A stretch of DNA of 64,000 bases from Ricinus communis. Taxonomy: Eukaryota; Streptophyta; Magnoliopsida; Malpighiales; Euphorbiaceae. The position numbers and the translations under genes were made by a program. Within the stretch, counting starts at the first letter, position 1; each line of letters begins with the position of its first letter. The DNA is taken from assembly GCF_019578655.1 (NCBI RefSeq), contig NC_063260.1, positions 29,660,888 through 29,724,887 on the forward strand, written 5' to 3'. This document shows positions 1 through 64,000 of this stretch, in pieces. The notes under the pieces were generated by a model, which saw nothing but the letters and a program-made list of their open reading frames with translations, had not been told where the DNA came from and ran no database searches.

Positions 1-586
1 GTATGATTTTTATAAAAAAGAGCGTCGTATTTTTAATTTATGTATATTAATAGAATTTTTTTTAATTTGTATTTAGATTAGTAGAATAAGGAAATCATTA
101 TTTCTTTTAATTTATAAGTTATAACAGAAAATAAAATTGTATTTCATTAGAAGAACACTATATTAATAATTATAATTATTTGCCTCATTTCTATTTTATT
201 ACAATTCATTAATTTGGTTTTAGTTTTATTTTTTATATATTTACTATTGTATCGGGGTTTCAATTTGTTGTTATTTTTTTATATATTATTTTTGAATTAT
301 AACTAAAAATCTAAATGCGAGTTAAAATCAAATTAAAATAACATGACCAATTTTTATTGATCCATATACCATCATAATGAAATTAACCTTTTATGTACAT
401 GACCCAAAAAAAAAAAAAAAAAAAAAAGGAAAGGCCAATCAATTTATTTTTATTATATTATAGCAGTGTTAACATTTGACATGAACACTTAGCAAGATTT
501 AATTATATGATTATTTCGACAAGCAATGGATATATAAGAAACCAAATGTTAAAGACAGCAAGACCCACAAAGCAATAGGTTTATCA
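1..586. other. AT-rich intergenic, no gene seen
   Basis: No supported ORF. The stretch is A/T-rich with a 22-base A homopolymer at about 406-427. The last part is probably the 3' untranslated region of the metacaspase gene that ends at 587 on the minus strand. Confidence 0.6.
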
Positions 587-1706
587 TCAACATGGCCTAT
601 CTTTCTCAGGCTGCCACAAGAAAGCAGCATCAGCATTCTTGTCACTGCAATACAGGCAAGGATGTTGCTCAAAGCCTTGTGCTTCTAATACCTTTCTAGC
701 CATCATCACAACCTCTCTGTTGCTAAATATTTGATCAGGATTTTCCTTCAGCACCATCTGCACCGCATTGCTAAATGCTCCATATGCTTGTCCTCTACCT
801 TCACCACCTGGGTTCATATCAGCAGAAGTCTCATTTGCTTGGCACCCACTCAGTAAAATTCCGTCATCAGGCTTTAGTGATTCAAATAAATCTTGTTCAA
901 GTGATTGTAATCTGAATTTAAGGCTAGCATCAGCTCCAAAGTACTCTAACAAGTGAGTGCCAATATCAGATGTGTTTATGCCTGTCAAGGAACTAAAATG
1001 TTGGAGTATGGAATTAAAAGGGATGTGCTTAGGAGTGTGGATATGGGAGGAGAGGTTTTCTGCATTAGCTGTTATTGTTGAATTAGGCCCTATTTGTTCT
1101 TTCTCTTTGTCAATTAGGCCACCGCTATGGCATGAATCTGAAATGATTGTGAAGCTTGTTCCCTTTGGTAGCCTGTTGACAAGTTGCCTGAAGTCCACAT
1201 CTACAGAGATTGTCATTCCAATTATTAAAAAGTACCATGGTCTGAAAACAATATCTCGATTATAAAAAGTTAACGAAAATGAAAGGAACATCATCATATG
1301 AACATATGTACGTAAATTAGAAGTCTAAAATTAGGAACACACCAGTAATAAGATTGAAGTCACAGGGGACAATTGCCTCATCCTGCCTAAAGGGATGCCC
1401 AGGCCGTTTGGAAGGAATCTTTGTTCCATGTCCACTGTAATGGAATAACAGAACATCACCTGATTCAGCCTTACCAACCATCTGATCAAGTGCTTTCTTT
1501 ATGTTTGCACCAGTTGGCATGATTTGCGAAGACCCTGGTGCAGGTGCATCTGTTAGTAGCTCAATGTGGCTAAGATCGAACCCAAAGCGTTTAACAAGCA
1601 CATCTCTCATGGTCACAACATCATTAATGCATCCATGCAACTCGTTTCTGCTGTTTGGATAATTGCACCCAACCAAAACTGCCATTCTTTTCTTTCCTTT
1701 CTCCAT
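587..1706 (-). CDS. MC9: type II metacaspase, MC9-like
   Basis: Cysteine protease of the plant metacaspase family, which cleaves after Arg/Lys. Two exons: 1343-1706 and 587-1200, with a 142-bp intron (donor G|GTGTGT, acceptor CTGTAG|AT). The join is in frame and gives 325 aa, the length I recall for Arabidopsis MC9. The p20 core starts at once (MAVLVGCNYP, residue 8). The catalytic His is H93 in HYSGHGT and the catalytic Cys is C145 in SDSCHSGG. There is no N-terminal prodomain or zinc finger, which fits type II. The motif IDKEKEQIGP after the Cys is, from memory, shared with MC9. The C-terminal p10-like part ends GFEQHPCLYCSDKNADAAFL. An upstream TATA box and intact catalytic residues suggest a working gene. 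Other small type II metacaspases are the only real alternative. Confidence 0.93.
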
Positions 1707-1808
1707 TTCTCTGGGCTGCTGATGGATTTGAATAAAAAAGTAGGGAGGAGAACAATTTATTTGTAAAAATGCTAGCTATAGATATTGCTGTTTCTCTCCA
1801 TCTTCGAG

Positions 1809-1817
1809 TTTATATAC
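1809..1817 (-). promoter_or_regulatory. TATA box of the metacaspase gene
   Basis: On the minus strand this reads GTATATAAA, about 100 nt upstream of the start codon at 1706. It is a good plant TATA match at a plausible distance for a short 5' UTR. The start site itself is inferred. Confidence 0.5.
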
Positions 1818-2616
1818 AATTCTAATTATGGCATTTATGTTTCCCTTGCAAGATTTCTGTCACATTACTTGACTTTCAAGTGTTGGACAGGTGACTTAAC
1901 TGAGCGTTTACAGAACGCATTGAAAATAAAACGTGTGATTGCAATTACTTAATTAGTTCCATGAAAAATGTCAGAAAATAAAATAAAAATTTCATATGCT
2001 AAAGTTCAAGTGATCCAGGAAAAATAAGGCAGTCCTTTACTTAGAGCACTAATTCCTCACCAGAAGGCCAAAGAAATGATTCTATTGGTTTTACATGCCG
2101 AAAATCTGTGTTTACATCATAATTGGTGTAGACTTATATAAGGACTAGAGTTGAGCACTTACTCCATAACAGGTCCACATCTCAATTTGAATAAGGTTCC
2201 AAATTCAAGTCTTTCTACCTCATTTATGAATTAAGAAAAAAGAATTGCTAATTTACTGATCTATTTTTACTTGGAAAGTAAAAGGAGGAAGAGTATTGAC
2301 TATTGAGGACTAGAACTGATTTTCAACAACCATAACATTCTTATTAAAATAAAAAATAGAGAACCAAAACGGGCTGCAAACGGATCCTTTTCCAGGTGGG
2401 AAAATATACCAAAACAGAAAAGAATATATCAAGAATCTGATTTTGATGAAGCAAGGGTTGCATATATGAATAGAGACCCTTTTTGCATATAAAAACTCGT
2501 AGAAGCTTCAAAATTAGCGGCATGCTCTGTTTGACAGTTATTTAACCATATCTCTTGGCGCCAATTCCAGAACTCCATTTCAAATATTCCAACGCTTAAC
2601 AAACTTAACAAGATAC
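1818..2616. other. intergenic between two divergent genes
   Basis: Holds the promoter sides of the minus-strand metacaspase and the plus-strand PPR gene. A short minus-strand ORF at 2429-2611 has no recognisable features. I see no RNA gene or mobile element. Confidence 0.5.
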
Positions 2617-4167
2617 ATGACCCAACTCTTACAAGAGACCAAACTCAGCATCAAAGCATGGAAGCATTGCATGTCCTTAGTCCAACAATGTGCAAACATG
2701 CGACAACTCAAAGCCATTCACGCAACTTTTATTGTCAATGGCATTCACACAAACACCTATGCAATAAGTAAACTGATTGATTTTTGTGCTCTATCTCCAC
2801 ATGGTAATCTCTCTTATGCGTCCCTTTTATTTAGCCAAATTGAAATTCCCAATTCATTTATTTTCAACACTCTTATTAGAGCTTATACTCGTAGTTCAAA
2901 TCCTCATTTAGCTCTACATTACTTTGATTTCATGTTAAAATATGGTAATATAAAGCCCCAAAACCATACTTTTCACTTTGTTCTGTTTGCGTGCGCAAAT
3001 GCAAGTTGGCCTTTTCTGGGTAAGCAAATACATTGTTGGGTATGTAAAAATGGAATGATTATATCAGATGGGCATATTCAAACTGCTGTTGTTAGATTGT
3101 ATGCGAAGTGTAAAATAATGAGTGATGCACATAAGATGTTTGATGAAATTCACCGACCAGATGTTATTCAATGGAATGTGCTTATGAATGGGTACATTGA
3201 GTCCAATTTGGAGAGTGAGGCTTTGAGGGTGTTCAGATTTATGTTTGTCAAGGGGGTTGAGCCTGATGAATTTTGTGTGACTACTGCGTTGGCGGCTTGT
3301 GCTAAATCTGGGGCTCTATGGCAAGGGAAGTGGATTCATGAATATGTTAAGAAGACCACATTGGGATTCGATGTTTTTATTGGGACAGCACTAGTTGATA
3401 TGTATGCAAAATGTGGATGGATAAATATGGCAGTGCAAGTCTTCGAGGAGATGCCTAAAAGGAGCGCATTCTCATGGGCAGCCATGATTGGGGGATATGC
3501 AATACATGGGTATGCGAGGGAAGCAATTCACTACTTGGAGAGGATGCACGCGGAAGATGGGCTTAGGCCTGACGGGGTTGTCCTCCTCGGGGTTCTAACG
3601 GCTTGTACACATGCTGGTTTGCAAGAGGAAGGGCGGTTTCTTTTGGACAACATGAAAGCAAGATATGGAATAGTGCCTAGACATGAGCATTACAGTTGTG
3701 TAGTGGATTTGTTATGCAGGGCAGGTCGATGGGATGAAGCACTTGCACTTATAAAGAGAATGCCCATGAAGCCACTTGCTTCAGTTTGGGGTGCTGTGTT
3801 AAGTAGTTGTCGAACACATAAGAATGCTGAGCTTGCAGAATTTGCTGTTCAGGAGCTTCTACAACTAGAAAATGGTAATGGCAATGAAGAGGATGCAGCT
3901 TTTGTTCAGTTGTGGAATATTTATTTGAGTACTGGAAGAGGTGAGGATGCATCTAAGATACATAGGCTGATTGGCGAAAGAGGGTTGAAGAAAACACCTG
4001 GCTGTAGTATGATAGAAGTTAATGGGATGGTAAATGAGTTTGTTTCTGGAGATGTGTCAAATAAAGATGTAGCTCAAATGCACGCAATACTGGAACTGTT
4101 ATTGCCGGACTTGATTACACCATCTTTTGTAGAGGAAAAAGTTTACAATAATATGGAGGTTTCTTAA
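2617..4167 (+). CDS. pentatricopeptide repeat protein, PLS class with E domain
   Basis: RNA-binding organelle protein of the PPR family, intronless, 516 aa. PLS-class signatures are visible in order: HATFIVNGIHTNTYAISKLI (about 38-57), FIFNTLIRAYTRS (about 87), QTAVVRLYAKC (about 156), DVIQWNVLMNGYIES (about 181), GTALVDMYAKCG (about 252), SFSWAAMIGGYAIHG (about 277), then LLGVLTACTHAGLQEEG and HYSCVVDLLCRAGRWDEAL. The E/E+ region follows (VWGAVLSSCRTHKN, then KTPGCSMIEVNGMVNEF). No C-terminal DYW deaminase is present, so if it acts in C-to-U editing it would need a DYW partner. No obvious transit peptide was identified by eye, which leaves mitochondrion or plastid open. The start at 2617 is the first ATG, followed directly by the repeat region. 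Confidence 0.9.
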   Translation: MTQLLQETKLSIKAWKHCMSLVQQCANMRQLKAIHATFIVNGIHTNTYAISKLIDFCALSPHGNLSYASLLFSQIEIPNSFIFNTLIRAYTRSSNPHLALHYFDFMLKYGNIKPQNHTFHFVLFACANASWPFLGKQIHCWVCKNGMIISDGHIQTAVVRLYAKCKIMSDAHKMFDEIHRPDVIQWNVLMNGYIESNLESEALRVFRFMFVKGVEPDEFCVTTALAACAKSGALWQGKWIHEYVKKTTLGFDVFIGTALVDMYAKCGWINMAVQVFEEMPKRSAFSWAAMIGGYAIHGYAREAIHYLERMHAEDGLRPDGVVLLGVLTACTHAGLQEEGRFLLDNMKARYGIVPRHEHYSCVVDLLCRAGRWDEALALIKRMPMKPLASVWGAVLSSCRTHKNAELAEFAVQELLQLENGNGNEEDAAFVQLWNIYLSTGRGEDASKIHRLIGERGLKKTPGCSMIEVNGMVNEFVSGDVSNKDVAQMHAILELLLPDLITPSFVEEKVYNNMEVS

Positions 4168-5131
4168 AGGTAGTACTATAATAAGCGTTTAAGTTACTTT
4201 GATCTGAGATTCCATTTGAAATTATAATTGTTTGAGAAGTTTGTTTTAGGGCTGTATTCTGCAGAAATATACTTTCTTTCAACAGGAAGTTTTAAACCGA
4301 AACATTTTATCAAATCTCACAAATACTTATCTTATAGCAACTAAAACTCATTTAAACTTGCATTAAACTTACAATGATCTAAAATTTGTGTTAATCATTT
4401 CTAAACTTAAAATGACACAATACTTAGAGTGCTAAAATTAATTATTTCGAAAAACTTTAAAACCAAAGAAAACCTCAAAGTATTATTAACAATTACAAAA
4501 GGATTAAGAAAAACAGCCAACAAAGGAAGAAGGACCCGTATAACATTAAATAGCCCTCAAAAGAAATTCCACAAGATGACCCGTGGATAATCAAGATTAT
4601 CTTGATTGAGCAATGATCCAATTTAAACTCTGCCAATCTCACCCCCTTCCCGGCCTCCAACTTGAGCAATATCCACACGTAATGTTGTGAATGACAATGC
4701 AAATTCAATTACGCTGCAGATGGACTCTCAAGTTGCCCAATATTTGATGATGCTGTTGAATTGCACAAGAGAAACATCTTAAATCAACATAAATCATGAA
4801 CCATAAACCACCAAAAGAAGGAAATACACTAATCTGGATCAGCATGACAAAGAATTGGTGATGAAAGTTTAGAAATTTGCCCCTTTTATATAATTGGCGA
4901 TCTTCCAAACTAATTGCCACAAATAAATGAAAGGAAAATTTTCTGTTATAGGAATCACTCAGATATCAACCTTTTTTACAGGATTCTATGTCAGAATCAC
5001 TACAAGAAAATTCTTTTAGCAAGCCTGAAAAAATGCGATTGTATTGTTAATAGGGCAACAGCATTTAGCTACCCTATAGGATCATTAAATGAAGGGTGAT
5101 GTACTCTGTGTCAGAGAGAGCATCAGGATTT
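4168..5131. other. intergenic, convergent gene ends
   Basis: Lies between the 3' ends of the plus-strand PPR gene and the minus-strand DUF569 gene. Only short ORFs without family features are present. It should hold both 3' UTRs. Confidence 0.5.
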
Positions 5132-6361
5132 CTAACCTTTCCCTGGTGAGGGAACCACAATAACATGCATATTTGCATTGTTTGGAGGAAGATGTAATCG
5201 AAGGGGATTAAGCTTCCCATTCAATGGATTTCGAGAACAAACAAGGATATCTTGCAGCCCTGTTTCTTCCTCCAATTTTTGCTTCAATTGCTCCACCACA
5301 CTTCCTTTGAAAGTAAATGATTGCCTTTTGTTTTCATCAACTTCACCATTCTCGTTCGCCACATTATAATGAATCAACCTTCCTTCATTCTTTACTGGAA
5401 CGCCCACCAATGGTTCGTCAATCTGCATTAAAATTCATCAAATAAGAAACCCAAATAGCGTCGGTGATCTGTTTGTATCTGAAATTGAGGTCAGAAGCTG
5501 ATTTTTTGAAACATTCCTGCGTCTAGAAAGTCAAAGAAAACTTTTTGTTGCTATTCAACAAAGAAGTCATTTTGCAAGGAACGGAATCATGCGAGATCTA
5601 CAGGATTTTGTACGAATACATTCAAGGCGAATAATTTATTCTAAATAATGCCAAAGAATATTACGAAATTTAGTTGCTTCTGATCAGCAGATTCACGACG
5701 GTGGTTTTAAATTAAAAATGCTCGCAAATACTTAGCCATTTTATACCTCAGTGCTTGAATTTTTAGGGAATTGAAGCGAAATTGCAGTAGGTGAACCAGG
5801 ATCAGAAGGTGCCGCAGCCTCAATGTGGTTATTGTTGGTAGGCGGAGGTCGTTCGTAACGCACAATTTCCGCTCGTTGAGTTATGGCTTGCGGTGGCGGA
5901 GGAGGTTCTTGTACTCTTATCTCTACAAGATCAATAGCCCAAAGAATCCAATCTTGTGTTGAAGTTCTATGAGGAATATCATGTGTAATATGATTTCTCC
6001 AAGGTGGTAAGCCTGCATTTGCTCTTAAATATTGCCCATAAGGTGTCTTAAGTTTAATTTGGACCCCTTCTCTAATGGGTTCCCATTCGACAGATGAATC
6101 TAATCTTCTTGGCAATGTTTGCAGGACTTTCTTGCCTGTCATTCCTAACAGGAATGGCATGTTAGAAGCTGTCAGGTATTTGCCGTAACAACTCCTGAAG
6201 CGCAAACACTGGGATTTTTCGATAATTTCTACCGTCCATCTTGCATTCTTGGTTAAACCATTTCTATCTTGGGTAACAGTTTCTTCATCTTCATCAGCTA
6301 TCAGGTATTTGTCATGGTGACTTCGAAGACGAACCACTTTGGCTTTTTGGAAAAGTTCCAT
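5132..6361 (-). CDS. DUF569 protein (beta-trefoil plus C-terminal ubiquitin-like domain)
   Basis: Plant-specific DUF569 protein, function not established. Exons 5747-6361 and 5132-5422; donor GAG|GTATAA, acceptor ATGCAG|AT, phase 0, giving 301 aa. The start is the ATG at 6361 (MELFQKAKVVRLRSHHDKYL); an in-frame TTG further upstream is not a plausible plant start. The fascin-like trefoil repeats show KYLIADEDEETVTQ, CLRFRSCYGKYLTAS, GVQIKLKTPYGQYLRANAG and TQDWILWAIDLVEI (to about residue 150). A Pro-rich linker (EPPPPPQ) leads to the second exon, whose domain reads SFTFKGSVVEQLKQKLEEE, then CSRNPLNGKLNPLRLHLPPN. It is tandem with a second DUF569 first exon 1.5 kb upstream, in the same orientation. 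Confidence 0.9.
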
Positions 6362-6419
6362 TCCGTTCTGGATCAATATATCAAGATGGATGTATAATTA
6401 ATGGTTTTTGGAAACAAGG

Positions 6420-6434
6420 TATATGTATATATAG
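6420..6434 (-). promoter_or_regulatory. TATA-like box upstream of the first DUF569 gene
   Basis: The minus strand reads GCTATATATACATAT about 60-70 nt upstream of the ATG at 6361. The position fits a core promoter, so this exon can start its own transcript. Confidence 0.45.
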
Positions 6435-7861
6435 CATGCAAATTTTTGTTAAGATCAATGAAGAAGCAGAAAGGGATTATGTGAAATGCTTCTGGCATTC
6501 TATTCCAAGGAAGCAACACAGCAACTTTTCTCTCTAATTTCATAAATTTCATTCATTTTGTACAGATGAGAAACTGAAAAACAGCTTCCCAGAAAAAGAA
6601 AATTACTGGTACTCTGATCAGGAGATTCTCCTAATCTTAGAAACTAATTCAGTAAACCAAACACCCACATTAAAATTTGTTTCTTTTTTAGTGTATATAT
6701 GTAAAAATTTAATCCCGCAAGTTAAGCACCTAATGGCACTATTGCGGTTTTTATATTAGGCAAGAAACTAAAAAAGTAAATTGTTCTTAATACTATTGGT
6801 AAATGAGTAGCTACCTGTATTATCATTTCTTTCCGATGCATCTTCCCTGGTGATAATTATTCTTTGTACTTCTTTTTTTTCTTAAAAAAAAAAAAAAAAT
6901 TATTTCCTTTGCATAAGCTTACTTAGTATGTTCAGTAGATTTTTAATTTGAGATTTCTTAAATACCAATCAGGAATTATTTAATCTAAAAAGCAAGTTAA
7001 ATTAGACTTTGATACCATAGTCAAGTGCATATATCATATATGAGCAAATGAAACGGAAAATGATTTCAATGGGTAACCAATTATTTTGTACTTTTCCCAT
7101 CAAAAGATAGAAATGTCAAAATTGGGAACCCAATTCATACTTTATTCGAAAACTGAATGAGGATTTTAAGAAAATTCATGGGGATAACACATGTTATTAT
7201 AATAATATATATTATATAATTCAAAACTCAATGATCCTTTCAAAAATTGAGGAAGCGCCCATTGAAATAGGAACCTTTTCCTTTCGATGTTCACATATTC
7301 TTGTTTCTTGAATAATCCTTCTTTAGCTAAGGAAAAAAGAAAGAGGGAAAATCTTCAGTGTCAACTTAAGTATTTCTCAAGACATTTATATATTGTATGG
7401 GTAAGTGTTATCATTATCGCTGGGAAATTCTTTAAATTTTAATGGGTTGGTCAATTATAATGGCTGGTTATTTTGTAATTGGCATTTCATATAAATATAT
7501 AATTGAAGAATTTTTGTAGCCAATATAAGGTTCATAAACAGTTAAGTTGACATCAATAGATTTAATAGATAAATATCTCAAAAAAAAAAAAAAAAACAGT
7601 TGAAAAGAGAAAATGTTGGTTAGATGGGAGATATTGAGGTACGAAAACCTTGACTATAATTTATCATATTAAATTAAAGATTGGTGGTTCAATTTTGTTG
7701 GCTTGATTTGAATAAGGTATTTCACAGTTGTATATTTCCATCAATAGTTTCAATCAAAACGGAATACTGAACTGTTTTGAGTTTTTAATTAAAAGGGAAA
7801 ATGACATAATTTTCCAAACTAAAGAATAGAAAAGGAAATATAGAAAAAAGAATTTACATAC
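6435..7861. other. no second exon found for the upstream DUF569 gene
   Basis: AT-rich stretch with two A homopolymers (about 6884-6899 and 7579-7597). I searched both strands for the DUF569 C-terminal exon (FKG..VE.L..KLEEETGL, LNGKL.PLRL) and found no trace. It is either intergenic or intronic for the gene at 8464. Confidence 0.55.
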
Positions 7862-8464
7862 CTCTGTTACTAATTTGGATCTATCACTAGATACAGGATT
7901 CACCATTGAAGAATGAATCTCCAAACATGATTCTGAACCAGAAAAATCTGATGAAAACGAGGAAGAGAAGCTCGACCCAAGAGATACATTACCAGGGATT
8001 GAATCAAATTCTAGTATGTCCACCATTTCAACTTTCCAAAGAATCCAATCTTGCGTAGAAGTTCTATAGGGAATGTCATGTCTGACCGAGTACCTCCATG
8101 GCGGCGCGCCACTGTTGGCACGTAGAAACTTGCCGCATCTTGTTCTTAACTTCACATGAAACCCTTCTGTTCTGGGCTCCCAATCGATGGAGCTATCCTT
8201 ATGTGATACTGGCATGGTTTGCAATACTTTTTTACCTGAAACGCTCAGTAGGAATTCCTCATCTGAGGCTGTTAGGTACTTGCCGCTGAAACTTTTTAGT
8301 CGGACGTGGTGGGAGTCGCCTTGGATGAACTCGACGGTCCAACGTGCCCTGTGAGAGCATCCGTCATGGCTCTGTCGAACTGTTTCTTCATCATCGTCTG
8401 CTATCAGGAACTTGTCATGGTAGCTCTTCAGTCTTACTACTCTGGCTTTGTTAAAGAACTCCAT
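7862..8464 (-). CDS. DUF569 protein, first exon only seen
   Basis: Paralogue of the DUF569 gene at 5132-6361. The first exon (201 codons) starts MEFFNKARVVRLKSYHDKFL and ends at a strong donor GAG|GTATGT in phase 0. Trefoil repeat signatures are intact: KFLIADDDEETVRQ, HVRLKSFSGKYLTAS, FHVKLRTRCGKFLRANSG, TQDWILWKVEMVDI. A Ser-rich linker replaces the Pro-rich one of its neighbour. The usual second exon is missing from the 1.4 kb downstream. Reading through the donor gives a 236-aa protein with a hydrophobic, implausible tail (stop at 7754). Either the gene splices to the neighbour's exon 2 at 5422 (same phase) or it has lost its C-terminal domain. Confidence 0.8.
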
Positions 8465-8546
8465 GACTAGTGAAGAAAAGTCTTAGCTTGAGAATGGAGA
8501 GAAATTAAAGAAGATAAAGATGATGAAGTGATGCTGGAGAAAGGCT

Positions 8547-8554
8547 CTTTATAG
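8547..8554 (-). promoter_or_regulatory. TATA box of the second DUF569 gene
   Basis: The minus strand reads CTATAAAG about 85 nt upstream of the ATG at 8464. It is a typical plant TATA motif at a sensible distance, which suggests this first exon has its own promoter. Confidence 0.5.
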
Positions 8555-10279
8555 TATGAAATATAATTATGGGTGAAAAGTACGTAATCTTGGTAAATTT
8601 TCAAGACCAATAAATTATAGAAAAGGTAATTTCCAACATTATTTTAAAAAACAAAAAGAATAGTATTAGCACCCAAGATATATTATCACTTAATCAAAAT
8701 TAGCAGAAAACAAAATCCAATAGAAAATGATTTGACTTGACCAAGTTGATATCAAACTTCGACCCGTTTGGCTTTTTATTTTTTTATTTTTTTATATAAA
8801 AAATAAGCTGACAAAGGTATGAATAGTTTAGTACTTCAAGGAAATCATGACAATTTTCTTAAAAAATAAAATTATGAGACAATATAATTTGTTTTAGTAG
8901 AATGTATATTTAAATATTTAAATTTTGATCTTTTAGGTATTTTAATATTTTAATTTTTAATTTATATATATATATATATATTAATTTTTAAAATTTTAAA
9001 TTTTTTGATACGTATATTTAATTTTTGACATATCAATTTTTTATTTTGATATGTGTACTACTTTGACATTATTAAATTTAAATTTATGTGTAATTTTATA
9101 ATTTTTTATTAATTTATTAATTAATAAATTTTATTTCTAATTAAACACCAACTCTAATATTAAGAGATAAAATATTAATTATATTTTAATATTATATTAG
9201 CTAATAAATAATTTTCTATCGGATAATAATAATAATTCTATCTTAGAAAATAGTAGCATTAATTTTATTTTAAAAAGTAGCATATTAATTATATTTTAAT
9301 ATTATATTGACTAATAAATTATTTTTATAATTAAATAATAATTTTAATATAAAAATAACATCTCAAATTATATTTTAATATTATATTTAATAATAAAATA
9401 GATTTTTAATTCTAAAAATAGAAATATCAATTATATTGATATGTTAATATATATAATATCAAAATTAATTAATAAATAATTTTTATATTGCTGTATTAAT
9501 AAAATATTAAAATTTTAAAGAAATTAAAAATACTTAATTTATTATTATTTTTTAAAATTTATAAAATAATATTAAATATTGAAATTTTTATTAAATTGTA
9601 TTTATTGATTTGATTTTATAATTAAAATAATAATAATTAGTTTAATTTGAATTTATAAAAATATTTATTTTCTAGATTTTTTAAAAGAATTATGATGCAA
9701 TATAAATTTTTTTATTAATTTACAGTGTATAAAATTGTTATGGTGTTTTTAAGATTACCAGGTCAATATAAAATCGAACGGATTGATTACTAGGAAATGA
9801 ATGGCGTTGAAGACACGGCTTCAATTTGTACTTTTTCTTCTTTTTTTTTTTTCTCTTTTCAGATGTAAAACTAACTTATATATATGTTTGACTGTTTCCA
9901 ACCTTAAACTTTTATTATTTTTTAATAAATTAACATGTGATTTATTTAATTAGTAAAATTAAGTAAATTGATATATCAGTGTTAACGTGACAATTTTTAT
10001 ATTTACATGATATCTTGTTAACTTTTATTATATAAAGAAAGTAATATACTAAAAAGATTATATATTTAAAATTAAAAATTGGTCAATCCACAATTAATTT
10101 TTCTTGTCCTTTTCAGTAAGCATTCAAAATTTAGGGTTTATAAGATAATTAAGCAATTGTACTCTTGTTTGTTAAAGAAAAATGTTGCCTTGTGACAGAA
10201 TTTGGTGATGTTTAATGGTCCGACAAGGTTGTATTCATACTTTAACAAGTTATGATGAGGTTTAGACTATGTTAAGGAT
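8555..10279. other. very AT-rich intergenic
   Basis: Almost pure A/T from about 8880 to 9760, with a short TA run near 8963-8980 and imperfectly repeated phrases such as AATTATATTTTAATATTATA at about 9176-9390. No gene or RNA seen. Confidence 0.5.
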
Positions 10280-10781
10280 TAGGAATGGAAACAATAATTC
10301 GTTCTACTTTCAAATTCAGTTACTACTATCTACATATTATTCAATTTCAAATTTATTTATATTATTTATTATAAAATATTATTTTTTAAATATTTAACCT
10401 AGTATTAGATACTTTACCCACTAAAAATCTATTTATGTAAATGAATTAGGTGGGCACTTCCCTTCACAAACTCATTCATAACAAAAACTCTTAATGTAAT
10501 ACAAGTATTAATGAAATAAAAAAATATAAATTAAATCAATAAAACAACCTATAATATTAAACTGAGTAAATAAAAAAAATATAAAATATAAATTTAAATA
10601 ATTGTTAATATTAAACAAGTATTTACGATCTCTGAATGCAAAATTCGAATTCTATATAAATTTATTGTAAATATTAAAATTAAATTTAAAGTCGTTTGAA
10701 TTTGATTTTATATTATTTAAACCCGTCCTTATATTATATAATATCGTATCTCAAAGAAAAGTTGATCCATTGCTATTCCTA
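10280..10781. mobile_element. candidate degraded hAT-type MITE
   Basis: The left end reads TAGGAATGGAAACAAT. The reverse complement of the right end reads TAGGAATAGCAATGGAT. Such TAGG..TGG.AA termini are typical of non-autonomous hAT elements. The 8-bp flanks (TTAAGGAT and GTATGGAT) match only in part, so the target duplication is decayed or absent. Length 502 bp, no ORF. Confidence 0.4.
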
Positions 10782-11180
10782 GTATGGATGAGTTGAATTG
10801 TTGGGCAATTGGGAAAGATGGAATCGCTAGTTATTTTGTTAGGCAGAAATATATTTTTGTCAGGAAAAGGGGAAGGAAAGGAATGGGAAAAATTCACCTC
10901 CACTCTTTTTTTTTTTTTTTTTTTTAAAAAGAAAGAGAATTGTTAAGATAACTGTTAGAGACTTCTGATTGTGGTAGGGTTTGACACTTGTTTGTTCACT
11001 TTCATGTCAAGTAAACAAAATCAAATATATATGATAAAAAAGAAAGGATAAATTCCCATTTTCAAACTGAACCCGAAACTTATCATGTATATAACAAAGC
11101 CCTATATGAGTTTTGCTATTTTATTGTTTAATTAGCCAACTCTCTGGCCTTTTGTCATGTCTATTTACTTGCGTGTGCTC

Positions 11181-11642
11181 ATGGCAGGCAAAGGACGAAG
11201 CACAAGCCAGCAAGCCTGTGCAGCTTGCAAGTACCGCAGAAGAAAATGTGCTGAAGCATGTGCTTTAGCTCCGTATTTTCCAGCCGATCAAGAGGAAACG
11301 TTTCGAAACGCGCAACGGTTGTTCGGTGTTTGCAGGATTCAGAAGATGCTACGGCAAGCGGATAAAGATAAGAGAGAAGATGTTATGGTATCCATAAAAT
11401 ATGAGTCCAACATGCGCGCTGAATACCCTGTTCATGGCTGCCGCGGCGTAGTATGCCATCTCCAGTCCCAAATTCAACAGGTTATGCAAGAACTTACCCT
11501 TGTGAACAAGCAACTTGCCCTTTGCAAGGACCATTCTGATGGGCTTCTCACTAATGGAAATGGCGATAACAGTGTAGACAATGCAAGGCTCAGCAACAAT
11601 GACATTGTTGGCAGTAAATGTATATACGGTGAAATTAATTAA
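11181..11642 (+). CDS. LOB-domain (LBD/ASL) transcription factor
   Basis: DNA-binding protein of the plant-specific LBD family, 153 aa from the ATG at 11181. An upstream in-frame ATG at 11157 would add eight residues; I prefer 11181 because family members start just before the Cys block. The zinc-finger-like motif CX2CX6CX3C is intact (C13, C16, C23, C27). It is followed by APYFPADQEETFRNAQRLFG, the GAS-like block, and a coiled coil LQSQIQQVMQELTLVNKQLA with heptad-like hydrophobics. The wording FPADQ...FRNAQRLFGV resembles LBD27/LBD22-type proteins (male gametophyte in Arabidopsis), an assignment from memory. No intron is needed, but a further 3' exon cannot be excluded. Confidence 0.88.
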   Translation: MAGKGRSTSQQACAACKYRRRKCAEACALAPYFPADQEETFRNAQRLFGVCRIQKMLRQADKDKREDVMVSIKYESNMRAEYPVHGCRGVVCHLQSQIQQVMQELTLVNKQLALCKDHSDGLLTNGNGDNSVDNARLSNNDIVGSKCIYGEIN

Positions 11643-12816
11643 TTCTATTCAACACCAGATAGAAGAACCTTTTGATGAATTTGATTAATTAGGCCCCTGT
11701 AAATCAAGGATGTTCATTTATTTATTTATTTATTTATCTATAATGTTGAAGGTGACTTGTTATATTTTATACTCTCTAAACTTATAATTAAGAGTTTACT
11801 AAAACATTCATTTTAAATTTATGAAGTAAGTAGTTATATAATAAAAATATTAAAATATTATACTAATATCTCCTCTCATGTGCCGCAAAAGATATAAGGG
11901 CTTACAACATCAAGTCACCCTTTTACCATCAACAAATTGTTTTTAATAATGAAAACTTATTCCTATAAACAATATAATGAGAAGTTATTATATAATAATC
12001 TCAACAATTTGTGAGACAATATAATAGCTCAACAATTTTGATATATATCAATTTGGAACTTTACCATATTATCATTATAAAAACATAATTATGTTAAATT
12101 ACAAATAATTTAGGGACGATACTTGTAAAAATGACGTACAACCAATAGTCATCATGATAATTACGTGTCTAAAAGTCTTAAAGGGAGAGAAAAATAATAA
12201 AAATTGGTCCATTTTACAATCATATATTTTTGAAATAATTTAAAAGAGGCCAAACTAAAATTTTCATTCTATTTTCATAATAATAATAATAATATTTATA
12301 TTATAAAGCCTCAATTTCTAAAAAAGATTTATCACTTTAATCTATGAAGCTGATACATGAGAGACACAAATTATTACCCTTTTTTCTAAAGGTTATTGTA
12401 CTTTTATTATCTGACAAAACCCAACTTTTGTAGCTGTTTGTTATTACATGCATAACTGTTCTTATATATATCAACATATATAGACATGGCTTTCTGATTT
12501 TTGGAATTGAAAAAGTCAAGTGTGTCCCAGTAACAGACAAGTATCTTGGTTTGATAATATGTTTATTACTATTACTTGGTTGAAGTGATATTATTCTTTT
12601 GATAGATAATGTGTTCTAGGCAATATTTTATTAAGTTCTTGGCAGTTGAAAGAATTGGATAATGTCTAAGTCATGCTTTTTTAATCTACTTTTTTTAATA
12701 GGGTTTATTAGTTTCCTGAGTAACTATAGATTTTCAACTCTTTATTGTTGAAAATCTTAAGGCTGGTGTCTGTTTGATGGTGTTGCGTTTTCTTGCATTG
12801 TCATTGAGTTGGAGAG
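11643..12816. other. intergenic between LBD and HIPL genes
   Basis: AT-rich, with a short (TTTA)n run near 11719-11736. It should contain the HIPL promoter in its last few hundred bases. No other feature recognised. Confidence 0.45.
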
Positions 12817-15800
12817 ATGCGTGGGGTTCTTGCCATCATCATCTTCTTCCTTTGTAACTTGCTGGTGGTCACTGATTATGGTTATTCACATCCACTGTGT
12901 ACTAATTTAAGTGGGTTTTTTTTTTCTTTTCCTTTGGTTATTTAATCCATTCAGTTCCTTTCACTTTTGATTCCCATGGTTTTGTTTGTTTTTGACTGCA
13001 TTTTTTTATTATTTGTAATTGTATTTGTTGGAATAGGGGCACCCTTTGTCCCAGAAACCTCTCTGTCTTTCTGCCAATACAATGGAAGTGTTTGTTGTAA
13101 CTCCACTGAAGATCGGGAGTTGAAGAAGCAATTTAAAGCATTGAACGTCTCTTCTCCTGGTTGTGCTTCTCTTCTAAAATCAATACTCTGCTCGGTAAGT
13201 GTTTCTATAGAACAGTTATTTCTGTTTCTTTATCAGAATTGATGTTTCAAGTCATCTTGAGCTAATTCATTGATCAATTGAATGAATTATGTTTGATGTT
13301 GTTTTTCTCTTTAATCCATTTTGAATTGCAATATTTAATTATATTTAAGGACATCTCATCGTTCCTTGATCTATCCTCCGATAGTATAGATTGTTGGCAT
13401 GAAGGCTCAATATAGCTGGAATTTGGTCTACAGGCCAAATGCAAAACAAACATGTAAATGGTTTCCCTGCTTAGGCAATTGGGCACTGATTTCAGAACAT
13501 TATTTAACCAAGTTATATGCATTGAATTATTGTATTTGGCAGAGATGCGACCCTTTTTCAGCAGATTTATATAGAATTGAATCTGTACCTCGTGTAGTTC
13601 CCGTTCTTTGCAATTCCACACTTTCAGCAAACTCAACCCAGTCACAATTTGCTGCCGGTGATTTTTGCTCAAAAGTCTGGGACGGGTGCCACAATGTCAC
13701 AGTATCAAATTCTCCATTTCCGTCTCCAGGAAAAGGTGGAACAGTGACTAATTCTTCTTCCAAGCTCACTGATTTATGGCAGTCCAAGAATGCTTTCTGC
13801 AATGAATTTGGAGGAATGTTAGCTGATGGTTCAGTATGTTTTGATGGCAAACCAGTTTCGCTGAACAGTTCCGAAAGCCCAAGTCCTCCAAGTGGCATTT
13901 GCCTTGAAAAAATTGGAAACGGTTCCTACCTTAATATGGTAGCTCATCCTGATGGTTCAAATAGAGCCTTCTTGGCAAACCAACAGGGTAAGATTTGGTT
14001 GGCAACTATTCCAACAGAGGGTTCTGGAGAACAATTAACACTTGATGAATCAAATCCTTTTCTTGATTTAACTGATGAAGTATATTCTGATTCCGAGTTT
14101 GGGATGATGGGAATAGCATTTCATCCAAATTTTCAACAAAATAGTCTCTTCTATGTTTCTTTTAACTGTGATAAGGTTAGATGGCCTCAATGTTCAGGAA
14201 GATGTTCCTGTAATTCTGATGTGGGATGTGATCCTTCAAAACTGACTCCGGATAATGGAGCACAGCCATGCCGGTATCACAGTGTCATAGCAGAGTTCAC
14301 TGCTAATGGTGCCTTGTCACAACCTTCCTTGGTAAAACTCTGAACAATTTGATAGCTTTATATTTTTAACAATCATTTATCAGTATTATGATCCGTTCTA
14401 TCTTGACTTCAATTGCAGGTAATAAATGCCCACCCTGCTGAAGTTAGAAGAATATTTACCATGGGTCTTCCATTTACATCCCATCATGGTGGTCAAATAA
14501 TCTTTGGACCTGAAGATGGGTATTTATATTTTATGATGGGAGATGGAGGAAGTAGAGGTGATCCTTACAACTTTTCACAAAACAAGAAATCCTTGCTTGG
14601 AAAGATTATGAGGCTAGACATAGATAACACACCCAGTAAGTATTTTGACACATACGCTTTTCGTTTGGGATTCTGTCCATCTCATGGACTTTTTCAGTTG
14701 CATATTCTTTTGGCCTTTCTGAATTACTATTTTACATTATATATTGTTTGGTTTGTGTATGTAAAGATCCACTTTCGACTATTCTTGAAGATGTGCCTTT
14801 TGCAACTGCAATGAGCAAAAAGTATTTTGCACTAGACAAGAGCCAAGTTGCCTTCTTTCAGCATGTCAAAGTGATGACCTACTGTTTATTATGATATTAT
14901 CCTTAGGTCTTTGGTGAAAGAGTATAGATTACTCTCATCTGTCAGAAGGATTTTCAACCATAAGAGTTGTGAATAGAGAGTTAATTGGGCTTCATAGAAT
15001 AGAATGCTTCTGTAGATCTTTCGCTGGTGACACAAGGTGTACGTTTCGAAAGCAGAATGAGAAAGAAATGTACCTGTTTAATTGAGTTCTGGATAGAAGT
15101 CCTCTTTCCTGAGTACTTTTGAAGTAGTTTAAACTTACAAGCCAGTAGTTTACATTTCCTTTTGGCGAATTAATTGAATTTTACATCATTTTTCTCAAAA
15201 TTCACATTTTTGCAATTTTTCAGGTGCACAAACAATAATTGACTTGGGTTTGTGGGGTAACTATTCTGTTCCCGGTGATAATCCATACATTGAAGATAAG
15301 GATTTGCAACCTGAAATTTGGGCCTTAGGGTTCAGAAATCCCTGGAGATGTAGTTTTGATGCAGAAAGGCCTTCCTATTTTCTATGTGCAGATGTTGGGC
15401 AGGTAATCAGCAGCTTTTCTCACATACCATTGATCTGTCATAAGACTCTTTGCCACATACATTTTTGGCGTAGCTATAAATTGGATTCAAGTTTGTTAAT
15501 TCCCACAAATGATTGCTTCAACATACTCTGTGATCTTTGTATCAAACATGTGCGTCTATCTTTCCATATTATTATCATTTGTTTTGCCCGTAACAATGGG
15601 CATTCTTCGTACGCCAAAACTTTCGACCTTGTCATCTTTCTCCATGGTTTCTGATATATGGGCAATGGTCTTGCAGGAACAATATGAAGAAGTGGACATT
15701 ATCACTAAGGGTGGAAACTATGGCTGGCGAGTTTATGAGGGCCCCTTTCTTTACAATCCTCCAAGTTCTCCAGGAGGAAATACATCAGCTAGCTCCATAA

Positions 15801-16686
15801 ACCCAATTTTCCCTGTAATGGGATACAATCACTCTGATGTAAACAAGGTCGAAGGATTTGCTGCAATCACAGGTGGCTATTTCTATCGGTCAATGACAGA
15901 TCCATGCATGAATGGAAGGTGAGAAAGCTTGATTCTCATTATTCTGATGCCTAATAGGATTTTACAAAATATCTAACATGTTCTTTCAACTAAAACATGG
16001 ATTAGAAAGTTCTAACTAGCTAGCTAAGCCCTTTCTCATTGAATCAACAGAAACCAAAGAAGTGATAGTTTCAAATTATACTACTTTGTGTAATGACTAT
16101 CACTAGCATTCCACTTGCATATGACCATATCTTCCTTATAAAACTTGTACATGATCAATATCCACGGAATATATAGAATATTAATGAACTCATTTTATAA
16201 ACAACTCAACACTGGGGGAATGACTTGTGTTGATGACAATTATAACTATAATCCTCCTTTTTCAGATACCTGTACGCAGATTTATATGCTGGGGCAATAT
16301 GGGCAGCCACAGAAAGCCCTCGAAATAGTGGAAACTTCACTAGTACGTCACTTTCTGTGACTTGTGCTCACGATTCTCCTATCCCATGTACAACTGAAGA
16401 AGAGAGTTCTCTCCCTGCAATGGGGTTCATATTCTCTTTTGGTCAGGATAACAGGAAAGACGTTTTCATCTTAGCCAGCAGTGGTGTGTATAGAGTTGCT
16501 CGACCAAGTCGGTGCAACTACTTCTGCTCAAAGGAAAATGTCACAGCTACTCGTCCGAGTCCAGGTCCCTCTGCTCCTTCCCCTTCACCCTCTGCTGGGG
16601 AACAGCTGAGCCATTCATCAATGCAGTTACTACAACTCTTATCCTTTTCATTATTGCTTTTTTGGAACTTTGCTCGACTCCAATAA
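12817..16686 (+). CDS. HIPL1: HIPL1-like GPI-anchored glycoprotein (hedgehog-interacting-protein-like)
   Basis: Seven exons: 12817-12910, 13037-13194, 13543-14331, 14419-14635, 15224-15402, 15677-15918, 16266-16686. All junctions are GT-AG and all frames join, giving 699 aa, close to Arabidopsis HIPL1 as I recall it. Exon 1 encodes a signal peptide (MRGVLAIIIFFLCNLLVV). Exons 2-3 carry a Cys-rich folate-receptor-like region (SFCQYNGSVCCN, CDPFSADLY, FCSKVWDGCHN). From about residue 200 a glucose/sorbosone-dehydrogenase-type beta-propeller follows (GSYLNMVAHPDGSNRAF, EFGMMGIAFHPNF, TSHHGGQIIFGPEDGYLYFM, GNYGWRVYEGP). A Ser/Pro-rich stretch and hydrophobic tail (LLQLLSFSLLLFWNF) indicate a GPI-anchor signal, so the protein should sit on the outer plasma membrane. 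Enzymatic activity is unproven for the family. A decayed duplicate of exons 3-4 lies at 19640. Confidence 0.93.
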
Positions 16687-17489
16687 CTAAACACCACCAT
16701 CCAGTGGGAAGATAAAATTGGAACGCAAGAATGATTCCTTTATAAATAAATTGTTGTAGACTTGATCATGCATCTTCCAATGAATAAATAGTCATCATAT
16801 TCATCCATAACTATGAAAATTTGGAAATGCCCATGTTTATACCTTCAAGCCAATTCCTTTTGCATAAAATTTGTAATTTTTTTTCCTGTGGAGTATATCC
16901 ATGTTCCATTTTTAAGATTACTAGAAAAGAGAAAGGAAAACTTTGTAAATGTAGATTGTATTTGTTGCAGAATTCGACAGCATCTAAACAACATTAAAAG
17001 AATGAGATCTTTTAGTTCAAACTAGAAAAAGGAAGAAATTCTATGCACTAACAAAATTTAGCCAAAGAAATTAGTTTCCTTTATAATTCAAAAAGAAAAA
17101 GCCATAAAATCACATTGTGAAATATGTAACAGCCAACTTGCCTAGGCCATGATTCAAGGAACCATAAGATGCATATTGGCGAGAAATTCCACTCTCTCTC
17201 TCTGTACTGTATGGACATTATAGCTGTTAGTAAGCATGTAATAGCGCAGTGTCTCCTATTGTTTTTGAGTTGGAAAGATTTAAGAAAACGGGTGATTAAC
17301 TGTCATGTTTATAGTTTCAACGGTAAGAAATGACCCGCCACCATTTGTTATACGCCGACGCTGACGTGGCAATAGCGAAACTAAACTGTTTTGTCTGACA
17401 AAAAAAAGAAAAAAAGAAAAACAAAAGTATCGCTGAAAAATCTTCCACTGGTTCCAGAACAGGACCATCCATCACTCGCTAAAAATCCA
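16687..17489. other. intergenic between HIPL and PPR genes
   Basis: The first part is the HIPL 3' UTR. A (TC)n tract lies at about 17191-17202. An in-frame ATG at 17391 extends the next ORF upstream by a Lys-rich stretch that I do not accept as coding. Confidence 0.45.
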
Positions 17490-19454
17490 ATGTCTTCGCT
17501 CTCATCATTTCCTTCTCCAATGCAAGTCTTAGACCCCATATTTTCTCTTCCACTGTTACCCTTACCCAAATCCCGTATCTACACCTTCTCAAGACCCATT
17601 ACTACTCGCTTTCTCCTCCTCTCTTCTTCAGCAACCAAAAGAGACATGTGGACAAGAACCCAGAAAACAACGCCTTCTTATTTAGACCATAGTGTGGACA
17701 TGAAACAGCTATTAATTTCAATTTCCCAAACCCAAAATGAAGTAGAATTGTATTCTTTACTTTCGCCTTATAAAGAGAGACAACTCTCAATTCGTTTCAT
17801 GGTTTCGCTTATCTCGCAAGAAGCCGATTGGCAAAGATCCTTAGCTCTCCTTGATTGGATTAATGAGGTTGCTAGATATTCACCTTCTGTGTTTGCTTAC
17901 AATGTTGTTCTGCGTAATGTGCTTCGAGCCAAGAAGTGGGACCTTGCACATGGCCTGTTTGATGAAATGCGTCAAAGAGCGCTTTCTCCGGATAGATATA
18001 CTTATTCTACCCTTATTACTTCTTTTGGTAAAGCGGGTATGTTTGATGAGTCCCTTTTTTGGTTACAGCAAATGGAGCAAGATCGTGTCTCTGGTGATCT
18101 TGTTTTGTATAGTAACTTGATTGAGCTTTCGCGGAAGTTGTGTGATTATTCTAAGGCTATTTCTATATTTATGAGGCTTAAAAGAAGTGGGATTACGCCA
18201 GACTTAGTTGCTTATAATTCTATGATTAATGTGTTTGGTAAAGCAAGGTTGTTTAGAGAGGCGAGAATGTTAGTTCATGAGATGAGAGAGGTCGGAGTTT
18301 TGCCTGATACTGTTAGTTATTCAACGCTGTTGAGTGTGTATGTTGAGAATGAGAAGTTTGTTGAGGCCTTATCTGTTTTTGCGGAAATGAATGAAGCAAA
18401 TTGCTCGCTTGATTTAATGACATGTAATATTATGATTGATGTTTATGGACAGCTTGACATGGTTAAGGAAGCTGATAGGTTGTTTTGGAGTATGAGGAAG
18501 ATGGGGATTGAGCCGAATGTTGTTAGTTATAATACCCTTTTGAAGGTCTATGGTGAAGCTGAACTTTTTGGGGAAGCTATTCATTTATTTCGGTTGATGC
18601 AGAGGAAAGAGATTGAGCAGAATGTTGTCACATATAATACCATGATCAAGATTTATGGGAAATCACTTGAGCATGAAAAGGCCACAAATCTCGTGCAAGA
18701 GATGCAGAAAAGAGGAATCGAACCAAATGCCATTACGTACTCAACAATAATTTCTATTTGGGGTAAGGCAGGGAAATTGGATAGGGCAGCAATGTTGTTT
18801 CAAAAGCTGAGGAGTTCAGGGGTTGAGATTGATCAGGTTCTCTATCAAACAATGATTGTAGCTTACGAGAGGGCAGGTCTTGTTGCTCATGCCAAGCGTC
18901 TGCTTCATGATCTTAAATGCCCAGATATAATTCCTAGGGACACTGCCATTAAAATTCTTGCCAGAGCTGGTAGGATAGAAGAGGCCACATGGGTTTTTCG
19001 TCAGGCTTTTGATGCTGGGGAGGTGAAGGATATATCCGTCTTTAGATGCATGATTGAGCTATTCTCAAGAAACAAAAGGCCTGCAAATGTTGTTGAGGTT
19101 TTTGAGAAGATGAGAGGAGCTGGATATTTCCCTGATTCTGATGTTATTGCTCTTGTGTTGAATGCTTATGGGAAGTTGAGGGAATTTGAGAAGGCAGATG
19201 CTGTATATAGAGAAATGCAGGAAGAGGAGTGTGTTTTTCCAGATGAAGTTCACTTTCAGATGCTGAGCCTCTATGGTGCAAGAAAAGATTTTATCATGGT
19301 AGAATCCCTGTTTGAGAAGCTGGATTCTGATCCTAACATTAACAAAAAGGAGTTGCATCTTGTTGTTGCCAGCATATATGAAAGGCAAAATAGATTGAAT
19401 GATGCATCACGAATCATGAACAGAATGAGTAAAGAAGGGATGTTGAGATTATGA
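17490..19454 (+). CDS. P-class pentatricopeptide repeat protein, probably chloroplast (At5g39980-like)
   Basis: RNA-binding organelle protein, intronless, 654 aa from the ATG at 17490. I chose that ATG over 17391 because it gives a Ser/Pro/Arg-rich start (MSSLSSFPSPMQVLDPIFSL) typical of a plastid transit peptide, whereas the longer form begins with a run of Lys. About a dozen 35-aa P-type repeats follow: FAYNVVLRNVLRAKKWDLAH, YTYSTLITSFGKAGM, VAYNSMINVFGKARL, VSYSTLLSVYVENEK, VSYNTLLKVYGEAELFGEAI, VTYNTMIKIYGKSLEHEKA, ITYSTIISIWGKAGKLDRAA. No E or DYW tail, so a role in RNA stability or splicing is more likely than editing. The overall pattern matches the Arabidopsis At5g39980 protein (EMB3140/PDM3), from memory. 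Confidence 0.92.
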   Translation: MSSLSSFPSPMQVLDPIFSLPLLPLPKSRIYTFSRPITTRFLLLSSSATKRDMWTRTQKTTPSYLDHSVDMKQLLISISQTQNEVELYSLLSPYKERQLSIRFMVSLISQEADWQRSLALLDWINEVARYSPSVFAYNVVLRNVLRAKKWDLAHGLFDEMRQRALSPDRYTYSTLITSFGKAGMFDESLFWLQQMEQDRVSGDLVLYSNLIELSRKLCDYSKAISIFMRLKRSGITPDLVAYNSMINVFGKARLFREARMLVHEMREVGVLPDTVSYSTLLSVYVENEKFVEALSVFAEMNEANCSLDLMTCNIMIDVYGQLDMVKEADRLFWSMRKMGIEPNVVSYNTLLKVYGEAELFGEAIHLFRLMQRKEIEQNVVTYNTMIKIYGKSLEHEKATNLVQEMQKRGIEPNAITYSTIISIWGKAGKLDRAAMLFQKLRSSGVEIDQVLYQTMIVAYERAGLVAHAKRLLHDLKCPDIIPRDTAIKILARAGRIEEATWVFRQAFDAGEVKDISVFRCMIELFSRNKRPANVVEVFEKMRGAGYFPDSDVIALVLNAYGKLREFEKADAVYREMQEEECVFPDEVHFQMLSLYGARKDFIMVESLFEKLDSDPNINKKELHLVVASIYERQNRLNDASRIMNRMSKEGMLRL

Positions 19455-19639
19455 ATATTTTTGAAGTTTAAATCTTCCTTGTCTTTGTAAATTCTGCCAA
19501 CTGTTGTAGATTACGCTTTGGTATTCTGGCTAATTTGTATATATCCTATTTGAAGATCAAATTTTTGTACCTCTCTGAAAAATGAAGATTCTAATGACCT
19601 TCAACCATTTCCAGCTGACTTGTAAAACTTGAACTATAG

Positions 19640-20020
19640 GAAACTAATCCCTTCCTTGATTCAACTGATGAATTATATTCTGATTTTGGAATAATGGAAT
19701 AGCTTTCATCGAAATTTGCAATAACGTGGCCATTTCTTCGTTTCTTCCAACTATGCTGAGGTTAAATGACGACAATGTTCAGGAAGATGTTCAAGTAAAT
19801 TTGATGTGGGATGTAATCCTTTAAAACTAGCTCCTCGTAATAGAGTTCAGCCATGCAGAATCACAGGGTCATTACAGAGTAGACTGCTAAGGTACCACTT
19901 CACAACCTTCCTCTAGTAAAACTCTGATCGGTCACGTTTTACAATTAGTGATCAAATTCATTTTGACTGATTGACTGCTCATTCCTGTTGAAGTCAATCT
20001 CCTTAGTACCATGGATGTCC
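19640..20020 (+). pseudogene. decayed duplicate of HIPL exon 3 end, intron 3 and exon 4 start
   Basis: This stretch follows HIPL positions about 14045-14480. Shared pieces include TGTTCAGGAAGATGTTC, GATGTGGGATGT, CACAACCTTCCT and GTAAAACTCTGA. After the exon end the match continues through intron 3 into the next exon (TGCTCATTCCTGTTGAAGT against TGCCCACCCTGCTGAAGTT, then TACCATGG.T.TCCATTT). In-frame stops and small deletions destroy the reading frame. Keeping the intron shows DNA-level duplication, not retrocopying. It lies in the same orientation as the parent, on the far side of the PPR gene. Confidence 0.8.
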
Positions 20021-20140
20021 ATTTTTCTGAAAAAGAAAAACAATATAACTGTGGATTGTAATTGCTACAAATTTCCACTCTAACAGCAACTATACAACTC
20101 CATTCTGACTAGAGTTTTATTAGTTATACATCCAAAAAAG

Positions 20141-20812
20141 GGTGAATTTACCGTGAATTTATATTTAAAGATTAATTACATCAAATTTAAACTTTTTTAG
20201 CAAATAATTCTATGAATTTATGTCCAAATATCAAATATATCTAATTTAATTTCTTTTTCAGCAAATAACCTCTTGAACTTGTATGCAAAGGTTATATACA
20301 TCTAATTTAAAAATAATATTTATTTATTAATTTACTGATGTAATATTTAGTGACGCGCTGTACAAAAACTTATTTGATAAAATTTAAAATTTAGATTTAA
20401 TTGATTCAAAAATAACGAGTTATAGACCAATTTGAGTTATTTAATCCTTAGAAAGTTAAAATTTGGCTTATTTAATACTTTTTATTTTTGAATCAATTAA
20501 ATTCAAATTTTAATATTTTTTTAAATATGCTCTTGTATAATCACTAGATATTGTATCAGTAAAATAATGAAATAAATATATTTTTTTTAATTTTTATATT
20601 TTAATTAAAATCCAAAAATCTAATATTATTTTTATTTAAATTTTTTTTAAAGTTTGGTGTATGTGGCCCTTGGACAAAAATTCAAGAGGCTATTTGCTAG
20701 AAAAGTTTAGGTCTTTTGATATAAATTCAGGAAGCTAATTGCTAAAAAAATTTAAATTACATATATTTGATCATTGGATATAAGTTCTGGGAGTCAAATT
20801 GAGATTATACAT
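20141..20812. mobile_element. fold-back (long inverted repeat) element
   Basis: The left arm, about 20153-20310, matches the reverse complement of the right arm, about 20648-20805: phrases such as TTTTTTAGCAAATA, AGCAAATAACCTCTTGAA and TATATTTGAT recur inverted. A second, inner inverted repeat (AATTGATTCAAAAATAA at about 20399 against TTTTTGAATCAATTAAATT near 20484) makes nearly the whole 670 bp self-complementary. No ORF. Likely a MITE or Foldback-type element, and a possible source of hairpin siRNA if transcribed. Confidence 0.6.
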
Positions 20813-23300
20813 CTCTTCTTCAATTTATCCAAAATAATTGCCATCTTCAACTACTCGTAAGTAATACCCTCTTATCTAACAACATATCACAGCTAACATC
20901 CTTGATTAAGCTATGCCCTTCTCAAGGAAAAATGCCAATCACACTTGTATAGAAACTTACCTAACAGCTACACACTTCTATTTGTAAAGAAAAAAGTCAA
21001 TGTACAGAGCTTTTTTTTTTTTTTTCCCTATAAAATGAACTGGGTCAAGTGTTCTTTATAATTCCAATATGCACAAAGGTAGCTGAGTGTAGAAAAAGAG
21101 AAAGTTCTCTATTCAACTAAATCTTGAAACGCTGATTAGGAAAAGTAATGGAAAAAGGAAGAAGATTAAGAGCATTTTAATTGAAGTATGCATGGCCTTA
21201 GAAGTATTTCCAAAAGAGTATTCACCAATTTTAGGAGATAGAGTAGAGGTAATGGTTTCCAGTTTGTTATGGAAGTTAGATCGGATGAGGTAGATGTCTC
21301 TCTTTTGATCTGGTTTTCCAAGATGGCTATAAAATTAAGATGGGTTTCTTGGAAAAGAAGCTTAGTTGCCTAGTTTAGCTTCCATTATATTTGCTGCAAA
21401 CAGCACATCTCCTACTCCTCTGTGCTAGTTTTATGAAGGCTGCATGCTGCATCAGTTTAGAATCAGCCCTTGCCCTTATCTACACTTAATGCTAACATGT
21501 TTTTTGGGAAATGGATATACCCATAATCATCAAGTACGTTGTTTTCCTTTTTTTTTTTTTTCCTTTTCTTTTCTTTTATCTAACCTCTCTATTTGTTTTG
21601 ATGAAACTAATTTATTTATAGGAATTAAACTATATTCTGCAGAAGCACTTTATGGGAAACAAACAAAAAAAGGGAAGAATTTGGGATCTATGGTTGTGCT
21701 GAAAATTAAAGTAGAAATTTTTTTTATGCCATTTGGAGTACAATAGATAAAATAATAGTTGCAATTGTATAAGAGGGAGGTGACAGTGATTTTAATTAAC
21801 TACTACTAGTTATTAGCCATTAATTGCATGCTATTTGGATCATTTGTTGTAATTGGTTTTATGTAGTCTTAGTGTTTTGACTTCTACTCCCTAACTGTAC
21901 CACAGCTACTGGTAACTGCTTCCTAACAACTAGTTGATAAAGAAAAATTACTATTGCAAAAAGGAAATAGGTGCCCAAATTTAATTCAAATATATCAAAG
22001 GGAAAAGGACAGTCATAGGAATTAGGCTGGCTGCATTTGTATAGTTAGGTCAAGTTAGTTGATGGTTAAGAGAACAAAAATGATTATCAAAGAAAAATAA
22101 GAAAAGGCAGAACAAAAGGGTAATCGGATCTCTGCATCAATATATAAATAATAGTTTTTGTTTTTTTTTTTTATTTAAAAAAATTAGATCCCTTTGATAA
22201 AAAAAAATAATAATAATTGCAATAAACTGCAAAATTTTTTAAATAAAAGACATAAAAATATAATCAAAGATATTAGAAGCTTAAGAATATTATCCCCTAA
22301 ATAAATAAAAGAGAATAATTTGCTCTAACTAAGGGTAAAAATTGAACAACAAATAATTTGGATTTAGAGAAGGCTCATTATATATGTCATTAATAATGTT
22401 ATGACAAAAAATGGAAATTCCAAGTCTTCTTATTGACTTTTACTCTTCAATTAATTCCTAAATCACCAGAGACCATTAAGTTGTCAGTTATCTTCTTCCT
22501 TCCATAATTATCTATTTGTTAAAAGAAAATTATCCCTTCCAATATGCAAAGTTAATGTATAATTATCATATTATTATTTTATTATTGGTGTCTGGATGGA
22601 ATTCTATTAATAAATAAATAAATATATTAAACAGAATAAGGATGACCAAATTTAGGGCAGGAAAACTTAATCTCAAATAATTAATAATCTTATTGCTACA
22701 AACTTTTAATCCATAAAACCCTTATTCCAATATATGGAAGCTCCCATTGTTTCTCATATATGTATAGTAATAGATGTATATTAAAACTTCCACCCCAAAC
22801 AACTTTTAAAGAAATTCATGAACATCAAATTCCTTGCAAGTCTGGTAACACAATCAGAGATATTCAAAATCTAAACTCCAATATCAACAATAACTACCAT
22901 TTAAATTCAATACGAAATTAATTAACAATCCCAACAAAATTTCAATTCCACAAAGTGGGTCAACATCAAAATGTCTCAAATTCTATAAATTGTTCAAGAA
23001 AACAAAACTCAAAACAAAAAAAAAAAAAAAAAAAAACCATAAAACCAACAAATTCAAGCATAAAAATTACATTTTTGAAAAAAAAAAAAAAGAAGAAAAG
23101 AAAAAGAAATTCCCCCTCCTGTCACGGCGAAGCTAAGCTCTTCTTTAATATCATCATCGTCTTGTTCTTCACCGTCAATTTCACGCTCTAGTTTCTCCAC
23201 AAGAACCCATTAAGAAACAAGCATCGACAAAAAAAACAACACACACCCATTTCACGGACATCTCCATAAAGTAAACCAAAAGAAGAGAAGAAAAATAAAC
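20813..23300. other. intergenic upstream of the GT14 gene
   Basis: No gene recognised. Homopolymers: T near 21010-21026 and 21549-21562, A near 23018-23036 and 23079-23091. The last 300 bases are the probable 5' UTR and promoter of the GT14 gene; a pyrimidine-rich patch at 23106-23215 precedes its start. Confidence 0.45.
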
Positions 23301-26300
23301 ATGAAGAGATTGAAGAGCTACTACATGCACATACGCCATCATCAATCAATGGAACGCAAATGGATCTTTCCATTAGCAATTGGTTCTTTAGTTTCATTAT
23401 TTCTTGTCTTGCTAACTAGTCTCTCTTCTTCCTCGTCTGATGGCACTCCCTTAATTCCTTTATACCGTTCTTTCTCTTCTTTCAGTTCAAGATTTGTCGA
23501 AACTAAACTCCACCCAATTCCCATCAACACTCTCCCACCTCCTCCGAGACTCGCCTACCTGATTTCTGGGTCTGCGGGTGATGGGAACATGTTGAAGCGC
23601 ACATTGCAAGCTCTTTACCATCCCAATAATCGATATGTTGTGCATTTAGATAGAGAATCTTCTGCTGAGGAGCGTTTGGATCTAAGTAATTATGTGCAAC
23701 AAGATCCTGTCTTTTTAAAGTTTGGTAATGTCAAAATGATCCAAAAAGCTAATCTCGTTACTTATAGAGGCCCTACTATGGTTGCTAATACTTTACACGC
23801 TGCTGCTATTTTGTTGAGAGATGGTGGTGATTGGGATTGGTTTATAAATTTAAGTGCTTCTGATTATCCACTTGTCACACAAGACGGTTAGTGAATTTTG
23901 AATTGCATTTTTAATGTTTATTGTGGTTGAATATTGGTCTTGTTTGATGGGTTTGTTTTTGTTTTTCTGTTGGATAGATCTATTGCACACATTTTCTTAT
24001 TTGCCAAGGGATCTTAATTTCATTGATCATACTAGTAACATTGGATGGAAAGAGTGAGTTATTGGACTTGATTAAATTAATGATCTTTTGTTGTATTGTG
24101 ATTTCTTCAAGTTAGGAGAGTTAATGGCTACCGCTGTTGTTGTAGGTTTCAGAGAGCGAAACCTATAATTGTTGATCCTGGGTTGTATATGACAAAGAAA
24201 GCTGACGTTTTTTGGGTTACACAGAGGAGGAGTGTGCCAACAGCATTTAAACTTTTTACAGGTGCAAATTTTAAATTATGCTTGATTGTCCACTCTTTCT
24301 GTTCATGAGCTGATTTTATTTCAATTGTTGTAGTATTTGAATACAAGTGCAATGTGATGGCCAATTATCTAAATTCGTTTTTGCTCAACTTAGAAATGCT
24401 TTTGTTGCTGGGGAAACAAATAATGGACCAAAAGGAAATAAAAGTTCTGTTATTTATTTGTTTTCTCAAATTCCGTTATTCATAATTTTTCTTAGTTTGT
24501 CTCTGATTTCCAAAAAGGGTAACCAATTTAACTTAGAAAATTAGTAGAATGGAGCTCAGTTTACATAGAGGATTCTTCTTTTCTGAGTTCATAAACCGGG
24601 ACTACGAAGATTCAAGGTTTTCTGTTTTGGTTACTGTCTTTTATTGTCAATGTCATAGGATGTTTATGATTAATTGCTCTCCATCTTAGATTTTCCTGTA
24701 TTACTGTGGTGCTTTCACCTTTAGGATCAATCTTATGCGGCTATGAAACTTGTATGAACTCTGTTTCCCTGCACTTGATTATTTGATTTTGTGGGTTACT
24801 GATGTGTTATGTCTTATTGAAAGTTGAATGGCATCATAATCCGCTTGAACTATATTCCTGAGTAAATTAACTTCTGTAACAAGTCAAATGGCATGATTTG
24901 GATTCAATTTAGTGCAAAAACACTTTGCATCTGGCAGTAAGTGTTTGCAAAGCTTCTTGCCAGATTGTTGGATGTTAAGTTTTGCTTCCCATCATAATCT
25001 CATTCTTATTAAAAACATTGCTGTATTTTTGTGAATATACCAGCTCTGATGACAGAAAGCACACATAAAATGAATGTTGTCAATATCTGGTTTTGACCAG
25101 CTCACACGCCTTTGCTTCTTGTTGGGTCAATGATGCTATAAATAACCTGCTGTTGTGCCATTGTGATAAACTGAGGGACTCAGAATTGTCTCATAAAGTC
25201 CCTTGTCATCTATATTAAGAGTCAGTGAACATATTTTGTATATACTTTGCAACTGACTCATACATACCTCTTCTTCCTAGCATCTCTCCATGCTAGTAAC
25301 TTAGCATGCACCTCTGTGTATGCTTGTCTGTCTGTTAGCTGTATTAATAATTTTATAGTATTAGTCGCTGACTTGCTGTTTTAATTTTGTTGAAACCATA
25401 TTATCAGAAGAAAGTCTAGGAAGAAAATGTTCTGGAAATAAGTTAAGTCCTCAAGTGCAGTCACAGATCCCAGTAAAAGTTTAGGCTTTTGATTAGATTT
25501 TTATTTGCTGAGGTGAAGAGGGCACGCAATTTGGGAAGCAATGATGAAATATTGGATCTTGGAATTTGGCACTAATTTAAGTTAGTCAATTCTTTTAGTG
25601 GATTAACAGAAGGGAAATTTGGTGGGGTGCTGTCAGCAACTTAACATACAGCATATTCAATCACAGTTTGGCTTGGTTAGAACTAGTTTAAGGACCTAAT
25701 CTATGACATGTTCAGATCACAGTGTGGCTTCATTGGAACTAATTTATAGTAATTTGATATTCTGATCTAGTTTCTTAGCTTCTAAGATTTTGTTGATACA
25801 GCTGCTTACGTGTCAACTGCAACTCAAGATTCATGGCGTCCTAGTATCCCAACTTTGCTGCTACGGTTAAGTGGGTAGTAAGGACAGCCATGTTATAAGT
25901 AAGGAATCTAAGGGAGTCATGCCATTCTTTTGTAATCAGTCCACCTGTCTGTGCTTCCAGTGGAAGCCAAGAGGTAAGAACATCCATTAAGGCATTGAGT
26001 GCTTTCTAAGAGTCTGTTCTAGGTTAGATAGGCTGAGATAGAACTAGGCTATGGAGGGGAACTTTTTTTCGGATTATTTTCAACAGACTATTAGGCCCCT
26101 TGTATTCCTTTCAAGTCCTTAACATGTTGCTTAGCGGTAATGGAGAACTTTACTACATGTTGCATATCATTATTCTCAGGTATACATGGCATGACTTATT
26201 AGAATGCCATTGCCATCTATAGTGCATTAATGAAATGATGTTTTAATTTGATCAAGCAGCAATTATTACTTTTTATCTTTTCCTCTCATGTTGAAAAGTC

Positions 26301-27285
26301 TAAAGGACTGAAAAGTTCATTTCCTCTTGATGCTGTAACCTGAATATCTTTGGGATACAGAAGAGGGTAACAATTATACAACCCTGTACAATAGATTCAT
26401 GATGCTTATTTGCTGGAAGATGGAAAGGACATGTGGACTTATGCACCACAAATTTGGGGGTTGTGACCTACTAAGTCCTATGCTTCTGCCAATGAAAAGC
26501 TTTCATTTAGATTTGGCCAAATTTCATTTTAGAGATGACCTTTAGTTGCTTGATCATTGAGTTTCACACCACATAACAGTCAATGATTTGGTTTTGATGC
26601 ATGCCAACATCACTCAAATCTTTTGCAGAGTTACTCTTGAAGAAATGTCATTGAGAGTTATTATGTTTTCAATTATGCCTCAATAGGTCAAGAAATGTTC
26701 TATTTTGCAGGGATTAAATGCCAATTTGAATGTTGGGTTTTGATAACGTAATTTATGTTCTCTATTGTAGGTTCTGCCTGGATGGCACTTTCTCGGCCTT
26801 TTGTTGATTACACCATATGGGGGTGGGACAATTTACCAAGAGTGGTACTTATGTATTACGCCAACTTCATATCTTCCCCAGAAGGGTATTTCCACACTGT
26901 CATTTGCAATGCACAAGAGTTTCGTAACACCACTGTGAATAGTGATCTTCATTTCATATCATGGGACAACCCTCCTAAGCAGCATCCACACCACCTCAAC
27001 ATTGCTGACATGCAGAGGATGATTGATAGTAATGCTCCTTTTGCAAGGAAGTTCCCTCGCAATGATCCAGTGCTGGACAAAATTGATTCTGAGCTTTTAT
27101 CTCGGGGTCCAAGCATGTTCACTCCTGGTGCTTGGTGCATCGGAAGCAGGGAAAATGGAAGTGATCCATGCTCTGTTATCGGTAATACCACTGTCCTTAG
27201 ACCAGGCCCTGGAGCAAAGAGGCTTGAGAATCTGATAAGCAATCTGTTATCTAGTGAAAATTTCCGACCAAAGCAGTGCAAGTAG
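23301..27285 (+). CDS. GT14 glycosyltransferase, GlcAT14-like (core-2/I-branching domain)
   Basis: Four exons: 23301-23886, 23978-24053, 24146-24261, 26771-27285, all GT-AG and in frame, giving 430 aa. A single type II signal anchor (WIFPLAIGSLVSLFLVLLTS, residues 21-40) puts the catalytic domain in the Golgi lumen. The Branch domain begins at about residue 83 (RLAYLISGSAGDGNMLKRTL) and shows YVVHLDRESS, WDWFINLSASDYPLVTQDD, NFIDHTSNIGWKE, IIVDPGLYMTKKADVFWVTQ, GSAWMALSRPFVDYTIWGWD and SPEGYFHTVICNAQEF. Plant members of this family add glucuronic acid to arabinogalactan-protein side chains, which is the best functional guess. Intron 3 is long (2,509 bp). No motif is broken. Confidence 0.93.
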
Positions 27286-29582
27286 CAACCATTAAGCAAG
27301 AAGGTAGTTTACATGCTCTTGGGTTAGTTTATGTCAGAAGTACAGAGACTGTGATCGCCTAATCTACATTCCCTCAGGTGGGAGGAAAAAGAGTGCTGAA
27401 ACTATATACGGGTCGCTGGCTACATGTAGTGTCATGGAGAAGACGGATTTTGTGCAAAGATATCAATTACAGGGCTGGCATTAATTTTCCACTGTAGTAT
27501 CATGGTGTAGATGACTGAACTCATCCTTGTGATTAGGTGACCCAAAATATTTTATCCTTTTCTTGTTCTTTTTATATTTTTTAGAAAGTCCGTCCATCAA
27601 ATCATTTAGCCTCAATATTGTGCGGAATTGATGGTGAGGTGGATGAACAATGGTAAACACCCAATGTTTAGAAAGAGAAGGAAAAAGAAAAAAAACAGGA
27701 AGTTCAAGTTTTACTGTACGATGGCTTGTATAGACAACTGCTTCTCTGGCACTATCAGACTCCGGTATGAGTGCTGAAAATCCAGAGAAAAAGAAATATC
27801 GTTTAGAGTTCATTTTGATGGTACAATCGCATAATTGTCATTCAATACTGTATGCCCGTCATGGAAATTCCTGGGTGCTAATGTTGTCAGGTTTTATTTT
27901 GATAATGAGTGTTCTTGACCATGGTTCCTGGAAACTTCTATAATCTTGCAACTCCACTACATTTCCACAGTATTGTGATTTCTGTTTTCCATGAAAAATG
28001 GGCTGATCAGGTATTTGCTTTAATGCTTTTTTGTGTAGTCAAAGCACCGACTTGATTCCAAATTGCTGAAGGGCGCAGGCGCTGCAAAAAGTATAGTGAT
28101 GAATTTTTTTAGTTGATAGACTGTCTTGTCTGTCTTGCGAAATTTGTAATTACAAGCTAATAAAGAAAAATACTTTGCATACAGATAGAGAGGGTAAAAG
28201 ACATCTCTTCCCTGACGGGGATTAAGGAATCTTGCAATTAGCAGTAATTGCCATCTGACCAAAAACAGAGTCCCTAATTTATACCCCTTTCTAGTTTTTC
28301 CCCCTTTCAATAACTGTCTCACTAATTAATTACTGATTAACATTTCTAATTAAAAGAAAAAAAAAAGTCACATCCTAGATCATAAAGAGGAATTGATAGT
28401 AGTCTACATATGTCTGGCAGGTAGCCACTTGGACGGTAGAATCCTTCTGTCTCTTTATCTGATTCAAGTGTTTAAATTAACTTAATCACAACCTTAAACG
28501 CCAACCTTATGTGTATTTGTTTATTAGAAAATAGCTGTAATAAAAAAAATAGGTGATTAAATTATATGTATATATAGTACTAAACAAATTTAAATCTTTT
28601 AGAGAGGCTTAATCATCTCGATATCACATCAATTTACTATTAATTAACTTCCATATATGATTTCATAATTTGTTAATAGCATAAGTTGTCAACAGATAGT
28701 ACACAAATAATGATTAATTAACTTTAATCTAAAACATAATAATAAAAATAAAAATAAAAAAACATTTTCAGAAACTCTTGTATATATATAAATCTCATCC
28801 ATTTGACATCACGTGGATGATGAAATGAAACGTAATACAAGTTGATGAATTAAGTCTTAGCCATCAATTCCAATATCTTCTTTGACAGCCAACCATATCT
28901 TCAAGCTGGATTGATCAAATTCAAAAATATATATCTGAAGACGGATAATCTAGCTTGACAAAGTCAAGAAATCAATCTATATATAATATATATCAGTAGA
29001 TAAACTATTGGTGCAAAACCAGTAATAAAATAAATAAGTTTTACCTATTGAAGCAACTATACATACCTTCAAAGAAACAATCAGAAATACAAGTAAACTA
29101 TGTTTAACATAAAATAAAGCATTTGCAACTGGGAGGAGATAATGATGCAGGCAAGCAGCTACAAAGGAACTAATAGAAATTAGAGACTATAAGATTTAAT
29201 TTGAAAGAGTATAGTTTGATTAAGGCTAATTCTTACCTTCACTGTACATTGCAATAATAAATAAGAGCTGTAACAAAGAAATGAAAAACAAATGTCATAT
29301 TGTATTTTCCAATAACAAAGCAGATCATTAAAATAACAATAGCAGAAAGCACGGATAGAGAGAAAACAATTTTCCAAGAAGATGGTATATGTGTACACAT
29401 TTTACAAGAAGAAGATCATACAAAGGCCGGGAGCAAGTAGAAGAAGAAGAAGAAATTGATGTTCTTCTGATCAGCAACCAAAGAGAGACTAGCTACTTAC
29501 ATTGCATACAGCCAAAGGAAACAAAAAGCATAAAGTTGGAACTCCAGTAAAATATTTCTTGAGAAGAGAGAAGTTACAGGTG
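27286..29582. other. intergenic after the GT14 gene
   Basis: The first few hundred bases are the GT14 3' UTR. Short ORFs at 27481-27813 and 28020-28322 (minus) have no family signature. The rest is AT-rich and, since the microRNA loci read leftwards, may hold the 3' part of a primary transcript from the hairpin at 29583. Confidence 0.4.
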
Positions 29583-29662
29583 TGTCTTGTCATAGGATGA
29601 TGGCACTTGCGGCATCTTTTCTACACAGAGGCCGGAGGTGCCACCGCTCCTGCGACAGGACT
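29583..29662 (-). ncRNA. MIR3627: microRNA precursor, miR3627/miR4376-like (copy A)
   Basis: An 80-nt fold-back. On the minus strand the 5' arm carries the candidate guide at 29637-29658, containing TGTCGCAGGAGCGGTGGCAC. The 3' arm reads GTGCCATCATCCTATGACAA, and about 24 of 28 positions pair, counting G:U. Grape miR3627-5p, from memory, begins TTGTCGCAGGAGAGATGG, so the first half is conserved. I call the minus strand because its 5' arm keeps the family core in all copies while the other arm drifts (TGTCATAGGA here), as guide and passenger strands do. In other plants this family targets transcripts of autoinhibited Ca2+-ATPases (ACA10-type). No small-RNA data were available. Confidence 0.65.
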
Positions 29663-30866
29663 CCCCCAACCCCTCATATATGTATATATATATATTATGT
29701 TACATCTCTCCTTCTTCATGGCTGATATTATATACTTGTACGTGAATACATATATATATATAGAGAGAGAGAAAAGGTAGAGAAATTAATGTAGGTGCAT
29801 GCATGGCCTTTCGCATAAAGAGAACAATTCTATGGAAAGCTCAAGAATTGAAAAGTCTTGATGAGCGACAAGTCGAAAACATATTCTATGTAATATATCC
29901 TTGTCAATATACAATCCAGTCTTGCCTCTGGTGAGTTCACATATTTATATAATATGAAAAGTCTTTACTTGCGGAAGCATTTTTTCTCTGACCAGCTATT
30001 GCAAGTTGTTCATTTGACTTGAGTCTTCCAACTTAAGTTGAGGCCACTAGGGTTAACTTCATCTTCTTGTATATGATTCCAGTGGTCCCTTTCAATTATT
30101 AGCCAAGTTTTGACTTATATATATCTATTTCATTTTCAAACCCTCATAATTTGTTTTCTATGTTATTCTGAGTGTCTTTTTGTTAAAGAAATTTATTATT
30201 TATTCTCTCAAAAACGATACTATGTGGAAGGATTAAAAGTTAGCCATCAAACTAGAACTTGAGCTGCAAAAAGCTGATTGCAGGGAATGGTCCTACCTGC
30301 AAAGTACTGCCCAGAGTTATCATTTAGGGACCAGTTTAATATCATCATGGTGGCTAATTCCATTTGCAATAAAAGTCTACAAAGAAAGGTTAGGTCATAA
30401 TTAAATTAAAGAAAGTAAAAGAAAAATCAATAAATTGGAATATGTGGGATTATTTTTGTAAATGTGCTGTGATATTATATATATATATATATATATACAC
30501 ACACTAGAATATGTTGAATTCTAAGGCATGGTGACTAATTGTAGAAACTGGACTTCATGACCTAAATCAAGACATGGATTTGGGAAATAATCAAGAGCGG
30601 ACGATAGCTCCTACTAACCCTTCTTCGCATTCGTTAAAGTTTCTTTTTCTTTGTTTTCTTTTCTTTGTTGCCTTTGTCATCTTCATCTTTTTCTAGTCCC
30701 ATCCCCTAAATATAATGAATCGCTGGTCAAAATAAACCTCAATTATTAGTTTCTTTTTATTTATTTATTTGTTATCTAATGTTATTTATGCAGTAAACGA
30801 AATCTTATTTAATACATTAATTTAACTAATATCAAATTAAGTATAGAAAACTTCAGCTAAGATTGT

Positions 30867-30915
<49 letters not shown>

Positions 30916-33900
30916 AAATGAAACGTATCGTAATCCATTCAAATCATTGATATAATTTTCAAAGATAAAATTGAAATGGTTTTCTGTCAAATTTACATGT
31001 CTAGATCCGCTACTAGAAAAATGGTAAATAAAAATGGAAAGTTGCATGAAATCGATCTTTATATGAATTACCTGTTAATGAAATACCTTCTTTTCCAAGC
31101 CAATTTATAATTATCCATTCTTAATATAGGAAAATTAATTAAGTGACTGAGGCTTGTGTTCCAAACTAATATGAAAGAATAGCTAAAGTAAAAGAGTTAG
31201 AAGTTGCATAGTGATTTGTGAAAATTCTATAATAAGCAACCGGCTTATCTTAATATCAAACAAAATTCCAGGATTATCAACTTCAGGATTCTCATACATA
31301 CATAATGTTATGCACTGTTATGCCAATAAAATAGAATTAGCAATTTGAGATTAAGCAAGAATTAGCAATAGAAAATTTCAAGTATTTCTATCTGGAAATC
31401 CAGATCATCATCCTAGCTTTACGAGGATTGTCTGTGTTGATATTTCCATTAGGAAGACCATCGATTTTCAAGGATGAGGGGAACTAATTAGAAAAAGAAC
31501 TTCTAACTACCTTCTACTAGTCAAGAAACATTACATCAATCAGCTGGAAGCATAAATAAAGTTCCAATCCACCCCAACAAATTATGTTAAAATATATTAA
31601 TAAGCTTACACATATGATCATCCGTCACCTGATTTTTCGTGAGAACAAATATCATCAGAGATTTGGTTTCATATATACCATATATATGCTTGTATCTACA
31701 TGGGGTTTCAACAAGAAACAGGCATAAGGATTGAGCTTAGAAGTCTAAGTTCATCTTTCTAAATCTACTGAATTGCTCTCAAATAATTCAAATACTTTTG
31801 TAGAGAATAATCTTAATTTGAGAAATATATATCCACTGTCGAGAAGACAATGGAAAAAAAAAGAAGAAGAATATTATGAATTAAATGCTTTTACAACCTG
31901 ATTTTGAGTGGTAATGGGATTAGAGAATAGTTGTATATGGATTGTTCGATATGCAAGAGAACTAATTCTCTTACCAATATGCATAATGTATCTTTGCTCT
32001 GTCTTTTAAGGTGAATGTTAACCATGCAATAAGCCAAGATAGATTGTTAATTAGTTGCCATCTCAGGTCCTGGCGATCGGAAAAGAATAAAGCTGTGTTG
32101 GTTTAGAAACGTGATCCTATTATAGATATTCCTTTGTAGCTGATGATGCTGCTTTTGCAGCTTTGCTTTCTTAATAAATTTGTTTTCCCTTCGAAAAAAA
32201 AAAAAAACTAGAACTCGTGGAGTTTGAATTAATATGATTGCTTTTTGTTTATAAGTGTTTAAAGTTCAAAAAAATAATTATTATTTGATTGAAAATTTAG
32301 AAATTGCATACTATTTTAAAATATGGTGGCCCACTAAATTTAAACTATATATGTATAAGTATTCTTATTCAACTTTTGATTCCCATTTCATTATTATGTC
32401 CACATTGAATTTGGATAGAAATTCATATTACTTAATACCTATACAGCTTGAAAATAAAAAATTAACCAACACAATCATAAGTTGTTCGGGAAAACAAGAA
32501 TAAATTATGTTGAAAACATTAAGAAACACAATCATAAATTTTGTGAAGACATTCAGTCAAAAAGGTCATGCAATATGAATATCATTTATGAACATTATGA
32601 AGATTTCATTGGCTAAGAATTTACCTTTAGTTACAGGGTGCATAATCATACATATGTGCTGCTTTAATCCAAGCTTAATAATTAAATGAATAAAAACCAT
32701 CCAAATATTAATAATAAGGGATCTCAAAAGCAAAAATAAAATGTAGTAAAGTACACATTCAACAAATTAACATAGAAATTATAAAAATAACTAAGTGCAA
32801 ATGCTATTAGGAAGGACTACTATTTGTCGTGACTGGATAATAATTTTTATTTATTTTAATATTAAAGAGTTACATGATGGAGAGGTTTAGCTGGTGTCAT
32901 CTCCTACAATGAGAATTTTCTTGGTATGTATAACTTCTTCACTCGTTGAAACAATTATTATTTTATTCTATCATAATAATAATAAAAAAGTATTTTAATT
33001 GTAAGGGCCCATTTCCTGATTTTCTAATAAAATTATATTATGATCTACAGGAGGAAAAGAAAAAGAAAAAGAAAATATCAAAACACCAATTAAATCAGGC
33101 TAGGATCATGTATAGGCACAAGAATTTTATTAATTAATATAGCTTTTAAGCAATATTAGAATTACTAACACAACAGCAATTAGCTGATATTGCCTAAAAT
33201 GACCGAAACCAGGTAAAAAAAGACAGACCCAAGAAAGATATGCACTGGATACTGTGATCAGATGTTGACGGGATCAAGCTCACAGCAGTAACTGCAGAAA
33301 GAAGCAAATGAGTGAGGGAAAGCTTGCAGCATTGCAAAATGCATTCAGAAGCAGCGCAAAGAGCTCAATTCAGAACCTGACAAGTGAAAAACCAGCAGCT
33401 CCTTAAATCTTCTCACGCCTTTATAATCTGCCACATTAGGAACCATGCGCCATTCCTACCCAGACGTCCCTACTTTGATTTTAAAAAGAAACAGAATCAC
33501 GCCCGTTCCATATTCTTTCCTTTTTGTTGGTTTGGTCGTAAGTATGTCAGAGACGGAAGGAACACTGATGCAATCAAGACGCCAAGTCCTAAACATAAAA
33601 AGAAACAAAACCAAAAAAAGAAGAAGAGAGAGTATAATTCCAAAAAGGAATTCCAGTAAAATTTCTGAAGAACATTCATATTAATTAAGAAATACTACTA
33701 CGTTCAATAGATTAAACACCTCTGCAAGCTTATAACTGAAACATAACATACCCTTTCTGTGGAACTCCTTAGCCTGCAGTTTATATAAAGACCTGAAAAG
33801 AAATCCCTAGACGTATACAGTTCAATATAATTCTATACTGATACCTCTATGCATCAAATGACCGTGTGCACGCATGCGGCCAGAGAGATGGTTTAAACTG

Positions 33901-33953
33901 CAATCAATCAGAAGTGGTTATCGATTAGAGTAGGATCTTTCTAGAGGACAAAG
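29663..33953. other. intergenic between microRNA copies A and B
   Basis: No protein gene. The 5' flank of copy A (minus strand) includes ATATGAGGGG. Microsatellites lie at 30476-30496 and 30869-30912. A somewhat GC-richer patch at 33200-33660 has only spurious ORFs. Confidence 0.45.
30869..30912. repeat. (AT)22 microsatellite
   Basis: Uninterrupted AT dinucleotide run of about 44 bp. A shorter (AT)n(AC)n compound repeat lies at 30476-30504. Confidence 0.9.
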
Positions 33954-34035
33954 GGAAGTTCTGTCGAGGAATGATGGTACCTATTGCTATTAATTTTGTA
34001 AACACCAGGTACCATCTTTCCTGCGACAGAACCCC
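33954..34035 (-). ncRNA. MIR3627: microRNA precursor, miR3627/miR4376-like (copy B)
   Basis: About 82-nt fold-back with a very regular stem. On the minus strand the 5' arm holds the candidate guide at 34008-34029 (TGTCGCAGGAAAGATGGTAC inside it). The 3' arm reads AGGTACCATCATTCCTCGAC, leaving about one bulge and one or two mismatches across the guide. The loop is about 24 nt and AT-rich. The guide differs from the recalled grape miR3627 mainly at the 5' base, position 12 and the 3' end (GTAC for GCGC). A weak TATA-like TTATAAAAG lies on the minus strand about 55-60 nt upstream. Same orientation as the other copies. Confidence 0.65.
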
Positions 34036-37000
34036 ACTTTACCCCTCTCTTCCACGCATTTTCAGCTCATCTTTTCAACAGCTTTTATAATAATCTCTTT
34101 GACAGCTAACAAGATTAAGGTAGTCTGTAGACGTTAAACGCCTATACATGCACAATCTTTCCTGAGAAAGAAGTACTCCCACGATACCCTAGCCATCTAC
34201 ATTTCTACTCATTTTCTAGTCACTAGATTAAGAGACACACTCTCTCTTTTAATATCTCTCTCTCCTGCATCTCATGCCCTAATTGCAGAGACTGACTCTT
34301 CTATATATAGAGAAAAAGAAGAAGTATTTTGTCCATTATTCAGTGAAAGAAAATAGAGAAAGATCAGGGAAATGACATGATCATGATTAACGGTGATGCA
34401 TAAGGAGACAATGCATCCATACAGTGGGGAGCTGGCCGGTCTTGAAATGTGCGGTCTTGTGTAGGGCCTAATACACTGAAACATTTGACCATATAATATT
34501 TTAGACAAAATTAAAAGGCTTCATTAAATACTACAAGATAATGTATAATCTTGTGCAGTTCATGCCTAGAAAGTTTTTTGACCTCTTCCAAGTTTGATAT
34601 TAGGAATCCAAAGGATGAGCATCGCCCATTTTGTTAACTGGCAAATTTCTTTTGATGTTTTTTTTTTTGGGGTTATAATTATTAGTATATGGGTCGAGGT
34701 TAAAATTGGCCAACATATATTCCTGGACCAAATCTCTCTGGAATATTTTTATTTTCTGGTCTGATGGGTTAGGCTGAAATTCAGATTCTCGACCATAAAG
34801 AAATAACTAGTCAAAGCACTGTAAGGATAATGACTTATTTTGTTTTTATCTTTAATGAAAGAAATGATGAATTGATACTTTAATGGAGCAGGAAATTTCT
34901 ACTTCAACTTATAAACTTTAATGCCTCATAAACCATTCATATTCTTAATTTTAATTAATCACCAAATAAGTCTCCTCGTCGTGGAGTGTCTTGCTGTGAA
35001 ACACAATGGTCGTCCACATTTCCTAATGTTTTCGGGAATTTGATTTTATAATGCCTATAATGGCAGTGGAAACTGCAAAATGAACCAGTTTTTTTTTTTT
35101 TACTATTTTTTCTTTGTTAAGGATTATTTTTTTTATGAGTGCTTATTAATTACTTAGTAGTTGATTTGGATTAAAAAATTATTTAATCGGGTTAATTATA
35201 GAAAAAAAACTGACTAAATAACACAAAAATAAAATAAGAAAAAAATTAATACTTTTTAAAGATGAAAAAAAAATAATGTCCCATTAATATTTTATTTGAA
35301 GAAGAGACCATTAGTAAGTAAGAAATAGAGAGAGTATTAGATTCCCATTTTTTACTAGAAAAAGCACCACAAACAGGCATAACCTAATAAATGGAAATCA
35401 AATTTATTATTATGACGTTAGAAAGAAAATAATTATGATCCATCGTCAGTTCATCACCACTGGTAAGTAATTGAAAAAAAAAAAAACACTTTTACTTGGA
35501 TAACTTAATTAAATTTGCTTCGTTGTCTTGTGGCTGCCGTACTATATAATTTTTGGTGATATTATATATAAACATAGGACCTAATAGCTAAATATGAATT
35601 GTCATGTGGAGAACTACCGATAAGCATAGTTGAAGGAGCACAAGGCAAAAATTAAGTGCCAATAAATTATATCCACAAGGCAAATTGTAGGGATTCGTGT
35701 CGCAGACGGATGTCTCTTGCTGAAACAATGTTGGCTACTCACACAATAATTAAGTTGCATCTTCATGTATATACTAGTACAGTCATGAGTTTGATAAGAT
35801 ACATTATTTATACCTAAACAATTACACTGTAAAGTTGCATCTTGGAAACAATGTCGGCTTGTTCGGGATGGTCGGTAGGGGACAGAACTTGATGACCCCA
35901 AAGTCTTGAATGATAACAACAATTATTCATGGCTGGAACCCAATGCTCTCTCTTCTCTTTATTTTATATGTATAAAAAAATGGGCAGGTATCAACGGAAA
36001 TTGCATGAGATTTGCTTGCATATATAATTAAGTTTTTGGAGTCGAGTTTTATGATCGATCTGTAGAAAAAAAGATGAAGAAAGCAATAAGCTGGAAGTTG
36101 CATGGCACTTTATTGGGGAGACTTTGTAATTATTAGCGAGCAGCTATTTTTGAATATTCCTACTTACATCCACTGTAATAGAATTTGTTTGCATTTTCCC
36201 AATGCTTTTCTCTTTTAGTCCAAATGATGTTCCGGAGTTGGGCACACTCGATTAAGTCTATATTTATTTTAAATTTAAAATATAAAATATGTTTAAATTT
36301 CTTATATTTTTTTTATTACAATTGTAATAGCTCTTTCCGAACTACTATATTTCGATATTTTGAATTTTATTTTTAAAATATCAAATATAATTCTATATCA
36401 ATAAGTAAATATAAAGCTAATCTAATTAGCAAACGTACCCATAGACAAATAAATGCTTCTTCTATACTAATAAAAAAATAAACAATTTCAAATCTCAATG
36501 AAGCTTTCAAGCCCTTATTCATCCTCACTTGGGTTCACCAAGATGTCTCCTTTCTACCATTTTGAAACTTTTCCATACATCATTTTCATTTCGTTCACAT
36601 TTTTTTTACTAAAATTTGATAAATAATTATAGTTGGAATCCATAGACAATTTTGATTTAAAATCTTGACCTATATATTTACACGTTCTAGATTGAGCCAT
36701 TTTTGACAAATATAAAACAAGAGCAACAAGCTGAAAATTCCACATCTCTTAGAAAATGCTATTCATAACTAATTAGTAGACAACTCCAAGTAGAATTCAA
36801 TCAATCATGGAAAATCTCTATACCGAAACCTCCATTAATTTTCCAAAATGAAGCGAAAAGGATTCAACTGTTCAGAGAAAAAGAAGAAGGAATAAATCCA
36901 GTATCAATTGACTAGCACAAGTGAATGATTCAAAGTCTTGTAAGATCTCTGAATCCTTGAGGCCTTCAAAGAGCAAAACAAACAATTATTATTTGGGAAA

Positions 37001-38159
37001 CTGACTGGGAAGATTAAATTTACATCTGTTCCTTGTGGTTTCCTAGCTGTCTTCCATGAAAAAGAGAGGCATATTTTTGTTCTTTTATAGGTGAGAAAGG
37101 CTTTGTGATATGATTTACTCTTTAAATAACTAAAAGACTAATTCTTATGCATAAATTCGTTAATATGGATGATTCGCTGAGGCTGAGAGCAAAGATCTGT
37201 TTTGTAGCAATAACTTTTAAGTATTTACGAGAATAAATGCAATCAAAAGTTAATGTGCACAATGGATAACTTATTGGAAAATGAATGAGAAATCGAATCT
37301 TTCTTTTTGATATGTTTGGTTTGTTTTAATTCCGATCTTTATTATTGTAAATATCATGTTTTAAAAAAATGTGAAAATGGAAAGTTAATAAGGAAATTCT
37401 GTAAACATTCTACTTTTACAACTAAAGTCTAATATCAAGCAAAAAAAATTATTTTATTATAATCTATTCAGCTCATTCTCTTTTAAGTTTAATATATTAT
37501 TTGTATTGTTTATGGCGAGAAATCATCATATATAATCAAAATCTATTGATTTAAAATTATAGATTTCTAAAATTTTATGTTTGAATTAAACATAAAAATA
37601 ATAGATTTTTTATTTAAAGTTAAATATAATTTTGGGATAAAATAAATTTATTAGGAACAGTATTGAAACAAATAAATAATAAAACAATCTATCATTTTCT
37701 TAAAATAGTGAATTTTGGATTTTTTTTCACTTATTAGATGGAAAATTAAAATTTTTAAAAATAAAAAATTTGGATGGATGAGATATTTTTTAAAATTCAA
37801 TATTTTTACTTGTCAAATAATGAATTTAAACTAAATTCATATATTTTATAAAATTTCTCGGTCTAGACAAAAACTGTGTAAAAATGAGTTGGCAATCTGA
37901 ATAATTATGAACAAAAAAGCTAATAATCATGTAAAACTCCAATAGCTAATGGATGGTGCTAGGAATTTGTTTTTCATAAACCCAACTCACGAATCTCCAA
38001 ATTCCAAGTCTGCTGTAAACAATAACAGCATTAGATTACTATTTACCGAAAAAGAAAAAGAAAGGGAAGGTTAGCAAGAAAAAGAAACGATCCTGACGAA
38101 GACTAGTTTTATTTACCAAGGTATGGATAAGTAAGGCTTGACTCCAGGGCATATAGCAG
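34036..38159. other. intergenic between microRNA copies B and C
   Basis: AT-rich, no supported gene. Near 35720-35860 short phrases recur (AAGTTGCATCTT and AAACAATGT[C/T]GGCT, twice each about 100 bp apart). A T homopolymer lies near 35089-35101. Confidence 0.4.
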
Positions 38160-38181
38160 GTGCCACCAACTCCTGCGACAA
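38160..38181 (-). ncRNA. miR3627-like sequence without a good fold-back (copy C, possibly decayed)
   Basis: The minus strand reads TTGTCGCAGGAGTTGGTGGC, whose first 12 bases equal the recalled miR3627-5p. The expected partner arm is not clear. A short, poor pairing with CTGGAGTCAAG about 25 nt further on (CTTG/CAAG plus CAGG/CCTG) may be the wreck of the 3' arm. Just upstream on the same strand lies GGACAGGAGAGATT, which looks like a second partial copy of the guide. Probably a degenerate member of the cluster, or a site resembling the guide. Confidence 0.35.
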
Positions 38182-39763
38182 GACGAGAATCTCTCCTGTC
38201 CACCTCTTTAACTTCTTCTTTCCTGCCCCTCATATCTCATGCCAAAGTGATACTATTTACTGGCCTATTGATCTTTCCAGTGAAAAGTTTTATCTTAATT
38301 ATGTCTATATATTGATTCTGTTATAGTGGTGGTGCCAGATTGGAGGTTCGCATTTTCACTCATGAATTGTTATTTTAATATGAATTTTAAAAATAACCTT
38401 CGGCATTTTTTAAAGTTTACGATGAAAAGAATAAAAGTTAAAATTAAAATTTTATTCAAATTGAGATATACGTCAAGCACGGGGTAAAATTTATGCTTAA
38501 CTTTCAATTTTATAGTAATTGAAAATAACTAAATAAGGAGAAATTAAAAAATAAAAAAGAAGCAAATGTTGACTAATTAAAATGTATATAAACTAAACCG
38601 GTAGGCTGGCTTGAATAATTCCAGTGTAAAAAGAAAATGCAGTGTGTAACCATGGCTGGAGACGTAGAAGGAGTCATCTGAGACAAAAAAAAGAAATTAA
38701 TAATAAATAAAAAAAGGGCAAAGAAAGAAAAACGTCATCCGGTCTCCTTATTGGGGGAGAATTGAATTTCAAGTTCAACTTTAGGCATCCACCCAATATT
38801 AAATGAATGGGATCCTTAAACAGGTTGAGTTATAACGCCTTTCTTTTTTCTCTAATAAGCCAATAAAATAATCAAGCATATCAAAAGAAGAAGAAAGACA
38901 TAAGAATCAAGCAGAGGTTTGAGGGCCACTGATTCGGGCTTTATTTTTATTATTATTATTATTGTTACTATTATAAAGTGGTCCAAATGCTTTAACAACA
39001 TGTCACTAAAACTTAAATCTCTAGGAAGTGTTTATTATTGTTATTATTTTATATTTTTAAAATTCTTAAAATAAAGAAAATAAAATATATTTATTAGAAA
39101 TTGTTTGTGTTCTCTTTTTAATTTTTTTTTTGTATGGTTTTAAAAAATAAAAATCTATTTTCGATAAATGACTAAAAGCTGTTTTTATAATCTTTGAAAA
39201 CATTAACAAGTTAGAGATTTCTGAGTTTCTTTTTATATTTCTAGTCTTAATAATCTGAGTTTTAGATGGGACTTGATTCCCAACTCATGAAGTTGCTTGA
39301 TCATCTACGACCAAAATAAACATATTCTTATGATATATTTTATGATAATTTTATTTATTGGAGTAATATTTTGATTTAAATAAGCTAAAATCTCATCACA
39401 GATTACAATGGCATAATGTTAATCAGTTCCTGAAAGATTACCTCCACAAGGTGTTAAGATCTATGGACCCTGTAACCAGATTCGGATAGAGCAAGCTCAG
39501 ACTCGCATAGAGTGGACTAATATAGACGGATATGCATCGGTTTAATTGTAGAAATTTTGTTATTATATTAAAAGAAATTATTCAACATATAAAAATAACT
39601 ATAAATTATTGGATGGAGTTTGAAGAATATCTTTTAATCTCTATACTGAAATAAAGGAAATTTATCAGCAAAGGAAGATGAATTAGGTGATGGAGGATAC
39701 GTACTTACCGCTTTAAATAAATCGCAAATACAGAACGGTGAAGCAAAAGAAGTTGAAAGGTAG
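38182..39763. other. intergenic between microRNA copies C and D
   Basis: AT-rich; a (TTA)n run near 38946-38962. No gene or hairpin recognised besides the flanking copies. Confidence 0.4.
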
Positions 39764-39843
39764 CTTGTCGCTAGAGAATGGCTTTAGCTGCGCCCTGCCA
39801 TGGCTACGGATATCGCAGCTGGCGCCATCTCTCCAGCGACAAG
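39764..39843 (-). ncRNA. MIR3627: microRNA precursor, miR3627-like (copy D, closest to the known family)
   Basis: 80-nt fold-back. On the minus strand the 5' arm holds the candidate guide at 39821-39842, beginning TTGTCGCTGGAGAGATGGCG. Against grape miR3627-5p as I remember it, only position 8 and the last base differ. The 3' arm reads AAGCCATTCTCTAGCGACAA. About 26 of 30 positions pair, with one bulge and a three-base mismatch near the loop end. A TATA box (CTATAAATA) lies about 65 nt upstream of the hairpin on the same strand, so transcription could start some 35 nt before it. Best candidate for the active member of the cluster. Confidence 0.75.
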
Positions 39844-39906
39844 GAACCCATAACTTCTCTATTATATTGCACCTTGCTTGCCTAAAACAAACTGTAATTC
39901 GTCGTG

Positions 39907-39915
39907 TATTTATAG
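39907..39915 (-). promoter_or_regulatory. TATA box for microRNA copy D
   Basis: The minus strand reads CTATAAATA, a near-ideal plant TATA box. Its spacing predicts a start at about 39875-39885, just ahead of the hairpin. Inference from position only. Confidence 0.5.
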
Positions 39916-41284
39916 ACTCAAACTGGCTGTCCCTTCTATTAATTTTTTTTTTTTTCTGTCGTTTACATGGAAATTTAATAATTAAAATTCGAGGAAATTA
40001 CCTATCTCATATCAATATATTTTCTTTTCTTAAAAGAAAAAGAGAGTCAATTTGAGAATATAGTTCGGTGTTGGTGCATATTGAAATGAAGATCTATTAT
40101 AGTCCGATGATATCTTTGTTTATTATAGTCAAGAATTTAGAAAATTCAGAGGTGAGTAAGTTGGTAGGGACAAGACTTTTCTTTGTCAGCTGAATGAAGA
40201 CGCCGATAATCCCTAAACCCTAATTATTGACAGCAATAAAGCTCGAATACAGCAAAGGCTATATATGTTTTGCACGTGATCAATGCATTAAAAATTAAAG
40301 AAAGAAAAGGAGGAAGAAGGAGAGAGAAGAAAGGAGCAACCCAAATAAAAGAGAGGATAAAAGTCCTCTCTTTTTTTAATCATAAATAATAATAAATGAC
40401 TTCCACTTCTAAATTTATTTAAATTAAACATATATAATGTTTAACATAAAATATAATTTAAAAACTATTTACTAATATAAAAATATAATATCATAAATTT
40501 GGTAATTTAATCTTACAGTAACATGAAATTATCTTAATTAAAAATAAATATCAAATAATTCAAGGATAATGAAATTCATATGAGAATACAATTTCATATA
40601 AGGTGGCAACATGGATAAATAAAATTGGGCAATGAATTATAAGACCCATGTTATTATAATGGAACTCTAACAAACGAAATTAGAATTATAATAGAGAACG
40701 AAACAGCTCTTATTCATTATTTTTACAAATTTCTTTTCCAATTTCGACGAGACATTAAACATATAAAGAAAAATTCCATGAGTAAAATTTCAAATGGAGA
40801 ATTGATTTTCCAAATATATGCTACAATAGAGACCTTACATATTTAACTTTTCAAAATGGACAAAGCAAAATACCAATCTCTTGTCATTAATCGAGAGTCA
40901 AAACATGGTGCCGCTTTTTATAACATTCAATTCAATGTTTTCACACTTACTAACATAGAAGTTTCTTTCTACTAACATTGTCATGTAATTAAAAGAGTTA
41001 GTTGGTGTACATTTTAAAAATATGTATATAAAAAGATATTAAATTTTTAATTGAAATAAGTAAATGATCATAAATTATTTTATAAATTAAAAGTTTTGTT
41101 ATTTAAAAATTATAAATTTTGTAATATAACTTTAGAAATAATTCTTTCCACAACCTTCTTCCTTCCTTGTACTTTAATTACATTTAAAGATGAAAGTAGA
41201 ATATATAAATAAAAAATAATCATTAATAAATTGATTACAATAATAAAATAGTTTATTCTCCGTTCTTTGGATAGAAGTTATTTT
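39916..41284. other. AT-rich intergenic
   Basis: No gene seen. A purine-rich patch (AGGAGGAAGAAGGAG) is near 40309-40340. Confidence 0.4.
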
Positions 41285-42772
41285 ATACAAAATAAAATAT
41301 GGATAAATATATAAATTGATCATTGAAGTTGTCTCATTTTTGCAATTGGTCCCACGATCATCATTTTAATTCAATTGGACTTTTCAATTTTATGGGTTAT
41401 TAATTTTAAAGCCTTTAATCAGAGACGTTGTGCATGTATATTTTACGCCATCTAAAAATATATAAGTTTGAATAAAATAATAATATTTAAAATATAAAAT
41501 AACGGCTAAATACATAAATGGTCTCCTAAATTTGTCTCATTTTTGCAATTAGCACCCTGAACTTAACTTTGATTCAATTGGACTCCTCAACTTTATGGGT
41601 TGTTATTTTAAATCCTTCAATCACATACATTAAAGGTGTATATTTTACGCAATGTAAAAAATGCGTAAGATTGAAGAAAATAATAATATATTTCAAATAT
41701 AAAATAAGTAAATAAAATAATAATAGAAAAAGTAAAACAATTAGTTTTAGTTCTTAAAAAAAACTTGTTCTTTTTTATATCTGTTAAATATTTCATTGCT
41801 AGGTTACTGGTGTGGACATAATTTATGAGAATAGAAATAAGAACTTGATGATAGAAAAATTGAAGGATTATAACGGTTTATTTTTTTTTTCATAAAATAT
41901 ATTTTTTTATTTAATTTAATAATTAAAGAATAATTTAATATATAATAATATATTAGAATTAATGAAACACACTTTTCACAAGAAGTTAATCCAAAGCGTT
42001 TAACTTTCGTCTGTGAATGATTTAAATATAACAACTCGCGAAATTCATACATGCAATTGAATCAAAATTGAGTTTAGGGAGACCAATTACGATAATAAGA
42101 TAAATTCAATAGTTTAATTATATATTTTGCCTATTATAAGTAGACTTGTTCATGGGCCTGGGTACCTGTCCAGGCCCGCACTCTTCGGACCAGATTTGGA
42201 CAATACTTTTTTAGTACAAGCCCGGTCCGGTCCAAACCCACAAAAGCCCGTAATTTTCGGACCGGGCTTGAGATTTATATAAAAATCCAAGCCCGGCTCG
42301 GCTTGATGTCTAGTTTAGTTAGTAAAAAAAAAATGTCATACCTAGCACTTGAATCTATGATCTTCAACTTATAATTAAGTGCTAATACCACTTAGCTACC
42401 TATTTTTTTTTTTTATAGTTTTATTGTTATTAATAATATATTAATCAAAATAAAATCCTAAATCTAAATGTAACTACAATTTTGGACAGATTTAATAATT
42501 GGTCGGGCTCGGGCTTGGGCTCAGAGATATCAAAAAAAATTCGGTCTTAGGCGGGCTCGAGCTTGTCCAAAATCAAGTCAGGCCCGGCCCATGAACAGAT
42601 CTAATTATAAGTAATGTCGTTAGTAAGAATATTAGTTTTTTTATTACTATCATTAGTTGAGGGGTTAAAAATAACAATTCATAAAATTGAAAAGTTCAAT
42701 TGAATCAAAATTGAGTTTGGAGGTCAATTGTAAAGACGAAACAAGTTCCAGGATCCATTTATGTATTTAGCC
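41285..42772. mobile_element. nested inverted-repeat elements
   Basis: Two forward arms (about 41300-41460 and 41504-41665) share TCTCATTTTTGCAATT, GATTCAATTGGAC and TTTATGGGTT. Two reverse-oriented arms lie at about 41985-42110 and 42640-42772 (GAATCAAAATTGAGTTT in both). The outer pair ends in matching termini: GGCTAAATACATAAATGG at 41504 and its inverse ending at 42772. ATAAAATA stands near both ends and may be a target duplication. The order suggests one element inserted in or next to a relative, then split by the hAT MITE at 42141. No transposase ORF. Confidence 0.6.
42141..42603. mobile_element. hAT-type MITE with perfect 8-bp target duplication
   Basis: 463-bp element. The left end reads TAGACTTGTTCATGGGCC; the right end inverted reads TAGATCTGTTCATGGGCC. 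It is flanked on both sides by ATTATAAG (42133-42140 and 42604-42611), an exact 8-bp target site duplication as hAT transposition makes. The interior is GC-rich near the ends (GCCCGGTCCGG) with no ORF. The middle of the minus strand holds a tRNA-like pair of motifs, TAGCTAAGTGG (A-box-like) and GATTCAAGT (B-box-like), about 35 nt apart. It sits inside the nested inverted-repeat block. Confidence 0.85.
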
Positions 42773-43085
42773 ATAAAATATTTATATGAATTAGTCATTA
42801 ACATGGATGTAGTGGTTTATTAATTATAAGTTATTTAGATGCTAATCTTTACATTAAAATATGAAATTCGAGTTTTTTTATAAAATAGAATAAAAAATAT
42901 ATAAAAATTAAATTAAAAAATATATTAAAAATCTCAGTAAAATCCTTATAAAAGAGAGCGAAGAAAAGATTTTAAAGTAATTAAATAAATAAGAAAAAGA
43001 TTATAGAAATTTTTTTAAGATTAGATTAAGTTTATAATTCTAAGAAATGAATTAAGAATTTTAGTATATTTCTTATGATGATAGG

Positions 43086-43405
43086 ATGAGAAAAATAATT
43101 TAAAATAATTAAATGGTTAAGTATAAAATTATAACACTTCTAATACTAATTAATATATATAATTTTCTAAAATAGTTAATACACTTCTTTAATACTAATA
43201 CAATTATTATCTTTTAATAATTTTTTTATTTATAAATTTTTTGCGATGAGAGGGTGAATAAAATAATTTAAAGTAATTAAATGGTTGAGTATAAAATTAT
43301 AATAATTTTAATATTAATTAATATATTTTTTACAATTGTTAATACATTTTTTAATACTCATATAATTATTATTTTTCAATAATATTTTTATATAAATTCT
43401 TAAAT
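43086..43405. repeat. AT-rich tandem duplication, unit about 163 bp
   Basis: Copy 1 at about 43086-43243 and copy 2 at about 43250-43405 share TAATTAAATGGTT.AGTATAA, CTAATTAATATAT and CAATTATTAT in the same order. A partial third copy may begin near 42970 (TTTTAAAGTAATTAAA). No coding content. Confidence 0.7.
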
Positions 43406-43472
43406 TTACTACAATTTAAATAAATAATTTAAATATCATACAAATTTTTTGTGAAGAGACTGCATTACTTTC

Positions 43473-43474
<2 letters not shown>

Positions 43475-43504
<30 letters not shown>
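43475..43504. repeat. (GT)n(AT)n microsatellite
   Basis: A short GT run passes into about 13 AT units. Confidence 0.85.
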
Positions 43505-43513
<9 letters not shown>

Positions 43514-44848
43514 ACAGAATGTAAGTCCATCGTAGTTATTAAATTTTTCATAAATATATAAAAGAAACAAAAAGAAGGAAAACTTTTCCTTAACGGTTAA
43601 AACTGTTATGGCCTCTGTTTTCGCCATTTTCAAGCTCACTTTGCATCGATGGCATCAACTCTTTTGGAAATTCAAGTGTCGCAATTACGGTTACAATCCA
43701 TCAATAATATAATATATGGACTGAAATTGTGCTGAATCGATAAAAGAGAAAATGTAAGATACTTATTGTATTTTACATAATATTTATATTAGTTATTTTC
43801 ATTCAAATTATTATAATTTTTGACATATATTAAATAATTAACAGAGATAATATGTTAAATATTTTGATGTTAATTTATATATTAAATATAAATATAATAA
43901 TTATCCTAGTATATGTATAAAAATAACATTATGACAGATTAATTCTGGTTGACAGTTTCAATTCCAGCAGACTGCAAATTTAAATTTTGAATAAAGACTT
44001 TCATTTAAGTTTTAGAAACTTTGAAAACATTTATATGAAAAACAACAATGAAGTTATTTGAGAATCAAAGCTGATAGTATTAATTATTTTAGGTTTGATT
44101 TGTGTTATGTATATGTATAAACAAGAAGAAATATTTATTAGATGATTATGATATTTAAAAAAAAAATATCAGACTTTTGATTAATGGATGTAGAAATAGT
44201 GGTTTAATAAGATGAAAAATCTCAATGTTGTATTCCTAAATAGAACTAATTTTAAATAGACATATATTTTTTTTTTTTTAAATATTAAAGTAAAAGCAGT
44301 AATATAATATGTATTTGAATAGAGTAATAGGTAAAAAATTCTCAATGTCAAATAAAGATTTATTATACCACTAAACATATATATGCTTACGGTGAAGTGT
44401 GGAGAATTGTCATTTAAGGCAGAGCAAAGCTTATATAAATTTTGCTTTTGAATTTGATTAGCAATTGTCGGCCTATTTGAGTTGGGTTGGGTGTCATTTC
44501 TCTTCTTAATCTTATGGGTGGATATATTGTCTTTACCACATTCTTTCAAATCTCTAACATAATTGATACATTCTCACATATTATATTACTATTTTCTCTT
44601 TTTAATATTATGTTATTATATTTTTTCTAAAAAAAAATTAGGATAGATTTATTTTTGAATTTTTGGATTAAATTATTTAAAAACTTTTAATTTTGAAATT
44701 AATTACCAACTAGTAGATCTTTGGTAAAAATAGAGAAAGGGAGTATTTAGTATAACAATTTGAAATAGAGAAACACATGGTTGCATTGTATTGTTGCACG
44801 TGCCACAGACGTTGCACGCACGCACAATACACACTTTGGAGATAATTT

Positions 44849-44912
44849 CGATGTATACATCGATTATGATCTTATCAGTAGTTTCTATTTGTAGAAATTG
44901 TTGATAAGATCA
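44849..44912. other. palindrome plus hairpin, upstream of the NPF gene
   Basis: A perfect 14-bp palindrome (CGATGTATACATCG, 44849-44862) is followed directly by a 47-nt hairpin at 44866-44912. The arms ATGATCTTATCAGTAGTTTC and its inverse GAAATTGTTGATAAGATCAT pair at about 18 of 20 positions around a tiny loop. Just upstream lies a G-box (GCACGTGCC, near 44797). The site is 1.0 kb upstream of the NPF start. Confidence 0.6.
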
Positions 44913-45104
44913 TTTAGATTTTTCTTTTCCTTCCTTTAATCTGCCCTGCCAACCATCCATACTAAAACCTCTCATTTCTTTTTCTTCTTTGCCACCCATC
45001 AACCTTAAGTGCTGCCCATCTTCACGTACCAAATTCAAAAATTAAATTGGTACTTCATCCAATCATAGTGTAAAAAAAATCAATTACGATAAATTTAGTG
45101 TATA

Positions 45105-45235
45105 GACCACAATTAATAGGAAAGTGTCACGTATGTGTGAATATTTTACATTTTGATATTAAATGATTGACACATACTTTATCATTTAAAAATAATAAAT
45201 ATGTATAAATTATCTAACGATTGATATATATGTGG
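45105..45235 (+). repeat. dispersed repeat, copy 1 (MITE-like)
   Basis: Resembles 55708-55830. Both show AATTAAT..GAAAG.GT.A, TTTTAGTATTAAAT or TTTGATATTAAAT, then CATTTAAAA and AATTATCTA in the same order and spacing. Each copy holds a short inverted repeat around the GAAAGAGT/ACTCTTTC motif. No ORF. Confidence 0.5.
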
Positions 45236-45836
45236 AGACATACATCAAGACTGTGCAAAAGAATTTTTAAAAGGAAATTACAATATAAAACATCATTACA
45301 TTTTTTTAAAAATATATAACATTACAACTAATATGTACCAATCTAAATCTAGCTGGGTCAGTAAGATTTATTGCTTTTAAAAGTAAAGATCTCTAATTCG
45401 AGATCTCTCTCCATATCTTGTGGAGTTAATCTTTCATAGAGTGAAAAGCTATAAAAAAGTGTGGGATTCATAGCAGCCCGCCTAAAAAAATTTTCATTCT
45501 TTCTGACACTAACAACTAACATATACTAATTATATGTCAAATTAAAAAAAAAACTACAAACATGCCAAGAAAGCCTTCTATAGCCTCAAAAACCTTCAAT
45601 GTGCAATGCCAATCCATAGATAAAAGCATTTGCTACCATCTATCATGCTAGTCATTCAGATAATGGACCAGCACTTTCACTTTCTCACAGGGGTCAAACC
45701 AAATGTATTGTCATTAGCAAGTAATTATTATTATATGAGAGTGTGTAGGTTTCCTAATTAGAAGAAACCGATGGTTAGAATTTTTCTTGATAGAAATGCA
45801 AGTGGCTGCAAGATTCCCATTTCATTAGCCTTTGGT

Positions 45837-45849
45837 CTCTATATATAAG
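45837..45849 (+). promoter_or_regulatory. TATA box of the NPF gene
   Basis: CTCTATATATAAG lies about 80 nt upstream of the ATG at 45924, giving a 5' UTR of roughly 50 nt. Confidence 0.6.
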
Positions 45850-45923
45850 ACTCTAATTTATTTGAAGCTAGAACCCAGAAAACTCAAGATCTGCTTTTGC
45901 TTTTTCTTAGTTTTAGAAAATCT

Positions 45924-47981
45924 ATGGAGGGCAAGGAGGAAAGAACATCACGTAGCAATGAGGATATCATAAACTATAGAGGAGTTAAGGCCATGCCATT
46001 TATCATTGGTATATTAAATTGTTTCATGCATCTTGTTATTTAATTTCCTAGCTTAGTTTTTAATTAGTTCTTTAAAACTTATTAATTGCAGGAAATGAGG
46101 CTTTTGAGAAGTTAGGAGCAATTGGCACTCTATCAAACATAATGGTGTATCTCACTACTTTTTTTAACATGAAAATCATTACAGCTACTTTGCTTATTAA
46201 TATCTTCAATGGTACCTCAAATGTAGCACCATTGGTGGGTGCTTTCTTATCTGATTCCTACTTTGGACACTATAAGACTCTTGCCTCTGCTTCCATTTGT
46301 TCCCTTTTGGTAATATCATCTTCTTAAACACTAAGCCCTTTTTTAGTATACAAATAAGAATTTATGAGAATGAGAACTCAAAATCCATGACTGCAATACT
46401 AGTAACCTGAATCTCATTGGTAATATTTTATTTTGTCCATTTATTTCAGGGAATGATGATACTAACTCTCACAGCAGCCATCTCCAATTTGCACCCACCA
46501 AAATGTGCAGCAATGGAGAGCGGTACATGCATTGGACCCTCAAATTGGCAAATGCTTTTTTTACTAAGTGGATTCGGATTCTTAACCATTGGAGCTGGAG
46601 GTATTCGACCTTGTAATCTAGCCTTTGGAGCTGAACAGTTCGATCCAAATATTGAATCTGGTAAGCAAGGCATCCGTAGCTTCTTCAATTGGTACTACTT
46701 CACCTTCACATTCGCCATGATGATATCTGCAACCTTCGTTGTCTATATCCAATCAAACGTGAATTGGGCTGTTGGATTGGCGATTCCTGCATGTTTAATG
46801 TTCATGTCTTGTGCACTTTTCTTCTTCGGTTCAAAACTTTATGTCAAAGTGAAGCCTAAGGGAAGCCCCATAACTAGTGTGGTTCAAGTTCTTGTTGCTG
46901 CTATTAGGAAGAGGAGGTTAAGCCCACCTCACAACCCTCGTTTTTGCCTCTTTGATTACATGCCAATCGATTCTCTCAACACCAGGCTTCTCTACACAAA
47001 TCAATTCAGGTAAAAACGCAAAATAAAAATCTCATTCTCTATTTATTTATTAATATCCCCAATAATTGCAACAGGTGGCTCGAGAAGTCCGCTATCGTGA
47101 CTTGCGAAGACCAAACCAAGTCTAACGGATCAGCTGCCAATCCATGGAAACTTTGCAGCATACAGCAAGTGGAAGAAGCGAAATGTGTACTAAGAGTAAT
47201 TCCTATATGGGCATCAGCCATAATTTATTTTGCCGCTATTGTTCAACAACAAACTTATGTTGTTTTTCAGGCACTTCAATCAGACAGAAGACTTGGCAAT
47301 AACGGCTTCAAAGTGCCTGCCGCCTCGTTTATAATCTTTTCCATGCTAACCCTTACAATATGGATTCCCATCTATGACCGAATTTTGATGCCCTTGCTCC
47401 GAAAACTCACTGGAAACGAAGGTGGAATAACACTTCTACAAAGAATGGGAATTGGAATCGTTCTCTCGATTCTTACAATGCTTGTTTCTGCTTTAGTTGA
47501 AGAGAGAAGAAGGCATTTTGCTCTTACAAGAGCAACACTAGGCGTGGCACCTAAAGGAGGAGCTATATCATCTATGTCCGCTTTATGGCTAGTCCCTCAA
47601 CTAGCACTTGCAGGGGTAGCTGAGACATTCAGTACCATTGGGCAGGTCGAGTTCTATTACAGGCAGTTTCCTGAAAATATGAGAAGCATAGCTGGCTCCT
47701 TCCTCTTTCTTGGTTTAGCAGGTTCAAGTTATCTAAGTGGGTTCCTTATCTCAATAGTTCACCATGTCACAGCAAGATCTCAACATGGGGATTGGTTGGC
47801 AGAGGATCTTAACAAAGGGAAATTGGATTGCTTTTATTACATGATTGCTGCTTTAGGGTTTCTCAACTTTTGCTACTTTCTGGTGTTTGCCAAGTGGTAT
47901 AGATACAAAGATAATAATATCGCAAGCACTAGTGAGTTCAGCATGGAAGGAAAGCAACCTGAGAAGCATATTTATACTTAA
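45924..47981 (+). CDS. NPF (NRT1/PTR) family transporter, NPF2-like
   Basis: Proton-coupled plasma-membrane transporter of the nitrate/peptide family. Exons 45924-46008, 46092-46309, 46450-47009 and 47075-47981 join in frame to 589 aa, the normal family length, with 12 expected membrane spans. The proton-coupling motif ExxE[K/R] is present as EAFEK just after the first splice site. Other family marks: YRGVKAMPFIIGNEAFEKLG, VAPLVGAFLSDSYFGHYKT, GFLTIGAGGIRPCNLAFGAE, FFNWYYFTFTFAMM, then QQQTYVVFQALQSDR and WLVPQLALAGVAETFSTIGQ. The wording fits the NPF2 subfamily (nitrate excretion and long-distance nitrate or glucosinolate transport in relatives). The substrate cannot be read from sequence. 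The compact start and TATA box support the chosen ATG. Confidence 0.93.
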
Positions 47982-50974
47982 ACTCATGCTCATACTTCCG
48001 TAAATTGCATAAACTAGAACATGATATATATAGCAAGGAAGCATTGTCAACAATTATATATGTATATATATATGTAGACGCATACGTACCTGTTGCTTAA
48101 ATATATATGATATTAAATGAATTGGTATTGAGACTCGCCAACTCCCTGACAGTATGACTTTAACAGAGATAAATTGAGTAATTTAAGTTTTCTTTCCTTT
48201 TTGATGCAAACCAAAGAAACACCCATCTTCTAACTTCCTGTTTCACTTTTTTCCATCCGTTTCCTCGAATCCAAGAGTGATGCAATTTATGTTACATGCT
48301 GATCGTAATGTTTCTCATTGTAGTTGTAGGTTGTAATTATTTTCAAACTTTTTAAAATATCAAGTAAAAGCATTTAAGAAATGCAGGTCAACTCAACTAA
48401 ACTTGACAGTCTTGAAACTTATATATACATAAATGTTTAGCTCCAATTTTCTTCTTTTAATTTTTTTCTTTTTTCAAATATTGTAGCTGCTATAGATTTC
48501 TAAAACTTATATTCTAGATTTCCAGCTACTAAATATTTGTGACCAACCCGATAAACATTTCTTTATACCATCTTCTTTAAAACCGTTGTTAGAGAGCAAT
48601 TTTTTTTTTTTTTTTTTTTTTGTTTCTAAGAATTATAAAAGTTCAGGAAGAAGAAGTGGTTCAACGGAATGAAGGAGAAATTGGATAGGGTGGGTGGTGG
48701 GCTCTGAATCGAAATAAGGAAAAAGAGAATGGATGGTGATTTGAGCAATTTTAGGAAAAATAATGACATGGTTTCTTCCTCTTATATATGGTTCTCCCAC
48801 TGAAAAATGAGAGAATACCGTGTGTAATTCGTTTCTATTTCCAACTTATGAAGAAAAATTACAACTGATTCTAGTCAGATTACATTGGAGTTACAGAAAT
48901 TAAGAGTAATAAGATATGGAAGAAACAAATCTTCCCATGTGGAAGTGTTAATTTGTTCATTACTGATTAAATTGTTAAATAAACAAAAAGTTGGGAATTT
49001 CAAAACCAAATATATTAAATAATATAACTCATGGAAAGAGGGAGACTTGTAAAGCTGTTTTGTCAAGGAACCGGAGAGTTCATTAAGATCAAAAGGCCAA
49101 AGCCATGCCAATCTAAAGTTTGTCTATGGCTTGCTTGTTAATAGCAATTGCAATCTCTTTCTGGCTATTTAAGTGATCGATCTAAATTGTATATAGATAT
49201 TTAAGGGTATTTTAGAGTTTTAATAATATATTTTTATATATAATATGATAAAAAGATGTGTTTTATCTTGTTTTAGTTTTCTTGTCTAAATTCAGGAAAT
49301 AATCATCAAAGAAGAGAATTTGAGCTAAAAATGTACTAATGCGCTTTAATTGGACTGCGGCTATTAAATGATTGAGAATTAGACACGTGAGCTATTAATA
49401 GCTTAGGCCTAGCTTAATTCATTAAGGCCCAAGAAGGGAGTTTAAGTAATTATTATGTAATTAATAGATAATTATTTTTTGAACTGTTTAGTTTGTTTAG
49501 GACAATAAGAGATAAACTATAGTAATTATGTGTTGAGAAAAGAATTTTAAAAAGAGAATCTCTACAAAGAGTAGAGGTTAATTAAAACAGGGAGTTCTTC
49601 GGCTACTAAAATTCTCTCTAGAAAAGATTTATATTATTCTCTGCAGAAATTTCTATAGTTCATCACTTTGTACACCTAGCTAGTTTGTGTCGTATCATTA
49701 TTTGAAGAATCAGAGAAGCTTTTCGAAGACGTAGAGAAAAAGGACCAATCTTCTTCATTCCTTGAAGAGCTTTTAAACTTTGATGGAATTTTAGTTTTAT
49801 GTTTTATGAATCTTAAGTCTTTTTATTTAATTACAATGGTCGTTGGATTAAGTATGTTAGGTTAAGTTACATAAGTGTTTAGTTTGACTTTTTATTTATG
49901 TATGAACCTTATATATTTTGAATTTAATGAATGATTTCTTTGCCTTCATATGTTCATTAGTTCCATCTATTATTATTGGTTGACCATCATATCAATTTTG
50001 TAGTAATATATGTTACGAAAATCTTTAGGTTAAAAGTATTAGAAATATCATATTTACTTTAATCTATGTTGGTATAAGAAATATAAGTTGCATCATTAGT
50101 TTGAGTGACTTAAGGAAAAAAGGCACATCACTATCTCATTTGTTAAATTAGGATTTAAGGGAATTAAGGGGATTACTAAGTAAAAGTTAGACTAAATGCT
50201 ATTTTATCATATAGTTCATATTAATAATTCTAGTTGTATATTTATTTTCTAGTTATTTAATTTCTTTTATTAAACTAAAGATCATTATCAAAACATTGGT
50301 TTAGAGTGTTTATATTTATTTTTTCAGTATTTTGTGTGATAGTTGGTCTGTACAATATATGCTTTATAATTTCTTGTGAAATCGATCTTGTGGTGAGTTT
50401 GTCCGAACTACCGTTCAGTTCGTATATTCACGAGTACTAATTTAGACACATCATTAAGCTAAATCGATCAAAATACCTAGCAATTTCAGGTACATAAAAA
50501 TCCAATAAAACTTCGATTTGGATCACTCGTATTTACCTTTACAAATCGTCGAAATTGAAAATTTAAAGAAGTGGGTATTTATGAAAATTGGATTTAATTG
50601 CTTAGATAGGGCCCTTCTGCAGTAGCAAGTTGTGTTCCTGTTGCACAAGCCACGACCAAACTAGAAAATTCCAAGTTCTTTGTGGCATTCTGTCGAACAG
50701 TTTCACAGCGCAAATAAAGAGAGAATAATCCCATACGGAATGGCGATAAATTAGAGCCTAACTATTTTTAACTAAAAGACAATATTTACTCTTCTTAATC
50801 TGATTTCATTGATAATTCATGGAGCTATAAACACTTTTCTTTTCGTAATTGTTCAAAATCTAATCTCCGATATTTGCTTTTCGTCATCCCAATTCTGCCA
50901 TTTGAATGAACTGATCGCCACTAAATCTTTTATTGCAATCTCTGGCTATTGAACAATTTCTTTTTAGCTCTTCA
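47982..50974. other. intergenic with a possible LTR-retrotransposon remnant
   Basis: No gene. A 22-base T run lies at 48600-48621. From about 49600 to 50480 the style changes: a stretch ending near 50375-50460 (TTGTGAAATCGATCTTGTGG, then CGAACTACCG, ending GACACATCA) recalls the 3' part of gypsy-type LTRs, but I see no paired LTR, gag or pol. Confidence 0.35.
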
Positions 50975-52465
50975 CTACTCTTTATTTGGTTTTGGGTTAT
51001 TGTTATTATTCTCTTTTGCTTCTTCCATTACTGCTGATGCTGGTGGTGGTGGTGATAATTCCTTCTCTTTTGCTTCTTCCTCCGCTTTCAACTTTGCTAC
51101 CTCTTTGGCCTTTTCAAGACCTACAATTAGACTCTCCAAGCATACCTCAGCATTCCCAGGAAGAGTCTTTGGCATCAAATGCTCCGCGACATCAGCAGGA
51201 GTCATCTTTACTTCCCTCAGCAAGTCACTAATTTTATCAAACAGATGATGAGATTCAATCTGAATATAGTTGCTAGCCAACTCCTTAAATGCTTCAAAGC
51301 TGCAATATGTCAATTCTATATGCTTGTCCATCCTTCCTCTCCTGACGAGTGCTGGGTCAAGTTTCTCCACAAAATTTGTAGTGAATAATATTAGCCTTTC
51401 TCCTCCACAAGCTGACCATAACCCATCAATGAAATTCAATAACCCAGAAAGAGTAACTTGACTACTTTTGCCATCTCTTTCATCTTTTGGAAGTCTTGGT
51501 TTTTGTTCCTTATTATTCTCATCCCCTTCTTCTGCTTTCTTCTTACTTCTTTGACCAGTTAAATCAAGGGAGCAATCTATATCTTCTATTACAATAATAG
51601 ACTTGCTGGAAGTCTCGATTAATAGCTTTCTTAGCTCAGTATTGTCTTTAACAGCAGTCAATTCAAGATCATATATATCATAGTTCAAAAGATTTGCCAT
51701 TGCTGCAATCATAGTAGACTTACCAGTCCCTGGCGGACCGTAAAGAAGATACCCTCTCTTCCAAGCCCTTCCAATTCTTGCATAGAATTCTTCTGCTTGA
51801 CTGAACGTAATCAAATCATCCATAATTTCCTTCTTTTTCTCTGCTTCCATTGCTAGTGTCTTGAAAGTAGCCGGGTGCTCGAACACTACATGGCTCCAAT
51901 ACGATCCATTGTTAGTATAAAGCTTTCGCTGTCGATTTCTCACCTTAATTGCCTTCCCTTCTCTCAGGACATGATTTAGGTATGGTCCAATTACGACATC
52001 TCTATGTTTCTTATGAAATCTGAGCTTGTAGTACCTTTTCTCATCAGTCACCTGATAAAAGGATAATGTTTGCGACTTGAAAACATTCTTTCCTGAAGCC
52101 CACCATAGCTTCACACCTTCGAATTCATCAGCAACTTCTTCATGATCATCCATGCTAAGAACAAGTGACTGGTTGTTCTTCACCACTTCCGCTTTGAGCC
52201 GCTTCGCTTGCGTAGATGAGCTGGAGCTAAGGTAAGTTTCAATGGCGGAGTAGGCTTCGCTGCGCATCAGACGTTCTCCTGTGAATTCATGAAATGTAAT
52301 TTGAATATAAGGGTAAACAAAAGTGAAGGCTCTTTGAGTGTATTTTTCAAGACGATCTCGCAGTTCATAAGGGAAGTATTGCTTGAACATAGCCCAAACA
52401 AACATTAAACTAGCAATCACTGATCCAACTTGAGCAAGCATATCGCCTTGCTTCAAATGAATCAT
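50975..52465 (-). CDS. OM66/AATP1-type AAA-ATPase, copy 1
   Basis: BCS1-like AAA-ATPase, intronless, 496 aa. An N-terminal anchor (SVIASLMFVWAMFKQYFPYE, residues 15-34) and AAA-associated domain (YPYIQITFHEFTGERLMRSE) precede the AAA core. Walker A is GPPGTGKS at 243-250 and Walker B IIVIEDID at 290-297. A charged insert (about 306-335) follows, then SQVTLSGLLNFIDGLWSACG and the RRGRMDKHIE arginine motif. The tail is Lys/Glu-rich and ends in Asn/Pro repeats. Arabidopsis relatives sit in the mitochondrial outer membrane or ER and are stress- and salicylate-induced. Tandem with the paralogue at 53966, same strand. An alternative start is the next Met (MLAQVGS, residue 9), which resembles the paralogue's start more closely. 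Confidence 0.93.
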   Translation of the reverse strand: MIHLKQGDMLAQVGSVIASLMFVWAMFKQYFPYELRDRLEKYTQRAFTFVYPYIQITFHEFTGERLMRSEAYSAIETYLSSSSSTQAKRLKAEVVKNNQSLVLSMDDHEEVADEFEGVKLWWASGKNVFKSQTLSFYQVTDEKRYYKLRFHKKHRDVVIGPYLNHVLREGKAIKVRNRQRKLYTNNGSYWSHVVFEHPATFKTLAMEAEKKKEIMDDLITFSQAEEFYARIGRAWKRGYLLYGPPGTGKSTMIAAMANLLNYDIYDLELTAVKDNTELRKLLIETSSKSIIVIEDIDCSLDLTGQRSKKKAEEGDENNKEQKPRLPKDERDGKSSQVTLSGLLNFIDGLWSACGGERLILFTTNFVEKLDPALVRRGRMDKHIELTYCSFEAFKELASNYIQIESHHLFDKISDLLREVKMTPADVAEHLMPKTLPGNAEVCLESLIVGLEKAKEVAKLKAEEEAKEKELSPPPPASAVMEEAKENNNNNPKPNKE

Positions 52466-53040
52466 TTTCGGAATGTATTGACTATTCCTCGTAGCTAAAT
52501 CTCTCAGGAGACTTGGTGCTGATGATCTTGGTGGGTTTGGTTATGTGAAGGGAAAGGGTAAGTGATTCAATTAGATAAATACACAAGGGCGTGCTAATGG
52601 TGTCGACGACCTGGGAAGGGGGAAAATTTCTCTTAAATCAATATGTGATATTAAAATTGATTGGTACCTTTCAAGAAGAAGCCAAAAAAGTGGGCAAAGT
52701 TAGATAATCTTCTCGGCTAAGTTAGGAGATGTCACTGTGACATAGGATAGGGTTGCAATTACAATTGTTTAACATTGATGTCGTGGTCTATTACTAAGCG
52801 AAATGACCACAAAATGCCATAAGAAATCAGGGGACCAAGCTTCTTGTCCGCGATTCCCATTGGCGAAAATTTTATATTTTGGGTGGTTGAGACTTTGTAA
52901 TAAAATATCATATCCGACAATTCACACCAGACATAAAATTCATTGAGAAAAATATCTTATTGAAATAATTAGGTTTCATCAGAAAAGCAAATGGATCAAC
53001 GAATTCTGAATTCCGTCTTTATCTTTGCTTCTTTTTTCCT
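52466..53040. other. spacer between AAA-ATPase copies
   Basis: Promoter side of copy 1 (minus). No clear TATA box close to the start. Nothing else recognised. Confidence 0.4.
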
Positions 53041-53151
53041 TCATTCACTCGCCTCTTTTTCCTTGGTTTCTTCCCCTTTTCTTTTCTTGGTAGATTCAAG
53101 CTCTGTGTCCAGCTCGATAGTTTCCAAATCCTTCTTCGCCTCTTTCATATT
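53041..53151 (-). pseudogene. possible C-terminal remnant of a third AAA-ATPase copy
   Basis: A 36-codon minus-strand reading frame (MKEAKKDLETIELDTELEST, then KKRKGEETKEKEASE and stop) looks like the Lys/Glu-rich tails of the two flanking AAA-ATPases (for example LKAEEEAKEKELS). It lies in the same orientation between them, with a stop just upstream and no AAA core. Low-complexity similarity makes this tentative; a chance K/E-rich frame is possible. Confidence 0.35.
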
Positions 53152-53965
53152 AGTAAGTCTTTCTTTTTACTTGTATTAAAAAAGACCAATGACTAGATAA
53201 TAATAAAACAGTCGGTGACAGGGGATTTTCTTACTAAGCAAATGCTTTTGTTAATAGTAAACTATATATTTTATAAAATATTTATAAACAAAATCATTAC
53301 GTGTGTTTGTATACTTCTACATTTTCAACACTTAACTCTATATTTTTAAGAGGCTGTCCCAACAAAAGCATACACCGATTCCATAATGAATGGTCGAGTT
53401 ATAAGAGTAAGAATGAAATAATAATTTTTCTTTTCTTTAAAAAAGAACATGAAGAAGTTTATTTGAACTCAAAACACTTTGCATGTGATTAGATTCTATT
53501 TGAATCAAAATTCTTAGCATTTAAATAATTTCATGATAAAACAATTACTTCAAAATTTTAGATAATTAAATTCTCAAACAATAAAGACATTAGACTTTAA
53601 GATCTTAGGAGATAAAGGGCCTGAGATTTATAAGTTTTAAAACTTAAAAGTTGTCCAGAATTTAAAATTTTATCAAAGAACAGATTGGCCAAGTTCTTCT
53701 TCAGTGTATGTTTCCGTACATCCAATCAAATGAGGTAAAAAAAGGAAAAAAAAAAAAGCAATTTAATCGGTGAAATTTTGATTAATTAGACAGGGAAAAT
53801 AATATATTGAAGAAACTGATACAATTAAGTAGCTTTAGATTACACAATACCTAATTAACAACTTAACTTGTGATCACTAACAAGTTTTATTCTAAAAATC
53901 AGGAACCCTAAGAAGAGCCAATTTCTCATTGGCATAGTTAAGCCACCACACAGTTTAGTTTGTCT
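53152..53965. other. spacer between AAA-ATPase copies
   Basis: AT-rich with an A-rich run near 53744-53757. The part next to 53966 is the 3' UTR of copy 2. Confidence 0.4.
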
Positions 53966-55537
53966 TCAAGGGGCAATCTGTTTCTCCCCATTTGAGGTGA
54001 TACCATTCTCTTTGATTTCCTTATCTGATTTTACATTCCCCTTTTCATCTTCTTTACTAGCTTTCTCTTTCTCTTTGGCTTCTTGCTCTGCCTTTAACTT
54101 TGCTTCTTCAGCCTTCTTTCTTGCTTCCTCTTCCTTCGTTTCCTCAAGAGCAGCAATCAAATTCTTGAGACAAGTGTCCTCATCTTCTTCATCTGATTTA
54201 GGCATCAAATTCTCTGCAACATCAGCTGGTGTCATGTTGGTTTCCTCCAACAACTTGCTAATCTTACCATACAACTCATGGGATTCAACGTCCAAATAAT
54301 TCTTAGCCAGAACCTTGAATGCTTCAAAGCAGCAGTAAGACATCTCTATGTGCTTGTCCATCCTTCCCCTTCTGATCAGTGCAGGATCAAGTTTCTCAAC
54401 ATAATTAGTAGTGAACACAATGATCCTTTCTCCCCCACAAGCTGACCAAATTCCATCAATAAAATTCAATAGCCCCGACAAGGTCACCTTGCTTCCTTTA
54501 TTGCTCTCATCTTCATCTTTCTTTTTCTTCTTGGAGACTGGATCTTTCTTCTTCTCATCGTCGTTGTCGTCATCGTCGTCGTCTTTCTCCTTCTTGGGCT
54601 TTCGCTGACCAGTCAGATCGAGTGAGCAATCAATATCCTCAATCACAATGATAGACTTGCTCGTCGTCTCGATCAACAGCTTCCTTAGCTCGCTGTTGTC
54701 CTTCACTGTAGTCAACTCAAGATCATAAACATCGTAATTCAAGAAGTTAGCCATGGCAGCAATCATAGTTGATTTGCCAGTTCCTGGAGGACCATAAAGA
54801 AGATATCCGCGCTTCCAAGCCTTGCCAATCTTGGCATAGTACTCTTTCCCTTTACTGAACTTGATAAGATCATTCTTGATCTCCTGCTTCTTCTTAGTTG
54901 CCATTCCCAAAGTGTCAAAAGTAGCAGGATGCTCAAACACCACATGGCTCCACTTGCTAGCTTTCCACCCATACCAATTCTGGCTAGGATTGTTGGTGTA
55001 AAGCTTTCTCTGACGGTTCCTGATCGAAATTGTCTTGCCTTCTTTCAAAACATGATCAATATAAGACGTCGTGATTATATCTCTGTGACGTCTATGAACT
55101 GTAAGCTTGAAATATCTCCTCTCCTCTGCTTCAGGATACCACGAGATGGTCTGTGATTTTGGAGTAGTTTTGCTGGAAGCCCACCAGACCTTAATCCCAT
55201 TATATTCATCAGTAATCTCTTCATGGTCGTCCATGCTAAGAATAAGAGACTGGCCGTCTTTAACAACATCAGCCTTAAGCCTCTTGGCCGTAGTGGATGA
55301 GGTGGCGCTGAGGTAGTTCTGAATGTTGGCATAGAGCTCGCTACGCTTGAGCCGTTCCCCGGTGTATTCATGGAAGGTAATTTGAAGGTAAGGGTAGACA
55401 TAAGCTACCAATTTCCGGGTATATCTGTCGAGATAGCCCCGAAATTGGTAAGGGAAGTACTGTTGAAACATAGCCCAAGCAAACATTATGCCAGCAATTG
55501 CTGAGCCTAGGTTAGTCCACATTTCTACTATACTCAT
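53966..55537 (-). CDS. OM66/AATP1-type AAA-ATPase, copy 2
   Basis: Intronless, 523 aa, paralogue of the gene at 50975. N-terminal anchor LGSAIAGIMFAWAMFQQYFP (10-29), AAA-associated domain with YLQITFHEYTGERLKRSE, Walker A GPPGTGKS at 249-256, Walker B IIVIEDID at 296-303, and the RRGRMDKHIE motif. Between Walker B and the second half of the core it carries a long Asp/Lys insert (about 311-349, including DDDDDDNDDEKKKD), longer and more acidic than in copy 1. It also has an extra WYGWKASK segment near 188-195 that copy 1 lacks. The C-terminal tail is a long charged helix (KKAEEAKLKAEQEAKEKEKA). A TATA box lies 70-80 nt upstream. Membrane anchoring and stress-linked roles are inferred from the family. 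Confidence 0.94.
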   Translation of the reverse strand: MSIVEMWTNLGSAIAGIMFAWAMFQQYFPYQFRGYLDRYTRKLVAYVYPYLQITFHEYTGERLKRSELYANIQNYLSATSSTTAKRLKADVVKDGQSLILSMDDHEEITDEYNGIKVWWASSKTTPKSQTISWYPEAEERRYFKLTVHRRHRDIITTSYIDHVLKEGKTISIRNRQRKLYTNNPSQNWYGWKASKWSHVVFEHPATFDTLGMATKKKQEIKNDLIKFSKGKEYYAKIGKAWKRGYLLYGPPGTGKSTMIAAMANFLNYDVYDLELTTVKDNSELRKLLIETTSKSIIVIEDIDCSLDLTGQRKPKKEKDDDDDDNDDEKKKDPVSKKKKKDEDESNKGSKVTLSGLLNFIDGIWSACGGERIIVFTTNYVEKLDPALIRRGRMDKHIEMSYCCFEAFKVLAKNYLDVESHELYGKISKLLEETNMTPADVAENLMPKSDEEDEDTCLKNLIAALEETKEEEARKKAEEAKLKAEQEAKEKEKASKEDEKGNVKSDKEIKENGITSNGEKQIAP

Positions 55538-55607
55538 TCTTGGATAGTGGATTGGAGAAGAGAATGGTAATTATTAAGATATAAATTGAAGAGACATTCA
55601 TGCATAC

Positions 55608-55618
55608 ATATATATATA
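55608..55618 (-). promoter_or_regulatory. TATA box of AAA-ATPase copy 2
   Basis: The minus strand reads AGTATATATATATG, about 75 nt upstream of the start codon at 55537. Confidence 0.5.
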
Positions 55619-55707
55619 CTGAAATAATAAATAGACCGTAGAGCAAGTCTTTGGCTTGGTCGTCAAGCCATCTAACTTTATCAAATTTTTAGCGGCTTTT
55701 AATTCAT

Positions 55708-55830
55708 ACACCATAATTAATGAAAGAGTGATACATATATAAATAATTTATATTTTAGTATTAAATAATTGATATTTACTCTTTCATTTAAAACCAGTGA
55801 ATATGTGTCAATTATCTATCAGTTTGATTA
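55708..55830 (+). repeat. dispersed repeat, copy 2 (MITE-like)
   Basis: Related to 45105-45235, same strand. It contains an inverted pair, AATGAAAGAGT near 55719 and ACTCTTTCATT near 55779. Its 3' end (AGTGAATATGTGTCAATTAT) is repeated once more, slightly changed, about 45 bp further on (55835-55865). Confidence 0.5.
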
Positions 55831-56156
55831 AAGTAGTGAATATGTGTCAATCATCTATCAATTTGGTTAAATTTTTTTCTAAGTTTTAATATATGCGAAT
55901 TTTCTTTAGTCAATTTCTTTTATACTGTGTACGCATTTAATGATTTGGTACAATATAGTAATTAAGTTATTTTTTAAATTTAATTAAACTAACACATTGT
56001 TTGATAAAAAATGTATTTTAATTAAAACTTTTTTCCTATTTAATATTTTTTTTGGTTTCAAAAAATATAATTTTTTTAATCCATTTTAAGTTATAGTTCA
56101 ATTTCTTTCATCTTGATTGACTCTTTGAAGTGTTAAACCGATGAACTACGTCAGGT

Positions 56157-56395
56157 AAATTTATAAAAAATATTAAAATTTTTGTAATCGCAAAATATAT
56201 TATTAAATTTTAAAAAATGACAATCATCTCCATATATTGTAAGTGAAACTAGTTGCAAAAAAATGATAACATCTTACGAAATTTAATGATTTATAAAAAA
56301 GTTAGTAAATTTACAAAGAATATTAAATTTTTTCATAACCGTAAAATTTATTGCTGAATTACGAAAAATGATAAATATCTTTATATTTTTCGTAA
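56157..56395. repeat. direct repeat, period about 150 bp
   Basis: About 56157-56245 and 56306-56395 share AAATTTA.AAA.AATATTAAA, then GTAAT or CATAACCG, then A.GAAAAATGA.AA. Both are AT-rich and non-coding. Confidence 0.5.
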
Positions 56396-58687
56396 ATTAA
56401 AAATATATTTTATTAATTGACATATATTTTATCACATTGCAATTAATTTCATATTAATACTTTGAAATTATAATAATTATAAAAAAGATAAGAAGGATTT
56501 TTTTGAAAAAATAATGATAATCATTAATAATATTTATTAAAAGGTTATCCTTTAATTCGCGTGTATTTAGAAAATACAGTAGCATCTTGGGACAGAAGAA
56601 TATGTATTTTATTTTAAGTGTAAAATTTAATTGGTAACTTTAAATATAATTTTAATTTTCTGTATGACGTCCTGTTGGTGAACGTCATCAAGGAGAGCTT
56701 AACGCAAGGATATACATTTCATGACCCAAGTATTTGGTTTAGTGGGAGTCAGTAGGAGCAAATCGATGACTTTTCAACCTTGTCAAAGGAAGCTTCAACT
56801 CTCAACCAATAAGAGACATTAGATCTTGTCCTACCAAGGTCACTACTCACGGGTCAATCTGTTTAGTCGGAAATTTTAGAAAAACAATATTATCATTGAA
56901 ATCTCAAATCAAATTTTGAAAATTTACAACTTTTAAAATTCAAGTCAAAATACATATTAGTACCTCTATAATTTCAGAATTTTAGATTGGTTCATAATAA
57001 TTCAAATTTAACGGAATTAAATTTATAATTTTAAAATGACGTGAAATAAATAGAATATCTTTTGTTCCATATCGATCAAAATCTCGGCCGAGATTGAACC
57101 TAAATTGTCATTCTGGCCTAGATTAAGGAGATAGATTGAAATGAAGCAATTTTATATAAAAAAATATATTATTAAATTGAGTTAAATAGTTTGTTAATAT
57201 TTAACTCTAACACAATAAAATATTTTTTCTCTCTATCAATAAAAACGAATTGAAATTTAAAACTTTAAATAATCATCTTTTTATCTTTATCTATCACTTT
57301 AGCATTCGCTCTATAATTTAACCATATTTTATTTTCATTAATTTATAATTTTTATAATCTACTCTATATTATTTAATAATAACAACTTAAAACTTATGTA
57401 CTTGTTGCTTTTCAATATGTTATTTAATTAGATTATGGTAATAATTTTATAGTGTTGTATTTTAATAATTTAAAATTAAATTATATATGTAATCTAAAAT
57501 GAGACGCCGAAATGCTCTGATATCAAAATATTTTGTTCCAATGACAAATTGAAATGACAGCCGGAATGAAATACATAACTTTGAAAAAAATATTCCAAAT
57601 CATGTATTTTACACTAATTTATTTTGCAAGTAAAATATTCATAAGAGTATGATTGAATGACTATATTTATCAATTTGATTAATATAATATTATATTAAAA
57701 CTTCTTAATTTAATAAAATTGACATTATTTGTGTGTGCATAATTAATTAATTTTATACATATATACTATTTTTTTTCTTCAGTTCGGTTTCATTTTAGTT
57801 CGATTTACTTGAAAAATTTGTTTAAATATTGACAAAATTCTAAAATGCAACTAAAATAGTAATTTAAATTTGGTATAATTCAATTTAGAGTGGAAGTGTT
57901 CAGTTCAGTTTTTGTAGGCTTAGTTCAAGGGTTTGAGATATTCAAAATCCGTGCTCAATCCTACTGACCACTATATTCTCACAATTCCTATAATTTCACA
58001 ACTACATCTTAAGGCTCTTTTACTATTATTTTTTATTGTCTAAATCTTATTTTTCAAATATAAAATATTTATTTTGAAGAATTGTTTGAAGAAACAAAAT
58101 AATTATAATCTTATGTTGTGAAATCATATTTTACATTTAAACAAAAATAAATACAAAAGCTATAATTACATAGAATCAAATTATGTAAAGGGTTTAGATT
58201 ATATATAAAAATATCAGCTTTGATTAAAAAAAAAAAAAAAGAGCTCAGTCCCCTATAGGATCTCATATCTATACATATACAAAAATATCATTTGCTTTGT
58301 ATTTCTTCCAGGCATCCGCCGTAGTTTTGATTTATTTTCAAATAGTCAATTTATTTATATATATCATATTTACACTTGCATAAAAATTTCTTTCATTTTT
58401 ACTTAAGTTTAAAAAGAGTTGTCCATATGTTATATCATATTATACTAAATTAAAGAAATATCTATATTATATCTGTACTAAATTATGATTTAAGTCTAAA
58501 TCTTAAAAAAATAAAATCTACTCTTAAACCTAATTAGATCTAAAAAATCTTATTTCTTTTAACATAAAGAGCTAAAAAAGCCATCGCAATTGATGGAAAT
58601 AATAAGCCTACTAAAAGCATAAAAATATAAGATAAGCGGTTGAGAATTATCAAAAAATGGACACCTCAATTTAATATTTGTACTTCT

Positions 58688-58719
<32 letters not shown>

Positions 58720-59815
58720 GAATTTCTCTTTTTTTTACTTGTAATTTAAAAAAAAACAAAAAAAAAAAAAATCATCAGCATGCATCTGTAAGGTATATGT
58801 TCCAAAAGAGGCAAAGCGGACATCACGTAGGGTCAACATGTATTTACTTGTTACGTTATATATTATTGCAATGTCGTACTACGATTGAATTTTTTATAAT
58901 TTTTAGTAATTGATTTTTTCATATGAGACCAATATGTAATTAAAGAATTATGATAAAAATACTATATCCTTAAAATGTATCAATTGATCAAAATTTAACC
59001 ATATTTGTTCTAATCAGCTATTATTATTATATTTTTCATGTTTGATAATATAAATTAGGAGCTTAATCTTCAAAATATCATTGTTCGACTGTTGAATCAA
59101 TTTTATGACTAAATAATTACAATTTAATATTTTTTAACGATGGAATATATTATTTTATCACAATTTATAACCACTTTCTTTAAAAAATTACATTAATTAA
59201 AATTATAAATAAATAAAATCACCGTACTTTTTGTACTTATTCTTACAAAAGGTTTTGTCAAGCTAATTATAAGACCATATTCTTAAAAAAAGTTTTGTCA
59301 AACTAATGATAACACCAAATATTGAACTCTTCTACTTATTTCATGTAAATTTTAAATCACCTCACTTTTACGTGTTCTTTTAATAATTTTATAATTACAG
59401 TGTGATCAATTTAATAGAAAGTATTTCACCGAACCTAAATTTAACAGTTTTTAAGTAATTGATTCCTATTGGCCACTGCATAGTGGCGTAAAACATATAT
59501 TTGATTGAAGACTTTTGTTTGTTTTACATGAAAATACTGTATATAAAATTAAATTTTTTTTTTTTCAAAAAGTTTAATTTAACTAGAATTACTATTTCTA
59601 AAGACTATTATATTTAATCTAAAAATATCCAATAATATTTTGTCGTCTGCTAATCGGGTTGGTCTGGTCTGAAAGCTTTCTAATTATCCTTTTTTCTTTT
59701 TCTTGGAATCATTAAACTTCATTCCAAAAAAAACAGCCCCTAAAAGGGCCAATAAATTAAGGGCTGAAACTTTAGAGTTCCCCCAAATGAAAGGCAAATC
59801 AAGTTACCACTCAGA
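56396..59815. other. long AT-rich intergenic
   Basis: No supported gene. An island of near-normal GC at about 56660-56880 has no recognisable reading frame and may be a fragment of an unknown element. (TA)n at 58689-58715. A 40-bp tandem duplication (TTCTTA.AAAA..GTTTTGTC) lies at about 59240-59318. Confidence 0.4.
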
Positions 59816-61800
59816 TTGATCCATCTCTTTCATTTCCAGTTCCGAAGAATACCATGCCAATCATCCTCAGCAACTCTTATGCTAAAAAAACAGACTTACA
59901 GAATTGGCTTCTTGCCCATTAGACTTGGCATACATATCAAGAATAGATTTCATTTTGAGAGCTTCCTTGATAAAGCCACATCCATTAAAAGGTATTATTA
60001 GCCAATAAATGATTGGATAGAGGAGGGCACCTATTATTAATCTGCAAACCCCTCAAAGACCCCTTCATCAAAGTTGCCTGAAAGAAGAAAGATAACACAT
60101 TAGGAGCAAATAAAAACAAATAGGTTGAGAGTGGATCACTTGGTATAAATTGAACTAATACGTTGCATAATCTATTGAATAACCTTTCCACGAAAGCCTA
60201 TTATAGAAATAACTAATTCCAAAAAGACCCTACCCACTGTGCAGATTTTGTTCCACTATTTAGGCATGAAACGTATTTGCAAAAACAGACTATCAGTATT
60301 TGGTTCAGAGATTTGATGCAAGTATTACGTTCAATAAAAATTTAAAAAATAATAGCTGATTTAGTAAAAGTCAATAGCTGATTATATTATCAAAACTTTT
60401 TCTTATCAACCGATAACTGATTTGAATTTTTTCATTTATTTGAACACTATTATTTTTATTAGAACTTATTAATAATAATTTACTATAAGTTGATCTCTTA
60501 TATTTTTATATTTTATAATAAATCATTATTATTTTAAAATTATTTTTAATAGTTAAATAATTATATTTATAATTATAGTATTTGAAAATAGAATTTTTAT
60601 TAATAGAATTTAAATTTAAATTTCTATTTTTAAAATAATTTTTAATAATAAATACCGTTGAGCTAAAGAAAATAACTATAATATTTTTAATTATTTTTAT
60701 TAATTTGTATAATTAAATATAATATAAAATAATAAAATATATTTAACGATAAATTATATCTTAAATAATCGTTTAACATACTAACAGCAACTGCTAATAA
60801 ATTTTAACAAACAGTTTATTTATCAACCATCGGCGGCTGGTAACTGTATTAATCAGTCAAACCAAATATATTTCCTACAACATTATGAAGATTCTCTTTA
60901 ATCAACTCCGCTTTGTTTTGATAGAAAAAGCCCTATAACCTATAAGGGCTTAGGGCTTTGAAAGTTCCCATGCTATAAGCAACAAATTTAATTTCATTAT
61001 TAGAAACACAACATGAAAAAATCAAATTAATATCATCAATGATACTATGAACAATATAATAGAGAAGTTCCTTATGATGCAAGAAAGTCTATGAAGAATA
61101 CCAGACAATTAATTGAGAAATCTCTTAAATCTGGACAACCCAATTTCTTAATCATTCTTAAGTCCGGTAATCTAATTCCCATGCCTTTTCTACTCTATTT
61201 ACACTCGGGAGCAAGGTTACTTCCTCGGCTATACCCTTATGAGACATACTACTTTAGTGGAAAGCATCAATTCTGGCCATCAGAGATCTAATAGTCCAAG
61301 CATGATTTAAAATACTATTTTATCCCTAGCAATGATAGCCTTCTGCAATTATCTAACTTTCTATGGCAGACACCTTCGATACATCCACTTTGTCTCAAAT
61401 CGCAAAAGTCTCCTAGCAAGTCTAACACCAGAATCGAGATTGAGGGTTAAAAATCTATGGTAACCAAATCAGGCTACCATGAATTACTGAAGCTCGATCC
61501 AACCGGAAAATGAAATTACTTCCGACCTACCTATTACACTAGGTGACAAATAATCGACTAGAACCAGGATCGTTAAGATTACATCCATTAATCCAGCCTA
61601 TCACTTCTCCATCCATAGTATTCTTCTCAATTTTTAACTTGCGCACTGCCAAAAGTTTTTCTAACAACCCACTCAAGAACACTTCAGATAGCTTCATTTG
61701 TAGACCAGGTTTTGGAACATACTTGAACCTTTGGACTCTGCTCTGGCTGTTTCATAGAAGTGTACTGAAAATATAGAGGGGCAAAACTAAATGAACTTTC
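59816..61800 (-). mobile_element. dead LINE (non-LTR retrotransposon) relic with endonuclease and reverse-transcriptase traces
   Basis: Minus-strand fragments in the order expected for a plant L1-type LINE. From about 61600: GWINGCNLNDPGSS (endonuclease region). About 61460-61370: TLNLDSGVRLARRLLRFETK, then WMYRRC, matching the SDH.PLL...RFE.MW link segment. About 60985-60880: LQGFFYQNKAELI. About 60130-59990: DPLSTYLFLFAPNVLSFFFQ, then SNHLLANN where an active enzyme has the FADD box. About 59985-59900: IKEALKMKSILDMYAKSNGQ. Stops and frameshifts break every part and the catalytic Asp pair is gone. A MITE-like insert splits it at 60297-60868. Confidence 0.65.
60297..60868. mobile_element. 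MITE-like insertion inside the LINE relic
   Basis: About 572 bp, very AT-rich, bounded by TATTTGGTT on the left and its inverse AACCAAATA on the right. LINE-like sequence continues on both sides. Longer imperfect complementarity extends inward (GTTCAGAGATT against GTTTGACTGATT inverted). No clear target duplication. Confidence 0.45.
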
Positions 61801-61879
61801 AAGCAATTAACTTCCTTTGCAAGCACGTAACTTTCATTTCGATCTGCAAGAGAGTTCATATAGCAATAAAGAAGTCAAA

Positions 61880-62700
61880 GCTTTATAAGCTTCTTAAGAA
61901 TGTCAAGTAATTACTCAGAGATTCAAAAGCCCAGGGTAACTAGGCTGTCAAAAATTTAAAAACAATATTTTCCAAGAGCAGTAAACGATTCCTCCTTGAA
62001 CTGGAAAGATTATATCCGGCAACTGGCAACATATGACAGGTTTCACGGTTGCTTGACTTGGGAATTTCTCTTGTACATTGGATTTTAAAGGCAGCACACT
62101 ATTTTCCCTTTATACATTTGATTACGAGTCCATCAACCAGTGTCGCTCGGAATCAATTGGCAACGGTTGCGCAAACAATCTCAAATAAGCTCCCAACAAA
62201 AAATAGAATTTTGACAGGTAATCCTGTTAGATTGATTCGATTTGTTTATGGGATTGGTTGGGAATCCCTACAATATATCAAGTAACAGTTAAATTCTAAT
62301 ATATTACTATGGTGGCTACTTAGCCTGCAAAAGCTAGATAAGCTTCTTAAGAATGTTAAATTAATTACTCAAGGATTCTTTATAGAGGAGTTCAAAAATT
62401 AGGCCTTTTCTCCACCATCAAAACTTAGTATACAAGGTAGATTCATATAGTATCTGGCAAACAATGTATACTGGGTTTTAAAGGAAGTATAATACATTCC
62501 ATTTTCTAAATCTGATCAAGAGTGCAATACCAATATGGCCCATAATTACTTCAGTGTTGAGAACAAAAAATTAGGGTCCCTCAAGGCTCGGAATCAATTG
62601 GCAACGACCGAGGAAATAATCTCAAGTAAGCTCCCGACAGAAAATAGAGTTTGGACAGAACTTAAAGATTCTTTGTATTCAAATTGAAATTTTGTCAACT
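61880..62700. repeat. decayed tandem duplication, unit about 450 bp
   Basis: Each copy starts with AAGCTTCTTAAGAATGT (61887 and 62340) and ends with CTCGGAATCAATTGGCAACG (62139 and 62587) followed by AATCTCAA.TAAGCTCCC. The middles have drifted. It lies just upstream of the LINE endonuclease remnant and might be part of that element. I recognise no protein in it. Confidence 0.6.
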
Positions 62701-63328
62701 TCTGCTCAGAAGTATGAAATTTCTTCTCATTGATTGAAGAATCTCTGAAGTCTGACATGTGAATTGGTTTTCATAAATTCATCACCGCAGAAGTTACAGT
62801 TTTATGTTTAATTTAAAAGGAGAAATGAAAACAATCAATGAGCTCTCATATTTTCAATAGATTTCTGTTCATGTAAATCAATCAGAATAGCGTATATCGC
62901 CCTAATTTAGGGCATATAATCACAGAACTCATTAATTTCCTCAATGAAAAAACATATAAAAAGTCTTATAAACCTAACTAACCATTACAGAAATAATTCG
63001 AATAAAGAGAGATCAGAGTGTGCTAAAATTAGGTAATCAGTCATGGTGAAATCAGAAACACGGACCAATTAATTTCACTCATCATATCTCTTTTTTTCCA
63101 TCTCCGATTAATCAAGATCAAACGAAAACGAAACTTTTAAAAAGAAAGAAAATAGATCTATAAGAAATTGGAATTAGGAAAAAGAAATCATCAGAGACTT
63201 AAATACCATGAATCATGGAACTAGTCCATCATATTGTTGCAGTATTTTCTCATCACTTGAGTTGTGTTAGAAAAGCCGAATAGAAAAATAATAAACAGAA
63301 AGAGAAATGATGCAGAAGAGAAACATAC

Positions 63329-63352
63329 GCCTTTGACAATAACCCTACTCAT
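63329..63352 (-). CDS. candidate 8-codon first exon, MRD1/RBM19-like start, rest not found
   Basis: The minus-strand ATG at 63352 encodes MSRVIVKG and then meets a strong donor GGC|GTATGT. The start resembles MSRICVKNLPK, the beginning of the plant MRD1/RBM19 rRNA-processing RNA-binding protein as I recall it. The promoter behind it is of the ribosome-biogenesis type, which fits. No RRM-encoding exon appears between here and 55.5 kb, so the gene is a truncated remnant, has a very long first intron reaching past the next gene (unlikely), or is another gene altogether. Confidence 0.3.
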
Positions 63353-63400
63353 GAAACGACGGCTGGGCTGCTCGGGTGCTGATTTGAGGCGTCCGCCGCT

Positions 63401-63520
63401 TATTTATACAGAGGGAATGACTCGAAAACCCTAAATAGCGCGTGGCTTTTATCTCTTACAATAGCGGCGCCGTGAAGGGGCTTGTACATCTAATGGGCCG
63501 TTTGTATCAATACAGGCCCA
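63401..63520 (-). promoter_or_regulatory. site II / telo-box / TATA promoter
   Basis: Two site II elements (TGGGCC at 63494-63499 and GGCCCA at 63515-63520), a telo-box (AACCCTAAA at 63427-63435) and a TATA box (TATAAATA on the minus strand, 63401-63408) lie within 120 bp. In plants this combination marks genes for ribosome biogenesis and translation. The TATA box sets the direction as leftward, toward the ATG at 63352. Confidence 0.6.
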
Positions 63521-63529
63521 TCTTATGAC

Positions 63530-64000
63530 CCTATCAATGGCCAATATATCATCTCCATTTTCGATCTAATTTAATTCATTCTCGCTGTGATAATTTTATA
63601 TGTTTTATGATTTTTGTTAAAATAAAACGTTATTGTCATAAATAAAAGAATTATTAAAATTGTGGAGCTTTCTTTACATTTTAATATTTGTAACCCTATT
63701 ATCTTAGGTTGTTAAGAAGGAGCAGTTTAAGTCAATAAATTATTTTTTTAATCTAATTTACCCGTATTAAATTGTTGCCAAATGCAAGAAAAATAAATAA
63801 ATATCGTGCAAAAAAAAGGATAATGCTTAATAAAAGAGCAGTTTGATTTTTAAAATCTGAAATTTTACGATTCAGTTTCTAGTTCTATTTTTTTTTTAAT
63901 ATTAATAAGAGTTTATCATTATTTATAGTGAAATAAAATAATTAAAAAAATAGATACTAATTATTTACACAATTAATTGAAAATAGAAATAAAAATAAAA
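63530..64000. other. AT-rich intergenic at window edge
   Basis: No gene or repeat recognised. Confidence 0.4.

Follow-up and report, generated by a model that had tools for sequence, protein, structure and literature searches.

The stretch of castor bean (Ricinus communis) DNA analyzed here, 64,000 nucleotides in full and hereafter the window, harbors, within approximately 10,000 bases, three small-RNA genes together with two decayed copies, all on the minus strand. Throughout the text we refer to the intact copies as s1, s2 and s4 and to the decayed ones as s3 and x5, and we give the published castor names (Rco-miR) of the guides. The features are as follows:

29579..29666, minus strand: s1 fold-back precursor, miR3627-type (Rfam MIR3627 28.2 bits, E 0.044; fold z -2.28)
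29637..29658, minus strand: s1 guide, 22 nt, an exact match to Rco-miR051 (21/22 to cassava mes-miR3627)
29585..29605, minus strand: s1 predicted star, 21 nt (from the fold, 2-nt 3′ overhang)
33952..34038, minus strand: s2 fold-back precursor, miR5225/miR3627-type (Rfam MIR5225 46.3 bits and MIR3627 44.2 bits; fold z -9.89)
34009..34030, minus strand: s2 guide, 22 nt, an exact match to Rco-miR042 (21/22 to poplar Ptc-miRn15)
33958..33978, minus strand: s2 predicted star, 21 nt (from the fold)
34152..34189, minus strand: x5, decayed fragment, a copy of the s2 5′ arm and lower stem (score 29 against s2)
34303..34309, minus strand: weak TATA-like element (CTATATATAG context), 271 nt upstream of the s2 hairpin
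38158..38184, minus strand: s3, a decayed duplicate of s1's guide arm, with a 1-nt insertion and the opposite arm lost (27-nt match to s1)
39756..39851, minus strand: s4 fold-back precursor, miR3627-type in the miR391 register (Rfam MIR3627 39.2 bits, E 2.2e-5; fold z -7.78)
39820..39841, minus strand: s4 guide, 22 nt, an exact match to Rco-miR031 (20/22 to poplar Ptc-miRn32, 19/22 to cassava novel-38)
39764..39784, minus strand: s4 predicted star, 21 nt (from the fold)
39908..39914, minus strand: TATA-like element (TCTATAAATA context), a weak candidate promoter 63 nt upstream of the s4 hairpin

The motif TGTCGC[A/T]GGA occurs exactly four times in the 64 kb, always on the minus strand (29648-29657, 34019-34028, 38171-38180 and 39832-39841), just as an earlier note on this DNA had reported, and with one mismatch allowed a fifth match appears in the opposite arm of the s4 hairpin. 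Shuffles searched with the one-mismatch motif gave a mean of 1.75 matches, and because 2 of 100 reached five, the ten-base motif taken alone is only modest evidence. The longer arm comparison is decisive: with the 5′ and 3′ arms of s1, s2 and s4 as six queries against both strands of the window, scores of at least 28 were obtained only at the four sites and at 34152-34189 (x5), and none of 1278 mononucleotide-shuffled sub-windows reached 28 for any query (top score 24). The copy-to-copy matches span 23-41 nt.

Three of the four motif sites lie in the 5′ arm of a fold-back, a feature of the earlier description that is borne out by fold energies compared with those of 200 shuffles. None of the shuffles folded as well as s2 (site 34008; -54.8 kcal/mol, z -9.9) or s4 (site 39821; -62.0 kcal/mol, z -7.8), the fold of s1 (site 29637; -41.7 kcal/mol, z -2.3) is only moderate, with 4/200 shuffles as good, and s3 (site 38160; -23.2 kcal/mol, z -0.9, 39/200 as good) forms no hairpin. 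Among the first 20 guide positions, 4 are unpaired in s1, 2 in s2 and 3 in s4, few enough mismatches for the stem-loop of a plant microRNA gene. The opposite arm has drifted more, again as previously noted: across the three sequences, which are all that this count rests on, 15 of 22 guide columns are invariant, as are 9 of 21 star and 3 of 37 loop columns. In s1, s2 and s4 alike a 22-nt guide lies over a predicted 21-nt star, a form known for triggering secondary siRNAs.

The guides themselves were sequenced in 2013, when they were listed as three separate novel miRNAs (PMC3722108). From the 72 novel castor candidates of that study, exactly three match the window perfectly, namely the guides of s1, s2 and s4 (PMC3722108, Table 5); Rco-miR051, Rco-miR042 and Rco-miR031 are molecules identical to these guides, with the exact 22-mers published from three of five libraries each. 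Each is assigned one locus and marked as conforming to the Meyers criteria, and a star read is recorded for Rco-miR051 and Rco-miR042 and none for Rco-miR031 (PMC3722108). Reads in leaf, root, seed1, seed2 and endosperm number 687, 523, 23, 0 and 0 for Rco-miR051, 0, 3225, 76, 0 and 863 for Rco-miR042, and 132, 114, 64, 0 and 0 for Rco-miR031 (PMC3722108). Differences in read counts between members are sharp, and the zeros may reflect the calling pipeline. The main text of that study names each of the three once, in the table, and states no common family or locus, and an earlier description of the cluster was absent from the matches listed in the partly accessible open-access literature, which did not include Xia et al. 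2013.

The proposed four-member miR3627-like cluster holds for s1, s2 and s4, whose exact guides have been sequenced, and fails for site 38160, which is decayed, lacks a hairpin and is unlisted. This site, s3, matches s1 over 27 nt (score 37; 0/500 shuffles), gave no match in the Rfam or covariance-model searches and is missing from the list of 72 novel castor miRNAs (PMC3722108, Table 5). The x5 fragment resembles s2 (score 29; 0/500 shuffles) and carries a guide match with four mismatches at 34150-34171, whereas 0/100 dinucleotide-shuffled windows contain such a match; it too is without a covariance-model match. That model was made from s1, s2 and s4 (whose matches are therefore by construction) and run without filters, and beyond these three and their complements its best match in the window had an E of only 0.75. 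A plus-strand look-alike near 35697, spotted by eye, was dropped (-18.5 kcal/mol over 121 nt, no shuffle control). We do not claim a segmental duplication with long flanks: of 12 flank comparisons, those of s1 with s2, one upstream and one downstream, were the only two to outscore every one of 60 shuffles. Flank homology is thin, and the flank sequences are partly low-complexity.

In an Rfam search of the 64 kb with E up to 5, matches to MIR3627 (RF03600) and MIR5225 (RF03517) occur only at s1, s2 and s4. The best is s2 (33945-34038), with an E of 7.5e-7 for MIR3627 and 9.5e-7 for MIR5225; MIR3627 is the best family for s1 and s4. All scores lie below the gathering scores of 64 for MIR3627 (s2 44.2, s4 39.2, s1 28.2 bits, s3 unmatched) and 72 for MIR5225 (s2 46.3 bits), hence we call s1, s2 and s4 relatives rather than members at the curated threshold. 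No miR390 match was found at the cluster sites up to E 5, and the MIR391 (RF03334) score at s4 (19.1 bits, E 7.4) is at noise level, with only the register in agreement. Because both strands score nearly alike at s2 (46.3 bits on the minus, 45.7 on the plus strand) and at s1, the strand assignment rests on the sequenced guides.

What separates the copies is register. The GGA core lies at position 10 of the s2 guide (as in miR5225), 9 of the s1 guide (as in miR3627) and 8 of the s4 guide (as in miR391 and miR390). A 22-nt 5′-arm guide in the UUGUCGCAGGAG register of MIR3627 is found at s1 only, and a 22-nt guide in the UCUGUCGC register of MIR5225 at s2 only. What is new here is the one-base stagger between the 5′ ends of the sequenced guides, which places them in the miR5225, miR3627 and miR391 registers. 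The cluster combines exact guides, hairpins, a single orientation, these three staggered 5′ registers and sub-cut-off kinship to MIR3627 and MIR5225.

The s1 guide agrees with mes-miR3627 in 21 of 22 bases, in register, in its length of 22 nt and in its 5′-arm position, and differs in its first base (U in cassava, C in castor) and in the sub-gathering score of its precursor. The s2 guide shares its register with MIR5225 and Ptc-miRn15 and matches the latter at 21/22, grape va-miR041 at 19/22 and peanut miR5225 at 18/22; from peanut miR5225 it differs in the 3′ half, and its precursor too is sub-gathering. The s4 guide has the register of the miR391 group (peanut miR391 17/21, Ptc-miRn32 20/22, cassava novel-38 19/22), yet by letters peanut miR5225 (18/20) is no further from it than peanut miR391, and s1 is similarly placed between grape miR3627-type va-miR011 (17/22) and peanut miR5225 (17/21). 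Outside Malpighiales letters alone fail to sort the copies into the named families, and their equation with those families rests on register. The castor rco-miR390 shares the register of s4 and 14/21 bases, but is 21 nt long. Peanut miR4376 has the core common to the castor guides (17/21 with s4), but its register is shifted inward by another base (core at 7), a register that the three sequenced castor guides all lack. The miR3627/miR4376-like label of the earlier note is sound as to miR3627 kinship and needs amending as to register, with s2 in that of miR5225 and s4 in that of miR391/miR390, not miR4376. The miR3627/miR4376 group reportedly descends from miR390, an account ascribed to Xia et al. 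in the Plant Cell in 2013.

We consider it probable that s1, s2 and s4 with the decayed s3 and x5 form a tandem cluster whose three 22-nt guides are the castor small RNAs already sequenced. A single gene derived from miR390 likely gave rise to the cluster by duplicating locally, and the guides would silence mRNAs for Ca2+-ATPases of the ACA10 type. The target assignment draws on relatives. In the published excerpts that bear on targets, cassava mes-miR3627 is listed as a trigger at Autoinhibited Ca2+-ATPase 10 (ACA10) and also at a second Ca2+-ATPase; in grape miR5225, miR3627 and miR4376 are all given as targeting ACA10, a phasiRNA locus; in Malus hupehensis the same ACA8 gene is assigned to miR3627 and miR5225; and a Salix miR3627 entry names an autoinhibited calcium ATPase. 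Reported targets elsewhere are less uniform: apple miR3627 is assigned an amino acid transporter, and in Malus hupehensis miR3627 is also given an AT-hook gene. By analogy with the cassava, grape and Malus forms, the castor guides would direct cleavage of ACA10/ACA8 mRNAs and phased siRNA production. Dicer would cut each stem to leave a 22-nt guide with one base more than its 21-nt star, and the 22-nt guides, as listed for the cassava relative, may then cleave the target and start phased secondary siRNAs.

That the guides have instead split their targets, each copy ruling a different gene set, we think unlikely but seriously arguable. The guides agree pairwise, in register, at 16-17 of 20-21 bases, their tissue counts differ (PMC3722108), and the same excerpts list other targets for two relatives: poplar Ptc-miRn32 has a beta-catenin repeat gene, weakly supported, and Malus hupehensis miR391, unlike miR3627 and miR5225 there, has transmembrane protein 14C. 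Against such a division, as far as these excerpts go, the miR5225 and miR3627 forms of grape and Malus hupehensis converge on the same Ca2+-ATPase and the cassava form of s1 is listed at both ACA10 and a second pump. The locus lends itself to asking whether a single calcium-pump mRNA is acted on by several 22-nt triggers that differ in register.

A single polycistronic transcript yielding all of the guides is distinctly improbable. It would fit the common strand and the lack of an intervening protein gene: in line with the earlier note, frame listing and Pfam showed none between the sites, a search that short exons would escape. In 28-44 kb the longest stop-to-stop frame, which overlaps a hairpin, has 112 aa, and none of 10 of the 12 frames of at least 75 aa in 27.9-44 kb scored above the curated Pfam cut-off (best E 0.021), the other two, at 41.8-42.4 kb, lying outside the cluster. 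However, the span is 10 kb, the counts of s2 (root 3225, leaf 0) and s1 (leaf 687, root 523) diverge (PMC3722108), and TATA-like elements, of a kind often met in AT-rich DNA, stand upstream of each site. The one at 39908..39914 is the only TATAWAW within 500 nt upstream of s4, and s2 has another TATA-like element 51 nt upstream of its hairpin. Each gene is more probably transcribed from a promoter of its own.

It is very improbable that the hairpins are MITE or other inverted-repeat copies giving siRNAs rather than microRNAs. They are imperfect palindromes matched on both strands by Rfam and the covariance model, and grape MIR3627 is described as atypical and unstranded, with phased and antisense reads. 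Set against this are the 22-nt reads, the star reads for two members, a guide arm that is the most conserved part of the hairpin, and near-identical guides in poplar and cassava. We rejected such an origin on the single genome locus published for each guide (PMC3722108), which also speaks against the MITE family in hundreds of copies that the earlier note had raised as a counter-case, and on the finding that s3 and x5 are the only arm copies in the 64 kb beyond the three hairpins. Scarcely credible is an independent origin with likeness only through the short common core, which the loops and flanks, hardly alike outside the arms, might suggest, given matches of 23-41 nt that 0/1278 shuffled sub-windows equal in score, a strand, arm, 22/21 geometry and Rfam family common to s1, s2 and s4, and collinear poplar relatives of two members.

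Linkage in other plants extends the case for local duplication of a single gene. In poplar, Ptc-miRn32 (10888890) and Ptc-miRn15 (10902829) lie 13.9 kb apart on scaffold_17, both on the plus strand, so that relatives of two castor members recur in matching registers, strand and order, with the register-8 copy upstream of the register-10 copy. Grape chromosome 14 carries register-9 and register-10 forms, although the distance of 316 kb between them counts against close linkage, as does the placing of the one Salix miR3627 entry seen, on chromosome 4. Because registers are linked in poplar and grape, separately named families may be tandem neighbors by origin. More specifically, we propose, at somewhat less than even confidence, that miR5225, miR3627 and the miR391-register form were tandem neighbors in one ancestral eudicot locus, that the Dicer cut slipped by one base with each new copy, and that the registers have been fixed since castor and poplar split, with castor keeping three registers within 10 kb and two dead copies as relics. 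The copies whose cut site slid after duplication would then be the miR5225, miR3627 and miR391 of other plants' annotations.

Three castor microRNAs already in print under separate names are here placed in one tandem locus, where the sequenced products of neighboring copies are offset by single bases and so take the registers of families that carry different names. Should this be true in other genomes, a common locus history could unite these families. Slippage of the register following tandem duplication would change a microRNA seed with little change to the stem and, if real, is open to study in a short region that holds live copies alongside dead ones.

A glycosyltransferase exon, looked at by PDB search, is a neighbor of the castor cluster, which sits in a block that runs glycosyltransferase, MIR cluster, NPF, AAA-ATPases. 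In keeping with the species assignment, the window also encodes a PPR protein that, along 71% of its length, matches one from Ricinus communis at 100% identity.

The fold-back precursors s1, s2 and s4 are real microRNAs, their guides being the only three matches when all 72 novel castor miRNA candidates listed from five libraries by Xu et al. 2013 (PMC3722108) were mapped to the window. The earlier note had claimed a four-member miR3627/miR4376-like microRNA cluster; these three members stand, and the fourth site, s3, is a dead copy without a fold.

29637-29658, minus strand: s1 guide, matching Rco-miR051 (PMC3722108)
34009-34030, minus strand: s2 guide, matching Rco-miR042 (PMC3722108)
39820-39841, minus strand: s4 guide, matching Rco-miR031 (PMC3722108)
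38160, minus strand: s3, decayed site with a 27-nt match to s1 carrying a one-base insertion (0/500 shuffles)
34152-34189, minus strand: x5, decayed fragment with a 38-nt match to the 5' arm and lower stem of s2 (0/500 shuffles)

In leaf, root, seed1, seed2 and endosperm, respectively, the table gives 687, 523, 23, 0 and 0 reads for Rco-miR051, 0, 3225, 76, 0 and 863 for Rco-miR042, and 132, 114, 64, 0 and 0 for Rco-miR031; it marks all three as single-locus and as passing the Meyers criteria, and lists star reads for Rco-miR051 and Rco-miR042 (PMC3722108). Each name appears once in the main text of that paper, in the table, and the three guides are absent from the ten novel castor miRNAs of a joint cassava and castor study (PMC4124141).

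The ten-base motif on which the sites had been proposed occurs exactly four times at the expected places, always on the minus strand. Its placement in the 5' arm of a fold-back holds for s1, s2 and s4, which fold better than shuffled sequences (196/200, 200/200 and 200/200), and fails for s3, where the remainder of the stem is lost. Among the three hairpins the guide arm is indeed kept more than the opposite arm, with 15/22 invariant columns in the guide, 9/21 in the star and 3/37 in the loop. Apart from the four sites, x5 is the sole arm copy in 64 kb at a score threshold reached by 0 of 1278 shuffled sub-windows; it lies ~115 nt upstream of the s2 hairpin and is a fifth, decayed copy missing from the earlier list. 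The covariance model run without filters gave no match at s3 or x5.

Rfam MIR3627 matched s2 (44.2 bits, E 7.5e-7), s4 (39.2 bits, E 2.2e-5) and s1 (28.2 bits, E 0.044), and MIR5225 matched s2 (46.3 bits, E 9.5e-7), with no match to either family elsewhere in the window up to E 5. All of these scores lie below the curated cut-offs, and by the strict Rfam test s1, s2 and s4 are not members. Being near-palindromes, the stems score on both strands, and the strand of the hairpins was assigned from the sequenced guides. Judged from the Rfam matches, homology to the family is clear for s2 and s4; for s1 it is clear once the guide evidence is added. Xia et al. 2013 reportedly derived this group from miR390 and mentioned shifted processing. 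The nearest published guides we encountered are cassava mes-miR3627 for s1 (21/22; PMC4730657), poplar Ptc-miRn15 for s2 (21/22; PMC3630063) and poplar Ptc-miRn32 for s4 (20/22), followed for s4 by cassava novel-38 (19/22; PMC4124141).

When the guides were aligned on the shared GGA core, their sequenced 5' ends shifted by one base per copy, placing the core at position 10 in s2, 9 in s1 and 8 in s4. Register 10 is also that of peanut miR5225 and of the poplar relative of s2, register 9 that of cassava mes-miR3627, and register 8 that of peanut miR391, castor miR390 and the poplar relative of s4; peanut miR4376 has its core at position 7 (peanut names as listed in PMC5335773). Telling against a straightforward reading, letters alone fail outside Malpighiales to sort the copies into named families: the s4 guide agrees at 18/20 with peanut miR5225 and 17/21 with peanut miR391, and the s1 guide at 17/22 with the grape miR3627 form and 17/21 with each of peanut miR5225 and miR391. 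It is on register that the castor copies are equated with the named families.

Poplar holds a comparable pair, with the s4 relative (register 8) listed at scaffold_17:10888890-10889033 (+) and the s2 relative (register 10) at scaffold_17:10902829-10902928 (+) (PMC3630063). The two lie on one strand 13.9 kb apart, the register-8 gene upstream of the register-10 gene, an order shared with castor. Linkage group XVII is likewise where an earlier study of poplar put the relative of s2 (PMC2811130). On grape chromosome 14 a register-9 form (14:17492727) and a register-10 form (14:17809215) are linked by position, yet 316 kb apart (PMC3353164). Against an old cluster stands the single Salix miR3627 encountered, which maps to chromosome 4 (PMC8325687).

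The microRNA molecules and their family are already known. Among the open-access literature matches listed, a set that excludes Xia et al. 2013, we found no account of the castor cluster, of its collinearity with poplar or of tandem copies matching the registers; passages from pear, apple, peach and tomato papers mention the family, or clusters of microRNAs at large, but not the castor arrangement.

One extra base in the guide arm gives every intact hairpin, read in the sequenced registers, a 22-nt guide opposite a predicted 21-nt star. Such 22/21 asymmetry yields 22-nt guides that can initiate secondary siRNAs. By analogy, the simplest reading for castor is that several triggers, each offset by a base, would act on shared Ca2+-ATPase targets, their dosage being tissue-specific, since relatives in cassava, grape and Malus hupehensis are reported at Ca2+-ATPases. 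The cassava relative of s1 is entered at Autoinhibited Ca2+-ATPase 10 in a trigger-sequence table, which we take from its headings and the abstract to be a phasiRNA table (PMC4730657); in grape, one ACA10 region, a phasiRNA locus, is targeted by miR5225, miR3627 and miR4376 (PMC6404619); and in Malus hupehensis the same ACA8 gene is assigned to miR3627 and miR5225 (PMC4523022). Other listed targets do not fit a shared target, namely an amino acid transporter for apple miR3627 (PMC3446319), an AT-hook gene and transmembrane protein 14C for Malus hupehensis miR3627 and miR391, respectively (PMC4523022), and the weak listed target of Ptc-miRn32 in poplar. The cassava table also prints the miR3627 sequence at a second Ca2+-ATPase under a miR393-variant label, apparently a table slip (PMC4730657).

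Differing read profiles speak for separate promoters of the copies, and so does the presence of TATA-like elements upstream of every site, at 63 nt for s4, 51 and 271 nt for s2, 328 nt for s3 and, for s1, at twelve positions within 500 nt, many in AT repeats. Elements of this kind are weak promoter evidence where the DNA is AT-rich.

The cluster lies among the following protein genes.

2611-4164, plus strand: pentatricopeptide (PPR) protein gene
17487-19451 (17.5-19.5 kb), plus strand: second PPR gene, an At5g39980 relative by the listed names of its relatives
23.2-27.3 kb (exons): Core-2/I-branching glycosyltransferase, around the microRNA cluster
46.4-48.0 kb: POT/NPF transporter, around the microRNA cluster
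50975-55570, minus strand: two adjoining AAA-ATPase genes, long single frames (AAA_assoc; AAA lid At3g28540-like), around the microRNA cluster

With At5g39990 a GlcAT14 and At5g40000/40010 AAA-ATPases, these surroundings look like a putative conserved gene block. The first PPR protein, aligned over 71% of its length, shows 100% identity to a Ricinus communis protein, and its next named relatives (72-82%) are from other Euphorbiaceae. The Rhododendron simsii relatives of both PPR genes bear close locus numbers (Rhsim10G0031500 and Rhsim10G0030900), which hints at a gene block that is old and conserved. Elsewhere in the window, two adjoining minus-strand frames at 5741-8482 are alike by eye, the first being a DUF569 beta-trefoil protein (Pfam), and four C/D-box snoRNA genes, snoR64, U54, SNORD18 and snoZ199, cluster on the minus strand at 62699-63263 with scores above the Rfam gathering thresholds.
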